Assembly: GCA_000171875.1 (NCBI GenBank)
Contig: ABHI01000003.1
Coordinates: forward strand, 372,001-436,000
Direction: 5' to 3'
DNA from: Flavobacteriales bacterium ALC-1
GTDB taxonomy: Bacteria > Bacteroidota > Bacteroidia > Flavobacteriales > Flavobacteriaceae
Length of the DNA stretch: 64,000 nt
In this document: in pieces, positions 1 to 64,000 of the stretch
Layout of the letters: each line of letters starts with the position of its first letter
How positions within the stretch are numbered: position 1 is the first letter of the stretch
Notes under the pieces: model-generated
Databases searched by the model: none
Told to the model about the DNA's origin: nothing
The model's input: only the letters and a program-made list of their open reading frames with translations
Program-made: the position numbers and the translations under genes

Positions 1-744
1 ATCATTTTCTACTAATGGTACATAAGAACTACGACCAGCAGCAATTAACTGTTGAGGGTTTACATTTAAGCTTTCTAAAACTCTTACTATAGCAGTAGCA
101 CGTTTTACACTTAAATCCCAGTTGTCTAATAATGGTGGTTTACTGTAAGATTTGTTATCTGTATGTGATTCTACCATGGCTTCAAAATCTGGTTTGCTAT
201 TGATAACCTTTGCAACTTTACCAAGAATTTCATTAGCCCTGTCAGTTACATTATAACTTCCGCTTTTAAATAATAATTTATCAGCTATAGATATAAATAC
301 AACTCCTTTTTCTACATTAATTTCAATATCTGAGTCATTGATACCAACTTCTTTCTTAAGACTAGTAACAATAGCTAAAGTAACACTATCCTTACGCGTT
401 AAAGCATCTTGTAAGCGTGTAATCTTCAAGTTACTTTCTCTGAGGCTTTCTAATGATTTTTCTAGGTTTGTTGCACCTTGACTTGTTAATTCGGTTAAGT
501 CTTGTGAGCTTTTAATTAACGCATCATTACTCTTACGCATATCAGCTAATTGTTCTTTCATAGCCTCGACACGAGCATTTGCAGCAGCAGCATCAGATAG
601 ACAGCTATTTAATTTAACTGTCGCTGTATTTAATAAGTCTTGAGTTTCTTTTTGTTGTGCTTCAAGTGCTAGATAATCTTTCTTCGACACGCAGGATGCT
701 AACAACACCATTGAGCAAACACTTAATAACATTAATTTTTTCAT
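1..744 (-). CDS. OmpA/MotB-family lipoprotein (3' end outside window)
   Basis: The minus strand is open from an ATG at 744 to the window edge (248 codons seen). The protein begins with a lipoprotein signal: Lys-Lys, a hydrophobic run, then LLASC, so Cys at about residue 18 is the likely lipidation site. Next comes a helical, coiled-coil-like spacer (about 25-110) and then an OmpA C-terminal peptidoglycan-binding domain, visible as ADKLLFKSGSYNV followed by ESHTDN and a DLSVKRA stretch. The family anchors the outer membrane to peptidoglycan. The last part of the domain (usually 20-40 residues) is cut off by the window edge. Domain family is clear; the exact role is not. Confidence 0.88.
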   Translation of the reverse strand, partial: MKKLMLLSVCSMVLLASCVSKKDYLALEAQQKETQDLLNTATVKLNSCLSDAAAANARVEAMKEQLADMRKSNDALIKSSQDLTELTSQGATNLEKSLESLRESNLKITRLQDALTRKDSVTLAIVTSLKKEVGINDSDIEINVEKGVVFISIADKLLFKSGSYNVTDRANEILGKVAKVINSKPDFEAMVESHTDNKSYSKPPLLDNWDLSVKRATAIVRVLESLNVNPQQLIAAGRSSYVPLVEND

Positions 745-848
745 AATAGATTCTTAGTTTTAATTGTTAATTATAACAACTCAAAATTATAGAAAAGAAG
801 AGTGAGCCTAACATGGATTAACAAAAACTTTAACAGTTTTATGAACAA

Positions 849-1841
849 TTAATATTTTGTTCTTTTTTTAACGAAATAAGACCAAACAATTGATGACGTA
901 TTATAATAATTTTGACGCTTAGGAAGCAGTTTTCGTTGTTTCAAAATTCTACCTAAGTTTTTGTAAAAAGAGAAGTGAGCCTGTATTATAGCAAAAAAAT
1001 GTAGTGGTTTTAACTGAAATAAAAATCGAATTGCTGCCACACCATCTAGCTTCATTCTAATGACTGTTCTAATAAAGACATTTTTATCTGTGTTTTTTAC
1101 AAGTGTGAATAGACTATTTCTAAAATTGAGATAGGTTTTTCTGGGATTAGTATTGCTTAAAGTTGCGCCACCAAAATGATATACAACTGAGGATCCAACA
1201 TATTTTGTATTGTGATTAGTGTTAAAGGCACGCCAGCACAAATCAATTTCTTCCATGTGCGCAAAGTAGCTTTCATCAAATCCATTTAAGCTTTTAAACA
1301 CAAAATTTCTAATAAAAAAACATGCACCAGAAGCCCAAAAAATGTCAGTAATATCATTGTATTGACCTTTATCTTCTTCTATAGTATCAAAAATGCGACC
1401 GCGACAAAAAGGATAACCATACTTATCTATAAAACCTCCAGCTGCACCAGCATATTCAAAATGAGATTTATTTTTATAATCTAATATTTTAGGTTGAATG
1501 ATTGCAGTATTTATATCACGATTAAATTCATTAGCAATTGGTTGTAACCAATTATTAGTTACTTCAATATCACTGTTGAGTAAGCAGAGTAATGGTTCTT
1601 CAATTTGTTTTAGCGCATCGTTGTAACCTTTTGCGTAACCACCATTTTTAGTATTCTGAATAATTTTAACGGTCGAAAAATGCTCAGAAACAAAAGCAAC
1701 GGAATCATCAGTTGAAGCATTATCTGCCACATAAATTACAGCATCGTTTGAATATTTAATTACTGAAGGTAGGAATTGCTCTAACAAGGCTTTTCCATTC
1801 CAGTTTAAAATTACTACCGCTATATCTTTGATTTGTAACAT
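849..1841 (-). CDS. Family 2 glycosyltransferase
   Basis: 330 aa. The N-terminus VVILNWNGK is the nucleotide-sugar binding strand of GT-A, family 2 enzymes, followed by ADNASTDDS and the metal-binding LLNSDIEV (about 88-95). A later E-rich MEEIDLCWR motif is typical of the rhamnosyltransferase-like branch. No membrane segment is evident. It probably transfers a sugar to a polysaccharide or lipid carrier at the cytosolic face; donor and acceptor cannot be read from sequence. Its ATG directly abuts the stop codon of the upstream nuclease-like gene, so the two are co-transcribed. Confidence 0.88.
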   Translation of the reverse strand: MLQIKDIAVVILNWNGKALLEQFLPSVIKYSNDAVIYVADNASTDDSVAFVSEHFSTVKIIQNTKNGGYAKGYNDALKQIEEPLLCLLNSDIEVTNNWLQPIANEFNRDINTAIIQPKILDYKNKSHFEYAGAAGGFIDKYGYPFCRGRIFDTIEEDKGQYNDITDIFWASGACFFIRNFVFKSLNGFDESYFAHMEEIDLCWRAFNTNHNTKYVGSSVVYHFGGATLSNTNPRKTYLNFRNSLFTLVKNTDKNVFIRTVIRMKLDGVAAIRFLFQLKPLHFFAIIQAHFSFYKNLGRILKQRKLLPKRQNYYNTSSIVWSYFVKKRTKY

Positions 1842-2294
1842 TTAGTCTTTTGAGTAATTAGGAACATCTTTTAAAAACGCATAACGTTCTGCTCTCATAT
1901 CCATTTCACAATAATAGTGATTTAAACCATTAGTGACCATTAAGTATGATGCATTCAACACTAAATTATAACGCGCAATTTGATCAAATGTGGTTTGGTC
2001 TATCTTAATTTTATGCGATTTACATTCTACAATTAAATAAATACTTCCATCTGGATTAAAAACTACGATGTCGTAACGTTTTTTTAAACCATTAATAGTC
2101 AACTCCTTTTCAATATTAATCAACGATTTAGGGAATTTTTTATCATTTATTAAATAATGAACACAGTGCTGTCGCACCCATTCTTCGGGTTGAAGAATGA
2201 TGAATTTTTTCCGAATGACATCAAAAATAGAAACTTTATTTTCTGTACTTTTGAAACGGTATTCAAACTTTGGAAAGTTGAGTTCTTGCACCAT
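1842..2294 (-). CDS. Orphan HsdR N-terminal-like PD-(D/E)XK nuclease domain protein
   Basis: 150 aa. The core RYDIVVFNPDG followed by IYLIVECKS matches the PD-(D/E)XK active site (Asp in the first strand, Glu-x-Lys in the second) of the type I restriction enzyme R-subunit N-terminal domain. The helicase part of HsdR is absent, and no HsdM or HsdS gene is near, so this is a stand-alone domain, a common small protein in Bacteroidota. It is the first gene of a two-gene operon with the glycosyltransferase (zero-base spacing) and is divergent from holA with only 45 bp between. The nuclease fold is well supported; a restriction role is not. Confidence 0.78.
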   Translation of the reverse strand: MVQELNFPKFEYRFKSTENKVSIFDVIRKKFIILQPEEWVRQHCVHYLINDKKFPKSLINIEKELTINGLKKRYDIVVFNPDGSIYLIVECKSHKIKIDQTTFDQIARYNLVLNASYLMVTNGLNHYYCEMDMRAERYAFLKDVPNYSKD

Positions 2295-2339
2295 ACAAAA
2301 TTAAAACTATAATGTCATTCAGACAAACTATTTAAGAGA

Positions 2340-3347
2340 TTGGACGACGTAAAACAACTTGTTGCAGCAATAAAAAAGGGAGACCTTAAGCCTATCTATT
2401 TTTTGATGGGAGAAGAAGCCTATTATATTGATAAGATTTCAGATTTTATTGAAGAAAATGTCTTACACGAAGCTGAGAAAGGTTTTAATCAAATGGTGTT
2501 ATATGGCCGAGATACCTCTATTGATGATATTGTGAGCAATGCCAAACGTTATCCTATGATGGCAGAACGACAAGTAGTTATTGTAAAGGAGGCTCAAGAC
2601 TTAAGTAGAACAATTGAAAAGCTAGCTAAATATGCCGAAAATCCTCAACCTACAACGGTTTTAGTTGTTAACTATAAATACAAAAAAATAGATAAGCGTA
2701 AAGCACTCTATAAAACCATTAGCAAAAACGGAGGAGTAGTTTTTGAAAGTAAAAAACTCTACGACAATCAAGTGCCAGACTGGATACGACGTGTGTTAAA
2801 AGGTCAGGACTATGATATATCGCCTAAAGCAGCACAAATGCTTGTGGAGTTTTTGGGTACAGATTTGGGTAAAGTAAACAATGAACTTAATAAGCTGAAA
2901 ATTGTATTACCAAAAGGAACACAAATTACACCTGAGCATATAGAAGAAAATATTGGTATCAGTAAAGACTATAATAATTTTGAATTACGCAAAGCCGTTG
3001 GTGAACGTAATGTGATAAAAGCACACAAAATTGCTAAATATTTCGCAGACAATCCTAAGGACAATCCTATGGTAGTTACAGTATCGTTATTGTTTAGTTT
3101 TTTCTCTCAGTTATTGCATCTTCATGGTATGCACGATAAAAATCCTCGTAGTGTCGCTTCGGCTTTAAGAGTTAACCCATATTTTGTTAATGAGTATTTA
3201 ACTGCTGCTCGAAATTATCCGATGAAAAAAGTGAGTTCGGTAATAGGTTTATTACGCGAATTCGATGTTAAGAGTAAAGGTGTGGGATCTAATGCTGTGC
3301 CTCAAGGTGATTTGCTTAAGGAATTGCTGGTTCGAATTTTAGGGTAA
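2340..3347 (+). CDS. holA: DNA polymerase III subunit delta
   Basis: 335 aa, normal family length. The protein starts MDDVKQLVAAIKKGDLKPIYFLMGEEAYYID, the conserved HolA N-terminus (described here as two parts: DDVKQL and PIYFLMGEE). HolA is the delta subunit of the clamp-loader complex, opening the beta sliding clamp for loading onto DNA. The start is a TTG at 2340: no in-frame ATG or GTG exists between the upstream in-frame TAA (2310) and this codon. It is transcribed divergently from the HsdR_N-like gene. Confidence 0.92.
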   Translation: MDDVKQLVAAIKKGDLKPIYFLMGEEAYYIDKISDFIEENVLHEAEKGFNQMVLYGRDTSIDDIVSNAKRYPMMAERQVVIVKEAQDLSRTIEKLAKYAENPQPTTVLVVNYKYKKIDKRKALYKTISKNGGVVFESKKLYDNQVPDWIRRVLKGQDYDISPKAAQMLVEFLGTDLGKVNNELNKLKIVLPKGTQITPEHIEENIGISKDYNNFELRKAVGERNVIKAHKIAKYFADNPKDNPMVVTVSLLFSFFSQLLHLHGMHDKNPRSVASALRVNPYFVNEYLTAARNYPMKKVSSVIGLLREFDVKSKGVGSNAVPQGDLLKELLVRILG

Positions 3348-3351
3348 TATA

Positions 3352-3702
3352 TTATTGCTCTTCAATTATAGATTCACCTTCAGACTTATCACCAGAAGTC
3401 CATTTCCATTTTTCATGTAATCTAATTTTTCCGTTTGGTAAAATTTCAGGTTTAGAGATGCAGATACCAGTCATTAGTTCTCCTTTTAGATTTACTTGAT
3501 GGTAACGCATATTAATAGTTCCATCTTCTAAAACAACACCGATTAGGTGCCCTATTTTTATATTCCCGCCTGAGTAATTTGAAGTTAAAATATTTCCGTT
3601 TTGTTTATATTCAAAAGTTGTATCATTTGACGTTTCACTATTTTTAGTGGTCTTTATTGGTTTAAATATTTTTCCGTCGTAGTTCAATTTAATCTTTATC
3701 AA
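3352..3702 (-). CDS. Conserved small protein, often labelled 'n-acetylglutamate synthase' in Bacteroidota
   Basis: 116 aa with an alternating beta-strand pattern and the conserved stretches NYDGKIFKPI, YSGGNIKIGHLIG, MRYHQVN and KWKWTSGD. I recognise this as a widespread Bacteroidota family whose common label, n-acetylglutamate synthase, is not supported by any GNAT or kinase-like motif in the sequence. It is better treated as function unknown. Its first 14 bases overlap the 3' end of the upstream secreted-protein gene, so the pair is probably translated from one mRNA. It converges on holA with four bases between the stop codons. Confidence 0.8.
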   Translation of the reverse strand: MIKIKLNYDGKIFKPIKTTKNSETSNDTTFEYKQNGNILTSNYSGGNIKIGHLIGVVLEDGTINMRYHQVNLKGELMTGICISKPEILPNGKIRLHEKWKWTSGDKSEGESIIEEQ

Positions 3703-4558
3703 TTAAAATAGAAGTATTAAAACTAAATAACCCAGGTGGATTACCTGAAAAACTTTTTTCTGCTGACAAATAATATTCATTTGAGTTAATTGGAATAATA
3801 GCTTCAATCTGTGATGAATAATTTTCAGGTTGATTGATATTGGTTCTAACAACTGAGCCATTAGAAAACAAACCTTTACTGAATCCTTTTAGCTGAATTA
3901 AAAAAGCGCCATCACCATAACCACAAAGCATAATGCTATCATTTAAAGTGTTGTAGCTTGCTCCAGAAATGAGTCCTTCACTTTCAATAGTATCAACTAT
4001 AGATATGCTATAAGTTCCTGGAACTTTAGAAAGCTCATAAATTTGTATTTTATCTTCTCTCCAGTTTTTTGAAAACACATAGAGCTTATCTTTATAATGT
4101 ATTAATCCTTCTGCATCAAAGCCAGTATTAAAGGGCTTAGACTTAAAACTTGTTTGATTACTATAACTAAAATTAATAATATCTGCTGTAACTGAGGTAC
4201 TACTAAAATAGTCAGCAATAGAAATGCGATAGATTTTTAGATCTGTTCTATTTCCTTTATAGTTTCCAAAATCACCAATGTAAATATATATGTCATCGTG
4301 TGTTAAATCTTCCCAATCTGTATTTGTAGCATTGACAATTGTTACAGTTCTTTTTACCTTACCAGTTGATATATCAATGTCGAACAATTGATTCGCATTA
4401 CCGGAGTCATTATGAGTGATAAGTACATTATTAAGGTATAGTAATCCAGAAGTTTCGCTAATGGTAGTGTCTAAACGTGTTTCAAGAGTCAGTTGTTGCG
4501 CAAAACCACTAAAAAATGTGAATAAAAAAAGAATGCCAAAATCAATAATTTTTGTCAT
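3689..4558 (-). CDS. Secreted beta-propeller-like protein
   Basis: 289 aa. A Sec signal peptide is clear (Lys, then a hydrophobic run ending in GFAQ, about residue 21). The mature part is a series of short beta-rich blocks with recurring features such as TDWEDLTHD, YIGDFGN and FDAEGLIHYKDKLYVFSK, resembling esterase-like/SdiA-regulated propeller proteins. Such proteins often end in a type IX secretion sorting domain, but this one stops right after the propeller at SILIDKD, and the stop lies inside the next gene. Either it is a short periplasmic form or the tail has been lost. Function unknown. Confidence 0.72.
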   Translation of the reverse strand: MTKIIDFGILFLFTFFSGFAQQLTLETRLDTTISETSGLLYLNNVLITHNDSGNANQLFDIDISTGKVKRTVTIVNATNTDWEDLTHDDIYIYIGDFGNYKGNRTDLKIYRISIADYFSSTSVTADIINFSYSNQTSFKSKPFNTGFDAEGLIHYKDKLYVFSKNWREDKIQIYELSKVPGTYSISIVDTIESEGLISGASYNTLNDSIMLCGYGDGAFLIQLKGFSKGLFSNGSVVRTNINQPENYSSQIEAIIPINSNEYYLSAEKSFSGNPPGLFSFNTSILIDKD

Positions 4559-4579
4559 AGTTTAGATCTCTTATTTAGA

Positions 4580-5104
4580 TTAAAAGTCTAAAAACCTGTG
4601 ATAATGCAATAATTCCTCATCACTGGTTGGTAAACTCCCTTTACCTTTTAATATTAATCCTAATTTTTCTAATAACTTTCTGGAGGCTAAATTGTCTTCT
4701 AGTGTATAACCACTTAACTCTTTTAAGCCATATTGGCTTTTAGCCTTTTGCATTAATAGGTAAGAAGCTTCATAAGCATAACCTTTACCTTCGTAAGTAG
4801 GTAAAAATGCAAAGCCAATATCAGGATCTTCTCTATCATCTCTATGATATAAACCACAAGTACCAAGTTTCACACTATCTTCCTTTCTAATAATAACGTT
4901 ATTGCCATAACCAAAGGTTTTAATTTGTGACAGGGCTTTTTCTGTTATGTAGGTTGCTGCATGCTCAACTGACTTTATATTTCTTTCACCAATGTATTTT
5001 ATCCATTTTGGCGTATTCATTAACTCAAAAATAAATGGTGCATCTTCTACAGTTATTGGTCTGATGCTTAGTCTTTGTGTTTCGAATGAATTAGGTTTAG
5101 TCAT
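4580..5104 (-). CDS. GNAT-family N-acetyltransferase (RimJ/RimL type)
   Basis: 174 aa. The N-terminal FETQRLSIRPITVEDAPFIF is the beginning of the RimJ/RimL-like acetyltransferase fold; DIGFAFLPTYEGKGYAYEA holds the acetyl-CoA pyrophosphate loop and NLASRKLLEKLGL the final helix. It transfers an acetyl group from acetyl-CoA to an amine, typically a protein N-terminus or a small molecule; the substrate is unknown. It lies 21 bp upstream of the secreted propeller gene on the same strand and is divergent from nnr. Confidence 0.87.
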   Translation of the reverse strand: MTKPNSFETQRLSIRPITVEDAPFIFELMNTPKWIKYIGERNIKSVEHAATYITEKALSQIKTFGYGNNVIIRKEDSVKLGTCGLYHRDDREDPDIGFAFLPTYEGKGYAYEASYLLMQKAKSQYGLKELSGYTLEDNLASRKLLEKLGLILKGKGSLPTSDEELLHYHRFLDF

Positions 5105-5186
5105 TTAGTAACTGTATTTTTTTATTAGGCTTTAAATATGTTATTTTTACCGGATCGTAGTATAATTAAATATACATAATAATTAC

Positions 5187-6743
5187 ATGAAAGTATTCTC
5201 CAAAGCACAAATATACGAAGGCGATAAATTAACTACAGAGCGCCAAAACATATCCTCTACCGATTTAATGGAGCGTGCAGGTACACAGATTTTTAATTGG
5301 ATACATACACGCATGCAAGGAGCACAAGTTCCTATTCATGTATTTTGTGGTATTGGAAATAATGGTGGTGATGGATTGGTATTAGCTAGGCATTTAATAA
5401 CTGGAGGTTATAATGTAACGACTTATATTATTAATTGTAGTGATAAACGTTCTAAGGATTTTCTAATTAATTACGATCGTATTAAAAACGTTACTAAAGA
5501 CTGGCCAAAAATGCTGAGCTGTAGCAGTGATTTTTCTGAAATTTTGATTGAAGAAAGAGATATTATTGTTGATGCTGTTTTTGGTATTGGACTTAACCGT
5601 CCACCAAATGATTGGGTGCAAGAACTGTTTCAAAAATGGAGAGCGTCTAAGGCATTTACTTTGGCTATTGATATCCCTTCAGGATTATACTCAGACAAGG
5701 CTATTGAAGATGAAAATGCTGTAACTCATGCTAATTACACCTTAAGTTTTCAGTCTCCTAAGCTGGTGTTCTTTTTGCCAGAAACTGCTAAATATACTGT
5801 GCAATGGGAAGTTTTAGATATTGGTATTGATAGAGATTATTTAATGCAAACAGAAACTGAGGTAGAGTTAATTTCAAAGTTTGAAGTTTTACCACTCTAC
5901 AAGCCAAGGGAAAAATTTGCGCACAAAGGTGATTTTGGTCATGTAATGATTTTAGGAGGAAACTATGGGCAAATTGGTGCTGTTAATTTAGCTAGTAAAG
6001 CAGCTTTAAGTTCTGGTGCAGGATTGGTAACAGCTTATATTCCAAAATGCGGTTATCATAGTTTGCAAGCTTCAATACCCGAAGTCATGGTAATTACTGA
6101 TGAAAATGAAACTCATATTTCAAAAATAGAGTTTAGTATCGAGCCAACAGTTATTGGAATTGGTGTTGGACTTGGAACTGATGATGGTACAGCAAAAGCA
6201 TTTGAGGCATTTTTAAAAATAAGCAAAACACCTTTAGTAATCGATGCGGATGGCCTTAATTTATTGTCAAAAAAGAAGACTTTACTGAAATTATTACCAG
6301 AGCAAACTATATTAACTCCACATCCAAAGGAGCTAGAACGATTAGTAGGTAAGTGGTCAGATGATTTTGAAAAGCTTAAAAAAGTAAAAGCATTTTCTAA
6401 AAAGTATAATGTTATTGTATTAGTGAAAGGTGCACATTCTATAACAGTTCATAAAGATAAATTGTATGTAAATACAACAGGAAATCCAGGCTTGGCTACA
6501 GCTGGAAGTGGTGATGTTTTAACGGGAGTTATTTCTGGTTTAATAGCTCAAGGCTATGAACCTTTAGCTGCTACTATTTTTGGAGTGTATCTTCATGGAA
6601 GGTCTGCTGATATTTCACTTGAAGATTATGGCTATCAAAGCTTAATAGCGAGTCATATTATTGAATCACTTGGTGAAGCTTATATTGATTTGTTTAAACA
6701 ACCTGAGCAACCACAGGAAGAACAGGGACAACAAGAACAATAA
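5187..6743 (+). CDS. nnr: Bifunctional NAD(P)H-hydrate epimerase / ADP-dependent NAD(P)H-hydrate dehydratase
   Basis: 518 aa, the normal length of the fused repair enzyme. The N-terminal YjeF_N epimerase domain (about 1-220) has the GIGNNGGDGLVLARHL motif; the C-terminal ribokinase-like dehydratase domain (about 230-505) has GHVMILGGNYGQIGA, DADGLNLL and the GNPGLATAGSGDVLTG signature. Together they epimerise and dehydrate damaged NADHX and NADPHX back to NAD(P)H. The last dozen residues are a Gln/Glu-rich tail. A strong hairpin terminator follows at once. Confidence 0.95.
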   Translation: MKVFSKAQIYEGDKLTTERQNISSTDLMERAGTQIFNWIHTRMQGAQVPIHVFCGIGNNGGDGLVLARHLITGGYNVTTYIINCSDKRSKDFLINYDRIKNVTKDWPKMLSCSSDFSEILIEERDIIVDAVFGIGLNRPPNDWVQELFQKWRASKAFTLAIDIPSGLYSDKAIEDENAVTHANYTLSFQSPKLVFFLPETAKYTVQWEVLDIGIDRDYLMQTETEVELISKFEVLPLYKPREKFAHKGDFGHVMILGGNYGQIGAVNLASKAALSSGAGLVTAYIPKCGYHSLQASIPEVMVITDENETHISKIEFSIEPTVIGIGVGLGTDDGTAKAFEAFLKISKTPLVIDADGLNLLSKKKTLLKLLPEQTILTPHPKELERLVGKWSDDFEKLKKVKAFSKKYNVIVLVKGAHSITVHKDKLYVNTTGNPGLATAGSGDVLTGVISGLIAQGYEPLAATIFGVYLHGRSADISLEDYGYQSLIASHIIESLGEAYIDLFKQPEQPQEEQGQQEQ

Positions 6744-6773
6744 AAAAAGCCTTCATAATTGAAGGCTTTTTTG
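6743..6773. terminator. Bidirectional intrinsic terminator
   Basis: A 12-bp stem (AAAAAAGCCTTC and its complement) with a 6-base loop is flanked by A and T tracts on both sides. It lies between the convergent nnr and TlpA-type genes and can serve both. Confidence 0.85.
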
Positions 6774-6791
6774 TTTTATAATAATCAAAAA

Positions 6792-7832
6792 CTATAATTT
6801 CAAAGTATTTAATAACTCAACAAGCTGAGGACTTGATGGTCTAGGTGCATCAGCATTAACAATGTTTCCTTGCGGATCTAATAATATAAATCGTGGTATT
6901 CCACTAATTTGATAAGCTTGTATAAAATCTGACCTAAATCCATTGTCTGCAAACAATTGTATACCTCCTAATTCTTTATTTGCCACCATTTTTTTCCAAC
7001 CTAAGTAGGCAGCTCTAGCATCTCCTTTATAACCACGCCCTTCATCAACTGAGATACTTACAAACTCTATGTTTTTGCCTTCAAATTGTTTTTCTATTTT
7101 TTTAAGAGAAGGCACTTCTTTAATACAAGGTCCACACCAAGTTGCCCAAATATCTATATACACATACTTACCTTTTAAATCTGATAAAGATGTGTTACCT
7201 CCAGCAAAGTTTTCGTAATTCACAAAAGTTGGTGAAGGTGATCCTTTTGGTAAGGATGAGCGTGTAGCTAATTTAGTAGACATAAACTGAGTCAGTTGTT
7301 GTAATGTACGATCGATGTTTTTGTCCATTATTGCAGTATGCGTAGAATCTACTTCAGTATATTTTTTCTTTAAACCTTCATAAGCGGCTTTGTAGTTTGT
7401 AATAGCTTCATCTAAATCTGCTTTGCTACCACTGGCAACTAATTCTTCAGTGAAATGATCGTTAGATATTAAAAATGACTGTATGGAAAAGTTATTGGTA
7501 TCCTCAGCATCGCCACTAAAAACCATAGTTTTCATAAAATCTTCATAATTCGTATTAAACGAAGACACATTATCATTTTTTAGATATATAACGCCACGTT
7601 GATTACCATGCTGAAAATTATAATCTCCTTCAGTAACTTTTAAAGTATCTTTAAATGTACCGTCATCATTTAGAGTTATAAGCTTTTCGTAGTTCGTGCC
7701 TTGAAATATTCTTAATATTTTTGATTCGTGTGCGTTTTCTATTTTTCCAGAAATAGTGGCATAATCCTTAGGTTCTTCTTTTTTGCATGCAACTATGGAT
7801 AGAGCCATGCACAGTGCTAATAATTTTTTCAT
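6792..7832 (-). CDS. TlpA-type thioredoxin-fold lipoprotein
   Basis: 346 aa. Lipoprotein signal with the lipobox SIVAC (Cys at about 16). Residues about 25-130 form a beta-rich N-terminal domain of the DUF4369 type (ISGKIENAH, ITLNDDGTFKDTL). The C-terminal AhpC/TSA-TlpA thioredoxin domain (about 200-346) carries the redox motif WATWCGPC and the cis-Pro loop GIPRFILLD. Such proteins reduce disulfides or serve in cytochrome c maturation and polysaccharide metabolism in the periplasm; the partner is unknown. It is a paralogue of the next gene upstream, with a terminator hairpin and its own TATTTTTG element (7850-7857, minus strand) between them. Confidence 0.9.
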   Translation of the reverse strand: MKKLLALCMALSIVACKKEEPKDYATISGKIENAHESKILRIFQGTNYEKLITLNDDGTFKDTLKVTEGDYNFQHGNQRGVIYLKNDNVSSFNTNYEDFMKTMVFSGDAEDTNNFSIQSFLISNDHFTEELVASGSKADLDEAITNYKAAYEGLKKKYTEVDSTHTAIMDKNIDRTLQQLTQFMSTKLATRSSLPKGSPSPTFVNYENFAGGNTSLSDLKGKYVYIDIWATWCGPCIKEVPSLKKIEKQFEGKNIEFVSISVDEGRGYKGDARAAYLGWKKMVANKELGGIQLFADNGFRSDFIQAYQISGIPRFILLDPQGNIVNADAPRPSSPQLVELLNTLKL

Positions 7833-7898
7833 AAATTTTTTTTAAATCTCAAAAATAAGCATAATATACTAATGCTATAGGTGTGTTAAGTTCTTTAA

Positions 7899-7933
7899 AA
7901 TCAAAAAACCTTCATGTGAAGGTTTTTTGATTT
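7899..7933 (-). terminator. Intrinsic terminator after the 450-aa TlpA-type gene
   Basis: A long stem of the form AATCAAAAAACCTTCA with its complement and a very short loop lies 17 bases past the stop of the upstream minus-strand gene and ends in a T run. It separates the two tandem TlpA-type genes into distinct units. Confidence 0.82.
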
Positions 7934-7949
7934 ATAATTTAAGTTTAAG

Positions 7950-9302
7950 CTATATTTTTAATTCTTTAAATAACTCAATCAATTTAGGGCTAGATGGTCT
8001 TGGTGCATCTGCACTAATAATATTACCATTAGGATCAATTAGCAAAAATCTTGGAATACCCTCAATAGCATAATCTGTTACAAATTTAGATTTCCAATCG
8101 TTATCTGCCATTAATTGCATACCACCTAATTCTTTATCTTTTACCATTTCTACCCAAGTGTTATGATCTTTAGCTTTGTCAATGGATGTGCTTACAAAAG
8201 CAATATTCTTACCATGATATTGTTTTTCAACTTTTTGTAGAGAAGGAATTTCTGCAATACATGGTCCACACCAAGTTGCCCATACATCTACATAAACATA
8301 TTTGCCTTTAAGATCTTCTAGAGATGTTGTTCCACCTTTGTGATTTTCATAATCGATAAATTCAGGGGACGGCATTCCTTTAGCTAAGGTTTTTACCTTG
8401 TTGTATTTGGTGGTTATATCTTCTTTATACTTCTCGTCAGAAGACATAGCCATTATACCATTATAATAGGCTTCATTATGCTCGTTATTAGGACTAAGGT
8501 TATAACGCAAAGACTTAGAGAAATCTGTTTTTAACGCAGGAAAAGCATTAGCATTTATATCTTCTAAAATTTTAGCTGGATTGTCACTTTTGGATAGCAA
8601 GCTACTATAGTGATTAAGTACTAACTGCTTATAAGTATCTATTGAGTTATAATCTGCTTCATTTTTATAATCTAATGCGTTTAATGGTTTCATAAAATCA
8701 TCTGAAGCTTTAAAGTCTTCTTTCTTAGTATAGTAACTGTGAGCACCAGGATAATTTTGTAGATAAGATATATGTTCAAAGTAAATATTCTTTTCTTCTA
8801 AAGCTTTAAAATCTTCAGATATACCTTCAGCTTTAGTTAAAAATTCTTCTTTTGTGTTCTTTATTTCATTCATTTTAGAAAGGAAATCAGCTTCTTCCAT
8901 CGAGAAAACCTTGGCAAAATCAAGATTAGATTTTTCGTCCTCTAAAAATTTAGAAGCTAAAAAACTGCTGTTTTCTGACCCTTTGCCTGTATAGGAAATA
9001 GTTTCGTCAAATTCCTTTGTGTCTAAAGTTATATTAATATCACTACCTGGTGATAAATGCATACCTGTCCTTTCGTTGCCATGGCTTAAGTTGTAGTAAC
9101 CACTTTCAATTTTTAAGGTATCTGTAAAAGTACCATCTTTATTAAGTGTAATTTCTTTTACGACGTCACGTCCTTTTAGGACCACAACCTTTTCCCCTTT
9201 CGGATTTTCTATTTTACCAGAAAATAAGGCATAATCTACTTTTGGTTCTTCTTTGCAAGCGAATATTGTAATAGCTAAACAAATAATTAAAATTCTTTTC
9301 AT
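7950..9302 (-). CDS. TlpA-type thioredoxin-fold lipoprotein (longer paralogue)
   Basis: 450 aa. Lipobox IFAC (Cys at about 16), an N-terminal DUF4369-like beta domain (SGKIENPKGEKVVV, ITLNKDGTFTDTL), a long helical middle region (about 110-300) and a C-terminal TlpA domain with WATWCGPC and GIPRFLLIDPNGN. The first 100 and the last 150 residues closely resemble the neighbouring 346-aa protein, including the shared ADAPRPSSP tail, so the two arose by tandem duplication; the helical middle is longer here. It is likely a periplasm-facing thiol-disulfide oxidoreductase. A good promoter lies just upstream (9324-9354). Confidence 0.9.
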   Translation of the reverse strand: MKRILIICLAITIFACKEEPKVDYALFSGKIENPKGEKVVVLKGRDVVKEITLNKDGTFTDTLKIESGYYNLSHGNERTGMHLSPGSDINITLDTKEFDETISYTGKGSENSSFLASKFLEDEKSNLDFAKVFSMEEADFLSKMNEIKNTKEEFLTKAEGISEDFKALEEKNIYFEHISYLQNYPGAHSYYTKKEDFKASDDFMKPLNALDYKNEADYNSIDTYKQLVLNHYSSLLSKSDNPAKILEDINANAFPALKTDFSKSLRYNLSPNNEHNEAYYNGIMAMSSDEKYKEDITTKYNKVKTLAKGMPSPEFIDYENHKGGTTSLEDLKGKYVYVDVWATWCGPCIAEIPSLQKVEKQYHGKNIAFVSTSIDKAKDHNTWVEMVKDKELGGMQLMADNDWKSKFVTDYAIEGIPRFLLIDPNGNIISADAPRPSSPKLIELFKELKI

Positions 9303-9323
9303 AACTGATGTCTTTTATTTGTA

Positions 9324-9354
9324 TAAAAATAGACATTCTACTATTTAATTTCAA
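9324..9354 (-). promoter_or_regulatory. Bacteroidota-type promoter for the 450-aa TlpA-type gene
   Basis: On the minus strand TTG is followed by exactly 20 bases and then TATTTTTA, one mismatch from the Bacteroidota -7 element TAnnTTTG. It ends 22 bases before the ATG at 9302. Confidence 0.55.
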
Positions 9355-9379
9355 GTTTGCAGTAATTATTAACAATATG

Positions 9380-9409
9380 TTGTAGACTGCAAAATATTTC
9401 TCAATTTTG
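9380..9409 (+). promoter_or_regulatory. Putative hutH promoter
   Basis: TTG (9380-9382), 19 bases, then CAATTTTG (9402-9409), one mismatch from TAnnTTTG. Transcription would begin near 9416, which places the possible TTG start at 9414 outside the transcript and supports the ATG at 9432. Confidence 0.45.
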
Positions 9410-9431
9410 AATCTTGATAAAATTATTTGCT

Positions 9432-10961
9432 ATGAACAATTATCACCTCATTTCTTCTGATACATTAGACATTGTTACCATCTATAATATTTTTGAAGAC
9501 AAGAAAAAATTAAAGCTTTCTGATGCATCTATAAATAATATAGAAAAGTGTAAAACCTATTTAGATGCTAAATTGGCAAACAACAAAAAGCCAATGTATG
9601 GTATTAATACAGGTTTTGGCTCGTTATATAATGTAAAGATTTCTGATGAGGATTTAACGCAATTACAGGAAAACTTAGTGATGTCTCACGCTTGTGGTAC
9701 AGGAGATCGTGTGCCAGAATCTATTGTTAAGGTGATGTTACTTTTAAAAATTCAGTCGCTTAGTTATGGTCATAGTGGTGTACAATTAGAAACTGTAAAC
9801 AGACTAATTGACTTTTTTAATAATGATATTTTTCCATTTGTATTTACCCAAGGCTCTTTAGGTGCTTCTGGAGATTTAGCTCCTTTAGCACATTTAGCTT
9901 TGCCTTTATTAGGTAAAGGAAGGGTAGTGCATGACAACCAAGAGTATGATGCTACGACTATTTTAGAAAAATTTAATTGGAAACCTATAAAGCTTGAAGC
10001 GAAAGAAGGCTTAGCATTATTAAATGGTACACAATTTATGAGTGCATATGGTGTTTACTTGTTATTAATGTCTCATAAAACATCGTATTTGGCAGATATT
10101 ATTGCGAGTATTTCCTTAGATGCATTTGATGGGAGAATAGATCCGTTTAATGATTTAGTACATGCGGTAAGACCACACCATGGTCAGCGTAAAGTAGCGA
10201 GACGTTTTAATGAGTTTTTAAAAGGAAGTGAACTTATTACGCGCGAAAAAGAACATGTACAAGATCCATATTCTTTTCGTTGTATACCTCAAGTGCACGG
10301 TGCTACAAAAGACACTTTAGATTTTGTAGAAAAAGTCATTTTAACTGAAATTAATTCGGTAACAGATAATCCAAACATTTTTCATGACGAAGATTTGATT
10401 ATCTCTGGCGGAAATTTTCACGGACAACCTCTGGCTTTAGCTTTAGACTATCTAAAGATTGCTATGGCTGAGATTGGTAATATTTCTGAAAGGCGTATCT
10501 TTCAGTTGGTGTCTGGTTTAAGAGGTTTACCAGCTTTTTTAGTGAATAATCCAGGGCTTAATTCTGGGTTTATGATTCCTCAATATACTGCAGCAAGTAT
10601 TGTTAGTGCTAACAAACAATTAGCATCTCCAGCAAGTGTAGATTCTATTGTGTCTTCAAACGGACAAGAAGATCATGTAAGTATGGGGGCTAATGCTGCC
10701 ACACAAGCTTATACTTTAATTAGAAATGTAGAGCGTGTTATTGCTATAGAACTGATGAATGCTTCTCAAGCTATAGAGTTTAGAAGACCTTTAAAAACAT
10801 CACCATTATTAGAATCGTTTTTAGAACAATATAGAAAAGTGGTTCCCTTTATAAAAGTTGATGAAGTTTTGCATGATGATATTGAAAGTTCAATTCAATT
10901 TTTAAAAGATGTAGATATTGAGATTGAAGAGTTGTTTCTTAATCACTATGGTTTAAAGTAG
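9432..10961 (+). CDS. hutH: Histidine ammonia-lyase
   Basis: 509 aa from the ATG at 9432. The frame extends to a TTG at 9414, but the promoter position and the family N-terminus favour the ATG. The Ala145-Ser146-Gly147 triad in GSLGASGDLAPL forms the MIO cofactor, and MSHACGTGD has the Ser-His pair typical of histidine rather than tyrosine or phenylalanine lyases. The enzyme deaminates L-histidine to urocanate, the first step of histidine degradation. hutU and hutI are not adjacent; hutG is present about 52 kb away near the end of the window. Confidence 0.92.
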   Translation: MNNYHLISSDTLDIVTIYNIFEDKKKLKLSDASINNIEKCKTYLDAKLANNKKPMYGINTGFGSLYNVKISDEDLTQLQENLVMSHACGTGDRVPESIVKVMLLLKIQSLSYGHSGVQLETVNRLIDFFNNDIFPFVFTQGSLGASGDLAPLAHLALPLLGKGRVVHDNQEYDATTILEKFNWKPIKLEAKEGLALLNGTQFMSAYGVYLLLMSHKTSYLADIIASISLDAFDGRIDPFNDLVHAVRPHHGQRKVARRFNEFLKGSELITREKEHVQDPYSFRCIPQVHGATKDTLDFVEKVILTEINSVTDNPNIFHDEDLIISGGNFHGQPLALALDYLKIAMAEIGNISERRIFQLVSGLRGLPAFLVNNPGLNSGFMIPQYTAASIVSANKQLASPASVDSIVSSNGQEDHVSMGANAATQAYTLIRNVERVIAIELMNASQAIEFRRPLKTSPLLESFLEQYRKVVPFIKVDEVLHDDIESSIQFLKDVDIEIEELFLNHYGLK

Positions 10962-10973
10962 TTATATTATTGT

Positions 10974-11339
10974 TCACTTGATTAAGCTGTCAGCCCAAGC
11001 AAAAGCATCATCTATTTTTGTAAAAATTTTGAATGGTTTATCAAAAAATCGCTGTTCTATTTGAGCATTTATTTTAGCTTGATAATTACTAGAAACAACG
11101 GCAAAACCTTTTAGATTCTTGATTTTAGCCGTTTCAAAATAGATTTTCGGGTCTACAGAATACGAATTTACCCTATGTGTTATATATACAAATGGCTTGT
11201 CTAAAAAATAAGTGTTAGTAACTTCAACCAACACATTATTATGTTTTGGTGTAATATTCACTCCTTCTTTTATTACGACGACTACATAATTTTCATGAAT
11301 CGTCATATCACAAAAATCGAAAGTTAGGGTTTCTTTCAT
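10974..11339 (-). CDS. STAS/SEC14-like small protein
   Basis: 121 aa. The pattern of alternating strands and helices (TFDFCDMTIHENYVVVVIKE, then KPFVYITHR, KGFAVVSSN and a C-terminal FTKIDDAFAWADSL helix) fits the SpoIIAA-like/STAS fold found in many Bacteroidota. No catalytic motif is visible. It lies between hutH (convergent, 12 bp) and clpC, separated from the latter by clpC's terminator. Function unknown. Confidence 0.72.
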   Translation of the reverse strand: MKETLTFDFCDMTIHENYVVVVIKEGVNITPKHNNVLVEVTNTYFLDKPFVYITHRVNSYSVDPKIYFETAKIKNLKGFAVVSSNYQAKINAQIEQRFFDKPFKIFTKIDDAFAWADSLIK

Positions 11340-11373
11340 GATTGGATATTTATTTGATGAAATGAAAAGGTAT

Positions 11374-11402
11374 AAAAAAACTCCTTCGTATTGAAGGAGT
11401 TC
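11374..11402 (-). terminator. clpC terminator
   Basis: On the minus strand, about 22 bases beyond the clpC stop, a 9-bp stem (AACTCCTTC with its complement) and 5-base loop is followed by seven T residues. Confidence 0.82.
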
Positions 11403-11423
11403 TAATTATAATAGATAAACGAC

Positions 11424-13976
11424 TTAAGATTCCGTCGTTTTACCTGAAGTTTTAATCTTAATTTTTAAGACATCATTCTTATCATCTAAATCCATGGTGA
11501 TGGTATCACCTTCATGAATTTTTGAATTTATGATTTCTTCAGCCAAAGCATCTTCAACATATTTTTGGATTGCTCTATTAAGAGGCCTTGCTCCATATTG
11601 CTTATCAAAACCTTTTTCAGCAATGTAGTCTTTAGCTTTTTTAGTAAGCTTAAGAGTGTAACCTAAATCTTTAATTCGATCTATAAGCTTAACTAATTCA
11701 ATATCAATAATTTTACCAATATCTTCTTTCTCTAAAGCATTAAAGACAATGACATCATCAATTCTGTTTAAGAACTCTGGTGCAAATGCTTTTTTAAGTG
11801 CATTTTCAATTACTGCTTTCGCATAATCTGTTTCTTGAGCTTCTTTAGCAGAAGTTCCAAAACCAACTCCAGTTCCAAAATCTTTAAGTTTTCTTGCGCC
11901 AATATTAGAAGTCATAATAATGATAGTATTTCTAAAATCAATTTTACGACCTAAACTATCAGTTAAGTAGCCATCATCAAGAACTTGTAATAACATATTA
12001 AAGACATCTGGATGTGCTTTTTCAATCTCATCTAAAAGTACAACCGCATAAGGTTTACGTCTTATCTTTTCTGTAAGTTGACCGCCTTCTTCGTAACCAA
12101 CATATCCTGGAGGTGCACCAATTAAACGAGAAATGGCGAATTTTTCCATGTATTCACTCATGTCAATACGTACCAACGCGTCGTCGCTATCGAATAACTC
12201 TCTAGCTAATACTTTAGCTAACTGTGTTTTACCGACACCTGTTTGCCCTAAAAAGATAAATGAACCAATTGGCTTATTTGGATCTTTAAGCCCTGCTCTG
12301 TTTCTCTGAATGGCTTTAACAACCTTTGCAACGGCTTGGTCTTGACCAATTACTTTTCCTTTTATAAGGTCTGGTAATTGAGATAGTTTATTAATCTCAG
12401 TTTGTGCTATTTTGTTTACTGGAATGCCTGTCATCATTGATACTACGTCAGCAACATTATCTTCAGAAACAACTTCACGATGTTGTTTAGTTTCTTCTTC
12501 CCATTTTTCTTGAGCAGAAGCTAACTCTTTTTCTAATCGTTTTTCATCATCTCTTAACTTAGCAGCTTCTTCGTATTTCTGTTTTTTTACGACACTATTT
12601 TTAGTTTCCTTAACTTCTTCAAGTTTCTTTTCTAATTCAAGAATCTGTTTTGGCACATCTATATTAGTGATATGCACACGCGAACCAGCTTCATCTAAAG
12701 CATCAATTGCTTTGTCTGGTAAAAAGCGTTCCGTCATATAACGATTTGTTAATTTTACACAAGCTTCAATAGCTTCGTCAGTATAATCAACATTATGATG
12801 TTCTTCGTATTTACCTTTAATATTGTTAAGAATTTCAATTGTTTCTTCAACTGAAGTTGGTTCAACAATTACTTTCTGAAAACGACGCTCTAAAGCGCCA
12901 TCTTTTTCAATATATTGCCTGTATTCATCTAGAGTAGTGGCACCAATACATTGTATTTCACCTCTAGCTAAGGCTGGTTTAAACATGTTTGAGGCATCTA
13001 AACTTCCTGTTGCTCCACCAGCACCAACAATAGTATGAATTTCGTCAATAAATAGAATAATATCATCATTCTTTTCAAGCTCATTCATAACAGCTTTCAT
13101 ACGTTCTTCAAACTGCCCTCTATATTTTGTTCCAGCTACTAAGCTTGCTAAATCTAGAGTTACGACACGTTTGTTAAATAGCGTACGCGATACTTTTCGT
13201 TTCACAATTCGTAATGCTAAACCTTCAGCGATAGCAGATTTACCAACACCAGGTTCTCCTATTAATAAAGGATTATTTTTCTTTCTACGACTTAATATCT
13301 GAGAAACACGCTGTATCTCTTTTTCTCGTCCTACTACAGGGTCTAATTTCCCTTCTTCGGCAAGTACAGTTAAGTCTCTTCCAAAATTATCTAAAACAGG
13401 TGTTTTAGATTTTTTATTTGTTTTGCTAGACTGACTACCAAAAGGGTTCTGCTTTGCATCATCCTCTTCCTCATTTATATCATCATCAGAGAACGATTCT
13501 GCTTTTGGTGTGTCTAAATAATTATCTTCGCTTGTTATCATAGATTTGAATTCTTCTTTTACGTTATCATAATCAACTTTTAACTTATTTAAAAGCTTAG
13601 TTGTTGGGTCGTTTTCATTTCTTAAAATGCACAATAATAAATGTGCGGTATTTATAGAGGTACTTTGAAATAGTTTTGCTTCTAAAAATGTAGTTTTTAA
13701 AGCACGTTCAGCCTGCCTAGTTAGATGTAAGTTTTTCTTCTCGTTAGATGTTGTAATAATATTAGGATTTGCAGGACTTAATATCTCCACCTTGCGTCTA
13801 AGGTGATTTAAGTCCACATCTAAAGCACTAAGTATATCAATTGCTTTGCCATTACCATCTCTTAAAAGGCCTAACATTAAATGTTCAGTACCAATAAAAT
13901 CATGACCTAATCGCAAAGCTTCTTCTTTGCTAAAAGCTATAACATCCTTAACTCTTGGGGAAAAATTATCGTCCAT
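11424..13976 (-). CDS. clpC: ATP-dependent Clp protease ATP-binding subunit, ClpC/ClpA type
   Basis: 850 aa. Two Clp_N repeats (about 1-145), an acidic linker, a first AAA+ module with Walker [10 protein letters not shown] and Walker [11 protein letters not shown], a middle coiled-coil region with a UvrB/UvrC-like segment ([15 protein letters not shown]), and a second AAA+ module with Walker [13 protein letters not shown]. The GTGVGFG loop near residue 675 is the hydrophobic tripeptide region used to dock on ClpP. It unfolds proteins and feeds them to ClpP. It is divergent from gyrA across a 262-bp gap in which I see no clear operator, and has its own terminator. Confidence 0.96.
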
Positions 13977-14238
13977 AGTAAATTACTTTCTGCATTAAAA
14001 ATAATAAAAACATATTACGTAAAGGTCAAAAATCATACCTTAAATAAAACGTTGAAACGAAGAGACTAAAAAAGCATTTTATATCAAAGCAAATTTTTGG
14101 ATACTTATTAACTAAAAAGATATCAAAAATTGTTAATAAATACTCCTAAAAACTAACCGTTATTTATCCTTAAACACTAGCGAATTCTTTATATTAGCAC
14201 GTTATGAAAATTGACAAAAAAACTAATTAATTTATTAT

Positions 14239-16774
14239 ATGGCAGAAGGAGAAAAACTCATTCCAATTAATATTGAAGATGAAATGAAATCGGCTTACAT
14301 TGATTACTCAATGTCAGTCATTGTGTCACGTGCTTTACCAGACGTAAGAGATGGTTTAAAGCCAGTTCATAGACGTGTACTTTACGGTATGCACGAGCTA
14401 GGTGTTAGAGCAAATTCGGCACACAAAAAATCAGCAAGAATAGTCGGTGAAGTTTTAGGTAAGTATCATCCACATGGTGATACTTCAGTTTATGATACTA
14501 TGGTGCGTATGGCTCAAGAATGGAGCTTACGCTATATGTTAGTTGATGGACAAGGTAACTTTGGTTCAGTTGATGGTGACAGTCCTGCAGCAATGCGTTA
14601 TACAGAAGCACGTATGCGTAAGATATCTGAGGATATGTTAGCAGATATTGACAAAGAGACAGTTGACCATAAACTAAATTTTGATGATACATTAGAAGAG
14701 CCCACCGTTTTACCTACACGTATTCCTGGTTTATTAGTCAATGGAGCATCAGGTATTGCTGTTGGTATGGCGACTAATATGCCTCCACATAACTTAACAG
14801 AAGTTGTTAATGGAACTATAGCTTATATTGAAAATAACGATATAGAGATAGACGAATTAATACAACATATTAAAGCACCAGATTTTCCAACAGGTGGAAC
14901 TATCTATGGGTATGATGGTGTAAAAGAAGCGTTTCATACTGGTCGCGGACGTATTGTAATGCGTGCTAAAGCTAATATTGAAGAAGTTAATGGACGTGAA
15001 TGTATTATAGTTAATGAAATTCCGTATCAAGTTAATAAAGCAGACATGATTAAAAAGACTGCAGACTTGGTTAATGACAAAAAGCTTGAAGGTATTTCTA
15101 CCATTAGAGATGAGTCTGATAGAAACGGAATGCGAATTGTTTATGTGTTAAAGCGTGACGCCATTCCTAATATTGTACTTAATAAACTATTTAAATATAC
15201 AGCGTTACAGTCGTCCTTCAGTGTCAATAATATTGCACTTGTTAATGGAAGGCCTCAATTATTAAACTTAAAAGAGTTAATTCATTATTTTGTTGAACAC
15301 AGACATGAGGTTGTAGTAAGACGTACTAAATACGAATTACGTAAAGCTGAAGAACGTGCGCACATATTAGAAGGTCTTATTATTGCTTCTGATAATATTG
15401 ATGAAGTTATTGCACTTATTAGAGCTTCTGCCAATGCAGATGAAGCAAGAGCTAAGTTGATTGAACGATTTAAATTATCTGAAATACAAGCTAAGGCTAT
15501 TGTAGAAATGCGTCTACGTCAGTTAACGGGATTAGAGCAAGATAAATTACGTGCTGAGTATGATGCGCTGATGAAAACTATTGAAGACTTAAAAGATATC
15601 TTGGACAAGAAAGACCGTCGAATGGATATTATTAAGGAGGAATTAGAAGTTGTAAAAGATAAGTATGGTGATGAGCGTCGCTCTAATATCGAATATGCTG
15701 GAGGCGACTTGAGTATTGAAGATATGATTCCGGATGAAAAAGTAGTAATTACTATTTCTCATGCAGGTTATATTAAGCGTACATCACTTACAGAATATAA
15801 AACTCAGAATAGAGGTGGAGTTGGTCAAAAAGCATCAACAACCCGTAACGAAGATTTCTTAGAACATTTATTTGTTGGGACTAACCACCAATATATGTTA
15901 TTCTTTACGCAAAAAGGAAAATGTTTCTGGATGCGTGTTTTTGAAATTCCTGAAGGAGCAAAAACGTCTAAAGGTAGAGCTATTCAGAATTTGATAAATA
16001 TAGAGCAAGATGATAAAGTTATGGCTTTCATTTGTACTCAAGATTTAAAAGATGACGACTATATTAATAGTCACTATGTAATCATGGCTACTAAAAACGT
16101 CAGGTGAAGAAAACATCTTTAGAACAATATTCTAGACCAAGAACCAATGGTATCAATGCGATTACCATCAGAGAGATGATACATTATTAGAAGCAAAACT
16201 AACAACTGGTGAAAGTCAGGTAATGTTAGCATTAAAGTCTGGTAAAGCAATTCGTTTTGAAGAAGCTAAGACTAGACCAATGGGAAGAAATGCTTCAGGT
16301 GTTCGTGGAATTAGACTTCAAGATGAAAATACTGATGAAGTAATTGGTATGATAGCCGTTGATGATATGGATAGTAATATCCTTGTTGTTTCAGAGAATG
16401 GCTATGGAAAGCGTTCTAGTTTAGAGGATTATAGAATTACCAATCGAGGAGGAAAAGGCGTAAAAACCATCTCTATTACAGAAAAAACAGGTAACTTAGT
16501 ATCTATTAAGAATGTAACCGACGAAGATGATTTAATGATTATCAATAAATCTGGTATTGCAATTCGTATGGCTGTAGCTGATTTACGTGTTATGGGAAGA
16601 GCTACTCAAGGTGTAAAATTGATAAACCTTAAAGGTAAAGATTCTATTGCAGCTGTTGCTAAGGTAATGAAAGATGATGAAGAGGAAGTTGAAGAAATAG
16701 ATACGGAAACAACTGATAGTCAAGGTGCTAATGAAGATGGCACGGCTATTGATACTAATGAAACTGAAAACTAA
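14239..16774 (+). CDS. gyrA: DNA gyrase subunit A, interrupted by two single-base frameshifts
   Basis: The first segment (14239-16107, 622 codons) holds the winged-helix/tower breakage-reunion domain, with catalytic Tyr at 121 in [10 protein letters not shown] and the quinolone-determining region around [10 protein letters not shown], and the first beta-pinwheel blades. Frame 1 ends at a TGA at 16105. The protein continues in a second frame ([17 protein letters not shown]) until about 16174 and then in a third frame to the TAA at 16774. One base is missing near 16099 (a GGT Gly codon reduced to GT) and one near 16175 (GAA GAT reduced to GAGAT). Restoring both gives a continuous protein of normal length, about 845 aa. 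As gyrA is essential, sequencing or assembly error is more likely than a real break. Confidence 0.93.
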
Positions 16775-16801
16775 AATTAACAATAAACTATTTATTACAA
16801 G

Positions 16802-18088
16802 ATGAAAAAATTAATGACATTAGTGTTACTCTTAGCTGTTTCGTCAATGTCTTTTGCACAAAAGAACGAGATAAAAGCAATTGAGAAAGCACTTAAAAAT
16901 TCAAATTTTGCTGACGCTAAATCTGCAGTTGCAGTAGCGGATGCTTTAATTGGAAGTATGGACGATAAATCTAAGGCTAAGTTTTATTTCCTTAAAGCAA
17001 AGGCATTATATGCTAATGGTGCTGGAACTGATGCAAATATAGACGAAGCAATTTCTAGCTTAGATAAGTTGAAAGATTTAGAATCTTCAATAGGTAAATT
17101 AAAATATACTGACCAAGCTAATGAGATGAAATCTGGTATGCTGAATTCTTTTTTAACTAAAGCTAATGATGCTTTTAAAAATAAGGATTATAAATCTGCA
17201 GCTAAACGATTTGATAAAGTTTATAAAATGTCACCTACGGATACTTTGTATTTGTATTATGCAGCTTCTGCTGCCGTTACTGACCAAGATTATGATACTG
17301 CATTAGATTATTACTTACAGTTAAAAAATATGGGTTATTCAGGTGCTCAAATGAATTATTATGCAACTAATAAGGAGACTGGTGAAGAAGAAACTTTTGG
17401 TGATAAAACAGCAAGAGATTTTTCTGTTAAAGCTAAACTTCATAACAATCCAAGAGATGTAAGAGGTGATTCTAAGACTGCAGAAATTGTAAAGAATATT
17501 GCTTTAATATATGTGTCTCAAGGTAAAAATGAGAAAGCTTTAGGTGCTATGGCAGATGCAAGATCTGAGAATCCTGATGATTTAGGGCTTCTATTGTCTG
17601 AAGCTAATGTGCATTTAAAAATGGGTAATAGAGATAAGTTTAAAGCCTTAATGGAAGAAGCGACTCAAAAGGATCCTAATAATGCTGAATTGTTATATAA
17701 TTTGGGAGTTTTAGCTGCTGAAGGTGGTAATCTTGACGAATCTAAGAAATACTATAAAAAAGCAATAGAAATTGATCCTAACTATGTTGATGCCTACAAT
17801 AATATTGCGGTAACTATTTTAGAAGGAGAAGCTGCAATTGTTGAAGAAATGAATGGATTAGGTACAAGTTCAGCTGACAACAAAAAATATGATGAACTTA
17901 AAGAAAAGCGTTCTCAATTATATCAAGAAGCTATTCCTTATTTAGAGAAAGCTCTAGAATTAAGAAACACTAATATTGATGCAGCAAGAACTTTAATGAA
18001 CATTTACAGTGCTCTTGCAGAAACGGATAAGTTTAAGGCAATGAAAGCTAAGGTTGAACAAATGGAAGCTTCAGCTGGTGGTAATTAA
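16802..18088 (+). CDS. Secreted tetratricopeptide-repeat protein
   Basis: 428 aa with a clear Sec signal peptide (Lys-Lys, hydrophobic run, SMSFAQ at about 20). Several TPR units follow, for example NKDYKSAAKRFDKVYKMSPT, NAELLYNLGVLAAEGGN and DESKKYYKKAIEIDPNYVDA, making an alpha-solenoid. It is probably a periplasmic protein-interaction scaffold. It lies 27 bp after gyrA on the same strand, an arrangement I believe is common in Flavobacteriaceae, and ends at a strong terminator. No enzymatic motif is seen. Confidence 0.88.
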   Translation: MKKLMTLVLLLAVSSMSFAQKNEIKAIEKALKNSNFADAKSAVAVADALIGSMDDKSKAKFYFLKAKALYANGAGTDANIDEAISSLDKLKDLESSIGKLKYTDQANEMKSGMLNSFLTKANDAFKNKDYKSAAKRFDKVYKMSPTDTLYLYYAASAAVTDQDYDTALDYYLQLKNMGYSGAQMNYYATNKETGEEETFGDKTARDFSVKAKLHNNPRDVRGDSKTAEIVKNIALIYVSQGKNEKALGAMADARSENPDDLGLLLSEANVHLKMGNRDKFKALMEEATQKDPNNAELLYNLGVLAAEGGNLDESKKYYKKAIEIDPNYVDAYNNIAVTILEGEAAIVEEMNGLGTSSADNKKYDELKEKRSQLYQEAIPYLEKALELRNTNIDAARTLMNIYSALAETDKFKAMKAKVEQMEASAGGN

Positions 18089-18107
18089 TAATACTGCATT
18101 ATAGAAT

Positions 18108-18137
18108 AAAAAAGCGACTATTTTTAGTCGCTTTTTT
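18108..18137. terminator. Bidirectional intrinsic terminator
   Basis: The stem AAAAAAGCGACTA pairs with its complement across a 3-4 base loop, with A and T tracts at either side, between the convergent TPR and NlpC/P60 genes. Confidence 0.85.
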
Positions 18138-18886
18138 TATATGATTTTTTTGATAACCCTTAGCTTATGGGTATGTTCATTTTTGTCAACATTGTAAATG
18201 CCACTATGATCTAACCTGTCAATCCTTACTTTACCATGTGCATGAATAATGTAATTATCTTCCATAATAATACCAACATGAGTAATATTACCTTCGGCAT
18301 TATCAAAAAATGCTAAATCACCAGGTTCACTTTCTTCTATAAAACTTAAAGCTTCACCTTGAGTTGCTTGTTCAGATGCATCTCTATATAATTTATAACC
18401 GTTGAGTTTATATACCATTTGAGTAAAGCCAGAACAATCAATACCAAATGGTGTTTTCCCTCCCCATAAATAAGGAGCGTTTAAAAATATAAAAGACGTT
18501 TTTACAATTTCAGATTTATTGCTTTTAGAAGATAAAACATTACCATCAAATTTATGCTTAAGTAGTTCTAAGCCATTTAAATCTGAACCAACAGGTATTG
18601 TATGTATATTGTTAGAAGTATCAGAAACAAATTCTATTAAGTCTTTAGATAAATTTATTTCTGCTTTTGAAAGCGACTTATAATCACCTTCCTCAATTTC
18701 TAAATACTGCTTATTATCTATCCAGCCTTCGTATTTATCATATGCAAAACGAATACGACTCCATTTTTTTCGTTGTTCTAATACTTTAAATAGGTCACCA
18801 TACAACGCTTGCGTTACCATTTCACTAGTATCGCTAGGCTCTAATCGTATAGGTACAATTCCAAGATTGCAAAGACCGTATTGCAT
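18137..18886 (-). CDS. C40 (NlpC/P60) family cell-wall peptidase
   Basis: 249 aa. N-terminal SH3-like region (about 1-70), then an NlpC/P60 papain-like domain: catalytic Cys in FGIDCSGFTQMVY (about 151), the first His in NITHVGIIM and the third polar residue in YIIHAHGKVR. These enzymes cut the gamma-D-Glu-meso-DAP bond in peptidoglycan stem peptides. No signal peptide is evident at the chosen start, as in many flavobacterial members, so location is uncertain. Its stop codon lies in the terminator hairpin shared with the TPR gene. Confidence 0.92.
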   Translation of the reverse strand: MQYGLCNLGIVPIRLEPSDTSEMVTQALYGDLFKVLEQRKKWSRIRFAYDKYEGWIDNKQYLEIEEGDYKSLSKAEINLSKDLIEFVSDTSNNIHTIPVGSDLNGLELLKHKFDGNVLSSKSNKSEIVKTSFIFLNAPYLWGGKTPFGIDCSGFTQMVYKLNGYKLYRDASEQATQGEALSFIEESEPGDLAFFDNAEGNITHVGIIMEDNYIIHAHGKVRIDRLDHSGIYNVDKNEHTHKLRVIKKII

Positions 18887-18895
18887 AAATAAAAT

Positions 18896-20074
18896 TTAAG
18901 CGCGTTCTAATACCATTGCAGAAGCACCACCACCACCATTACAAATAGCTGCAGCTCCAATCTTAGCATCGTTTTGATGTAATACATTGATTAAAGTAAC
19001 TAATATTCTTGCACCAGAACAGCCTAGTGGATGTCCTAAAGAAACTGCACCACCATTAACATTTACATTACTATCGTTTAATCCTAAAATTTTCATATTT
19101 GCTAAACCGACAACTGAAAATGCTTCATTAAATTCAAAATAATCAACATCACTTAATTCAATATTAGCTTTTGCTAATGCTTTAGGTAAAGCTTTAGCTG
19201 GTGCAGTTGTAAACCATTTTGGTTCTTGTGCAGCATCAGCATAACTCTTTATAGTTGCTATTGGTTTTAAACCAAGTTCATTAGCTTTTTCTCTACTCAT
19301 TAATACCATTGCAGCAGCACCATCATTAATAGTGGATGCGTTTGCAGCAGTTACAGTACCATCTTTTGTAAAAGCTGGACGTAAAGCAGGAATTTTTTCC
19401 ATCTTTACATTTGTATATTCTTGATCTCTATCTACAACAATAGCATCGCCTCTTCGCTGAGGAACTTCAACAGGAATAACTTCATCATTAAACTTACCAG
19501 CATCCCAAGCTGCTTTTGAGCGTTCGTATGATTGCACAGCAAACGCATCTTGATCTTCTCTTGAGAATTCATATTCAGTTGCACAAGCATCAGCACAAAC
19601 TCCCATTGCATTCTTGTCATAAGCATCTACTAAACCGTCTTTCTGCATACCATCTTCTAAAGTTGCAGGTCCAAATTTTGTAGCAGTACGTGCATGATAG
19701 TAATGAGGTATTGCACTCATATTTTCCATGCCACCAGCAACAACAATTTCTGCATCACCTAATTGTATGGCTTGTGCAGCTTGCATAATAGCTTTCATAC
19801 CAGAAGCACAAACTTTATTAATTGTTGTACAAGGAACAGTGTCTGGAATACCAGCATAAATGGCTGCTTGTCTCGCAGGAGCTTGTCCTGTACCAGCTTG
19901 CACTACATTACCCATCAATACTTCGTTTACCATTTCAGGTTTTAAATTTACTTTATCTAAAGCGGCTTTAATAGCAGTAGCACCTAGTTTTGGAGCAGGT
20001 ACACTAGATAAACTTCCTAAAAAACTTCCTATTGGTGTTCTAACAGCTGAAACAATTACAACGTCCTTATTCAT
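18896..20074 (-). CDS. Acetyl-CoA C-acyltransferase (thiolase)
   Basis: 392 aa from the ATG at 20074. An ATG 13 codons upstream would add residues unlike the family start MNKDVVIVSAVRTPIG. The nucleophilic Cys is in NKVCASGMKA (about 89), and the His and second Cys of the C-terminal half are in NEAFSVV and GHPLGCSGAR. It condenses two acetyl-CoA to acetoacetyl-CoA or runs in reverse in beta-oxidation; the isolated setting does not decide. It lies 9 bp before the NlpC/P60 gene. A weak promoter-like TTG-N21-TAATTTCG is seen upstream on the minus strand. Confidence 0.93.
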   Translation of the reverse strand: MNKDVVIVSAVRTPIGSFLGSLSSVPAPKLGATAIKAALDKVNLKPEMVNEVLMGNVVQAGTGQAPARQAAIYAGIPDTVPCTTINKVCASGMKAIMQAAQAIQLGDAEIVVAGGMENMSAIPHYYHARTATKFGPATLEDGMQKDGLVDAYDKNAMGVCADACATEYEFSREDQDAFAVQSYERSKAAWDAGKFNDEVIPVEVPQRRGDAIVVDRDQEYTNVKMEKIPALRPAFTKDGTVTAANASTINDGAAAMVLMSREKANELGLKPIATIKSYADAAQEPKWFTTAPAKALPKALAKANIELSDVDYFEFNEAFSVVGLANMKILGLNDSNVNVNGGAVSLGHPLGCSGARILVTLINVLHQNDAKIGAAAICNGGGGASAMVLERA

Positions 20075-20187
20075 TATGTTTGTGTTTATATTAATTGCTG
20101 CGAAATTAATCAATTTTTGAGAGATTTCTCAATGTATTGGCGATTATAGCGGTCTAAAATTTTAATATTTATTACATTTGATTGCTT

Positions 20188-22239
20188 ATGAATACACTTC
20201 TTAATAAATGGTATAAAAATCATGCGCTTGTATATAAGATATTATTATTCTTAGTTACAACGCTTTTTATTGTTTACCTATTCCCTAAAACGGGAAAATT
20301 TAGATATTCTTTTGAAAAAGGAAAACCATGGCAATCAGAGACTTTATTAGCTCCTTTTAATTTTGCTATAAAGAAGTCACAAGATGAAATTGATAAGGAA
20401 AGAATAGAAGTAGAAGAGAGTAGTTCTATTTATTTTGAAACTGATGCTACTATAAAAAATGTAGTATTATCAGATTATATACAACGTTTTAACCAAACCT
20501 TTAAGGATTCGAGCTATCTAAAAATTCAAGATTCTGATTTATATAACAAAGGAAGATCATTAATTAATGAACTTTATAATAATGGTGTTTTAGATTCAGA
20601 ATATAATTATTCTGATAGAAAATCGATAACATTAGTATCATCTAATACGATAAAAAAGGAATTAAAGTACGGTGAATTATATGAGATAAGCGAATTGCGT
20701 CAGCTTGTTGAAAAACACTTTAATAGTGGTATCTCTATTGAAAAAAGAAATAGGATGATGTCCGTCTTTTTTGACGTTATAAAACCTAACATTAAGATAA
20801 ATGACAACCTAACTCAGCAAGCGTTAGAAGAAGAGCTCTCTAAAATAGCATTGACCAGAGGAAGTATAGAAAAAGATCAATTGATAATTTCTAAAGGGCA
20901 AGTTGTTGAAGATACTCAATTCGATATCTTAGATTCCTTAAAGTCTGAATATGAATCTCAAGTTTGGAATTCAGCAAACTACAATTGGGTACTTGTTGCT
21001 TACACACTTTTAGTGGCATTAGCATTACTGATGCTTTTATTATTTCTTAGAAAATACAGGTTAGAGGTCTTTTTAAATAATACTAAAGTTACTTTTATAT
21101 TTTTCAATATTGCTCTAATGATTTTGTTAACCACATTGGTTATCAACTATAATTCACAATACATATATGTAGTACCTTTATGTATTTTACCGCTTATTTT
21201 AAAGGCTTTTTTCGATGCAAGACTTGGTTTGTTTGCACATGTATTAACGGTGTTGTTGCTAGGTTTTATAGTGCCTAACAGTTATGAATACATGTTTCTT
21301 CAGATTATAGCTGGTATAGTTACAATTTTAACGGTATCCGAATTGTATAAGAGGGCCAATTTGTTCATATCTGTAGGGCAAATTACGTTTATATACATAA
21401 TCGCATACTTTGCCTTTTTTGTAATTCATGAAGGGCAAATAACAAGTCTAAAATGGGAAGTATTTGGACTATTTATAATTTGTGGTTTAGCAACGTTATT
21501 TGTACAGCCTTTGATTTATATCTATGAAAAGATTTTTGGATTAGTCTCCGATGTCTCTTTGTTAGAGCTTTCGGATACAAACACAAAACTTCTTAAGGAG
21601 TTATCAAATAGAGCACCAGGAACATTTCATCATTCACTTAATGTAGCAAATTTAGCTGAAGCTTCAGCCAACGAAATTGGAGCTAATGCCATGTTAGTTA
21701 GAGTAGGAGCTTTATACCATGACATTGGTAAAATGAAAAACCCTACTTACTTTACTGAAAACCAAAGCACAGGAATTAATCCGCATGATGAACTGTCTAG
21801 CAGAGAAAGCGCCAAGATTATTATTGACCATACTATAAATGGAATAGAAATAGCTAAAAAGCATAAGTTACCAGATCGGGTTATAGATTTTATTAGAACT
21901 CACCATGGAACAAGTTTGGTGTATTATTTCTATATGAAAGAGAAATCTAGTAATGAAAATGTAGATATTACTGATTTTATGTATCCTGGACCTAAACCCT
22001 TCAGTAAGGAAACTGCAATTTTAATGATGTGTGATAGTGTTGAAGCTGCATCAAAAAGCTTAAAAGAACCTACGAGTACTAAGATTAATGAGTTTGTGGA
22101 TAATATCATTAATAAGCAAATGGAAAGTGGTCAATTCCTCAATGCTGATATCACTTTTAAAGAAATTCAATCGATAAAGAAAGTACTGAAGCTTAAGTTA
22201 GCTAACATCTATCACCTTAGAATAGAATACCCGGAATAA
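20188..22239 (+). CDS. 7TM-HD family phosphohydrolase (PgpH type)
   Basis: 683 aa from the ATG at 20188 (a TTG two codons earlier is possible). One N-terminal membrane helix (about 15-33), an extracytoplasmic 7TMR-HDED domain (about 50-260), seven membrane helices (about 270-460) and a cytosolic HD domain with GTFHHSLNVANLAE and the diagnostic YHDIGKMKNP. This is the architecture of PgpH, which hydrolyses cyclic-di-AMP; I infer that activity from the family. A TACATTTG element ends just 8 bp before the ATG, so the mRNA may have almost no leader. Confidence 0.92.
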   Translation: MNTLLNKWYKNHALVYKILLFLVTTLFIVYLFPKTGKFRYSFEKGKPWQSETLLAPFNFAIKKSQDEIDKERIEVEESSSIYFETDATIKNVVLSDYIQRFNQTFKDSSYLKIQDSDLYNKGRSLINELYNNGVLDSEYNYSDRKSITLVSSNTIKKELKYGELYEISELRQLVEKHFNSGISIEKRNRMMSVFFDVIKPNIKINDNLTQQALEEELSKIALTRGSIEKDQLIISKGQVVEDTQFDILDSLKSEYESQVWNSANYNWVLVAYTLLVALALLMLLLFLRKYRLEVFLNNTKVTFIFFNIALMILLTTLVINYNSQYIYVVPLCILPLILKAFFDARLGLFAHVLTVLLLGFIVPNSYEYMFLQIIAGIVTILTVSELYKRANLFISVGQITFIYIIAYFAFFVIHEGQITSLKWEVFGLFIICGLATLFVQPLIYIYEKIFGLVSDVSLLELSDTNTKLLKELSNRAPGTFHHSLNVANLAEASANEIGANAMLVRVGALYHDIGKMKNPTYFTENQSTGINPHDELSSRESAKIIIDHTINGIEIAKKHKLPDRVIDFIRTHHGTSLVYYFYMKEKSSNENVDITDFMYPGPKPFSKETAILMMCDSVEAASKSLKEPTSTKINEFVDNIINKQMESGQFLNADITFKEIQSIKKVLKLKLANIYHLRIEYPE

Positions 22240-22242
22240 AAC

Positions 22243-22276
22243 AAAAAAGCCTCAACATAAATGTTGAAGCTTTTTG
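22243..22276. terminator. Terminator between the HD phosphohydrolase gene and the tRNA cluster
   Basis: AAAAAGCCTCAACAT pairs with ATGTTGAAGCTTTTT around a 2-base loop with one mismatch; a T run follows on both strands. It lies between the plus-strand gene and the minus-strand tRNAs, so it can act both ways. Confidence 0.75.
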
Positions 22277-22350
22277 TGAGCCCTGAAGGATTCGAACCTT
22301 CGACCGCCTCCTTAGAAGGGAGGTGCTCTATCCAGCTGAGCTAAGAGCCC
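22277..22350 (-). tRNA. tRNA-Arg (anticodon TCT)
   Basis: 74 nt cloverleaf on the minus strand: 7-bp acceptor GGGCTCT/AGGGCTC (two G-U pairs), D-arm TTAGCTCAGCTGGATAGAGC, anticodon loop CTTCTAA closed by CCTCC/GGAGG, and T-arm GAAGG-TTCGAAT-CCTTC. CCA is not encoded. Confidence 0.95.
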
Positions 22351-22363
22351 TTAACTCTGAAAG

Positions 22364-22438
22364 TCGGGGTGGCAGGATTCGAACCTGCGGCCTCCACGTC
22401 CCAAACGTGGCGCGATAACCGGGCTACGCTACACCCCG
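22364..22438 (-). tRNA. tRNA-Pro (anticodon TGG)
   Basis: 75 nt on the minus strand. Acceptor CGGGGTG/CACCCCG, anticodon stem CCACG/CGTGG with loop TTTGGGA, and T-arm GCAGG-TTCGAAT-CCTGC. The C1-G72 pair is the usual bacterial tRNA-Pro identity element. Confidence 0.95.
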
Positions 22439-22489
22439 AAATGATTATCTAAATATTACTAACTGCCACATAAGCTATAGTAAAATTTG

Positions 22490-22578
22490 CGGAGAGACAG
22501 GGATTCGAACCCTGGGTAAGTGTTTCCACCTACGACGATTTAGCAAACCGCTCCTTTCGGCCACTCAGGCACCTCTCC
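22490..22578 (-). tRNA. tRNA-Ser (anticodon GCT)
   Basis: 89 nt on the minus strand with the long variable arm of class II tRNAs (GTAGGTGGAAACACTTAC region). Acceptor GGAGAGG/TCTCTCC, anticodon loop with GCT inside CGGTTTGCTAAATCG, T-arm CAGGG-TTCGAAT-CCCTG. Confidence 0.95.
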
Positions 22579-22772
22579 AGTAATAAATGAACGTGTTTCA
22601 TTAAAAATGCGGATGCAAAGTTAACTTTTCATATTAAAGAACGCAACATTTTTTTTGAGTTTTTTCTTGCTAATTTTTTTTATTCTAAGTCTAGAGGTGC
22701 TACTAGCTTATTCTTTAGATTTTTAGTTCTATATTTAAGTTTAAGATTCATCAATAAATACTAAAAATATAG

Positions 22773-23366
22773 ATGTCAAAGTATAAAAGTGATAGAGCTT
22801 TTACGGATTATGTGCATAAAAATTTAGCAAAGCAATTGATATATAAACCTTTAAATTGGGTTGAAGTTCAATTACGACAAGATTATGCTAAATATATAGA
22901 TATGATGGATGGTATTGATTATGTTTTTAAGGATAATGATGCAATTATGAGTGTTCAGGAACGTTTTAGAGAAAAACAATATGAAAGCTTCAATGACTTT
23001 ACTATTCGTTACCGTAGAGATGAAAATAAGATTGAAGACCGCTATGAATCTGAGTATTATAAAATGAAAGCACATTATTTTACTTACGGTATAATTGATA
23101 GTTCTAAAACTGATGTAGAAAATGCTACTAAATTTATTAAATATGCAATAATTGACTTAAAAAAAGTTTATGAAAAGTTAGATTCTAAAGCCATATTTAT
23201 AACTGATAATAAAAAGAATACATGTGAGATTGTCGATGGTAATAGAATTGAATGTCCTGTGAAATATAACTCTGACGGCTCTTCATCCTTTTTTCCTATT
23301 GATATTTCTTATTTAGTAAAACTTTGGGGAAACGACATGCTTATAGCTCAAAAAGGATTCTTATAA
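22773..23366 (+). CDS. Conserved hypothetical protein
   Basis: 197 aa, no signal peptide or membrane segment. The middle contains a charged beta-rich block, DAIMSVQERFREKQYESFND followed by FTIRYRRDENKIEDR, then MKAHYFTYGI. The spacing of the Asp and the Gln-Glu-Arg recalls divergent PD-(D/E)XK nucleases in which a Gln lies near the active site, but this is only a weak structural guess. It lies alone between the tRNA cluster and a convergent methyltransferase gene, overlapping that gene's stop by 6 bp. Function unknown. Confidence 0.7.
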   Translation: MSKYKSDRAFTDYVHKNLAKQLIYKPLNWVEVQLRQDYAKYIDMMDGIDYVFKDNDAIMSVQERFREKQYESFNDFTIRYRRDENKIEDRYESEYYKMKAHYFTYGIIDSSKTDVENATKFIKYAIIDLKKVYEKLDSKAIFITDNKKNTCEIVDGNRIECPVKYNSDGSSSFFPIDISYLVKLWGNDMLIAQKGFL

Positions 23367-24539
23367 TTTCGAACAAACCAAAATAATCTTTTCATTATTT
23401 AAGTTTGTTGTGAAAAATAAATACAAATTTCCACCATCCTTCACTTTTAATTTTTTGCGAATATCATTGACTGATAAAGGGAAATTACGGGTTGTTATGT
23501 TTGCTTTTGTAATTTTTTCTTTAAAGAAAACCTTCTTATTAAAAGGTAATCGATTTTCAATTTTAAAACGTCTTCCTGGAAAATCAATTATTTTATCAGA
23601 AGTATATAAATGAGAATGTTTATGTAATTTATTAATATTTAATAGTTCGCTAATAGTATTAAAAGCTCCTGCTTTGAGTATTGCAACATTTGGTTCATAA
23701 AGATATGAGAGTGGTTCACTGTATATAGCTTGGGAACTAGGTTCGTTTTTAAAATTGAATTCAAAATTTTGAATGTTTTCTTTTTGAAGATTTACAGTTT
23801 TTATAATGGCATCACCATCATAATCACGTTCTAGTATCCATAACAATTCTTTCACCTCATTATTTACAGCTACAATGTGGATTTCTTTAACGTATTTTAA
23901 GTCTGAAAGTGTTGCTGTTAAGTCTAGTAAAGGTGATGTCTTTACCATCACTTGTTGTGCGTACTTCAGAAATAAATTTTGAAATGTTTTTACATTGGGT
24001 ATACAGTCAGAAAGTAAAAACACCTTTTGTTTACTATCATCTCGTCGTGAAGGATCTATATAAATCCAATCGAAAAGTTCATCTAATTGCTTTAAAACGT
24101 CAATACCACTTTCATTTTTGCAGGCAATGTTTGAAACGTTTAATGTTTTATAATTTTGCTTAACGATATCCGAAAGTTCAGTATTAATTTCGCAATGGGT
24201 TATGCTTTCTATGTGTTTAGAAAAGTAATAGGCATCTATACCAAAACCCCCAGTTAAATCTATAAGTGATTTCCCTGATACTAGGCTGGCTTTATATTTA
24301 GCAGTGACTTCAGAAGAAGTCTGTTCTATATTAAGTTTATTTGGGTAGTAAATATTTTTAGTAGTGTACCATGTAGGTAGCTTCTTCTCACAACGCTTTT
24401 TAGCTTCAATTTGTTCAATAATTGTTTTAGCTTCAACATTATTAAATGGGATTCCTTTTAGAAGAAGAATAGAAATATCAGACTTAAGATTAGCGTCTAT
24501 GAATTCTTGAATTTCAGTATTTAGAAGTTCTAAATTCAA
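23361..24539 (-). CDS. Class I SAM-dependent methyltransferase with THUMP-like domain
   Basis: 392 aa. The Rossmann methyltransferase core shows the SAM-binding motif I SLIDLTGGFGIDAYYFSKH (about 93-111), an acidic loop THCEINTELS and the motif IV-like DWIYIDPSRRD (about 166-176). The C-terminal part (about 270-392) fits the THUMP-like ferredoxin domain seen in Bacteroidota proteins of the PG_1098 group, which suggests an RNA substrate. The target is not known. It is 6 bp from the next gene upstream on the same strand. Confidence 0.85.
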   Translation of the reverse strand: MNLELLNTEIQEFIDANLKSDISILLLKGIPFNNVEAKTIIEQIEAKKRCEKKLPTWYTTKNIYYPNKLNIEQTSSEVTAKYKASLVSGKSLIDLTGGFGIDAYYFSKHIESITHCEINTELSDIVKQNYKTLNVSNIACKNESGIDVLKQLDELFDWIYIDPSRRDDSKQKVFLLSDCIPNVKTFQNLFLKYAQQVMVKTSPLLDLTATLSDLKYVKEIHIVAVNNEVKELLWILERDYDGDAIIKTVNLQKENIQNFEFNFKNEPSSQAIYSEPLSYLYEPNVAILKAGAFNTISELLNINKLHKHSHLYTSDKIIDFPGRRFKIENRLPFNKKVFFKEKITKANITTRNFPLSVNDIRKKLKVKDGGNLYLFFTTNLNNEKIILVCSKL

Positions 24540-24545
24540 ATTAAA

Positions 24546-25652
24546 TTATAGGTCTTTGGTCAATTTACTGACGACTTTATATTCGGATAAAAATTCTTTA
24601 AGAATTACCTTTATAGCTGTGTATGCTGGTATTGCGACAATCATACCTATGATTCCGAATAAAATACCTGCAATAATGATAACTAAAAATATTTCTAGTG
24701 GATGAGATTTTACGCTTTTAGAAAAGATATAGGGTTGACTAAAGAAATTATCGACTAATTGCGCTATAACAAAACCGATCATTATATAGGTTGTTTTTGG
24801 TAAAATAACGTCGCTAAAGCTTTCACCTAAGTTACTAGACATACTAAGTAACAACATTAAAAAGCCACTAACTAAAGGACCAACATAAGGCACTAAGTTT
24901 AATAGCGCACATAAAAATGCGATGACAATAGCATTGTCAATTCCAAAGATGAGCAATACAATAGTATAGATAACAAATAGAATTAATATCTGAAAAATAA
25001 GACCAACAAAATAACGTGACAGCAAGTCTTTAATCTTAGTAAAAGATCGCTTTGAACGCATTTCGTTTCCTTTTGGTATAAATGTCATAATACCATCTTC
25101 AAAAAGTTTACTGTCTTTTAAGAAGAAGAATGAAATAAATAATACCGAAAATAAACCAATACTAAAACTACCTAATCCACTAATAAAGCTATTTAAGAAG
25201 TTAGGAATAACAGCAAAATCTAATTTTGAAAGTAAGTTAGAATCCTTTATAGATTGCTCAACATCAATCTTCTGAAACTCAAAATATGTAACTATCTGGT
25301 CGTATAGGTTTTCTACATTACTTTGTAGTTGCTCAATATTTAATAGTGAAAGATTATGACCTTGCTCTACTATTAAAGGAATAAAAAGACCAACTAAACC
25401 TACTAATAAACCAATTAGTAAAACCATGGTTACAACCACAGCTACTGTATTGTTGAACTTTAATTTTCGTCTTAGGAAGATAACTATTGGTCTGCCAATT
25501 AATGAAATTACCGCAGCAACAGCTATATAGACAATAACAGATTGAATTTTATATAAAAAAAACAAAGCTAAAGCAACGGCAAGTAAAATACCTAAAGCTC
25601 TTAAAATGCCGTTAGCTATGATTTTTGAATTCATTAGTTTTAATTTACTCAA
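24546..25652 (-). CDS. AI-2E family transporter
   Basis: 368 aa with about eight hydrophobic helices and the family pattern: two or three N-terminal helices, a soluble stretch (about 90-150), then the C-terminal cluster including LNLVPYVGPLVSGF and the closing GIIGMIVAIPAYTAIKVILKE (given here in parts). Members export AI-2 or act as Na+/H+ antiporters; the family name does not fix the substrate. A second in-frame ATG six codons downstream (25634) is an equally good start. Confidence 0.9.
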   Translation of the reverse strand: MSKLKLMNSKIIANGILRALGILLAVALALFFLYKIQSVIVYIAVAAVISLIGRPIVIFLRRKLKFNNTVAVVVTMVLLIGLLVGLVGLFIPLIVEQGHNLSLLNIEQLQSNVENLYDQIVTYFEFQKIDVEQSIKDSNLLSKLDFAVIPNFLNSFISGLGSFSIGLFSVLFISFFFLKDSKLFEDGIMTFIPKGNEMRSKRSFTKIKDLLSRYFVGLIFQILILFVIYTIVLLIFGIDNAIVIAFLCALLNLVPYVGPLVSGFLMLLLSMSSNLGESFSDVILPKTTYIMIGFVIAQLVDNFFSQPYIFSKSVKSHPLEIFLVIIIAGILFGIIGMIVAIPAYTAIKVILKEFLSEYKVVSKLTKDL

Positions 25653-25682
25653 AGATGCTGAAATAAATTCAGCGTAGCAAAT

Positions 25683-26186
25683 TTAAGAATTAAGTTGTTT
25701 TGTAAGTTCGTAAAGTGTAATACTTGTAGCTTGCACCACATTCATACTACTATTATTGCCATACATGTTAATATGAATAACAGCATCACATAGATTTATA
25801 ATGTCGTCTGAAACTCCAAAGTTTTCATCTCCTAAAATTACCGCAATGGGTTGTTTAGTATTTAAAGTAAACTGACTCAAATCTTGACTATTTCCTGTAA
25901 TTTCTAAAGCGATTAAAAAGTGATTTTTAGTTTTTAATCTTGCGATAACATCCTTAATATTCTCTTCAATTTTGTGAGTAACATACTTTTCGGTAGAACG
26001 TGATGTTTTAGTCATACGTTTGCCTAGTGAGACATCTTTTCCACAAAAAATGAGTTCTTCAATACCAAAAGCATCTGCAATCCTAAACAAACTACCAATA
26101 TTTGGGGCATTAGATATATTATCGCAAACTAAAGTGATTGGATGTTTTTGTTTTTTAAAGTTGGAAGTATAGTGGGTGAGTTGCAA
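25683..26186 (-). CDS. TrmH/SpoU-family RNA 2'-O-methyltransferase
   Basis: 167 aa, one SPOUT domain. Motif 1 is VCDNISNAPNIGSLFRIADAF (Asn and Arg of the catalytic loop, about 22-41), motif 2 AVILGDENFGVSD (about 116-128) and motif 3 IHINMYGNNSSMNVVQA (about 138-154) forming the knot. It lacks the extra N-terminal substrate domain of RlmB. It methylates a ribose in tRNA or rRNA; which one is undetermined. Confidence 0.9.
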   Translation of the reverse strand: MQLTHYTSNFKKQKHPITLVCDNISNAPNIGSLFRIADAFGIEELIFCGKDVSLGKRMTKTSRSTEKYVTHKIEENIKDVIARLKTKNHFLIALEITGNSQDLSQFTLNTKQPIAVILGDENFGVSDDIINLCDAVIHINMYGNNSSMNVVQATSITLYELTKQLNS

Positions 26187-26200
26187 GTTGGTTTTTAATT

Positions 26201-26386
26201 TTAGCTAGTTATTGAATTGGGTTTGTGTGATAGAGTAATATAAATAATAAGAATAGTCATTAAAAGTAAAAATATAATAATACCTTTTATTGCTTTTTTT
26301 ACTCGTTTTGATATTTTTTTATCATCAGAATTAAATTCGAAAAAACCTTCAACTAATGAAAAAATTAATTCTACAATTTCTCTCAA
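26201..26386 (-). CDS. Small single-pass membrane protein
   Basis: 61 aa: a charged, amphipathic first half (DDKKISKRVKKAIKG) followed by one membrane helix (about 34-52) and a short polar tail. It lies 14 bp upstream of the SpoU gene and 27 bp after DUF4159, in line with the minus-strand genes and not overlapped by another credible frame. It has no recognised family, so it is supported by context and composition only. Confidence 0.5.
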   Translation of the reverse strand: MREIVELIFSLVEGFFEFNSDDKKISKRVKKAIKGIIIFLLLMTILIIYITLSHKPNSITS

Positions 26387-26413
26387 AACCTAAAAAAATT
26401 AATTGAATTAATT

Positions 26414-27055
26414 TTAGTTTTCAAAAACATACTTTACAATATTGGCGCCCATTTTTAGAGCTCTTTCGCGTACATCCTCAGGATCGTTATGTACTTCTTG
26501 GTCTTCCCAGCCATCACCTAAATCACTTTCTAAAGTAAAAAACAGTACCAATCTACTTTCGTGAAAAATACCTAAGGCCTGTGGTGCTTTGCCATCGTGC
26601 TCATGGATTTTAGGTAAACCGTTAGGGAAATTATATGCTGCATTAAAAATAGCATGGCTTTTTGGAATTTCAATCAACTCACTATTAGGAAATACCTTCT
26701 TTAACTCTTTAGTAATATAAGGCTCCATACCGTAATTATCATCGATATGTAGAAATCCACCTGAGATTAAATAGTTTCTTAGATTTTGGGCATCGTCATC
26801 ACTGAAGAATACATTGCCATGACCTGTCATATGTAGCAAGGGGAACTGAAAAATGTCTGTGCTACCAGCTTCAACAGTTTGAATATTCTCATTGATGTTA
26901 GTATCTATATTGTCATTACAATATTTCACTAAGTTTGGTAAAGCCGTTGGGTTACTGTACCAATCACCACCTCCTTTGTATTTTAATATGGCTACATCTT
27001 GTGAAAACAAGAGTAGAGAGAAGAGAGAAAAGAAAAGAGGGAGAAATAGTTTCAT
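26414..27055 (-). CDS. DUF4159 domain protein, secreted
   Basis: 213 aa with a Sec signal peptide ending near LLFSQ (about 18). The rest is the DUF4159 domain: VAILKYKGGGDWYSNPT, FQFPLLHMTGHGNV, SGGFLHIDDNYG and LFFTLESDLGDGWED. The fold resembles glutamine-amidotransferase-like or N-terminal-truncated VWA partners, but the family has no assigned activity. Members in Bacteroidota often lie near MoxR/VWA genes; here the neighbours are RNA methyltransferases. Confidence 0.88.
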   Translation of the reverse strand: MKLFLPLFFSLFSLLLFSQDVAILKYKGGGDWYSNPTALPNLVKYCNDNIDTNINENIQTVEAGSTDIFQFPLLHMTGHGNVFFSDDDAQNLRNYLISGGFLHIDDNYGMEPYITKELKKVFPNSELIEIPKSHAIFNAAYNFPNGLPKIHEHDGKAPQALGIFHESRLVLFFTLESDLGDGWEDQEVHNDPEDVRERALKMGANIVKYVFEN

Positions 27056-27102
27056 ATGTTATTTTGTATCAAAACCGTGTTCGCTAAAGGCCTATTATAG
27101 AT

Positions 27103-27807
27103 TTATTCATTGATAAATGCTACGGAATGACATGCGACAATGGCAGCTGTTTCTGTTCGTAATCGTGTCTCACCCAAAGTTACAGGAATATAATTATGCT
27201 GCAAAGCCATTTCGATTTCTTTAACGCTAAAATCTCCTTCGGGACCTATTAAAATAGTGCAATCTTTATTTTTACTAATTTGAGACTTCAATGATTTTTT
27301 ATCAGTTTCTTCACAGTGTGCAATAAATTTTTGACCAGAAAAGTCTTCATTTATAAAATCTTTAAAAGCTATTGGAGCATTTAGTTTCGGTAAATAGCAT
27401 TGAAGTGATTGCTTCATTGCTGATTGAATGATTTTTTCAAAGCGTTCAGTCTTTACCACTTTACGTTCACTATGATCACAGATAATAGGTGTAATCGTTT
27501 CTATACCAATCTCAGTAGCCTTTTCTAAAAACCATTCGTAGCGATCATTCATTTTTGTAGGCGATACAGCTAAATGTAGGTTGTAAGATCGCTTTCCTTG
27601 TAAAGTTTTAGAGTTAATACTTACAGAACAATGCTTTATATCTGCAATGGATAGCTCTGCTTCAAATAGCCAGCCATTGCCATTGGTAATATGTAGTTTA
27701 TCTCCATCTTTTTTTCGAAGTACTTTTACAATATGTCTACTTTCTTCTTTATCAAAACTAAAGTGAGTATCATTTTCAGAAATGTTAGAATTGTAAAATA
27801 ATTGCAT
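27103..27807 (-). CDS. rsmE: 16S rRNA (uracil(1498)-N(3))-methyltransferase
   Basis: 234 aa. The N-terminal PUA-like domain includes ESRHIVKVLRKKDGDKLHI and TNGNG; the C-terminal SPOUT domain has EKATEIGIETITP, ILIGPEGDFSVKEIEMA and the knot LGETRLRTETAAI. This is the complete RsmE signature. The enzyme methylates N3 of U1498 in 16S rRNA. Upstream, on the same strand, the PPIase gene ends 2 bp before its start. Confidence 0.94.
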   Translation of the reverse strand: MQLFYNSNISENDTHFSFDKEESRHIVKVLRKKDGDKLHITNGNGWLFEAELSIADIKHCSVSINSKTLQGKRSYNLHLAVSPTKMNDRYEWFLEKATEIGIETITPIICDHSERKVVKTERFEKIIQSAMKQSLQCYLPKLNAPIAFKDFINEDFSGQKFIAHCEETDKKSLKSQISKNKDCTILIGPEGDFSVKEIEMALQHNYIPVTLGETRLRTETAAIVACHSVAFINE

Positions 27808-27809
27808 TA

Positions 27810-28439
27810 TTATATATCTTCTGTAAATTTTAAAACCGTGATTACCTCTATGGTTTTTTTGTCTTGAGTTTTCATTACAATGTAATACTTTTTGTGCTTT
27901 AAATCATCAACAATAAAAGCTTCGTTGATTTTACGATTTTTATTAAAGGCTTCTTCATCAAAAGTTTCAGAAACCTCACCAAGTTTTATCCAACCTGTAT
28001 CACCTCCTATATTTGCTGTAGGACCAGAAGAATGAAGTTTAGCTAAATCTACGAATTTATAACCTTCATTGTATTGCTCAAAAACTTTATTTCGTATAAT
28101 CTTTGCTGATTGATTAGATGTCTTATTTCCATCGAGGATAATTACACTGAATTTACAATGATTAATTTCTGCTTTATCAATAACCTTGTAAAAGGTTTTT
28201 TTAAAGTCAGATTTAAACACTTTTTTTTCACCTTTTGAGAGTTTAAAAAGCTCATCAGCAAGTTTGGTTTTATCTCTTTCTTTATTGAAGGTATATAACT
28301 TTCCTTCTTCTGGTGTGTTTGCTTTTAGGAATGCTGTTGCATCCTCAGATGTTATAATAGAATCTAATTGTTTTTCTAGAGAATTTTGCGAAAGACAGAA
28401 AAGCGGGAATAAAAGTATAAACGAAAATAAATACTTCAT
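27810..28439 (-). CDS. Secreted parvulin-type peptidyl-prolyl isomerase
   Basis: 209 aa. Signal peptide with cleavage near FCLSQ (about 18). The parvulin domain lies in the C-terminal half: EQYNEGYKFVDLAKLHSSGP, then NIGGDTGWIKLGEVSETFDE, closing with KKYYIVMKT. It probably assists outer-membrane or secreted protein folding in the periplasm. The N-terminal half is helical and unassigned. It is coupled to rsmE by 2-bp spacing. Confidence 0.85.
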   Translation of the reverse strand: MKYLFSFILLFPLFCLSQNSLEKQLDSIITSEDATAFLKANTPEEGKLYTFNKERDKTKLADELFKLSKGEKKVFKSDFKKTFYKVIDKAEINHCKFSVIILDGNKTSNQSAKIIRNKVFEQYNEGYKFVDLAKLHSSGPTANIGGDTGWIKLGEVSETFDEEAFNKNRKINEAFIVDDLKHKKYYIVMKTQDKKTIEVITVLKFTEDI

Positions 28440-28538
28440 TTTAGTAGGGTTTATTTGTTAGGGCTAGTCACAAAAGAACTAAAATTTATGAGAAATCAAA
28501 AATTATAGGATGATTTATCGATGAAGACCTTAATGACT

Positions 28539-29000
28539 TTAGTGTTTTTTATAGAAGTATTTTACTAAACTAACCATAACATTAAAGATAAAAAAGAGCT
28601 GAGATATTATAATTAATGCGCCAAGAACAGCTAAAACTGAAGTCATATTCTTTGTGTCGTCAAAAAGTTGAAATCTAGAAATGGTACCTAATGGACTTAT
28701 AAAATCATTGAGACTCAGTAAAATCACAAATAGTAAAGATCCAAGTACAGTAATAGATGTGTGAATTTTTGACAAGCTTATGAATAATATTATATTTCCT
28801 CTAGAAAACAGCCAATAAACAATGGCTATTATTAAAACAGGTATAATTAAAATCACTACAATATCTGAATAGCTAACAACGTAATAAGTATCAACAATAT
28901 TAAAAACAAAAGTAAGCTCAAAAAACGTAAAGCCCATCCAAGCAAATACATAAACGATAATTAGAATAAGGTAGTATTTGTATATTTTTAGTTTCAACAT
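28539..29000 (-). CDS. Four-helix membrane protein of unknown function
   Basis: 153 aa with four hydrophobic helices (about 8-30, 44-64, 78-98 and 120-145) and few charged residues. No family is recognised. Its ATG overlaps the tsaD stop codon in the arrangement TAATG, so the two are translationally coupled. Confidence 0.72.
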   Translation of the reverse strand: MLKLKIYKYYLILIIVYVFAWMGFTFFELTFVFNIVDTYYVVSYSDIVVILIIPVLIIAIVYWLFSRGNIILFISLSKIHTSITVLGSLLFVILLSLNDFISPLGTISRFQLFDDTKNMTSVLAVLGALIIISQLFFIFNVMVSLVKYFYKKH

Positions 29001-30022
29001 TATATCTTCAATCTCGCACTAGCCATCACATCAAAATCTGCAAAATCTTTTTCTAAGTACTTTAAATAACCAACAATAGCAATCATAGCAGCATTGTCTG
29101 TAGTGTATTCAAATTTTGGTACATAAGTTATCCAACCATGTTTTTTTTCAGCATCTTTTAATGCTTTTCTAATGCCAGAGTTAGCAGAAACCCCACCACC
29201 AATGGCAATATGAGTTATACCAGTTTGTTTTACAGCGAGCTTCAATTTATCCATTAAAACACCAATAATTGTATATTGAATGGAGGAGCATATATCATTT
29301 AAGTTCTCCTCAATAAAATTAGAATTTGCTTCAACTTCACGTTGCACAAAATAGAGAATTGCCGTTTTTAAACCAGAAAAACTAAAGTTTAAACCACCTA
29401 CTTTTGGTTTAGTAAATTTATAGGCTTTAGGATTACCGAGTTGAGCACGTCTGTCAATTTCTGGTCCTGCAGGATAACCCAAGCCTAATACTTTTCCGCT
29501 TTTATCATAGGCTTCGCCAACGGCATCATCAATGGTTTCGCCCAAAACTTCCATTTCAAAATACCCAGTTACTTTTACAATTTGTGTATGTCCACCAGAA
29601 ATGGTCGTGGCTAAAAAAGGAAAAGGTGGTTTTTTATGGTTTTCCTCCTCAATGAAATGTGCTAAAATATGAGCTTGCATATGGTTAACATCAATAAGAG
29701 GAATATCTAATCCATAGGCTAAAGATTTGGCAAAAGAGGTACCCACTAAAAGTGAGCCCATTAAGCCAGGACCTCGAGTAAAGGCAATTGCGTTTAATTG
29801 ATCTTTAGTAATTCCGGCTTTTTCAATAGCTTGGTGTACCACAGGAACAATATTTTGTTGGTGTGCACGAGAAGCTAATTCTGGCACCACACCACCATAT
29901 TCTGCATGTATTTTTTGGTCTGCTACAACATTACTTAAGATACGGTCGTTACATAGTATAGCTGCTGAAGTATCGTCGCAAGAAGATTCAATACCAAGGA
30001 TATAAATATTTTCTTTTTCCAT
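29000..30022 (-). CDS. tsaD: tRNA N6-adenosine threonylcarbamoyltransferase
   Basis: 340 aa. ASKHA-fold enzyme with GIESSCDDTSAAI at the start, the metal-binding HMQAH pair (about 113-117), SGGHTQIV and GGGVSANSGIR. With TsaB and TsaE it transfers the threonylcarbamoyl group to A37 of ANN-decoding tRNAs, an essential modification. It is divergent from tamB across about 110 bp, the pairing commonly seen in Flavobacteriaceae. Confidence 0.96.
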   Translation of the reverse strand: MEKENIYILGIESSCDDTSAAILCNDRILSNVVADQKIHAEYGGVVPELASRAHQQNIVPVVHQAIEKAGITKDQLNAIAFTRGPGLMGSLLVGTSFAKSLAYGLDIPLIDVNHMQAHILAHFIEEENHKKPPFPFLATTISGGHTQIVKVTGYFEMEVLGETIDDAVGEAYDKSGKVLGLGYPAGPEIDRRAQLGNPKAYKFTKPKVGGLNFSFSGLKTAILYFVQREVEANSNFIEENLNDICSSIQYTIIGVLMDKLKLAVKQTGITHIAIGGGVSANSGIRKALKDAEKKHGWITYVPKFEYTTDNAAMIAIVGYLKYLEKDFADFDVMASARLKI

Positions 30023-30133
30023 AGTCGATATGGCACTATAATTGTTAATTTTACCAGATAAAGTCTAATACGATACTTTTCAACGTATTGTTATAGACAA
30101 AGGTAGTGAAGATTTCATCAATTCATAAGCACA

Positions 30134-33100
30134 ATTTCTATCAAAAGAGTACTCAAAATAGTAGGTAAAATAGTAGGTATTATTCTGCTCCTCTTTTTAA
30201 TTCTCTTTTTAATACTTTCCATTCCTGCAGTACAAACCAAACTTGGTAAATATGCTACTGATAGAATAAATGAAGATTTTAAGACTGATATTAATATAGG
30301 TAAGGTTGGTCTTCAGCTAAATGGTGATATAGAACTTAAAGAAATTCTCATTAGAGACTATAAAAAAGATACGCTCATTAGTATTGGTGAATTAAACAGT
30401 TCTATTATAAGTTTTAAAAACCTCTATAATAGTAAGCTGAATTTTGGAGATATAGATATTCAAGATTTAGTATTTAATCTCAAAACATACAAAGGCGAAG
30501 AAGACACTAATCTAGATATATTTGTTGATAAGTTTGATGATGATAACCCTAGAGTAGGTCCAAGTAAGTTTCTGTTTTCATCTAGCGATGTATCTATTGA
30601 AGACGGAATTTTTAGATTAATTGATGAAAATCGCGAAAACCCAAAAGTATTTGAGTTTAGTGATTTAAATGCAAATACCACAAATTTTTTAATTAATGGT
30701 CCAGAGGTAAGCTCTCGTATCAATAAATTTAGTTTTACAGATAGTAGAGGTATTGCTGTTAAAAACTTAATGGCAAACTTTGAATACACACTTGACCACA
30801 TGAGTTTTGGAGCTTTGGATATTAAGACTGAACTGTCTGAGTTAAAAGGGAGTTTAAGATTCAACTACAAGCGCGAAGATTTAAAAGATTTTACGGACAA
30901 GGTAAATGTTGTTGCTAGTTTTAGAGATTCTGAAATTTCTCTGACAGAACTTAATGTGTTTTTTGATGAGTTTGGGACTAATCAACGCGCAAAACTTAAT
31001 GCAGATTTATCTGGAACACTAAATGATTTAAAAGCAAAAAACCTTAATGTCAGCACTTCACGAAATACCCGAATAATTGGGGATATAACATTTAAAAACT
31101 TATTCAATAGTGGTGAGGACGGCTTTACTTTAGATGGAAGGTTTCAAAATTTGTCATCAAATTACAATGACTTAACAGCTTTATTACCTCGAATACTTGG
31201 TGGCTCTATACCAACAGTCCTATCTAAAGTTGGGAATTTTAGAATAAAGGGAACCTCTTATATCACAACCAATAGAGTAGATGCTAATTTAGACATAGAT
31301 ACTGATTTAGGTTTTATAAAATCAGACTTAAAGCTTACTAACATTGATGATATAGATAATGCCAATTATGTAGGAAACATTGTTTTAGATGAATTTAGTC
31401 TTGGTGAATTAATCAATGAACCATTAGCAAAAACGACATCTTTAAATCTAGATGTTGATGGTAAAGGGTTTACAATCGATAATCTTAGAACAGATATAAA
31501 AGGTGATGTTTATATTTTAGATTATAATGGCTATGTCTATGAAGGTATAAATGTTTCGGGCGACTTGGGAAACAAAATATTTAATGGAATCTTAAAAGCA
31601 GATGATCCAAATTTAAAGCTGAATTTTAATGGATTAGTAGACTTCTCTCAAGAGCTGAAAAAATTCGATTTTAAAGCAGATGTAGCTTATGCAAATCTTA
31701 AAGTTTTAAACTTTGTAACAAGAGATAGTATATCAGAATTTAGAGGTTTGGTTAAAATGACTGCCACAGGAAGTACTTACGATAATGCAATTGGTGCAAT
31801 TAATATTAAAAACACAACGTATAAGAATCAGGATAGTCGTTATAATTTTCAAGATTTTGATATAGTATCTTCTTTTGAAGGTGAAGAACGTACCTTAGCT
31901 ATAAACTCACCAGATATTATCAATGGTAAGATAACTGGTAAGTTTAAAACGATGGATATATTAAAGCTAGTTGAAAATTCTGTAGGAAGCATTTATACTA
32001 ATTACGTGCCAAATGAGGTAGAAGATAATCAGTATCTAAATTTTAGATTTAATGTGTATTCTAAAATAGCAGCAGTTTTCTTTAAAGATTTAACACTTGG
32101 TAAAAACACTTTTATAGAAGGAAGGATAGAAACAGATGAAAAAGGATTTGAACTAACATTTAATTCTCCAGAAATAAAATTCCAAGATTATTTTGCCAAT
32201 AACATCAATGTTTCTGTAGATAATAGCAATCCACTATACAATACGTTTATTGAAATTGACAGCTTAAATGCGGGCGTTTATGGTGCTTCTGAGTTTAGTC
32301 TTATTAATGTGACTAAACGAGATACATTATTAATTAAATCTGAATTTAAAGGTGGTAAAAACAATCTAGATAATTATGACCTTAACTTATTTTATACCAT
32401 TGATAAAGATAATAAATCAGTAATTGGATTTAGAAAATCTGATGTACGTTTTAAAGGCTATGAGTGGTTGGTTAATTCTCAGAAGGATACTTTAAATAAA
32501 ATTAAATTTGATAGAAGTTTTAAAAATTTTGATATATCTCCTATAAAGATTAATCAAGGTAATGAAGAGATATTGTTATCTGGAGTCATAAAGGATTCAT
32601 TAAATAAAAACCTGAAATTAGATTTTAACGATGTGCAATTGGTGAAGATCACACCACGTATTGATAGTTTATCGTTGCAAGGTGTAGTAAACGGCAAGAT
32701 AGATGTCACACAAAGCAATGGTGTTTACTTACCAAAATCTGATGTCGAAATAAGTAGTCTATTTGTTAATGACTACGATTTGGGTAATCTTACAGCCAAA
32801 ATAGAAGGAGATAACTCTATAACCAATTACAATGTAGATGTAGCTTTGATGAATGATAATTTAACATCGTTTTCTGCAAATGGAAGCATTGATGTTGCAA
32901 AAAATAATCCAAGAATAAATTTAGATGTTGTTTTTGAAGAGTTTTTACTAGACCCTTTAAACCCTCTAGGTGAAGGAGTAATTAATAATATAAGAGGTTT
33001 AGTTTCTGGTAATGCTAATGTAACAGGAAGCTTAAAAAAGCCAGGAATTTATGGAGAATTATTGCTTGATAGAGCAGGTTTGTCTATTCCATACTTAAAT

Positions 33101-34597
33101 GTGGATTATGGCTTTGATTTCGATTCTAAAGTATCACTCAGAGGTCAGCAATTTATTTTTAATAATGTAGCCATGACAGATTCTAAATACTTTTCTAAGG
33201 GAAGTTTAAATGGTTTTATTGCTCATGATAATTTTTCGGATTGGAGGTTAGGATTAGATTTAAAAACGGATAGACTACTAGTTTTAAATACTGAAGAGTC
33301 TGAAGATGAGTTGTACTATGGTACAGGTTTTATATCTGGAACAGCAGAAATTAAAGGGCCTACTGACCAACTGGTTATAGAAGTTAAGGATGGAAGAACA
33401 GAATCTGGTACAGAATTTTTTATACCGCTTAATGACTCCGAAAGTTTTGGGGATAATTCATTTATTCATTTTTTAAGTCCTGAAGAAAAAATAGCGAGAA
33501 TAAATGGAAAAATAGCAGAGCAGATTGAAGTTAAGGGTTTAGTACTCGATTTTGATTTAACGGTAAATCAGAATGCAACTATAGAAATTGTAATAGACAA
33601 AGAAGCTGGTAGTACAATAAAAGGAAGAGGTGATGGAGGACTTCGCTTTTTAATAAATACTAATGGTACGTTTAATATGTGGGGAGATTTCATTGTTAAT
33701 GAAGGAACTTATAATTTTAAATATGGAGGCTTTATAGAAAAGAAGTTTGAAGTTGAGCAAGGTGGTACTATCGTTTGGGAAGGAGATCCATTAACTGCGC
33801 AGATTGATTTAAAAGCAGTTTATAAAACCACAGCTAACCCTTCGCTATTATTAGATAATCCCATAAATCAACGTATACCTGTAGAAGTTGATATTTTGTT
33901 AACGGGTCAGTTAGAACAACCAGATCCAGATTTTAATCTTAGATTTCCAAATGTATCTTCAACCTTAAAATCAGAGTTAGATTACCGTCTATCTTCCAAA
34001 GATGAGCGTAATAATCAAGCTTTAGCATTATTGGGAACAGGTGGGTTTTCTAACGGTATACGAGGTGCTAATTTTACAGGAACCATATCAGAACGTCTTA
34101 CTGGAATTATCAATAATTTACTAGGAGATAATGATGGAAATTTAAATGTAGGTTTAGATGTAGCCTTAGGTCAAGATACACCAGAATTGCAAACTAATAG
34201 TACGCTAGGTTTGACATTACAAACAAGAATTAGTGATAAGATATTAGTAAACGGTAAATTAGGTGTACCATTTGGCAGTGCAGAACAAACTACAATTACA
34301 GGAAATGTGCAAGTCGATTGGTTGTTAAATGAAGATGGTACATTTCGTGCTAAAGTATTTAATAGAGAAAATACCATTAGAAACTTTGGAGAGGAGATAG
34401 GTTATACGCAAGGTATTGGTCTATCTTATAATGTAGAATTCGATACCTTTAAAGAGTTACTTCAAATCATTTTTTCTGGAAAGAACAGAAAAGATAAAAA
34501 GAAAGAAAAAGCGGCAGAAAAGGAAGAAAAAAGTGATGACGCTATGATGCCAGAATATATGTCAATGAAGAAGAAAAAGACCAAATCCAAGTCTTAA
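30134..34597 (+). CDS. tamB: TamB-type translocation/assembly module protein
   Basis: About 1487 aa. One N-terminal membrane helix (IVGIILLLFLILFLILSIP region), then long runs of beta-strand repeats of the AsmA/TamB kind, and a C-terminal DUF490/TamB domain with FNMWGDFIVNEGTYNFKYGG and a Lys-rich tail. TamB bridges the inner and outer membranes and aids outer-membrane assembly or lipid transport. The coding frame is open back to 30110 but has no ATG, GTG or TTG before 30770 that would keep the membrane helix. An ATT at 30134 giving (M)SIKRVLKIVGK is my best guess; the alternative is a small frameshift joining a GTG at 30106. Starting at the ATG at 30770 would remove the membrane anchor, so it is wrong. 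Confidence 0.85.
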   Translation: MSIKRVLKIVGKIVGIILLLFLILFLILSIPAVQTKLGKYATDRINEDFKTDINIGKVGLQLNGDIELKEILIRDYKKDTLISIGELNSSIISFKNLYNSKLNFGDIDIQDLVFNLKTYKGEEDTNLDIFVDKFDDDNPRVGPSKFLFSSSDVSIEDGIFRLIDENRENPKVFEFSDLNANTTNFLINGPEVSSRINKFSFTDSRGIAVKNLMANFEYTLDHMSFGALDIKTELSELKGSLRFNYKREDLKDFTDKVNVVASFRDSEISLTELNVFFDEFGTNQRAKLNADLSGTLNDLKAKNLNVSTSRNTRIIGDITFKNLFNSGEDGFTLDGRFQNLSSNYNDLTALLPRILGGSIPTVLSKVGNFRIKGTSYITTNRVDANLDIDTDLGFIKSDLKLTNIDDIDNANYVGNIVLDEFSLGELINEPLAKTTSLNLDVDGKGFTIDNLRTDIKGDVYILDYNGYVYEGINVSGDLGNKIFNGILKADDPNLKLNFNGLVDFSQELKKFDFKADVAYANLKVLNFVTRDSISEFRGLVKMTATGSTYDNAIGAINIKNTTYKNQDSRYNFQDFDIVSSFEGEERTLAINSPDIINGKITGKFKTMDILKLVENSVGSIYTNYVPNEVEDNQYLNFRFNVYSKIAAVFFKDLTLGKNTFIEGRIETDEKGFELTFNSPEIKFQDYFANNINVSVDNSNPLYNTFIEIDSLNAGVYGASEFSLINVTKRDTLLIKSEFKGGKNNLDNYDLNLFYTIDKDNKSVIGFRKSDVRFKGYEWLVNSQKDTLNKIKFDRSFKNFDISPIKINQGNEEILLSGVIKDSLNKNLKLDFNDVQLVKITPRIDSLSLQGVVNGKIDVTQSNGVYLPKSDVEISSLFVNDYDLGNLTAKIEGDNSITNYNVDVALMNDNLTSFSANGSIDVAKNNPRINLDVVFEEFLLDPLNPLGEGVINNIRGLVSGNANVTGSLKKPGIYGELLLDRAGLSIPYLNVDYGFDFDSKVSLRGQQFIFNNVAMTDSKYFSKGSLNGFIAHDNFSDWRLGLDLKTDRLLVLNTEESEDELYYGTGFISGTAEIKGPTDQLVIEVKDGRTESGTEFFIPLNDSESFGDNSFIHFLSPEEKIARINGKIAEQIEVKGLVLDFDLTVNQNATIEIVIDKEAGSTIKGRGDGGLRFLINTNGTFNMWGDFIVNEGTYNFKYGGFIEKKFEVEQGGTIVWEGDPLTAQIDLKAVYKTTANPSLLLDNPINQRIPVEVDILLTGQLEQPDPDFNLRFPNVSSTLKSELDYRLSSKDERNNQALALLGTGGFSNGIRGANFTGTISERLTGIINNLLGDNDGNLNVGLDVALGQDTPELQTNSTLGLTLQTRISDKILVNGKLGVPFGSAEQTTITGNVQVDWLLNEDGTFRAKVFNRENTIRNFGEEIGYTQGIGLSYNVEFDTFKELLQIIFSGKNRKDKKKEKAAEKEEKSDDAMMPEYMSMKKKKTKSKS

Positions 34598-34733
34598 ATC
34601 TTCAATTTTTTCATTTTAATCAAAATACTTATTAACGAAAACGTTTGAATTTCGTTGCCTGTGATTATTTTATAGAAATACACACTTTTTTGTATGTATT
34701 GTTTCTTAATTTTACTATCTAAGAAATTAAATA

Positions 34734-35720
34734 ATGTCAAATTCAATTCAAAAAATAGGAGTAATGACATCTGGAGGAGACTCTCCAGGAATGAATGCTG
34801 CAATAAGATCTGTTGTAAGAACTTGTGCATATCATAATATTGAATGTTATGGTATTTATAGAGGTTATGAAGGCATGATAGAAGGAGATTTTATTGAGAT
34901 GAATGCTCGTAGTGTAAAAGGTATAATTAACAAAGGTGGTACGATATTAAAAACGGCAAGATCTAAAGAGTTTAGAACCAAAGAAGGAAGAGCCAAGGCA
35001 TACAAGCAATTGCAGAATAAAGGCATTGAAGCCTTAGTTGTTATAGGAGGTGATGGTAGTTTTACTGGTGCTATGATTTTTAATCAAGAGTTTAACTTTC
35101 CTGTCATGGGAATTCCGGGCACTATAGATAACGATATTTATGGTACAACACATACATTGGGTTATGATACTGCACTTAACACTGTCGTTGAGGCTATAGA
35201 TAAAATAAGAGATACCGCTAGTTCGCATAATAGATTATTTTTTGTTGAAGTTATGGGGCGAGATGTTGGTCATATAGCCTTAAATGTTGGAGTTGCCGGT
35301 GGTGCTGAAGAAATTTTAATACCAGAAGAAGATTTAGGATTAGACAGATTAGTTGAATCTTTGAGACGAAGTAAAAAATCTGGTAAGTCATCTAGTATAG
35401 TTGTTGTTGCTGAAGGTGATAAAATAGGAAAAAGTGTATTTGAACTTAAAGATTACGTTGATCAAAACATGGAAGGTTATGATGTAAGAGTTTCTGTACT
35501 TGGACATATGCAGCGTGGAGGTTCACCATCGTGCTTTGATCGTGTATTAGCAAGTAGAATGGGAGTTAAAGCCGTAGAAAGTATAATGGAAGGAACGAGT
35601 AATTATATGGTAGGTTTAAAAAACGATATCATTGAGTTAACACCTTTTGATCAGGCTATAAAAGGACAGTCTAAAATTAATATGGAGCTTCTTAGAGTTT
35701 CAGATATCATGTCAATTTAA
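34734..35720 (+). CDS. pfkA: ATP-dependent 6-phosphofructokinase
   Basis: 328 aa, family length. VMTSGGDSPGMNAAIR is the ATP-binding loop, IGGDGSFTGA (about 102-111) the phosphate loop, and GIPGTIDNDI (about 124-133) holds the catalytic Asp. MGRDVGHIALN and HMQRGGSPSC complete the set. The Gly-Asp-Gly at the second loop fits an ATP- rather than PPi-dependent enzyme. It makes fructose 1,6-bisphosphate in glycolysis and is followed 30 bp later by gapA. Confidence 0.95.
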   Translation: MSNSIQKIGVMTSGGDSPGMNAAIRSVVRTCAYHNIECYGIYRGYEGMIEGDFIEMNARSVKGIINKGGTILKTARSKEFRTKEGRAKAYKQLQNKGIEALVVIGGDGSFTGAMIFNQEFNFPVMGIPGTIDNDIYGTTHTLGYDTALNTVVEAIDKIRDTASSHNRLFFVEVMGRDVGHIALNVGVAGGAEEILIPEEDLGLDRLVESLRRSKKSGKSSSIVVVAEGDKIGKSVFELKDYVDQNMEGYDVRVSVLGHMQRGGSPSCFDRVLASRMGVKAVESIMEGTSNYMVGLKNDIIELTPFDQAIKGQSKINMELLRVSDIMSI

Positions 35721-35738
35721 TAATAAAGAGAATAATAA

Positions 35739-36752
<1,014 letters not shown>

Positions 36753-36769
36753 CTATAATTTAATTTGAG

Positions 36770-36814
36770 TTCCGTGGTTTTATGACCTATTCATAATGCT
36801 ACGGAATTTCTTTT
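36770..36814 (+). terminator. gapA terminator
   Basis: TTCCGT(GG)TTTTATGA pairs with TCATAA(TGCT)ACGGAA, a long interrupted stem 17 bases after the gapA stop, followed by TTTCTTTT. Confidence 0.65.
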
Positions 36815-36826
36815 ATATAACTAACT

Positions 36827-37687
36827 ATGATTTTAATAACTGACGGAGGTTCTACTAAATGCGATTGGATTGTTATTGACAGTTCAGGAAAAAAAGCAGC
36901 CGATAAAATCCGCACTAAAGGGTTAAACCCTGCAATTATACAGGAAAAGAAGCTAAATAAAACCATTCGTAAGAGTAAAGAACTCATGGCTCTTAAAGAT
37001 CAAATTACACATGTTTTCTTTTATGGAGCTGGTTGTGGTACAGAAAAACCAAGACTTTTATTAAAATCAATTTTAGAGTTTCATTTTACTTCAGCTCATG
37101 TTGAGGTGAGAGAGGATACGTACGCAGCAGTAAGAGCTTGTATTAACAGTAAAGATGAAGCAGCTGTAGTATGTATTTTAGGTACAGGTTCTAATTGTAG
37201 TTATTATGATGGTAAAGATTTGCATCAACGTGTAGATAGTTTAGGCTATACACTTATGGATGATGCAAGTGGTAATTATTTTGGTAAACAATTAATTAGA
37301 GATTATTATTTTAATAAGATGCCAGATACTATAAAAATTGCATTTGCGCATAAGCATAATTTAGATTCAGATTTTATTAAGTACAATTTATACAAACAAG
37401 CTAATCCAAGTGCGTATTTAGCTAGTCATGCAGAATTTATGTTTATTAATAAGGATTCTGATTACATTAAAAATGTAATTAAACAGGGTATTAGAGTATT
37501 CTCAGAAAATATGATTCTCCAATTTAAAGAAGAATTAAAGACTTGTCCTGTTCACTTTGCTGGTTCTATAGCATACTTTGCTCAAGAAGAAATTAGAGAA
37601 GTTGCTAAAGAATATGGTTATACTGTTGGCAATTTTGAAAGACGACCAATAGAAGGATTAGTTAGTTATCATGTAAATAATCTTTAA
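36827..37687 (+). CDS. N-acetylglucosamine kinase-like BadF/BadG-family ATPase
   Basis: 286 aa. ASKHA fold with the phosphate-1 loop TDGGSTKCDWIVID (about 5-18), GAGCGTEKPR (about 69-78) and the phosphate-2 loop ILGTGSNCSYYDG (about 121-133). The family includes eukaryotic-type GlcNAc kinases and is common in Bacteroidota, where it likely phosphorylates amino sugars from the cell wall or the environment. The sugar substrate is inferred, not shown. Confidence 0.85.
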   Translation: MILITDGGSTKCDWIVIDSSGKKAADKIRTKGLNPAIIQEKKLNKTIRKSKELMALKDQITHVFFYGAGCGTEKPRLLLKSILEFHFTSAHVEVREDTYAAVRACINSKDEAAVVCILGTGSNCSYYDGKDLHQRVDSLGYTLMDDASGNYFGKQLIRDYYFNKMPDTIKIAFAHKHNLDSDFIKYNLYKQANPSAYLASHAEFMFINKDSDYIKNVIKQGIRVFSENMILQFKEELKTCPVHFAGSIAYFAQEEIREVAKEYGYTVGNFERRPIEGLVSYHVNNL

Positions 37688-37740
37688 ATTACTGTAATGG
37701 GTTGATGTTTATTATCTGTTAATAAATCTCAGCATTACTA

Positions 37741-37771
37741 TTGTAAAACTTATTATTTGGTTATATCTTTG
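37741..37771 (+). promoter_or_regulatory. Bacteroidota-type promoter for the 56-codon gene
   Basis: TTG (37741-37743), exactly 20 bases, then TATCTTTG (37764-37771), a perfect TAnnTTTG. The ATG of the small gene follows 29 bases later, so transcription begins about 22 bases upstream of it. Confidence 0.7.
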
Positions 37772-37800
37772 TACTATCAAAAAATAAATGAAACGTAATT

Positions 37801-37971
37801 ATGTTTGAATTTGATCAATATTTAGGATTTTTAGCTTTTTTAACTATACTTACAATTGGGTTTTGGTTAATGATATTCCTTTTAACTTTTGTAATCCCTT
37901 ACTGGATTTTTGGATCATCAATTGAGCGTTTAAAAGAAATTAGAGAAGAACGAAAAGCTAAACGAGCATAA
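37801..37971 (+). CDS. Small membrane protein, 56 aa
   Basis: The ATG at 37801 opens a 56-codon frame ending at a TAA at 37969. It encodes an N-terminal acidic stretch, one long hydrophobic region (about residues 9-38, GFLAFLTILTIGFW and FVIPYWIF) and a basic, charged tail (LKEIREERKAKRA). It has its own consensus promoter and a strong terminator 24 bases after the stop, so it is a monocistronic gene. No family is recognised; size and topology suggest a small membrane-bound regulator or subunit. Confidence 0.75.
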   Translation: MFEFDQYLGFLAFLTILTIGFWLMIFLLTFVIPYWIFGSSIERLKEIREERKAKRA

Positions 37972-37994
37972 TCGATAGTTTTTTAGAAATATAT

Positions 37995-38021
37995 AAAGAG
38001 TGCATTTTGCACTCTTTTTTT
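37995..38021 (+). terminator. Terminator of the 56-codon gene
   Basis: A perfect 10-bp stem (AAAGAGTGCA with its complement) and a 3-base loop run straight into seven T residues. Confidence 0.85.
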
Positions 38022-38071
38022 ATGCTCAATAATTGAGTACTTTAGTAGCGCTAATCTAACCACCAACTATC

Positions 38072-39409
38072 ATGAAACGTATTATATTTCTTTTATTAGT
38101 TATTAATTTTCAATTACAAGCGCAACAAATATTATCTGAACGTCAACGTGCAGAAGTTGTTGATACTATTTTAGAGGACAGATTTAATAATCTACTTCCA
38201 AAACTAATGAATGATACAGGTCTTGATATGTGGATTCTTATCTCAAGAGAATATAATGAAGATCCGGTTTTAAAAACAATGTTGCCAGCTACATGGTTAA
38301 ATGCTAGGCGCAGAACAATTTTGGTGTTTTACAGAAATAAAGAAAAAAACACTATTGAGAAATTAGCTGTTGCCAGATATAATTTTGGAAAAAATATTAT
38401 CTCAGCTTGGGACAAAGAGAAAGAACCAAACCAATGGAAGCGTTTAATGCAAATTATTGAGGAGCGAAATCCAAACTCCATAGGACTTAATTATTCTGAT
38501 TCATTTAATATCTGTGACGGTTTGGTAAAAACAGATTATGAAGCGTTTTTGTCTCATTTGCCAAAGGAACATAAGTCAAAAGTGAAATCAGCAGAGCAGC
38601 TAGCTATTGGCTGGATTGAAACACGTACAGAACGAGAAATGGTCATTTATAATCAACTTGTAGATATTACTCACGATATTATTTCAGAAGCCTTTTCAGA
38701 AAAAGTAATTACACCAGGAATAACGACTACAACAGACGTTGAATGGTGGATGAGAGATAAAGTAACGGCATTAGGTTTAGAAACTTGGTTTCATCCTACT
38801 GTAGATGTACAACGTACTGCTGAAGAACTAGGAAATCACTTATATGCTTTTTCAAACCGGCCAGAGGACATGGTAATTTTGCCTGGTGATCTTCTGCATT
38901 GCGATTTTGGAATCACTTATTTAAGATTAAACACCGATTGTCAAGAACTCGCTTATGTGTTAAAACCAAATGAAACTGAACCACCAAAATTTTTGCAAGA
39001 TGCGCTTAAAGATGGCAATAGAGTTCAAGATATATTCACATCAAATTTTGAAACAGGTAAATCAGGAAATGAAGTATTAAAAGAATCTCTTCAACAAGGC
39101 AAAGCTGCAGGTTTAAAACCAGCAATTTATACACATCCATTAGGCACTTATGGGCATTCATCTGGTACAACATTGGGAATGTGGGATTCTCAAGGAGGTG
39201 TACCAGTTACTGGTGATTATCCATTACATGAAAATACGGTATACGCTATTGAGTTAAATACAACAGTGAATATACCTGAATGGAAACGTGATATCAGAAT
39301 TATGCTAGAAGAAGCGGGCTTTTGGGGAGAAGATGGTTTTAGATATGTAAATGGTCGTCAGACCAAATTATTGACTGTTCCTAGAGTTAAAGGGCAGCTT
39401 GGTAATTAA
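38072..39409 (+). CDS. M24-family metallopeptidase (Xaa-Pro aminopeptidase-like), secreted
   Basis: 445 aa. Signal peptide ending near LQAQQ (about 18). The pita-bread domain has the metal ligands in order: two Asp in HCDFGITYLRLNTDCQE (about 276 and 287), His in HPLGTYGHSSG, Glu in YAIELNTTV and Glu in IMLEEAGFW. It is a likely dinuclear-metal aminopeptidase or prolidase in the periplasm; substrate not set by sequence. Stop codons of this gene and the convergent MFS gene overlap by 4 bp. Confidence 0.88.
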   Translation: MKRIIFLLLVINFQLQAQQILSERQRAEVVDTILEDRFNNLLPKLMNDTGLDMWILISREYNEDPVLKTMLPATWLNARRRTILVFYRNKEKNTIEKLAVARYNFGKNIISAWDKEKEPNQWKRLMQIIEERNPNSIGLNYSDSFNICDGLVKTDYEAFLSHLPKEHKSKVKSAEQLAIGWIETRTEREMVIYNQLVDITHDIISEAFSEKVITPGITTTTDVEWWMRDKVTALGLETWFHPTVDVQRTAEELGNHLYAFSNRPEDMVILPGDLLHCDFGITYLRLNTDCQELAYVLKPNETEPPKFLQDALKDGNRVQDIFTSNFETGKSGNEVLKESLQQGKAAGLKPAIYTHPLGTYGHSSGTTLGMWDSQGGVPVTGDYPLHENTVYAIELNTTVNIPEWKRDIRIMLEEAGFWGEDGFRYVNGRQTKLLTVPRVKGQLGN

Positions 39410-40677
39410 TTTGATTTAGAATGTTTATAAAACATATAAGATGCTATCAATCCAACAAAAGTAAAAAGCCCCATTACACCAAATGCATGTTGTAAACCAA
39501 GAGCACCTTCATTTGCGTCTAAGAAATAACCCATTACTAAGCCAGCGAAAATATCTGGTGTATAGCCAACAATAGAAATAAACCCAACAGCAGTTCCTGT
39601 AACCGCTAATGGTATTTTAGCTTCTTCAAGTGTTGCAAAATATAGAACACGTGCAGAGTACACACCTAAAGCCATAGTGCCAATTGAAAGAATAAATAGA
39701 AGAGTAGTGGAATCATCAATAATGCCTAAATAGAAAATCAAACTTGTCATAGTCATTAGTAAGAAGCCTATAACTATCCATAAAGTTGCTCTTGTTCTAT
39801 CTGCTAGTAATCCGATAACAATACCAATAACTGGTCGCATATACAATAAGGAAGTACCAACTTTTGCAGCTTCAATTTTATTGTAGCCCATTACTTGCTC
39901 TGCATATTTACTAAAAAGATCTGTCATTTTGTAGCCGTAATAGGCGCATAGAATAATAATCATGAGTAGCCAAACAGCTCTAAATTTCAATACTAATTTA
40001 AAATTATCTAGAGTCAGTAGTTTTGAAAGCTCTTCTGAAGCTATGTCTTTATCATTTTTAAATTTCAAAAAGAAAAAAACTATAAATCCTATGCACATTA
40101 CAGAGATAGATGTATAGAATATGACTTCCTTAAACGCTAAACGACGCTCTCCGATAGAGGTTAATTCAATATCTTTAGTTATGAACAATGAGAAAATAAC
40201 AACGCCAATAGAGCCAAAAAGTGCAGCCACTAAACCACGTCCACCATCTAAAAAACCAAAGGCTATACCTTGTTTATTGGAGCCACCCCAAATTCGAGTC
40301 GCTTTTATCATCGCAGCCCAAAACAAGAAAATAGTCGTAAATCCCCAAAATCCATATAGGATATGAAGATTTACAAGTGAAGGATATGTAGCTAAATAGA
40401 ATCCACCTAATCCAGTTAAAATTAATGCCACTGACATTAAAATATTTGGCTTAAACTTATCAGCCAATGGACCGCCAAAAAGATAGGATACCAGAGCAAC
40501 AGTACCATAAGCTGCAAAACAACTTCCTAATTGTGTATCTGTAATAGAAAATGACTCTAAAAAGGTAGTCCTAAAAATACGTTGTAACACAAAAGGCAAA
40601 ATAAAAACAGCTTCTGCTGCTAATATCAAAAGTATTATAACATATAGAGGCTGTTTTTTTGATTTTTCTTGTTGCAT
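39406..40677 (-). CDS. MFS transporter
   Basis: 423 aa from the ATG at 40677, which lies one base after the stop of the upstream carboxylase gene. An earlier in-frame ATG would place 21 residues inside that gene and lacks support. Twelve hydrophobic helices are visible, with a large cytosolic loop in the middle (FLKFKNDKDIASEELSKL region, about residue 205-225) and the post-TM2 loop GGPLADKFKPN. Related MFS proteins carry organic anions or sugar phosphates; the substrate is unknown. Co-transcription with the carboxylase suggests carriage of a carboxylic acid. Confidence 0.88.
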   Translation of the reverse strand: MQQEKSKKQPLYVIILLILAAEAVFILPFVLQRIFRTTFLESFSITDTQLGSCFAAYGTVALVSYLFGGPLADKFKPNILMSVALILTGLGGFYLATYPSLVNLHILYGFWGFTTIFLFWAAMIKATRIWGGSNKQGIAFGFLDGGRGLVAALFGSIGVVIFSLFITKDIELTSIGERRLAFKEVIFYTSISVMCIGFIVFFFLKFKNDKDIASEELSKLLTLDNFKLVLKFRAVWLLMIIILCAYYGYKMTDLFSKYAEQVMGYNKIEAAKVGTSLLYMRPVIGIVIGLLADRTRATLWIVIGFLLMTMTSLIFYLGIIDDSTTLLFILSIGTMALGVYSARVLYFATLEEAKIPLAVTGTAVGFISIVGYTPDIFAGLVMGYFLDANEGALGLQHAFGVMGLFTFVGLIASYMFYKHSKSN

Positions 40678-40678
40678 A

Positions 40679-42322
40679 TTACACTTGTAACACACCCAAG
40701 TTAAAAGGTTTCTCAATAGGAGCGTGGTTAGCTGCTTCAATTCCCATACTAATCCATGTTCTAGTATCTAATGGATCTATAACACCATCGGTCCATAGGC
40801 GAGCTGCAGCGTAATATGGCGATACTTGGTTATCGTATCTATCCTTTATCTTATTAAATAATTCTTCTTCTTTTTCTTTAGTGATGGTTTCACCTCTCTT
40901 TTTAAGTGAAGCTGTTTCAATTTGTAATAATACTTTTGCTGCAGATTTTCCGCTCATTACTGCGAGTTCTGCACTTGGCCATGCAGCAATTAAGTTTGGG
41001 TCATAAGCCTTTCCACACATCGCGTAATTTCCAGCACCATAGCTATTTCCAATCACAATAGTGAATTTTGGCACCACGGAATTACTTACAGCGTTCACCA
41101 TTTTTGCTCCATCTTTTATAATTCCTGAATGTTCAGATTTACTACCAACCATAAAGCCAGTAACATCTTGTAAGAAGACTATTGGGATTTTTTTCTGATT
41201 ACAATTTGCAATAAATCGTGTGGCTTTATCAGCAGAGTCATTATAAATCACGCCTCCAAATTGCATTTCTGCTGATTTAGTTTTTGCGCCTTTGGTTTTT
41301 ACTAACTGACGTTGATTTGCAACAATACCTACGGCCCAACCATCAATTCTGGCGTAAGCCGTAATAATCGTTTTGCCATAACCCTCTTTATACTCGTCAA
41401 ATTCAGAGTTGTCAACCAAACGCTTTATGATGTCTTTCATATCGTATTGATCAGCTCTACTTTTTGGTAGAATACCATAAATGTCTTCAGGGTTTTCCTT
41501 TGGTTTAGCAGTTTTTGTTCTATTAAATCCAGCTTTGTCATAATCACCAATCTTATCAATGATGTTTTTAATCTTGTCTAAAGCGTCTTTGTCGTCTTTG
41601 GCTTTATAATCTGTTACTCCAGAAATTTCACAATGTGTGTTAGCTCCACCTAAAGTTTCATTGTCAATGGATTCTCCAATTGCAGCTTTGACTAAATAGC
41701 TTCCAGCTAAAAAGATACTTCCTGTTTTGTCAACGATTAATGCTTCGTCACTCATAATAGGTAAGTAAGCTCCACCAGCAACACAGCTTCCCATAACAGC
41801 AGAAATCTGAGTAATTCCCATACTGCTCATAACGGCATTATTTCTAAATATGCGTCCAAAATGTTCTTTGTCTGGAAAAATTTCATCTTGCATTGGTAGA
41901 AAAACACCAGCACTATCAACCAAATAGATAATAGGTAAGCGGTTTTCAATAGCAATTTCTTGAGCTCTTAAATTCTTTTTCCCAGTAATAGGAAACCAAG
42001 CACCAGCTTTAACTGTGGCATCATTTGCAACAACTATACATTGCTTTCCTTTAACGTAGCCGATCTTAATCACAACTCCTCCAGAAGGGCATCCGCCATA
42101 TTGTTCGTACATATCTTCACCAGCAAAAGCACCAATCTCAATAGATTTTGACTTAGAATCTAATAAATAATCTATGCGTTCACGAGCAGTCATTTTTCCT
42201 TTACTATGATGTTTGTCAATACTTTTTTGTCCACCCCCTAATTTTACTTTAGCAAATCGTTTCTTGAGTTCGGAGAGTAGAAGTTTATTGTGATCTTCGT
42301 TTTTGTTGAATTTTATATCCAT
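40679..42322 (-). CDS. Acyl-CoA carboxylase, carboxyltransferase (beta) subunit
   Basis: 547 aa with both halves of the carboxyltransferase fold: N-terminal acyl-CoA site with RERIDYLLD and FAGEDMYEQYGG, C-terminal carboxybiotin site with IPIVFLQDVTGFMVG and GNSYGAGNYAMCG. The YGAGNYAMCGKAY region resembles methylcrotonoyl- and geranyl-CoA carboxylases more than propionyl-CoA carboxylase. It transfers carboxyl from biotin to acyl-CoA and needs a biotin-carboxylase alpha subunit, which is not nearby. It is upstream of the MFS gene in an operon. Confidence 0.9.
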   Translation of the reverse strand: MDIKFNKNEDHNKLLLSELKKRFAKVKLGGGQKSIDKHHSKGKMTARERIDYLLDSKSKSIEIGAFAGEDMYEQYGGCPSGGVVIKIGYVKGKQCIVVANDATVKAGAWFPITGKKNLRAQEIAIENRLPIIYLVDSAGVFLPMQDEIFPDKEHFGRIFRNNAVMSSMGITQISAVMGSCVAGGAYLPIMSDEALIVDKTGSIFLAGSYLVKAAIGESIDNETLGGANTHCEISGVTDYKAKDDKDALDKIKNIIDKIGDYDKAGFNRTKTAKPKENPEDIYGILPKSRADQYDMKDIIKRLVDNSEFDEYKEGYGKTIITAYARIDGWAVGIVANQRQLVKTKGAKTKSAEMQFGGVIYNDSADKATRFIANCNQKKIPIVFLQDVTGFMVGSKSEHSGIIKDGAKMVNAVSNSVVPKFTIVIGNSYGAGNYAMCGKAYDPNLIAAWPSAELAVMSGKSAAKVLLQIETASLKKRGETITKEKEEELFNKIKDRYDNQVSPYYAAARLWTDGVIDPLDTRTWISMGIEAANHAPIEKPFNLGVLQV

Positions 42323-42453
42323 ATGTATTGCCCGTAAAAGTGGGTGTCTTTGAAATTATACCTTAATTTTTCTCTAGCACGAATTTACAAAAGATTAATC
42401 ATAGAATTAAAGGGTTATTCCTAAATGAAGTTTAAATATTAGTTACATGGAAA

Positions 42454-42471
42454 TATATTCCTTGGAATATA
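42454..42471. promoter_or_regulatory. Palindromic putative operator over the doxX promoter -33 region
   Basis: TATATTCC-TT-GGAATATA (42454-42471) has 8-bp perfect arms. The TTG of the promoter (42462-42464) lies inside it. Its core TTCCnnGGAA is the same as in the palindrome before the pirin gene (43909-43928), so both may be bound by the MarR-family protein encoded between them. Confidence 0.6.
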
Positions 42472-42492
42472 AATGTTTTTTTTATAGATTTG
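42462..42492 (+). promoter_or_regulatory. Promoter of the doxX-FMN reductase-marR operon
   Basis: TTG (42462-42464), 20 bases, TAGATTTG (42485-42492), a perfect TAnnTTTG. Transcription would start near 42499, downstream of the early ATG at 42447, so translation begins at the ATG at 42516. Confidence 0.7.
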
Positions 42493-42515
42493 CATTAACA
42501 AAAACAAACAATGAA

Positions 42516-42872
42516 ATGAAACGAAATAAAATTATTTATTATGTAGCTACAACATTATTGACATTGATGATGTTATTTTCAGTAAGCATGTATTTCTTTA
42601 AACATGAGGATATTGTTACTGCATTTACAAGCTTTGGGTACCCTACTTATCTAATATATCCTTATGGTGTTGTGAAATTATTGGGGTTAGTAGCATTATG
42701 GTTACCAGGCTATAAAAGCTTAAAAGAATGGGCATATTCAGGCTTCTTTTTTGCTTTTGTTCTAGCCTTTTTTGCACACTACATGATAGGTGATGGTGAA
42801 CAAATGGGAGCATTAATGGCACTAATATTATTATTAGTATCGTATATTTTTTATAAAAGAATTAAACAATAA
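42516..42872 (+). CDS. DoxX-family membrane protein
   Basis: 118 aa from the ATG at 42516; an in-frame ATG at 42447 lies upstream of the predicted transcription start and is not used. Four hydrophobic helices with the loop motif YFFKHEDIVTAFTSFGYPTY and LVALWLPGYKSLKEWAYSG are typical of small DoxX/DUF4870-like redox membrane proteins in Bacteroidota. It is the first gene of an operon with an FMN reductase and a MarR regulator (4-bp and 3-bp gaps). Role likely in quinone or thiol stress; this is inferred from neighbours. Confidence 0.8.
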   Translation: MKRNKIIYYVATTLLTLMMLFSVSMYFFKHEDIVTAFTSFGYPTYLIYPYGVVKLLGLVALWLPGYKSLKEWAYSGFFFAFVLAFFAHYMIGDGEQMGALMALILLLVSYIFYKRIKQ

Positions 42873-42876
42873 AAGA

Positions 42877-43407
42877 ATGAAACAAATTATAGCATTTGCA
42901 GGAAGTAATAGCAGTACATCAATAAATAAACAATTGGCAATTTATGCAGCTTCATTAGTTGAAGGTGTAGAAGTAAAAGTTTTAGATTTAAATGATTTTG
43001 ATTTGCCTTTATATGGAATGGATTATGAAATAGCTCATGGTATTCCGGATAATGCAAAGAAATTTTTAGATTTGATAAAATCAACAGATGGAATTGTTTT
43101 GTCTCTAGCTGAACATAATGGAGCTTACGCTACAGCATTTAAGAATTTATTCGATTGGATGTCTCGTATTGATGGAAAACTATGGAGTGATAAGCCAATG
43201 TTACTAATGGCAACATCGCCAGGTGGAAGAGGAGGTGCAACAGCTTTAGAAATTGCTCAAGGACGTTTTGGGTATATGGGAGGAAATATAGTTGGCAGTT
43301 TTAGCTTACCTTCTTTTAGTGATAATTTTTCAGATGGAAAAATCACAAATAAAGAATTGAATAGTCAACTATTAGAAGAAGTAGAGCAATTCGCAGAGAG
43401 TCTTTAG
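42877..43407 (+). CDS. NADPH-dependent FMN reductase (flavodoxin-like)
   Basis: 176 aa. The flavin phosphate loop GSNSSTSINKQL (about 7-18), the flavin ring loop LAEHNGAYATAFKNLFDWMS (about 77-96) and ATSPGGRGGA mark the family of quinone, azo-dye and chromate reductases. It is probably a homodimeric cytosolic flavoenzyme using NAD(P)H. Lies between doxX and marR in one operon. Confidence 0.9.
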   Translation: MKQIIAFAGSNSSTSINKQLAIYAASLVEGVEVKVLDLNDFDLPLYGMDYEIAHGIPDNAKKFLDLIKSTDGIVLSLAEHNGAYATAFKNLFDWMSRIDGKLWSDKPMLLMATSPGGRGGATALEIAQGRFGYMGGNIVGSFSLPSFSDNFSDGKITNKELNSQLLEEVEQFAESL

Positions 43408-43410
43408 GTT

Positions 43411-43848
43411 ATGGGTGATTTAGCAAAAGATATTAATTCAACATTTCCAAATAATAGGGTAAAGGCCTTGCTTAATATTATTTATACGGCAAATTGGATA
43501 ACAAGTCACCAAAATGAGTTTTTCAAGGAGTTTGGGATTAGTCCTCAACAATATAATATCTTAAGAATTCTACGTGGTGCAGGTGAGCCATTAAAAGTAC
43601 AAACCATTAAAGATAGAATGTTAGAGCGTTCACCTAATGCTACTCGTTTAATGGATAAGCTTTGTGCTAAAAATTGTATAGAACGTTTGCCGTCAGAACA
43701 CGACAGACGTGTGGTGAAGATAGCAATTAAACAAGAAGGTTTAGATCTTTTGTCATCTATACCCACAGACTTGAATAAAGATTTTATAAATAATCTTTCT
43801 GAAGCTGAAGCAGGACAATTAAGTAATCTGCTAGATAAAATGCGATAA
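43411..43848 (+). CDS. MarR-family transcriptional regulator
   Basis: 145 aa. Winged helix-turn-helix core: FGISPQQYNILRIL, then recognition helix SPNATRLMDKLCAKNCIER and wing SEHDRRVVKIAI. It has a single Cys pair region (Cys in DKLCAKNC, two Cys five residues apart... at about 90 and 94) that could sense oxidants, but this is a guess. Its probable targets are the palindromes before doxX (42454) and before the pirin gene (43909), i.e. the operon that encodes it and the next gene. Confidence 0.9.
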   Translation: MGDLAKDINSTFPNNRVKALLNIIYTANWITSHQNEFFKEFGISPQQYNILRILRGAGEPLKVQTIKDRMLERSPNATRLMDKLCAKNCIERLPSEHDRRVVKIAIKQEGLDLLSSIPTDLNKDFINNLSEAEAGQLSNLLDKMR

Positions 43849-43908
43849 CAGATTCCTATAAAAAGCAGGAATCTCACAGGAGTCAGCAAATCGTATTTTT
43901 TTAACCAT

Positions 43909-43928
43909 ATAGTTTCCATGGAAACTAT
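43909..43928. promoter_or_regulatory. Perfect 20-bp palindrome before the pirin gene (putative MarR operator)
   Basis: A 20-bp sequence with 10-bp perfect arms, AGTTTCCATGGAAACT at its centre, lies 16 bases before the pirin ATG and shares the core TTCCnnGGAA with the palindrome in the doxX promoter. Confidence 0.65.
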
Positions 43929-43944
43929 TAAAACAAAAATTAAT

Positions 43945-44817
43945 ATGAAACTAAATACAATAAAAAGAATAGGACGAAGTGATTTCGTTAATATGGGGCC
44001 AATTAAATTGCGTCAACCATTACCAAATCAGGGAATAGATATTGTGGATCCATTTATTTTATTACACCATTATGGGCCTTATGAAATAAATGAAAAAAGC
44101 AACCCTTTTGATTTAGGACCACACCCACATCGTGGGTTTGAGCCTATTACATTTTTAATTCAAGGAGAGCAATTACATCGCGATTCTTTGGGTAATGAAA
44201 GTGTTGTAAAAGCAGGTGATGTACAATGGACAACAGCTGGAAGAGGGATAATTCATGCAGAAGGGCCAACTGAAGAGTTCGTTGCAAAGGGTGGTGTGCT
44301 AGAAGGTATTCAATTATGGTTAAACCTACCAGCTAAAAAGAAAATGATGGAAGCTAATTATCAGCATGCTAAGCATGAAGATTTTAGAATAATAAAATCA
44401 AAAGATGGTAAAGTGAAAACTAGAATAGTTGCTGGTGAACTGAATCAGACTTTTGGTAGAATAGGTACTCAAACTCCAGTTAATGCGTTCCTAATTGAAG
44501 CAAAAGCAGAAGGAAAAGAATCTATTTTATTTTCAAAAGAACAACAAGGTATGTTGTATCTCTTGAAAGGTAAAGTAAAAGTCAATGGTTCAACAGTATT
44601 AGAATTAGATAAAAATCAGTTGATTCAGTTTCATCATGATGGTGAAGGCTTTTCAATTGAAGCTAAAGAGAATAGTTTGCTATTATTCTTGTCTGGAGAA
44701 CCATTTAATGAACCTGTTTCGACTTATGGTCCTTATGTTATGAATACACAAACCGAAATTATGGAAGCTATGCGCGATTATCAAATGGGTAAAATGGGAT
44801 TTCTTCCAGCGAATTAA
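43945..44817 (+). CDS. Pirin-family protein
   Basis: 290 aa from the ATG at 43945, giving the family start MKLNTIKRIGRSDFV. The ATG nine codons upstream overlaps the palindrome and is less likely. Cupin domain 1 has the metal ligands HPHRGFEPITF (His-x-His), a His in GEQLHRDS and Glu in IIHAEGP. Bacterial pirins bind Fe and some act as quercetin 2,3-dioxygenase. It lies downstream of the redox operon and is likely in the same regulon. Confidence 0.92.
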   Translation: MKLNTIKRIGRSDFVNMGPIKLRQPLPNQGIDIVDPFILLHHYGPYEINEKSNPFDLGPHPHRGFEPITFLIQGEQLHRDSLGNESVVKAGDVQWTTAGRGIIHAEGPTEEFVAKGGVLEGIQLWLNLPAKKKMMEANYQHAKHEDFRIIKSKDGKVKTRIVAGELNQTFGRIGTQTPVNAFLIEAKAEGKESILFSKEQQGMLYLLKGKVKVNGSTVLELDKNQLIQFHHDGEGFSIEAKENSLLLFLSGEPFNEPVSTYGPYVMNTQTEIMEAMRDYQMGKMGFLPAN

Positions 44818-44844
44818 AAAGAACATCCTACGGGATGTTTTTTT
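44816..44844 (+). terminator. Terminator after the pirin gene
   Basis: AACATCC-TAC-GGGATGTT forms a short GC-capped hairpin flanked by A and T tracts, starting at the stop codon of the pirin gene. Confidence 0.82.
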
Positions 44845-44898
44845 ATTTAAAATGGCGATATTTGTGTTTCGACTAACTATCAAAACAAGAATACGATT

Positions 44899-45081
44899 AT
44901 GGCAATGAATAAAAACACAGTCCTTGCTTGGGCTACTACTATTATGGTTATAGTAGGACTAGCATTAATTGCACTTGGTGCATTTAGATATGATGATGTA
45001 GCAGGTTGGGGGTTTGCAGCAGTAGGTATTGGCTTTTTTGCAATTGCCTGGGTATTTAACGCATTAAAAGGACGTGTATAA
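44899..45081 (+). CDS. Small membrane protein, CAL67264 family
   Basis: 60 aa with two hydrophobic helices (about 9-27 and 36-54). The stretch WGFAAVGIGFFAIAWVFNAL is recognisable from the CAL67264 family of flavobacterial membrane proteins. It is directly upstream of ettA, with the stop and the next start overlapping as TAATG. Function unknown; coupling to ettA suggests a ribosome- or energy-related role at most. Confidence 0.8.
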   Translation: MAMNKNTVLAWATTIMVIVGLALIALGAFRYDDVAGWGFAAVGIGFFAIAWVFNALKGRV

Positions 45082-46772
45082 TGAGCGACGATAAACAAAT
45101 AATTTTCTCAATGTCTGGTCTAACCAAGACATTTCAATCTGCAAACACACCTGTTTTAAAGAATATTTATTTAAGCTTCTTTTATGGAGCCAAGATTGGG
45201 ATTTTGGGTCTAAATGGTTCAGGTAAATCTACTTTACTTAAGATTATAGCTGGAGTTGATAAGAACTACCAAGGAGATGTTATATTTAAACCAGGTTATA
45301 CAGTAGGTTATTTAGAACAAGAGCCACAATTAGATGATGATAAAACGGTTATGGAAATCGTTAGAGAAGGAGCTGCTGAAACAGTTGCTATTCTTGATGA
45401 ATATAATAGTATCAATGATCAATTCGGTTTGGAAGAGGTGTATAGCAATCCAGATAAGATGGAAAAGCTAATGAATCGTCAGGCTGAATTACAGGATCAA
45501 ATTGACGCTGCAAATGCTTGGGAATTAGACACTAAACTAGAAATAGCCATGGATGCGTTAAGAACGCCAGATGGTGATAAGAAAATAGGAGTACTTTCTG
45601 GTGGTGAACGTCGTCGTGTTGCTTTATGTCGTTTGCTTTTACAAGAACCTGATGTATTGCTGTTAGATGAGCCTACTAACCACTTGGATGCTGAGTCTGT
45701 ACACTGGTTAGAGCATCATTTGGCACAATATAAAGGTACTGTAATAGCAGTAACTCACGATAGATATTTTTTAGATAATGTAGCTGGTTGGATTTTAGAG
45801 CTTGATAGAGGTGAAGGTATCCCATGGAAGGGGAACTATTCGTCTTGGTTAGATCAAAAATCTAAGCGTATGGCTCAAGAAAGTAAAACAGCTTCTAAAC
45901 GTCAAAAAACATTAGAACGTGAGCTAGAATGGGTAAGACAAGGCGCAAAAGGTCGCCAGACTAAGCAAAAAGCGCGTTTAAAGAATTATGATAAGCTAAT
46001 GAGTCAAGATCAAAAGCAACTTGACGAAAAACTAGAAATTTATATACCTAATGGACCACGTTTAGGAACCAATGTTATTGAATCTGTAGGTGTTGCAAAA
46101 GGTTATGACGATAAATTACTATATGATGACTTAAATTTTAATCTCCCTCAAGCTGGCATTGTTGGTGTTATTGGACCAAATGGTGCTGGAAAAACAACCA
46201 TTTTTAGAATGATAATGGGTGAGGAAGCACCAGATAAAGGAGAATTTAGAGTTGGTGAAACAGCAAAGATTGCTTATGTTGACCAGAAGCACTCTAATAT
46301 TGACCCAGAAAAATCAATCTGGCAAAATTTTAGTGACGAACAAGAGCTCGTTATGATGGGAGGTAAACAGGTAAACTCGAGAGCTTATTTAAGTCGATTT
46401 AATTTTTCTGGAAGCGAACAAAACAAAAAGGTTAAACTACTTTCTGGTGGGGAGCGTAACCGTTTACATTTAGCAATGACACTCAAAGAAGAAGGTAATG
46501 TATTACTTTTAGATGAACCAACTAATGACTTGGACGTTAATACATTAAGGGCTTTAGAGGAAGGTTTGGAAAACTTTGCTGGCTGCGCAGTAGTTATTAG
46601 TCACGATAGATGGTTCTTGGATAGAATTTGCACACATATTTTAGCATTTGAAGGGGATTCTCAAGTCTATTTCTTTGAAGGTAGTTTTAGTGATTATGAA
46701 GAAAACAAGAAGAAACGTTTAGGCGGTGATTTAATACCAAAACGTATTAAGTATAAGAAATTAGTGAGGTAG
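45081..46772 (+). CDS. ettA: Energy-dependent translational throttle protein EttA (ABC-F)
   Basis: 563 aa. Two ABC domains with Walker A GLNGSGKST (about 43-51) and GPNGAGKTT (about 371-379), two LSGGERRRV/LSGGERNRL signatures and Walker B LLLDEPTNHLD and LLLDEPTNDLD, with a linker of charged helices and an ARM-like loop between. No membrane segment, as expected for ABC-F. It binds the ribosomal E site and gates initiation on ATP level. Overlaps the small CAL67264 gene by one base and is followed by a terminator. Confidence 0.95.
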   Translation: MSDDKQIIFSMSGLTKTFQSANTPVLKNIYLSFFYGAKIGILGLNGSGKSTLLKIIAGVDKNYQGDVIFKPGYTVGYLEQEPQLDDDKTVMEIVREGAAETVAILDEYNSINDQFGLEEVYSNPDKMEKLMNRQAELQDQIDAANAWELDTKLEIAMDALRTPDGDKKIGVLSGGERRRVALCRLLLQEPDVLLLDEPTNHLDAESVHWLEHHLAQYKGTVIAVTHDRYFLDNVAGWILELDRGEGIPWKGNYSSWLDQKSKRMAQESKTASKRQKTLERELEWVRQGAKGRQTKQKARLKNYDKLMSQDQKQLDEKLEIYIPNGPRLGTNVIESVGVAKGYDDKLLYDDLNFNLPQAGIVGVIGPNGAGKTTIFRMIMGEEAPDKGEFRVGETAKIAYVDQKHSNIDPEKSIWQNFSDEQELVMMGGKQVNSRAYLSRFNFSGSEQNKKVKLLSGGERNRLHLAMTLKEEGNVLLLDEPTNDLDVNTLRALEEGLENFAGCAVVISHDRWFLDRICTHILAFEGDSQVYFFEGSFSDYEENKKKRLGGDLIPKRIKYKKLVR

Positions 46773-46793
46773 TATATTCAATATATAACAAAC

Positions 46794-46821
46794 AAAAAGC
46801 CAGCATTTGCTGGCTTTTTTT
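46794..46821. terminator. Terminator between ettA and the 45-codon gene
   Basis: AAAAAGCCAGCA pairs perfectly with its complement over a 2-base loop, with T and A tracts at the two ends; it lies between convergent genes and touches the stop of the 45-codon gene. Confidence 0.85.
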
Positions 46822-46957
46822 ATTTATTTAGATTCTCTTTAAGTGAATTGTTTTCTTTCTTAAGCTTTCTAATTTTATATAAGTTTATTATAAGCAAAAA
46901 AAGAATGGTGATTAGACCAATAGATAAAATGGCTATGATTCTTGAAGAATTTTCCAT
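46820..46957 (-). CDS. Very small single-pass membrane protein, 45 aa
   Basis: The ATG at 46957 to the TAA at 46820 encodes 45 aa: a short polar N-terminus (MENSSR), one membrane helix (IIAILSIGLITILFLLIIN, about 7-25), then a basic and heptad-like tail (YKIRKLKKENNSLKENLNK). The next gene upstream has the same plan (TM helix, then YKLKAENKKL), so the two are probably a tandem pair. It lies 7 bp after the upstream gene. Too short for a family assignment. Confidence 0.6.
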   Translation of the reverse strand: MENSSRIIAILSIGLITILFLLIINLYKIRKLKKENNSLKENLNK

Positions 46958-46964
46958 GTCTTAT

Positions 46965-47189
46965 TTAATTATCTCCATAAAGATGTCCACTAGGAATTTC
47001 ATCATCTGATTCTTCAAAATCTTTAAAAGCATTAGTTTCCATTAATTTTTTATTCTCTGCTTTAAGTTTATACATCTTAATAATAGCAATGAGAATAAAA
47101 ACCAAAAAAATAGAAGCTACGGCTATTAAAATCATAGTAAGTTGTGTGGTTGTCACAATAATAGCCTTTGAAAGTAGGTTTTTAAGCAT
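46965..47189 (-). CDS. Small single-pass membrane protein, 74 aa
   Basis: 74 aa. Transmembrane helix at about 15-40 (LTMILIAVASIFLVFILIAI), then a basic, coiled-coil-like segment (KMYKLKAENKKLMETN) and an acidic tail ESDDEIPSG. It is the upstream member of the tandem pair with the 45-codon gene. No named domain. Confidence 0.65.
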   Translation of the reverse strand: MLKNLLSKAIIVTTTQLTMILIAVASIFLVFILIAIIKMYKLKAENKKLMETNAFKDFEESDDEIPSGHLYGDN

Positions 47190-47352
47190 GGTATAATTTT
47201 GGTTTAGATTTGGGTTCTAAAGTGCTAATATAGAAAAAAAGTAAAAGATAAATGGCTAATTTTAAATTATTTACAATATTTATATTAACATATCACCGAT
47301 AAAGTGCTTAAATTTATCGACGAAACACACTGTTTTAGCATGTTAACAGTGA

Positions 47353-48132
47353 TTATTGAGAGTAATACCAGTTTAATAAAATCACCTCTGTGGATGTATT
47401 GTCTTCATTAACTAAGCGCTTAAATTTATCGATGTCACTTAAACCTTCAGCGCTTCTATAATGGTATGGGTACACTTTTTTTGGTTTAAAGTCTATAACA
47501 GCGCTAGCGGCACTTTCAATTGTCATTGTCCAAGGTAAATTCATACAAACAAAAGCTTTATCAATATTTTTAAGACTTCGCATCTCAGGTATATCTTCAG
47601 TATCTCCAGAAATATATATGCGTTCACCATTTATGGTAATTACATAGCCATTACCCCTTCCTTTTGGATGATACTTTAAAGCTTCTTCTCTCAAATTATA
47701 CATCGGAATAGCCTCAATTTTAGCATTATTTGTATTATAAGAATCTCCATTGTTAAGTGTTACAATAGTTTTACTAATGTTTTTAGGTAACTTTTCTATA
47801 ACAGCAGCTGGAGCAATAAGTGTAGCTGCATCTATATTTAAGGCCTCTAAAGTTTCAATATTTAGATGATCTCCATGAATATCAGTGATTAATACTAGAG
47901 TTGGATTTTTATAACCTGCAAATGCTTTTAAACCTCCGGTAGGATCAATATAAATAACCTCATTTTCTGTTTCTAAAACTAAGGTGCCGTGGGTAATAGG
48001 TTTGATTTCAATAGATTTTTTTGTAGCAATATTATCGTTAGCTACTGCGACTTTAGTACTTGATTTTTCATTTTTGCAGCTCGTTATTATTACAATAGAA
48101 AGCAACAAAAGGATATTTTTTGATAATTTCAT
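47353..48132 (-). CDS. MBL-fold metallo-hydrolase lipoprotein
   Basis: 259 aa. Lipobox IITSC (Cys at about 19). A metallo-beta-lactamase fold with TDIHGDHLNIETLEAL (D-x-H-x-D-H metal ligands, about 83-88), GNGYVITINGERIYISGDTED and a closing VYPYHYRSAE. It resembles the UlaG-like group of periplasmic hydrolases. The substrate is unknown. Transcribed alone. Confidence 0.9.
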   Translation of the reverse strand: MKLSKNILLLLSIVIITSCKNEKSSTKVAVANDNIATKKSIEIKPITHGTLVLETENEVIYIDPTGGLKAFAGYKNPTLVLITDIHGDHLNIETLEALNIDAATLIAPAAVIEKLPKNISKTIVTLNNGDSYNTNNAKIEAIPMYNLREEALKYHPKGRGNGYVITINGERIYISGDTEDIPEMRSLKNIDKAFVCMNLPWTMTIESAASAVIDFKPKKVYPYHYRSAEGLSDIDKFKRLVNEDNTSTEVILLNWYYSQ

Positions 48133-48301
48133 AGTCTTTGTGTTTTACTATAAAGATATTGAAGAAGTATTTATAATTAAAATGATGTAACAATTTAATA
48201 AAATTTCATACCTATAATTTAGCTGGTAAAGTTTTTATAGTCATAAAAAATTACCGAAATTGCTTATCCGAATAAAGTTCAACTAAATAATACTATACAA
48301 T

Positions 48302-49642
48302 ATGTCTGATGATTTTGATTTATTAGAAACAAATTCCAACGAAAAAACTGAAAAAGTCGATGTGAATTGGGGAAAAGCCATAGACCAAATGAAGTCTAAA
48401 TTGGCGCAAGAAGATGATCCAGAAAGTCGTCAGAAAATATTAAATGCTACATTGGACAATGTTGTTGATATGGCTGAGAAAGATAGAACGACCTTGCTTG
48501 ATGCTATTAAAGACCTAACCGACTATCAAGATGAAGTTGGTATTATGTTCGAAGGGTTTTCAGCATTAAATGCTGCTGAGCAGAAAATCATTGATGACGC
48601 TATTAAGCGTTTAGAGCGTGCTAAAGTTGAACTTGAAGATGCTAAAAACAAACCAGATACATGGTGGAACAACCTTTGGGGAAGAAAAGGAAAAATTAGA
48701 GATGCAGAGGAAGAGTTGAAGAAAGCACAAAAAGAACGTGATGCTTCAGACAATAAAGCAAAGGCTATGTTTCAGCAACGTATTGAAACAGCAGATGTTC
48801 AAACCTTGTTAAATGAATTGTCATTTAAAAGCCAGGCTGCAATTAAACGTTTAAAAGACAGAGAGCTAGAAATTAAAGAAGTAGAGGAAAGTCTTAAAGT
48901 TGCAATAGTTGAAGCTTCTAACAATCATACAAAAGCACTTCAAAAGAAAAAAGAAGTAGAAGCTAAGCTCGAAGAGCAGTATGCGTTATTAAAGCAAGCG
49001 CGCCAAGCTTTAGAAGAAGTTGCAGACAAACAATCTACTGAATACTCTGAAGCTTTAGAAAAAGTAACACAATTAGAACAAAAAGTTGAAGAACTTGAAG
49101 GTCTTAAAAACGCATACACCACACTTGCAGCTTCAAAAGATAGTTTTGTGCACAAACATAACTTAACGATTAAGGTTTTAACATCGTTACGTAGTAATTT
49201 ACAAACACACAGAGCTAAGTTGAAATCAGATACTGATGAGCGTCTTAAATATTATGATGGTTATGTTGTGGCTTTAAAAGCACGTACTGACCAAGAATTT
49301 GCAGCAATTTTAGAGCACTTGGGGGTTAAGACCGATGAGCATATTGGTGAAACTTTAGCTGCTATGCATACAGCAAGTGCTAAAGCACGTCAAGAAATGA
49401 TGGATAACATTCCAGTTCACGAAAAAGTAATGCAAGGTGTTTACGGTAGTTATGCTGAAGCTTTAAAAGAGATTAGGACTAAGGATGCTGAAATTCAGAA
49501 AAACTTTGCTGACCGTTATGGTATTGATATGAAAGAGATTTTTAATGAATACTATGAAGCAGATCCAAATGCACCAGCAGATGGGGGTGAACCAGAAGGT
49601 GAGCCAAAACCAGAAGCTAATGATGATGATTTGTTATCATAG
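48302..49642 (+). CDS. Long cytosolic coiled-coil protein of unknown function
   Basis: 446 aa, no signal peptide or membrane segment. Acidic N-terminus, two blocks of heptad-like coiled coil (about 90-175 and 185-285, rich in KAKAMF, EVEESLKV, LEQKVEELEGL), then a helical C-terminal region (about 285-415) with the conserved-looking VHEKVMQGVYGSYAEAL and an acidic Pro/Glu/Asp tail. It is loosely like TelA-type proteins but I do not claim the family. First plus-strand gene of the 48.3-61.7 kb set; its partners below include a AAA+ ATPase. Confidence 0.75.
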   Translation: MSDDFDLLETNSNEKTEKVDVNWGKAIDQMKSKLAQEDDPESRQKILNATLDNVVDMAEKDRTTLLDAIKDLTDYQDEVGIMFEGFSALNAAEQKIIDDAIKRLERAKVELEDAKNKPDTWWNNLWGRKGKIRDAEEELKKAQKERDASDNKAKAMFQQRIETADVQTLLNELSFKSQAAIKRLKDRELEIKEVEESLKVAIVEASNNHTKALQKKKEVEAKLEEQYALLKQARQALEEVADKQSTEYSEALEKVTQLEQKVEELEGLKNAYTTLAASKDSFVHKHNLTIKVLTSLRSNLQTHRAKLKSDTDERLKYYDGYVVALKARTDQEFAAILEHLGVKTDEHIGETLAAMHTASAKARQEMMDNIPVHEKVMQGVYGSYAEALKEIRTKDAEIQKNFADRYGIDMKEIFNEYYEADPNAPADGGEPEGEPKPEANDDDLLS

Positions 49643-49681
49643 TAGAGTAATTTTTATCTAAAAACCTTTAGTTAATTTTTA

Positions 49682-49864
49682 ATGAAAAGAATAGTTATAT
49701 TTTCTGTTTTCATTATTGCTTTATCAATAATGGCAGTCATCTTTATTAAATTTTCAAATGACCATACTGATTGTATTGTTGTTAAAGAAACAACAGTATC
49801 TGAAGATGGTTTAGTTAAAGTAACTACGACAAGGCATAGTTGTAACGAAAACTTCAATCTATAA
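49682..49864 (+). CDS. Small membrane-anchored peptide, 60 aa
   Basis: 60 aa: Lys-Arg, one hydrophobic helix (about 4-23), then a short extracytoplasmic tail with Cys at about 32 and 54 that could form a disulfide. It sits between the coiled-coil gene (39 bp) and the 349-aa gene (19 bp) on the same strand. The minus-strand frame over it is a shadow. Related short tails ending in Cys-rich repeats are common in Flavobacteriaceae; function unknown. Confidence 0.5.
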   Translation: MKRIVIFSVFIIALSIMAVIFIKFSNDHTDCIVVKETTVSEDGLVKVTTTRHSCNENFNL

Positions 49865-49883
49865 GCAAATTGCTAGGTAATAA

Positions 49884-50933
49884 ATGATAGTTACACCATT
49901 AGATTCAGCAGTATTAGACTCTAAAGAGCAGTATGTGTTCTATCACAAGATGATAGATTTTACGCTCAAAGAACTTATTGTTGCAGTTCAAGAAAAACAA
50001 ATCTTAAATCAACAAGAAGTACAGTTGTTTAAGCAGTACAGTGATTTACTTTTATATTCGATTGAAGCCATGCGTGTAAAGTACATGTATGATGATGAAG
50101 AGAATATGAAGGTCGATTTAACGGATTCTGGGTTTCCAAATTATTTAGAATTTCGTTATCTATTTAACGATTTAGCTTTACGAGAAGATTACCTAGGTAA
50201 GCTTACAGATGTTAACACATTAAAGGACGAATTTTTAGATACTTTAATGCGAAAAAAAGAACAGATTTCTAAACGAAAACTCTTCCAGGCAGCATCTATA
50301 GTTTATTATTCGTCGGCGAAAAAAGAGTTCATCTTCAACAGATTTGTTCAAGGTAAAATAATTGAAACACCTAAAGGTTCATCAGGCAATTATCTTGTAA
50401 GTTGGAGTTTTTATGATGTATCTCACAACAGACCATTTATCTGTTATATGTATTTTAATTATGATGGTAGAAATGCTCAAGACTATAAAGAAGAGATTTA
50501 TACCGTTTTAAAAAATGCTGCTGACCGAGAAATGACGATGGATACAATGGCATATGCTATTGATAAACGTTTGCCAAAAGTATTCCCTAAATTGATAAAA
50601 CGTGTGGATTTAGGACCAATTCATAATGTGTTTGCAAAGGATGAAAACAAAGTAACTCATGCTGTTTTGCAAGGAATAGCAAACAAGGAAATTCCTTTAG
50701 AATCTTATGCCATATCATTTAAAATAGATGAGTTGAAATCACAAAGTGAATTTAAAGAGGGCAGTTTTTTTAGTAAGCAAATCTTTCAGAAATGGGAGAA
50801 TGTCTTTAGACAGCGCTATGTATTTGCACCACATCGTATTATACAATTGCTATATAATAAAACACCAGAAATTATGAATAAGTTGGCTATGCCACCTATT
50901 CAAATTTCTGATTTAACTATTAATAATAAGTAA
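49884..50933 (+). CDS. Conserved protein of unknown function, 349 aa
   Basis: 349 aa with no membrane segment or signal peptide. The first half is helical (IDFTLKELIVAVQEKQ, LFKQYSDLLLYSIEAMRVKY), the middle has aromatic beta-strand blocks (NYLVSWSFYDVSHNRPFICY and MYFNYDGRNAQDY) and the end is helical with a Phe-Pro-Phe region. No named domain is recognised. It lies in line with the coiled-coil and AAA+ genes; a degenerate inverted repeat lies between it and the AAA+ gene. Confidence 0.75.
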   Translation: MIVTPLDSAVLDSKEQYVFYHKMIDFTLKELIVAVQEKQILNQQEVQLFKQYSDLLLYSIEAMRVKYMYDDEENMKVDLTDSGFPNYLEFRYLFNDLALREDYLGKLTDVNTLKDEFLDTLMRKKEQISKRKLFQAASIVYYSSAKKEFIFNRFVQGKIIETPKGSSGNYLVSWSFYDVSHNRPFICYMYFNYDGRNAQDYKEEIYTVLKNAADREMTMDTMAYAIDKRLPKVFPKLIKRVDLGPIHNVFAKDENKVTHAVLQGIANKEIPLESYAISFKIDELKSQSEFKEGSFFSKQIFQKWENVFRQRYVFAPHRIIQLLYNKTPEIMNKLAMPPIQISDLTINNK

Positions 50934-51011
50934 CGTCATAACGAGGAATGCAGTGACATGGTTATCTTTTCTTTTAGGAACAAATTACTTCACTTCGTTT
51001 GCAATGACCGA
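50934..51011. repeat. REP-like imperfect inverted repeat
   Basis: Left arm begins GTCATAACGAGGAATGCAGT and the right arm, read on the other strand, begins GTCATTGCAAACGAAGTGAA; the arms pair imperfectly over about 30 bp. Such intergenic elements (ends in CATTGC...GCAATG) are known as dispersed repeats in Flavobacteriaceae. A second degenerate copy is at 59392-59500. Confidence 0.6.
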
Positions 51012-51022
51012 AAATATAAAAC

Positions 51023-52981
51023 ATGGAACACAACTCAACTTTCCCTATAAAACAAAACGAACTCGATATGCTTCGTGATGAAGCAACGTCGTACTTAAAA
51101 TCTATTCAATGGGAGCAGAGCCAACGTGCTAAGAATAAAGATAATGATGGTAAAGATGAGTCTATTCTATTATATCTATCTAGAGCAAACAATGGTAGCA
51201 ATGTCAATGTAACCTCAGTGTCTAAAACCATTTTAGCATTAAAAAAACGCTTATTACCAGAATCTGTTGCGTTACCTATTCACTTAAACAATACCCTTTA
51301 TGCTGTCCAAGAAGGTTTAACTCTTGGTATTTGGATTAAGGATAGCTATTATGATGCTTCAGGTTTATCTACGTTAAGTGAAAACAAATCAGCTTTAGAT
51401 AACTCAGGAAAACGTGAGTACGAAAGTAAAATGCATACAGCAACAGCTTTTATGCTTTTTGCTACGGCTTATAAAGTGCTACATGATTTAAAGCCTCATG
51501 CTTCAGACGATTTATCAGTAATGAAACAAAAATTTGCTGGTATTCCAGAAGTGTCATTTATGACGCCTTTAAAAGGAATTTCGTGTCAACTATTTTATTA
51601 CGATAAGTATTTAGGACATCCAGATATTATAAAAACGGACAAAGACGTTATCGATTTTACAGTTGTATATTTTGAAGCCTTGATTGACGAAATTCAGTTA
51701 AGAAAAAGTAGTTTAGAATATACGGAAACAATTACTGATAGAACGTATAAGTTAGAAAAGTCGGATTTTGCGGTTTCAGGTTGGGAGAATGTGTTTTCTG
51801 GGACAGCAGTAAGTGTTGAATTTAATAAAATTCAATTCGAACAAATTGTAGGAAACAAAGATGCAAAGCACTTTGCTAGGCGATTAACAGAACGTATATT
51901 AAGTTATGATTTTGAAGCTAAGAAAAACCCATTTCAAGAGTTAGGCGGATTTATGCCAGTATTTATGGGCTATGGTATTCCTGGTACTGGAAAGAGTATG
52001 CTGATTGCAGCGATTGCAACACGACTGAAAGAGCATAGTGAAAATCTAGAGATTCCGTTTTTGTTTCACCCAATGCCAGATACCATTGTAAGTACCTTTC
52101 AAGGAGGTTCTGCAGAGAAAATGGTAGAGTGGATGAAGCCGTTACAAGACCCAACAAAACTCATTTTTGCACCAATAGATGATGCCGAAAATAATTTACA
52201 AGAACGAACTGCTCAAGGTGTTTCTGCTGGTGTAAAGGAAGTTATAGGTGTGTTTTTAAGATATACAGAAGGTGCTTATGCGGTAAACTATGGAAATAGT
52301 TCTATAGGTTTATTTACTAATCTACCAGAAATGCTTGATAAAGCGGTTATTTCTCGTGTTCAAGGTCGTTTTAAGATCGATGGAGCTCGTAATGAAAAGG
52401 ATTTTGTGGATCAAGATCATTTATGGTGGAGAAAACTAGAAAAGACAATGCCAGATTTTATAAATATGACTAATCCGAAAGATTATAAGTATTTAGATGC
52501 TCAGCAAGTAGCAAAGAATTTAGGCGAGATTTTAGATAAAGTAGATAAGCCAACAGAAGAACGCGTTTTAGATACGTTTGATAAAGTAGAAAAGAAGTAT
52601 AAAGACAATGAACATATGTTTTATGCGCATTTATATACAGAAATTCAGAAGATATTTCCATTCTTTTCGTCTCGTGATGTGCGTAATATTCAAAAAGCCG
52701 TATCGTTACGTCTAACAGATTTTGATTTAGAACAAGATTGGTTTGAAAATCCAGAAGTGTATTTTAAAAAGGATTATGACACTAAATTCGGCATGTTACA
52801 AGAACTCATGAGAGCTAACATGAAAGGATTAGACTTTAGTGATATTAGAAGACAAGAAGTAGTACGTTATTTAGATAACGTTGCAACAATTGCAGATACC
52901 GACTTTAAGCGTAAAGTGGATGCTAGAATTAATCAATTGAATATTGAGACAGAGGCTAGAGAGCAGTTTGGGAAACACTAA
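51023..52981 (+). CDS. AAA+ ATPase of unknown function, 652 aa
   Basis: 652 aa. The N-terminal 300 residues have no named motif. The AAA+ core begins with Walker A GIPGTGKS (318-325), then Walker B IFAPIDDAEN (381-390), a sensor-1-like Asn in GLFTNLPEML and an Arg-rich SRVQGRF (about 444-450). The C-terminal 190 residues are helical (KKYKDNEHMFYAHLYTEIQK, DIRRQEVVRYLDNVATIADT). The Walker B double Asp instead of Asp-Glu is unusual for AAA+ and may change hydrolysis. It probably acts on the coiled-coil or membrane proteins in the same cluster. Confidence 0.8.
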   Translation: MEHNSTFPIKQNELDMLRDEATSYLKSIQWEQSQRAKNKDNDGKDESILLYLSRANNGSNVNVTSVSKTILALKKRLLPESVALPIHLNNTLYAVQEGLTLGIWIKDSYYDASGLSTLSENKSALDNSGKREYESKMHTATAFMLFATAYKVLHDLKPHASDDLSVMKQKFAGIPEVSFMTPLKGISCQLFYYDKYLGHPDIIKTDKDVIDFTVVYFEALIDEIQLRKSSLEYTETITDRTYKLEKSDFAVSGWENVFSGTAVSVEFNKIQFEQIVGNKDAKHFARRLTERILSYDFEAKKNPFQELGGFMPVFMGYGIPGTGKSMLIAAIATRLKEHSENLEIPFLFHPMPDTIVSTFQGGSAEKMVEWMKPLQDPTKLIFAPIDDAENNLQERTAQGVSAGVKEVIGVFLRYTEGAYAVNYGNSSIGLFTNLPEMLDKAVISRVQGRFKIDGARNEKDFVDQDHLWWRKLEKTMPDFINMTNPKDYKYLDAQQVAKNLGEILDKVDKPTEERVLDTFDKVEKKYKDNEHMFYAHLYTEIQKIFPFFSSRDVRNIQKAVSLRLTDFDLEQDWFENPEVYFKKDYDTKFGMLQELMRANMKGLDFSDIRRQEVVRYLDNVATIADTDFKRKVDARINQLNIETEAREQFGKH

Positions 52982-52998
52982 TATTAGAAAAAAAAATT

Positions 52999-53751
52999 CT
53001 AATTGCCTTCAAACCAGTTTTTAAAGGTTGAAACTCGCTCTCTACTTACAATAATATCTTTATCAGCGTTTGCATTTACTACAATCTTTAGTCGACTATT
53101 AGAATACATGATAACATCATTAATTGCATTAAGGTTTAAAATATACGTTCTGTTTACTCTAAAAAAATCTTTAGGTTCTAGTATATGTTCTAAATCTTCT
53201 AGTTTATAATCTAACACAAATTTTTTATTATCATTTGTAACTAAAAACACTGTTCTTCCTTCAGCAAAAAACAAGGATGTGTTAGCTGTTTCTATTGAGT
53301 GTATATGATTGCCTATGCGTACTAAAAAACGATTTTTATACTTTTTTTGATGAAGTGCTTTTGATACATTTTCTATATCTGTAGGGAGATATTTTTTTAG
53401 ATTTTTAAACTTATTTAAAGCTTTTGATATATCTGTAAACGTTATTGGTTTTAATATATAGTCAATACTATTTACTTTAAAAGCATCAATAGCATATTCA
53501 TCGAATGCTGTAACGAAAATAACGGGCTTTTTTATTTGTACTTGGTTAAAAATATCAAAGCTTAAACCATCTGATAATTGAATATCCATAAATACAATGT
53601 CATAATCTTTTGCATTATTTTCAAACCAATTTACAGCTTGAGAAATGCTAGAAAGCTTAGCTACTATAGAGTACGATTCATCATACTTTAGTATGTAACG
53701 CTCTATTTTTTCAAGTGCAGGAATTTCATCTTCTATAAGTACAACCCTCAT
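52999..53751 (-). CDS. LytTR-type response regulator
   Basis: 250 aa. Receiver domain (about 1-120) with Asp pair in IEDE and the phospho-acceptor Asp56 in VFMDIQLSDG; Lys in ILKPIT is the conserved Lys of the receiver. LytTR DNA-binding domain (about 145-248) with FFRVNRTYILNLNAI and SRERVSTFKNWF. Last gene of the four-gene minus-strand operon, one base after the pseudokinase stop. Its likely site is the 21-bp-spaced repeat at 57309-57339. Confidence 0.92.
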   Translation of the reverse strand: MRVVLIEDEIPALEKIERYILKYDESYSIVAKLSSISQAVNWFENNAKDYDIVFMDIQLSDGLSFDIFNQVQIKKPVIFVTAFDEYAIDAFKVNSIDYILKPITFTDISKALNKFKNLKKYLPTDIENVSKALHQKKYKNRFLVRIGNHIHSIETANTSLFFAEGRTVFLVTNDNKKFVLDYKLEDLEHILEPKDFFRVNRTYILNLNAINDVIMYSNSRLKIVVNANADKDIIVSRERVSTFKNWFEGN

Positions 53752-53752
53752 A

Positions 53753-54772
53753 TTATGCTTTTACTTGTAATTTTGGAATTTTAATAAATCTAATTTCCTC
53801 TTGATCAAAAATACTGATTGGTTCTTCACTATATATAGAATATACAGATTGTAATTCTGTAATGCTATCTATGTTAAATTGCTCAGAAATTTTGTCATTA
53901 TGCTTGTATTCTATGCCTAGAAATGTATCTCCCTCAACTAGATTAATAGCCATTGGTTTTTCTTGTACAATACTAGTTTTAACAATGGTTTCTACTAATT
54001 TTAATAGGCTGCCAGGAACTACTAAAAAACTAGAATTAATAGTCCCTTTAAAGTTAAGTTTTCTGTAAGGTAAAAAATCAAATAATTTAACAAGATGTTC
54101 TACTGCTTGTAACTCTTCTTCAATAAGTACAAGCTGTCTTTTACCCTTAGAGAGTACATAGCGATAGGTGCTAGCAATGGTATCTATAAGGTCGTCAACT
54201 TCTTCTTTATCCTGTTTGGCAAGTACAATAATAGATTCTAAACTATCAAATAATAATGTAGGATTTATTTCATTTTTAAATTGAATAAAATCCTCTTCGA
54301 CTAATTGCTTTCTTAATAGCTCATCATTCAGCTTTTTTGTATTCACTTTATATAAGTAATGATGGCTTAGATTTAGTAGAATGTAAATAAAAGTTATTGC
54401 AGCAAAAATGCTATTAAAATTCCATAATTCTTCGCTGTTGGGAGAATAACCCGAAACGTATTTGTAATATATATATATAGCTAATGTCACAACACTAATG
54501 CAAACTATTAATGATGCAACAACTTGTATTAATAATGCTAAAATAAATGGTAAACGCTGAGGTAATTTTTTAAATAGTAATAATAAAAGACGAGAAACCT
54601 CTTGTATTAAAAACGAAAGCCCAATGCAAACATATAGCTCTTCACCTAAAAATTGCTCTTGTAATTGCTCTACATTATTATTGATGAGTAATAATAGTAA
54701 ATACACTAAAACACCACTAAATAAAGGACTTAGTAATCTAAAAAGCGGAAGATGTACAAATAATTTTTTCAT
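53753..54772 (-). CDS. LytS-type sensor kinase homologue lacking catalytic residues (probable pseudokinase)
   Basis: 339 aa. Four to five N-terminal membrane helices (about 14-32, 45-66, 75-103, 119-137), then a His_kinase-like region. The phospho-acceptor position reads NPTLLFDSL (170-178), where the family has NPHFLFNSL, so the His is replaced by Thr172. The N-box VENAIKHN is replaced by VETIVKTS (260-267). No G1 or G2 box is visible in the remaining 70 residues. It cannot act as a normal kinase and is better seen as a signalling partner. ATG overlaps the stop of the upstream intact kinase as TAATG. Confidence 0.85.
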   Translation of the reverse strand: MKKLFVHLPLFRLLSPLFSGVLVYLLLLLINNNVEQLQEQFLGEELYVCIGLSFLIQEVSRLLLLLFKKLPQRLPFILALLIQVVASLIVCISVVTLAIYIYYKYVSGYSPNSEELWNFNSIFAAITFIYILLNLSHHYLYKVNTKKLNDELLRKQLVEEDFIQFKNEINPTLLFDSLESIIVLAKQDKEEVDDLIDTIASTYRYVLSKGKRQLVLIEEELQAVEHLVKLFDFLPYRKLNFKGTINSSFLVVPGSLLKLVETIVKTSIVQEKPMAINLVEGDTFLGIEYKHNDKISEQFNIDSITELQSVYSIYSEEPISIFDQEEIRFIKIPKLQVKA

Positions 54773-55812
54773 TATGCTAGTACTGGGAATTTAACTTCAA
54801 AGTCTAAGCCTTGTGTAACATGTATCTGTGAATTACTAAGTAGTTGATATCTAGCTTCAATATTTTTTAAGCCTATATTAAAAGAAGTTATGCTTTTTGG
54901 TGATTGCGTAATGTTGTTTTTTACTGAAATAAAATGACCATCTGTCGATATATCAATTTTAAGCTTATGTTCAGTATCCATCTGATTATGTTTTACAGAG
55001 TTTTCTACTAACATTTGTAATGTTAATGGAGGAATTTTTGAATCTAAAAGAACATCAGGAATAGAAATGTTATAGTCAAAGGCTTTTCCGAAACGCGTTT
55101 CTATTAGAAGTAAATACGACGATACTAAATTCAATTCTTCTTTTAAAGACACTAATTTAGAATTATAACTGTTAAGTGTATAACTATAGATGTTTGCCAA
55201 GTTTCTAATATATTCCTCAGCAGTTTTAGAGTTTTTATATACTAATGACGAAATAGTATTTAGGTTATTAAATAGAAAATGAGAACTCAGTTGCGATTTT
55301 AGAGCTTTAAGTTGTAGGTCTATCTGTTTTCTGTCATAGGCTATAGAATCAATTTGAAGCTTAACGTAGGTGTAGTAAGAGTATAATGCAAAGTGAATAA
55401 TATTATAGACTAGCATAATCATGAACAGAATTATAGATAGTTTCACCAAAGCACTTTCATAGGATTCGGCTAAATTAATCTGAGCTATCTTTTTATATAA
55501 AACAACAAGAATAATAATTATAGCAAGACTTGCTAAAAAATTAAAAATAATACCTAGAAGAAATCTGTTTGCTAATTGTACGCGCCATGGTATTATTGCA
55601 TCTAGCTTTCTCGAAATAAAATAGCAGCTATATGCGACTAATACTCCAGAAAACACAGAGAGAATGATCTTCATAGGATTACTTTCACCATCTTCTGTGA
55701 CTTGACTAGCCTCAAAATAATAATATAGAAGTAATCCAAGTATAATACCAAGAATTGTAATGAAAAAATGCTTTTTCACAATTGGTTGATCTAGTTGGTT
55801 GAAGAATTTCAT
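54772..55812 (-). CDS. LytS-type sensor histidine kinase (His_kinase family)
   Basis: 346 aa. Four or so membrane helices (about 14-34, 49-68, 83-106, 124-147), then the His_kinase domain with the phospho-acceptor His178 in LSSHFLFNNLNTI and an N-box VENSVKHN (269-276), followed by a short C-terminal ATP-binding region ending in GLKNIEARYQLL. The catalytic set is intact. It presumably phosphorylates the LytTR regulator two genes downstream. In the same operon as the SDHY-repeat gene and a pseudokinase. Confidence 0.9.
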   Translation of the reverse strand: MKFFNQLDQPIVKKHFFITILGIILGLLLYYYFEASQVTEDGESNPMKIILSVFSGVLVAYSCYFISRKLDAIIPWRVQLANRFLLGIIFNFLASLAIIIILVVLYKKIAQINLAESYESALVKLSIILFMIMLVYNIIHFALYSYYTYVKLQIDSIAYDRKQIDLQLKALKSQLSSHFLFNNLNTISSLVYKNSKTAEEYIRNLANIYSYTLNSYNSKLVSLKEELNLVSSYLLLIETRFGKAFDYNISIPDVLLDSKIPPLTLQMLVENSVKHNQMDTEHKLKIDISTDGHFISVKNNITQSPKSITSFNIGLKNIEARYQLLSNSQIHVTQGLDFEVKFPVLA

Positions 55813-55880
55813 ATAACCAAGGTAATCAATCTAATTCAAAATATTAATGGATTAGATTAACGACCTTGGTTTCGGATCGA

Positions 55881-57245
55881 TTAGTCTACTGCTTTGGCAA
55901 CTCTACCATAATACGTGTCAGAGTTGATTGATTTCGCTGCATTTCTATAAGCAGTCTTAACACCTTCTGAAGAACGATTTACTTTATCTGCAAAAGCTAA
56001 TAACACATTAGACATATAATGATCAGAATTGATGTTTCTTGCCGAATTTAAGACAGTTATTAATTGATCTTCTGATAAATCTTGCTTAGCCAATTTCTTG
56101 TAAATAATTGCGGCGTAGTGATCAGAGTTTACATTTCGATTAACAAGTTCTAATAAGTTAGATATGCTTTTAGTACTTGTGTCTAGATTACTGTCTAGCA
56201 AATCTTTAATAACCTCAGTTGCATAGTGATCTGAATTGACATCACTAAGTGTTGCAATAAATGCATCATAAGCATCACTTGGCATATTATTCTCTCTAAT
56301 CACTTTTTTAAGCACTTGTGTTTTGTAGTGGTCAGAACTAATATCTTTTGATAATTCAATGATTTTTGATACGTTTTGAGAGTTTAAATCTCTCTTATCC
56401 ATAATTTGTGTGAGTACTGTAGATAAATAATGATCAGAATTTATAGTTTTAGAGATATCTAATAGTTTTGCCATTTGATTATCAGTAATTGACTTATCTG
56501 AGATAACTTTTTTTAAGACACTTGTTGCATAATGATCTGAACTCAAGCTTTTACTAGCATTAATATACGCATCAACAGTTTCATCATTTGCAAGAAAAGC
56601 GCTTTGATTACTTTTTAAAATTCCTGCTAAATAATGATCCGAATTAATACGTTTGCCAGCAGTCTCAATAACGGAAACGAGCTCACTTGAATTCAAACTT
56701 TTCTTTAATAAGAGTTTTAGATATGCAGATTGAACATAATCGCTATCCATTTGGCGTACTTCATTAAGCACGGCATTTGCGCCACCTTTTGCATAGAATC
56801 TATTTACTCTAGATTCTGCAGCAATGGTCGTAGTTCTTACGACTTCTGGTAATATTTCTGCTAACCAAGCTTTTCCTTCAGAATTATAGCTTTTTTCCTT
56901 GCGTCCGACATAATATTTTTTGATGAGTTTACCACTTCGATCTGATTCAATAAGAATGCGTCTTTTGCTTCCAAATGAAGATTTTGTGATTTCTATAAAC
57001 CCCCCATCACTAATCGCTGTAATATCTTTATCGTCAGCTGATATCGTAATATCTCCTTCGAATTCAATTTTAAAGTTTTTTCCATTAGTGCTAATCTGGA
57101 TTTCACTTTTCCCGTTGCTTTTAATTGAATAATTGGTTTTAGATTTTGATCTAGACTGTGCTAAAATTTCAGATGGTTGAATTAAGAGGAATGTTAAAAG
57201 AAGAATTCCTAAAATTTTGATTTGATTGATTTTTGATTTTTGCAT
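55881..57245 (-). CDS. Secreted 34-residue-repeat (SDHY) protein
   Basis: 454 aa. Sec signal peptide ending SEILAQ (about 30). Residues about 36-115 form a beta-rich domain (GKSEIQISTNGKNFKIEFE). From about 165 to the end there is a run of short helical repeats, each carrying [IVL][NS]SDHY: the Ser of this motif falls at 168 (as SDYV), 202, 236, 270, 304, 338, 374, 407 and 442 (as SDTY), a spacing of 34 residues for the first six. The period is that of TPR-sized alpha-solenoids, but the consensus differs. It is the first gene of the operon with the two kinases and the LytTR regulator, and likely is their signal input, target or both. Confidence 0.82.
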   Translation of the reverse strand: MQKSKINQIKILGILLLTFLLIQPSEILAQSRSKSKTNYSIKSNGKSEIQISTNGKNFKIEFEGDITISADDKDITAISDGGFIEITKSSFGSKRRILIESDRSGKLIKKYYVGRKEKSYNSEGKAWLAEILPEVVRTTTIAAESRVNRFYAKGGANAVLNEVRQMDSDYVQSAYLKLLLKKSLNSSELVSVIETAGKRINSDHYLAGILKSNQSAFLANDETVDAYINASKSLSSDHYATSVLKKVISDKSITDNQMAKLLDISKTINSDHYLSTVLTQIMDKRDLNSQNVSKIIELSKDISSDHYKTQVLKKVIRENNMPSDAYDAFIATLSDVNSDHYATEVIKDLLDSNLDTSTKSISNLLELVNRNVNSDHYAAIIYKKLAKQDLSEDQLITVLNSARNINSDHYMSNVLLAFADKVNRSSEGVKTAYRNAAKSINSDTYYGRVAKAVD

Positions 57246-57271
57246 AACTGTTTGTTTTATGATTGATAAGA

Positions 57272-57279
57272 CAAATGTA
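57272..57279 (-). promoter_or_regulatory. -7 element of the SDHY-LytTR operon
   Basis: TACATTTG on the minus strand, a perfect TAnnTTTG, 26 bases before the ATG at 57245. There is no TTG at the usual distance, which agrees with an activator-dependent promoter. Confidence 0.55.
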
Positions 57280-57308
57280 TGTTGATTGTAATGTCTAAAA
57301 AAATTGAA

Positions 57309-57339
57309 TGTAGTGAATCACATTATTTTTGTAGTGAAT
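57309..57339. promoter_or_regulatory. Two 10-bp direct repeats, 21-bp spacing (putative LytTR box)
   Basis: TGTAGTGAAT occurs at 57309-57318 and again at 57330-57339, start-to-start 21 bp, i.e. two helical turns. On the minus strand the repeats (ATTCACTACA) lie about 30 bp upstream of the TACATTTG element that serves the operon encoding the LytTR regulator. Spacing and position fit an activator site of a LytTR dimer. Confidence 0.65.
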
Positions 57340-57469
57340 TGTATATAGCAATATCATTTTATGATATGCTCTAATAAAAACTGAAAACAGAAGCTATAAA
57401 TAATAATCTTTAAGTATTCTTGTGGTTATTTAAAATCTATAGTCATTAGTAGATTATATTGATGATAAT

Positions 57470-57488
57470 TTACTCTATTTTAGAGTAA
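57470..57488. repeat. Inverted repeat, possible operator
   Basis: TTACTCTA-TTT-TAGAGTAA, an 8-bp perfect stem with a 3-base loop, without a T tract, so it is not a terminator. It lies about 60 bp before the predicted -7 element of the 411-aa gene. Could be an operator or chance in AT-rich DNA. Confidence 0.4.
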
Positions 57489-57574
57489 CATTTAAGACAA
57501 TTTAGCATCTAACATATAGATATTGATGCAACATATTTTATAATTAATATTTTTGTTTTATTAAACATGTACAA

Positions 57575-58810
57575 ATGCAAAAACTAAAAGTAGCAAACCT
57601 ATATAGAAGTGAACTTATTCCAGTAAGCGGAAAATTAGTTGAGCGTTACAATAAATGTCTTAGAACCTTAGGTTTTACTGAAACTAAACTCAAATCATTT
57701 TCTATTGATGGAGTAGGTTGGAGTCCTGAAGTTGCAGAAGAAAAAAAGGATATGCAATACCTTAATCATGGAGACGCAAATCCTCATGGTATTATTATAT
57801 CACCATTGCAAAAAGGGAAACCTGTGTATTTGCCATTTCATTCCTTTGATAGAGAAATGATGCAACATGTGTTTAGAACGCATGGTCAAAAAATTAATAA
57901 TATTACTAGAGATTCTGCTATATGTATTGATTTTGATCAAGATATCGATGTATTTTATGAGCCTCTAGACATTTTAAAATATGATGATGTTAGTATCACT
58001 TTTAGATTAATAGACAATCTAGAAGACAAACAGAAAGAGCAACTTATACTCGTTGACAAGTTTAAAGCCGGTAATAATTTTATAGACGAAACTATTCATC
58101 AAGAATTGTTAGATTCTGCCAATATTTATGGTGATTTGCGTAATAGAGATTTAAGTCTTCATCCTTTGCATTATACAGTAGGTTCTTTTTATTCAAGAGC
58201 TTTTGATGGTGTTTATGTATTACGTGATTTTATTAAACCTATTGTAGTTTTTGAAAGTAAAGAAATTTATAAAGAAGCTATAAAGGACACTATACATGAT
58301 GTGTTGATTTACCATATTTCGCAACCAGAGTTGGTAGATAAATTAAAAGACCATATCATTATTGAATGTGATTTGGAGTCTATGGTTAATACACCAAATT
58401 ACGATAGAATTAAAAAGTATGAATTAGCACAGTTTATAGAAGATGCAGAGCATCCCATTAAAGATATACTAAATAATAAAGCACTATTTAAAAGCTATTT
58501 GAATAAAATTGATATAAAGACACGTAAGCAAATAATGGGTGTTGAGTTATATCTCGAAAAATTAGAGCGAAGCAATGCGTATAAGTTAGAAGATTTGGTA
58601 GAACAATCTATGTATTTTTCTTTGCATCAGCCACATTCATCGTTATCAACAGAGCATCGCGATTTAATACACAAATTGCTAATTAACATAGCACCAAAAG
58701 ATGTTCTATTCTTGTATTGGTATGATAAAGAGCAATTTTATAAGAACTACGAAACTTGGGACGATTCTTTTAAAGATTGGGTAATTGAACGTATTCGTAA
58801 CAATATTTAA
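57575..58810 (+). CDS. Conserved protein of unknown function, 411 aa
   Basis: 411 aa, no membrane segment or signal peptide. A first part with beta-rich blocks (VGWSPEVAEE, NPHGIIISPLQKGKPVYLPF), a middle with YDDVSITFRLIDNLED and a helical C-terminal half (DIKTRKQIMGVELYLEKLE, FLYWYDKEQFYKNYETWDD). It lacks known catalytic motifs. It is separated from the rest of the plus-strand cluster by the minus-strand LytTR block and starts a second plus-strand run with the 178- and 564-aa membrane proteins. A TATTTTTG element lies 19 bp before its ATG. Confidence 0.78.
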   Translation: MQKLKVANLYRSELIPVSGKLVERYNKCLRTLGFTETKLKSFSIDGVGWSPEVAEEKKDMQYLNHGDANPHGIIISPLQKGKPVYLPFHSFDREMMQHVFRTHGQKINNITRDSAICIDFDQDIDVFYEPLDILKYDDVSITFRLIDNLEDKQKEQLILVDKFKAGNNFIDETIHQELLDSANIYGDLRNRDLSLHPLHYTVGSFYSRAFDGVYVLRDFIKPIVVFESKEIYKEAIKDTIHDVLIYHISQPELVDKLKDHIIIECDLESMVNTPNYDRIKKYELAQFIEDAEHPIKDILNNKALFKSYLNKIDIKTRKQIMGVELYLEKLERSNAYKLEDLVEQSMYFSLHQPHSSLSTEHRDLIHKLLINIAPKDVLFLYWYDKEQFYKNYETWDDSFKDWVIERIRNNI

Positions 58811-58851
58811 GAATTTTAGACTAATTTTATAAGAACCTTAAACACAACATT

Positions 58852-59388
58852 ATGGGAATTGAACTCGTCATCTTTATAGCTGCTATTTTATTCGGTATTT
58901 TTCTTTATTGGAGAGAATCCAATAGTAACGGTGTATATCGATTTGTAAATAAGATTGTAAATAGTAAAGATTTGCAAATGAAAGCAGATAACCCAAAAGG
59001 ATTTGTATATAGACAAGCGCTTTTACCACGTATCATTTTTATTGTGAGTTTGGTTTTAGTAGCGGCATTAGTAGTTGAATTTTTAACACCTCTTGCTGTA
59101 TTTTCAAGTTACAATGGTATTTCGGCTTTTGCATCTTTTGCTGTTGGAACACTTTTAGGAACCTATTTAGCCAACTTCGTTATAAAAACATCTGAAGTAG
59201 TTGAAGAAAAAAGCGATTCCATTGGTGATATGGTTGAAGGTGCTGTAGAAAAAGGAAAAGATTTTATTGAAGACTTAAAAACTAAAGAACCTAAAGTTGT
59301 TGAAGAGGTTAAAGAAGAGATCAAAACGGAACCAGAGGTCGAAAAACAATCTGCACGTGACCGATTGAAAGATAAGGGTCTTATGTAA
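58852..59388 (+). CDS. Three-helix membrane protein with charged cytosolic tail
   Basis: 178 aa. Membrane helices at about 4-20, 58-80 and 88-110, then a Lys/Glu/Val-rich tail (about 112-178) with repeated KEPKVVEEVKEEIK-like segments, probably an extended or coiled cytosolic arm. It is 41 bp downstream of the 411-aa gene. No named family. A charged tail of this kind could dock a soluble partner such as the AAA+ ATPase, but that is only a guess. Confidence 0.72.
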   Translation: MGIELVIFIAAILFGIFLYWRESNSNGVYRFVNKIVNSKDLQMKADNPKGFVYRQALLPRIIFIVSLVLVAALVVEFLTPLAVFSSYNGISAFASFAVGTLLGTYLANFVIKTSEVVEEKSDSIGDMVEGAVEKGKDFIEDLKTKEPKVVEEVKEEIKTEPEVEKQSARDRLKDKGLM

Positions 59389-59391
59389 GAG

Positions 59392-59500
59392 ATCATTAGG
59401 AGGAGTGACATGATGAAGTAATCTTTTTTAATTGAAAACTTAAACTATATAATCCAAAGATTGCCACAGCTGATTGAATAATCTGCTTTGCAATGACAAA
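59392..59500. repeat. Second degenerate REP-like inverted repeat
   Basis: The region opens GATCATTAGGAGGAGTGACA and closes AATCTGCTTTGCAATGACA. The ends match the two arms of the element at 50934 with insertions between. It occupies the gap between the 178-aa and 564-aa genes. No coding frame is seen in it. Confidence 0.5.
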
Positions 59501-59508
59501 AATATATT

Positions 59509-61203
59509 ATGATTAAAAACTACTGGAATAAAGGAAAAAAGCAAAAAGTAATAACGATTATTGTTGCACTGTTACTACTCATACTATTGTTCTTTTTTAG
59601 AGATGATTATCAGCCTGTTTTATTATTTATGAGAAAGTATATTTTTGTAATTCTTATAAGTTTATTGGTGCTGATTTTTGGATTGAGAAAGTTTAGAAAA
59701 ACAGCAAGCACAGGTGGTCGTTTGGGGGTTTTGGCGCTGTTAATTGCTTTTTTCGGACTCTTATATTTTGCTGGTTGGAACCAAGGCCTGTATGATTATA
59801 TGAAAACCTATAACGTTTTTAATAGTCTTAATAAAGTTGAAATTAATGAACTGCCTTTAACGCAAAACGAACGTATTCAACCCTTAAGAAACATTTTCTC
59901 TATGGCCAACGAAAGTGTCGGAGAAACCAAAGATGTATCCTTACCTCATTTGGTAAGAATTGGTACTGAGAATAAGTGGACGATGGCCATTCAGCCAAGT
60001 GAAAAATATGTGATGCAACAAGTTACTGACAATACAGAAGAAGTTTTTGCAGTGAGTAGCACAACACCTTTCCCACGTTTTTCTAATGAAAATAGAATAG
60101 ATGTTACCTTTTCAATAGGTGAATCTTTAAAATTTAGTAGAAACACTTACAATGCTGTTGTACAGCGTTTTAATCCATGGATGCTCTTTAATTATGAACC
60201 AAGTGATACCTTTTATATGAAAAATGATGAAGGTGCTTGGGTAGAAGTAGTGAGTTTAATCAAATGGAAAGGTTTCTTTTTTCCATATCCAACGTTTGGT
60301 GGTGTAATGATTATCGAAAATGGTGAGCACGATTTTAATGATTACGTAGAACGTATTACTATAGGAAAAGGCACATTTGTACATCCAGATGAGATTAAGA
60401 ATTACCCATTTCTAAATAAGCAGAATACTTTGGCAGAAAAAGTATCACAATTACAAGCCGAGTCTTTAAAGTTTTTAGGCGGATTTAGTGATCCACTACC
60501 TTGGAATATGGAAACTGCAGTAAAAATTCCATTAATGCCAAAAGATCAGAATCAACAACCTTATGTTACCGATTTTGATTTTGCAGGAAGTAATTCTGAT
60601 GCCTATAGTGGTTTATACCATTGGTTTGGACTAGAGCCAGTAGGGGATGAGCGCACAAGCCTAAGCTATAGTGTATTTATACCTGCTGATGGTAGCGATA
60701 AAATGTATTATTATGATCATGCGACCAAAAAGCAAGGTTATGCTGGTGTTTCTGCTATGCCGTTAAAAGTTAAAGAATCTCGTAAAGAATATGATTGGAA
60801 TGCAAGTACTCCAGTTGAGTTTAGACCATATATTAAAGACATTGCAGGCAGAAAGCGTATGTTCTTTTTAGGAACCATATCTTCTATTAGTGATACCGAT
60901 GCACAACAGTTTGATGGTTCGGCCACACCAGATTTAGTTTTAATTGATAGTGAATATAGAGATGTCATTTGGATAGATGTTAAGCATCCTAGTACTTGGG
61001 ATGAAGAAGTTTATAAGCAATTAAATGAAGCATGGAGATCTAGTGAAGGGATTGGCTATTTTTATCAGGAAAAACCAAAAGATGAAGATATTATGGAAAA
61101 AGCTTTAGACTCTTTAAAGATGATTCCTAAGGCAGATGATAATTCTACTATGATTGAAACTTTACAACGTCAATTAGATTCTTTGAAGGCTGTTGGGAAT
61201 TAG
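59509..61203 (+). CDS. Membrane-anchored protein of unknown function, 564 aa
   Basis: 564 aa. Three N-terminal membrane helices (about 12-30, 37-56, 70-90), then a large soluble domain (about 100-540) with aromatic-rich segments such as RFNPWMLFNYEPSDTF, WKGFFFPYPTFGG and NMETAVKIPLMPKD, and a short coiled C-terminal helix (MIETLQRQLDSLKAV). No family is recognised. With three helices the bulk should face the periplasm if the N-terminus is cytosolic. It belongs to the same uncharacterised cluster as the AAA+ and coiled-coil genes. Confidence 0.78.
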   Translation: MIKNYWNKGKKQKVITIIVALLLLILLFFFRDDYQPVLLFMRKYIFVILISLLVLIFGLRKFRKTASTGGRLGVLALLIAFFGLLYFAGWNQGLYDYMKTYNVFNSLNKVEINELPLTQNERIQPLRNIFSMANESVGETKDVSLPHLVRIGTENKWTMAIQPSEKYVMQQVTDNTEEVFAVSSTTPFPRFSNENRIDVTFSIGESLKFSRNTYNAVVQRFNPWMLFNYEPSDTFYMKNDEGAWVEVVSLIKWKGFFFPYPTFGGVMIIENGEHDFNDYVERITIGKGTFVHPDEIKNYPFLNKQNTLAEKVSQLQAESLKFLGGFSDPLPWNMETAVKIPLMPKDQNQQPYVTDFDFAGSNSDAYSGLYHWFGLEPVGDERTSLSYSVFIPADGSDKMYYYDHATKKQGYAGVSAMPLKVKESRKEYDWNASTPVEFRPYIKDIAGRKRMFFLGTISSISDTDAQQFDGSATPDLVLIDSEYRDVIWIDVKHPSTWDEEVYKQLNEAWRSSEGIGYFYQEKPKDEDIMEKALDSLKMIPKADDNSTMIETLQRQLDSLKAVGN

Positions 61204-61269
61204 TTGATTATACTGTAACTTTTACTAAGTTATATAGACCTATATATAAAGTCTTAATTATAGGTGTGT

Positions 61270-61737
61270 ATGGCATTTGGTATGCAAAAACGGGTATATA
61301 AACCTCGTCCTCGAAAACCATTTTCGAAGAGACGTAAAGTCTCATTTGCAGCTGCACCAAAATACAAGAGAGATTTTAAATATCAACCTTCAAATAATAG
61401 AGGGGATTATAATTTTAGTATCCTACTTTTTATTGTTATTGCTATTATTGTGAGTATAATGATTCCTAGATGGGTAGAATATGAAAGAATAAAGCACAGA
61501 CAAGAAGTTACCCTTACTACTAAAAAGGATAATAAAGTATTTGAGTTTTTAATGAAGTCGGGAAAAAAGCGATTAGATATTGGAGCAATTTCTGGAGCGT
61601 ATTCTGAGTTTCAACTAGCTTACGCCATTAGACCTGAAGACATAGAGTTAAATGAACTGCTATTTGAAACTTTAGAAATTCTATGCATAGATTATGATAA
61701 GCATTGTAGTAATTACAATAAATTAAAAAACAAATAG
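61270..61737 (+). CDS. Membrane-anchored protein with one TPR-like motif
   Basis: 155 aa from the ATG at 61270 (a GTG at 61264 would add two residues; an ATG at 61282 is also possible). A strongly basic N-terminus (KRVYKPRPRKPFSKRRK), one membrane helix (about 47-66, FSILLFIVIAIIVSIMI), and a soluble tail with SGAYSEFQLAYAIRPEDIEL, which reads like a single TPR. Last plus-strand gene of the cluster, 66 bp after the 564-aa gene. Function unknown. Confidence 0.72.
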   Translation: MAFGMQKRVYKPRPRKPFSKRRKVSFAAAPKYKRDFKYQPSNNRGDYNFSILLFIVIAIIVSIMIPRWVEYERIKHRQEVTLTTKKDNKVFEFLMKSGKKRLDIGAISGAYSEFQLAYAIRPEDIELNELLFETLEILCIDYDKHCSNYNKLKNK

Positions 61738-61769
61738 AATCTAGAATTGCTTAGTTTAAATCTTAAAAA

Positions 61770-62753
61770 CTAATACTCTAACAACATCTTAATATCCGAA
61801 CGTTTGTAAGGACTATCTTTTTCTAGCTCTAATTCCTTAAAGCCATATTTGCGATATAAATAGATGGCGTTTTCTAGTTTAGTATTAGAGTAGAGTAGTA
61901 GTGCTTTTAGATTTTGATCCTTGCCAAAATCAATACAATGCTGTAATAATTGTTGCCCAATTTTCTGCCCACGTTCTTTGGGAGATACAGCCATTTTAGT
62001 TAGTTCTAATATACCATCTTCTTTTGTTGGCATAAGCGCTACAGTACCAACAACATTTTCATCTTTCATTGCAAAAAAGATAAAACCGCCTTTATCAATA
62101 ATGTATGTGTTTGGTTTGCTTAAAACCTCTTCATCAAATGGTTCTACATAAAAAAAAGTTTTTAACCATTCAATATTTAAATCGTAAAATGCCCTTTTGT
62201 GTTTAGCTTTATAAGCTATTATAGTTACATTATTTTTCATACTTGGGTCTATGTTATTTATTATCATTTCACTAAAATCTACCTGCTTAAAAGTGTTCTC
62301 TAAGTGATTTATATGATCTATTAATGACTCTGATTGATATTTTGTTGTTTGCTTTATGGTTAGGTCTATAGCTTGCCATAAAGGCTTTATTTTTATTAGT
62401 AGACGTTCTCCTTTATCCGTTAAAATGATAATTTTCTTTCGCTTATCTATTTTATCATTAAGTTGCTTTACATACCCTTTTTTGTTCAATTTATTTACAA
62501 ATTGAGTTATTGCAGGTTGCGTAAATTTTAGCTGCTCAACGAGTTCAGAATTAGTTATTCCATCATAATTACTAATAGTTTTAAATGCAGGAAATAGGTA
62601 AGGATCAAAGTCTATATTGTAAGTGTTATACACAACTTGTGTTTCTCGCATCATATATTCACTAACTCTTTTTAACCTAGAACCAATACCTAAATTGCCA
62701 TAACCTCTTAATGAATCCATTATTGATAAATATTTATATAAGTACTTATGCAA
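61770..62753 (-). CDS. MarR-GNAT fusion protein
   Basis: 327 aa. N-terminal MarR winged helix (about 25-150) with YDGITNSELVEQLKF and TQPAITQFVNKLNKKGYV, and a C-terminal acetyltransferase domain (about 175-327) with MAVSPKERGQKIGQQLLQHC (acetyl-CoA loop) and AIYLYRKYGFKEL. This two-domain layout is common. Whether it acetylates a small molecule while regulating nearby genes is unknown. It is 31 bp downstream of hutG on the same strand. Confidence 0.88.
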   Translation of the reverse strand: MHKYLYKYLSIMDSLRGYGNLGIGSRLKRVSEYMMRETQVVYNTYNIDFDPYLFPAFKTISNYDGITNSELVEQLKFTQPAITQFVNKLNKKGYVKQLNDKIDKRKKIIILTDKGERLLIKIKPLWQAIDLTIKQTTKYQSESLIDHINHLENTFKQVDFSEMIINNIDPSMKNNVTIIAYKAKHKRAFYDLNIEWLKTFFYVEPFDEEVLSKPNTYIIDKGGFIFFAMKDENVVGTVALMPTKEDGILELTKMAVSPKERGQKIGQQLLQHCIDFGKDQNLKALLLYSNTKLENAIYLYRKYGFKELELEKDSPYKRSDIKMLLEY

Positions 62754-62784
62754 ATATAATAAAATAATTTTGAGTAAAGGAGTA

Positions 62785-63798
62785 TTATTTAACTCTAGAT
62801 CGTATAAAATCAGTGATTAGATAGGTAATAAGTTTTCCAACTCTAGTTGTCGTCTTTTTTGTTGGTGCTGCTTCGCAGATATGCAAATAACATGCATTAT
62901 TATGCTTACCAAAAAAATGTAAAAACTGTCTGGCTTGTTTAGCACTAAATCCACTAGGTGTCATAGCGCTACTAGGTATATTTTCAATAGCATCACAATC
63001 TATTTCAATCCCGAAATCTTTACTAGATACATGCTTTAAAGCCGTTTCTAATTCAGAGTTAAACTCTAATTCATTTCGTACTTCAATAGCTTCGTAGGTG
63101 TTGTATTTAACTTCTTTTAGTCTATTAAGTGTTTTAAATAGGGTTTCTGATGTGTAATTTTCATGCAAACCAAAAATGAAATAGTTTTTTAAAAACCCCT
63201 CAGTAAAGGCATAACTAAACCCATTGCCACTATGTCTGCCTTCTTCAGCTCTAAAATCTGAATGCGCATCAAAATTGATAACGTTAAGTTTACTGTTTTT
63301 TGCTAAAGCAGCACCCTTAATATTTCCGTAGGCGTTATTATGACCTCCTCCAATAATTATAGGAATCTTACCTGCTTTAACTATAGAAGACACTATATGT
63401 GTAACATCTTCATCTATTGTCTTTACAAATGCTCTAGCCTTAGATATATTCTTCTTTGTTGGTTTTAAGTCAACAAGCTCTCTATCCTTAATATAGTCCA
63501 AATGACCTAATACTAAAACACGTTTGGCGGAATTAAAACTATTATTTTGAATATTTAACAAAACTTTTATGGTAGCATCCCAAGCCTTGTAAGCTCCTGT
63601 TTTTCCGAAGTTTGCATAAACTCCTATATCTTCTTTAATACCAAAAAGAACATAGTCAACGTCCAAATCAGAAATGTCATCGTATATGTTAGTGAGTTTA
63701 GGTATAAACTGAATATGTTCTCCAAATTTTGATTCTCCTTTTCGCGCTTTTAATAATGAATCGCGATTTTTAGAAGTGAATAAAATGAGATTTTGCAT
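62785..63798 (-). CDS. hutG: Formimidoylglutamase (arginase family)
   Basis: 337 aa. The Mn-binding ureohydrolase motifs appear in order: GGGHNNAYGN (His), NFDAHSDFRAEEG (Asp-x-His-x-Asp) and EIDCDAI followed by SSAMTPSGFS (Asp). This sequence is closer to hutG-type formiminoglutamase than to agmatinase or arginase. It would release formamide from N-formimino-L-glutamate in histidine degradation, the pathway of hutH at 9.4 kb, but no other hut gene is adjacent here. Confidence 0.85.
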   Translation of the reverse strand: MQNLILFTSKNRDSLLKARKGESKFGEHIQFIPKLTNIYDDISDLDVDYVLFGIKEDIGVYANFGKTGAYKAWDATIKVLLNIQNNSFNSAKRVLVLGHLDYIKDRELVDLKPTKKNISKARAFVKTIDEDVTHIVSSIVKAGKIPIIIGGGHNNAYGNIKGAALAKNSKLNVINFDAHSDFRAEEGRHSGNGFSYAFTEGFLKNYFIFGLHENYTSETLFKTLNRLKEVKYNTYEAIEVRNELEFNSELETALKHVSSKDFGIEIDCDAIENIPSSAMTPSGFSAKQARQFLHFFGKHNNACYLHICEAAPTKKTTTRVGKLITYLITDFIRSRVK

Positions 63799-63892
63799 TT
63801 GGAAATTTATTTAAAATAAATGTACAGCTTTTACGTTAAACTCAAAGTATAATTTGAAAACAAGAAATTAACAATAATTAAAAACACAATTT

Positions 63893-64000
63893 ATGGAAAG
63901 TTCACAAAAAACAAGTACAGGATTAAAAGTAGGTTTAGGGATCCTATTAGTTTTATTTTTAGGAACTGCTTTTTATGCTTCAAAACTTTACACTGAAAAG
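63893..64000 (+). CDS. Membrane-anchored protein, 5' part only
   Basis: 36 codons are visible from the ATG at 63893 to the window end: a short polar N-terminus (MESSQKTSTGLKVG), a membrane helix (LGILLVLFLGTAFYASKL region) and then charged residues. It is similar in plan to flavobacterial coiled-coil envelope proteins, but there is too little to name it. Confidence 0.6.
   Translation, partial: MESSQKTSTGLKVGLGILLVLFLGTAFYASKLYTEK

Follow-up and report, generated by a model that had tools for sequence, protein, structure and literature searches.

The genes described here form a group that recurs in distantly related bacteria and on a single giant-phage contig, and therefore very probably encode a real, still unstudied machine, organised around an ATPase of the AAA type and perhaps having its site of work at the inner membrane. 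The window, that is, the whole stretch of DNA that was analysed, comprises 64,000 nt of Flavobacteriales bacterium ALC-1 (contig ABHI01000003.1, positions 372,001-436,000 of the forward strand); the genes of interest lie on its plus strand between 48302 and 61737, and we letter them A, A2, B, C, D, E, F and G in their order. The first-pass annotation had claimed eight genes in this interval, all of which the ORF list gives with exact positions, and had taken them for the window's best candidate for something undescribed, a view that is borne out within the open-licence literature, where our queries, several of them narrow, found no description of the A-F system. If our interpretation is right, Bacteroidota and Pseudomonadota possess an entire ATP-driven machine of undescribed function, which covers four protein families without a described function (A, B, D and F) and makes DUF1523 and DUF2333 linkable to a AAA motor; the exchange of its membrane partners would amount to a natural experiment on the coupling of a single cytosolic engine to varied membrane proteins, and the copy on the phage would offer another way to approach the use of the machine.

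A gene set conserved across distant bacteria

The first-pass annotation had proposed that the grouping would be one of chance if the neighbours were not conserved together in related genomes. They do stay together: in the 76 loci that we fetched, which come from Bacteroidota and one Doudnabacteria bin, the order A-B-C-D-E-F and the strand are constant throughout, the complete set being present in 66 and most of the remaining ten being cut by sequence ends, and A-B-C-D are also grouped in 33 further loci from Pseudomonadota and one 359-kb giant-phage contig. Relatives of A are found in 32 of these 33, and the sequence of the remaining locus begins just before B. Within a family sample of 249 genomes C occurs in 76 and D in 75, D is never found without C, and the two lie on the same strand at most 4.6 kb apart in 74 of the 75 D-carrying genomes (Fisher p ~1e-63 for their co-occurrence, kinship being ignored). 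There are departures from the pattern: one genome (G436) has A-B-C some 750 kb from D-E, with no F within ~8 kb of the latter, in the 1.95 kb upstream of C locus L073 gives no sign of B, and C and D can be separated by large inserts (~9 kb in locus L061).

The window's own copy is split: four minus-strand genes (52999-57245 in the ORF list), omitted by the first-pass annotation, stand between C and D, so that the eight genes, real as they are, are not contiguous. This divided arrangement is what speaks for unrelated genes brought together by chance. However, the two kinase-like genes and the repeat-protein gene of the window's insert occur in none of the 76 loci, and with order, strand and C/D co-occurrence conserved as described, chance is an extremely improbable explanation; for A-F it is refuted, whereas it may apply to the two small genes, A2 (49682..49864, plus strand, a 60-aa membrane peptide), recognised in seven other loci, and G (61264..61737, plus strand, 157 aa), recognised in 15 of the 76. 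That the cluster is a functional unit is thus supported, though for a smaller extent than proposed: A-B-C-D and a membrane partner make up the core, to which A2 and G are accessory.

The occurrence of the system is patchy (centre genomes counted, 4 of 296 genomes in a Bacteroidota sample, 76 of the 249 family genomes, and 4 of 240 and 26 of 398 in the class and phylum samples around genome G590). This patchiness, the copy on a giant phage and a weak similarity of C to IetA of the IetAS anti-phage system, confined to the AAA domain (1.7e-5 in PADLOC), might indicate an anti-phage or conflict system whose phage copy is a hijacked or counter-acting version. We consider this improbable: the remaining PADLOC matches are weak and fall on coiled-coil or AAA parts, none of the eight proteins resembles IetS in PADLOC, C is present in 33 of 36 other genomes of the same genus, and the chromosomal site is stable, with an ABC-F gene like that of the window at most 10 kb from the cluster in 41 of the 76 loci and a hutG-like gene resembling the window's within the same distance in 27.

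The ATPase, the soluble proteins B and D and the coiled-coil protein

Judged by its sequence, C (51023..52981, plus strand, 652 aa) is a member of the classical AAA clade with its motor motifs present. A part of ~300 residues precedes the AAA domain, which matches PF00004 with 36.3 bits against a cut-off of 21.2 in Pfam, and a C-terminal part follows it; the Walker A motif reads GYGIPGTGKS and the Walker B motif has DD (D386 D387) instead of the usual DE, both the domain and this DD, already claimed by the first-pass annotation, being real. The two Walker motifs and an [FY]QG motif, FQG at residues 359-361 in the window, are present in all 86 C sequences, the window's included, and R445 and R449 are invariant in 22 sequences; following AAA anatomy, we take the former motif to be the pore loop and the two residues to be the arginine fingers of the second region of homology. 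Profile matches of C in the PDB comprise Cdc48, proteasomal ATPases, Vps4, katanin and Pch2.

The soluble protein B (49884..50933, plus strand, 349 aa) has no family match in Pfam, and its SGFP (residues 82-85), W174, D178, P184, D227, P235 and G244 are fully or nearly invariant. D (57575..58810, plus strand, 411 aa), which had been counted among the genes without named function, is in fact a member of PF20343/DUF6638 (107.3 bits against a cut-off of 27, 1.1e-30), as are its relatives in Vibrio and Sinorhizobium, yet this family is itself of unknown function and contributes a name only, one that is absent from the open-licence papers searched. The AF2 model of D, a confident one (mean pLDDT 92.6), is mixed alpha/beta and then helical, and no PDB match was found for it.

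The coiled-coil protein A (48302..49642, plus strand, 446 aa) is predicted to be all-helical with disordered acidic ends, DDFDLL at the N-terminus and DDLLS at the C-terminus. Its structure model is weak (mean pLDDT 69), and a fold search from it, which excludes nothing, gave no PspA/ESCRT-III chain among the 50 matches listed. In Pfam, A has no Snf7 or PspA match at E up to 1, and three Pseudomonadota A proteins have no Snf7/PspA_IM30 match at E up to 0.1. A might instead be a ClyA-type alpha-helical pore-former or a membrane-inserting protein, with C, D and the membrane genes handling its loading or export, a reading to which we attach very little weight.

Exchange of membrane partners

By hydropathy, A2 and G have one helix each and F three, and E has two, with a third falling just below the threshold (1.59 versus 1.6) and reaching at least 1.6 in 56 of 71 family sequences; the earlier counts of three, three and one thus stand for the 564-aa and 157-aa proteins and are borderline for the 178-aa one. 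The tail of E (58852..59388, plus strand, 178 aa), predicted to be cytosolic, ends in a conserved basic motif, SARDRLKDKGLM, in 66 of the 71 sequences, including that of the window. In F (59509..61203, plus strand, 564 aa) the helices are N-terminal and are followed by ~470 soluble residues, predicted to be periplasmic; a profile search gave no PDB relative of F.

E and F follow D on its 3' side in 66 of the 76 Bacteroidota/Doudnabacteria loci, and in 31 of the 33 Pseudomonadota/phage loci their place is taken by DUF1523, which lies 3' of D in 20 and usually comes with a two-helix peptide, or by DUF2333, which flanks the cluster in 11. On the tree of C the types of partner group together, with 5 changes where the least possible is 3 and the shuffled mean is 23.8. 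F, DUF1523 and DUF2333 have in common membrane helices beside a soluble domain, which would be non-cytosolic in all of them.

Such regular company might mean that the shared membrane partner is a substrate instead of an anchor, C being an adaptor-guided unfoldase or activator that extracts, inserts or activates a single membrane client (F, DUF1523 or DUF2333), with A only a stalk or adaptor that forms no polymer. The near-constant presence of a partner, its position after D, the variation of its family by clade and the weak matches of the phage C to the CbbX/SpoVK/EccA type (1.8e-7, for SpoVK, to 1.2e-4, far under the curated cut-offs and in the AAA domain alone) are all in keeping with such a role, some members of that group being activators. 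The three partner types show no kinship in sequence, however, which would be odd for one specific client, and two loci, L022 (Vibrio) and L024 (R. leguminosarum), have no recognised membrane partner nearby, so that we hold this alternative to be rather unlikely.

Proposed mechanism and comparison with known systems

We tentatively favour, as the leading reading though one at somewhat less than even odds, a machine that uses ATP to remodel proteins at the inner membrane, on its inner face, in which A would be a coiled-coil scaffold and the membrane module exchangeable. As in other AAA proteins, C would form a hexamer and thread a protein through its pore by means of the [FY]QG loop; A would be its likely client or scaffold, with the acidic disordered ends as possible handles, and B and D would act as soluble co-factors, adaptor or regulator. 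The tie to the membrane would be E with its basic tail motif together with F and its large periplasmic domain, replaced in Pseudomonadota by DUF1523, usually with the two-helix peptide, or by DUF2333; we infer the docking role of the tails, and also the topology beyond hydropathy and charge. The machine may cycle an assembly built of A, take it apart, or extract the membrane partner, conceivably in envelope upkeep or stress, and a membrane-remodelling or stress function, as first suggested, fits its putative anatomy. The proposal builds on the conserved genes, the exchange of partners and the motor motifs; what counts against it is the weak model of A, the departures from the gene order, the patchy occurrence, the two loci that have no recognised membrane partner and the chance that this partner is the substrate.

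Among known systems, TelA/Ter resembles ours in its helical protein, which is associated there with envelope or metal stress, but A has no TelA match in Pfam and the TelA family PF05816 has no match in the genome of the window; nor does Pfam find a PspA, PspC or toastrack protein of the PSP envelope stress system among the eight proteins. We know of nothing in ESCRT-III/Vps4 or PspA/Snf7 systems that corresponds to B, D, E or F, and A lacks the Snf7/PspA match and C a Pfam MIT match. The likeness to ESCRT-III/Vps4 of eukaryotes and archaeal Cdv, and to the bacterial PspA/Snf7 gene neighbourhoods with AAA+ ATPases that passages of PMC11237479 treat, lies in the pairing of a classical AAA motor with a long, helical protein, and Vps4 chains are among the profile matches of C. 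The best reading, by analogy, is that the machine may be Vps4-like in its logic, which does not amount to a claim of ESCRT membership. A bolder version, which we regard as doubtful, would make it an undescribed, independent Gram-negative counterpart of ESCRT-III/Vps4, carried also by a giant phage, in which a AAA motor, helped by two cofactors of unknown fold, B and D, cycles A as a coiled-coil scaffold of non-homologous origin at the inner membrane, and exchangeable membrane adaptors couple the cycle to the periplasm.

Gene content of the cluster

The eight plus-strand open reading frames that the first-pass annotation had described as an uncharacterised AAA+/coiled-coil/membrane cluster lie exactly where it placed them (ORF listing), and comprise a 446-aa coiled-coil protein (A), a 60-aa peptide (A2), a 349-aa protein (B), the 652-aa AAA+ ATPase (C), a 411-aa protein (D) and the membrane proteins E (178 aa), F (564 aa) and G (157 aa); that description passed over four minus-strand genes at 52999-57245, between C and D. 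From the ORF translations we take this insert to encode, by family likeness, a regulator of the LytTR type, a pair of kinase-like membrane proteins (these three named from translations alone) and an exported repeat protein of 454 aa. The profile check that had been proposed placed two of the eight proteins over the Pfam cut-off, C as PF00004 (36.3 bits versus a cut-off of 21.2) and D as PF20343/DUF6638 (107.3 bits versus 27), and left the other six below it. Only weak or partial matches for the eight were returned from NCBIfam, PADLOC and PHROGs, and searches of PDB profiles gave no useful match for A, B, D or F; C matched Cdc48, proteasomal ATPases, Vps4, katanin and Pch2, in every case via its AAA domain. 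Upstream of D by 27 bases, at 57548-57555, stands TATTTTTG, which resembles the Bacteroidota -7 box; judged from this box, D-E-F may have a promoter of their own.

Gene order and distribution in Bacteroidota

Genome contigs were scanned with C and the best 80 of 555 confirmed relatives were taken, so that near relatives dominate the set; 76 of these loci (L026-L101) are from Bacteroidota, save for one bin labelled Doudnabacteria. In 76/76 the core genes A to F that were found keep their order and strand, which bears out the view that they form a cluster, and all six are present in 66. Eight of the ten incomplete loci lack genes where the sequence ends nearby; the other two are L061 (Tenacibaculum), in which C to D spans about 9 kb (11951-21087) and D is truncated where the available sequence stops, and L073, in which no trace of B was found in the 1.95 kb between C and the upstream contig end. 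Because the flanking genes of the window recur across the 76 loci, namely an ABC-F-like gene in at least 41 and a hutG-like gene in at least 27 (names that are our own reading, and counts that are lower bounds, as loci extend at most 10 kb each way), they point to a settled chromosomal site. The accessory genes are recognised less widely, G in 15/76 loci and a peptide resembling A2 in 7. Within this set of loci the minus-strand insert is peculiar to the window: both kinase-like genes and the repeat gene occur in 0/76 loci, and a relative of the regulator in 2/76.

Among named relatives, Winogradskyella and Ichthyenterobacterium come closest, and C was found in 33/36 other genomes of the same genus. 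In a family sample of 249 genomes, the window's own included, C is present in 76 and D in 75, and all 75 D-bearing genomes carry C; the sole genome with C but without D is 73% complete, and its match spans half of C. This co-occurrence gives a Fisher p of about 1e-63, in which independence is overstated since the genomes are related. In 74 of the 75 D-bearing genomes D follows C on its strand at a distance of no more than 4.6 kb; in G436 the two are about 750 kb apart, with A-B-C grouped at one site and D-E at another, and F was not found within about 8 kb of D-E. Beyond the family the system is rare (4/296 genomes of a Bacteroidota sample, the window's counted).

Several features of single loci or groups of loci were also noted. 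The bin labelled Candidatus Doudnabacteria (L099) holds a full A-F set, attributable either to transfer or to a binning error, and D is present as two ORFs in L081 (14157 onward) and L093 (12780-14011), through either a frameshift or an assembly error. A NudK-like NUDIX hydrolase gene, verified in two cases, occupies the C-D gap of 38 loci (e.g. L026:12007-12651) and is not present in that of the window; genes for four-helix bundles (TIGR02436, Avd-like; 26 ORFs in 21 loci, one member verified, e.g. L036:9495-9857) recur in the B-C and D-E gaps. Three Kordia loci (L080, L083, L100) hold several kb of additional genes between C and D; such genes in these and other Kordia-type loci include S26-type signal peptidases, SnoaL-like proteins (Pfam on the counterparts in G520) and short peptides with a common leader, which we take to look like RiPP precursors.

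Exchange of the membrane partner and a phage copy

Relatives of C and D adjoin on Rhizobiaceae megaplasmids and occur together in a Vibrio record. PF20343 was found in 4/240 genomes of a class sample and 26/398 of a phylum sample around G590, which overlap, both count G590 and were taken as Alphaproteobacteria and Pseudomonadota from the Rhodobacteraceae locus L104; it was found in 0/14 control genomes. We read 33 loci: three from the C contig scan (the fourth Pseudomonadota locus of that scan, L104, being on the same contig as L152), 4 and 20 from the genome samples, five plasmid records and one phage contig, thereby covering 23 of the 26 phylum-sample matches (G942, G1010 and G1013 left out). 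The genes found follow the order A-B-C-D on one strand in 33/33, A being missing solely from L152, whose contig begins just before B.

The membrane protein beside this unit varies. DUF1523 follows D in 20/33 loci, with a small two-helix gene in between in 18 of them; DUF2333 follows D in 10 and lies upstream of A in the phage contig; neither was found at L022 and L024. Pfam confirmed four DUF1523 and two DUF2333 members, the remaining assignments being made by small custom profiles. On a tree of C the partner types fall in blocks, with 5 changes against a least possible 3 and a shuffled mean of 23.8, all Bacteroidota/Doudnabacteria rows being labelled E+F by clade, including L154 (G436), where A-B-C stand without E or F next to them. 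Several branches, that of the phage among them, are long, and the placement of the phage is unsure. The C-D gap of Sinorhizobium meliloti Ak57 holds a gene with an endonuclease domain and a transposase of the IS4 type (L021:10851-12596). In a Pseudomonas, PMC5256989 reports that a DUF2333 gene adjoins one for a NUDIX protein, a pairing whose likeness to the NudK-like gene of the C-D gap may be coincidence.

The phage copy, DUF2333-A-B-C-D, lies on a 359-kb IMG/VR contig (IMGVR_UViG_3300035698_035310) and is flanked by genes with phage-family matches (Rz-like spanin, polymerase exonuclease subunit, deformylase, Clp-type ATPase); beside it are also genes that we read from their translations as SmpB-like and DnaJ-like. 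A T4-type capsid profile exceeded its cut-off on this contig, yet with only 41 residues aligned, and a terminase profile gave no match. The phage C shares 42 to 49% identity with C of seven Alphaproteobacteria and 38% with C of Vibrio, so the phage may have acquired it from an alphaproteobacterial host. A second viral copy was not found in scans of which some were insensitive, missing this contig too, and others returned it alone; among annotated phages there was no match to D and one partial AAA match.

Proposed mechanism and relation to known systems

Those classical AAA ATPases that have an aromatic pore loop together with trans-acting arginines work as hexamers that pull protein chains. 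A would be a natural partner of the motor C, because it is nearly always in the cluster (72/76 Bacteroidota/Doudnabacteria loci by gene lists and 32/33 others, with each exception located where a sequence ends); B and D might serve as adaptors or regulators, and in Bacteroidota the E tail, through its basic end, is a candidate contact for the acidic ends of A. As each of F, DUF1523 and DUF2333 supplies a soluble domain along with helices in the membrane, what stays constant is a cytosolic engine accompanied by a membrane protein, and we therefore tentatively favour, at somewhat short of even chances, ATP-driven remodelling at the inner membrane. The main rival, that the C system controls one membrane client, we consider rather unlikely.

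No mention of the name DUF6638, and no description of the A-F system, was found in open-licence papers; in the passages that name DUF1523 it is a table entry or an insertion target. A-F thus defined is a real, conserved and apparently undescribed multi-gene system, whose motor is ordinary and from a known superfamily, and several of whose partner families have no assigned function. It might be a categorically new machine; since its motor is ordinary and its function putative, we rate it as a new form of AAA+ remodelling machine. PMC11237479 describes bacterial AAA+ ATPases that adjoin PspA or Snf7 proteins and proposes ATP-dependent membrane remodelling for them: the A-F neighbourhood follows the same logic, but with another helical protein and additional families.
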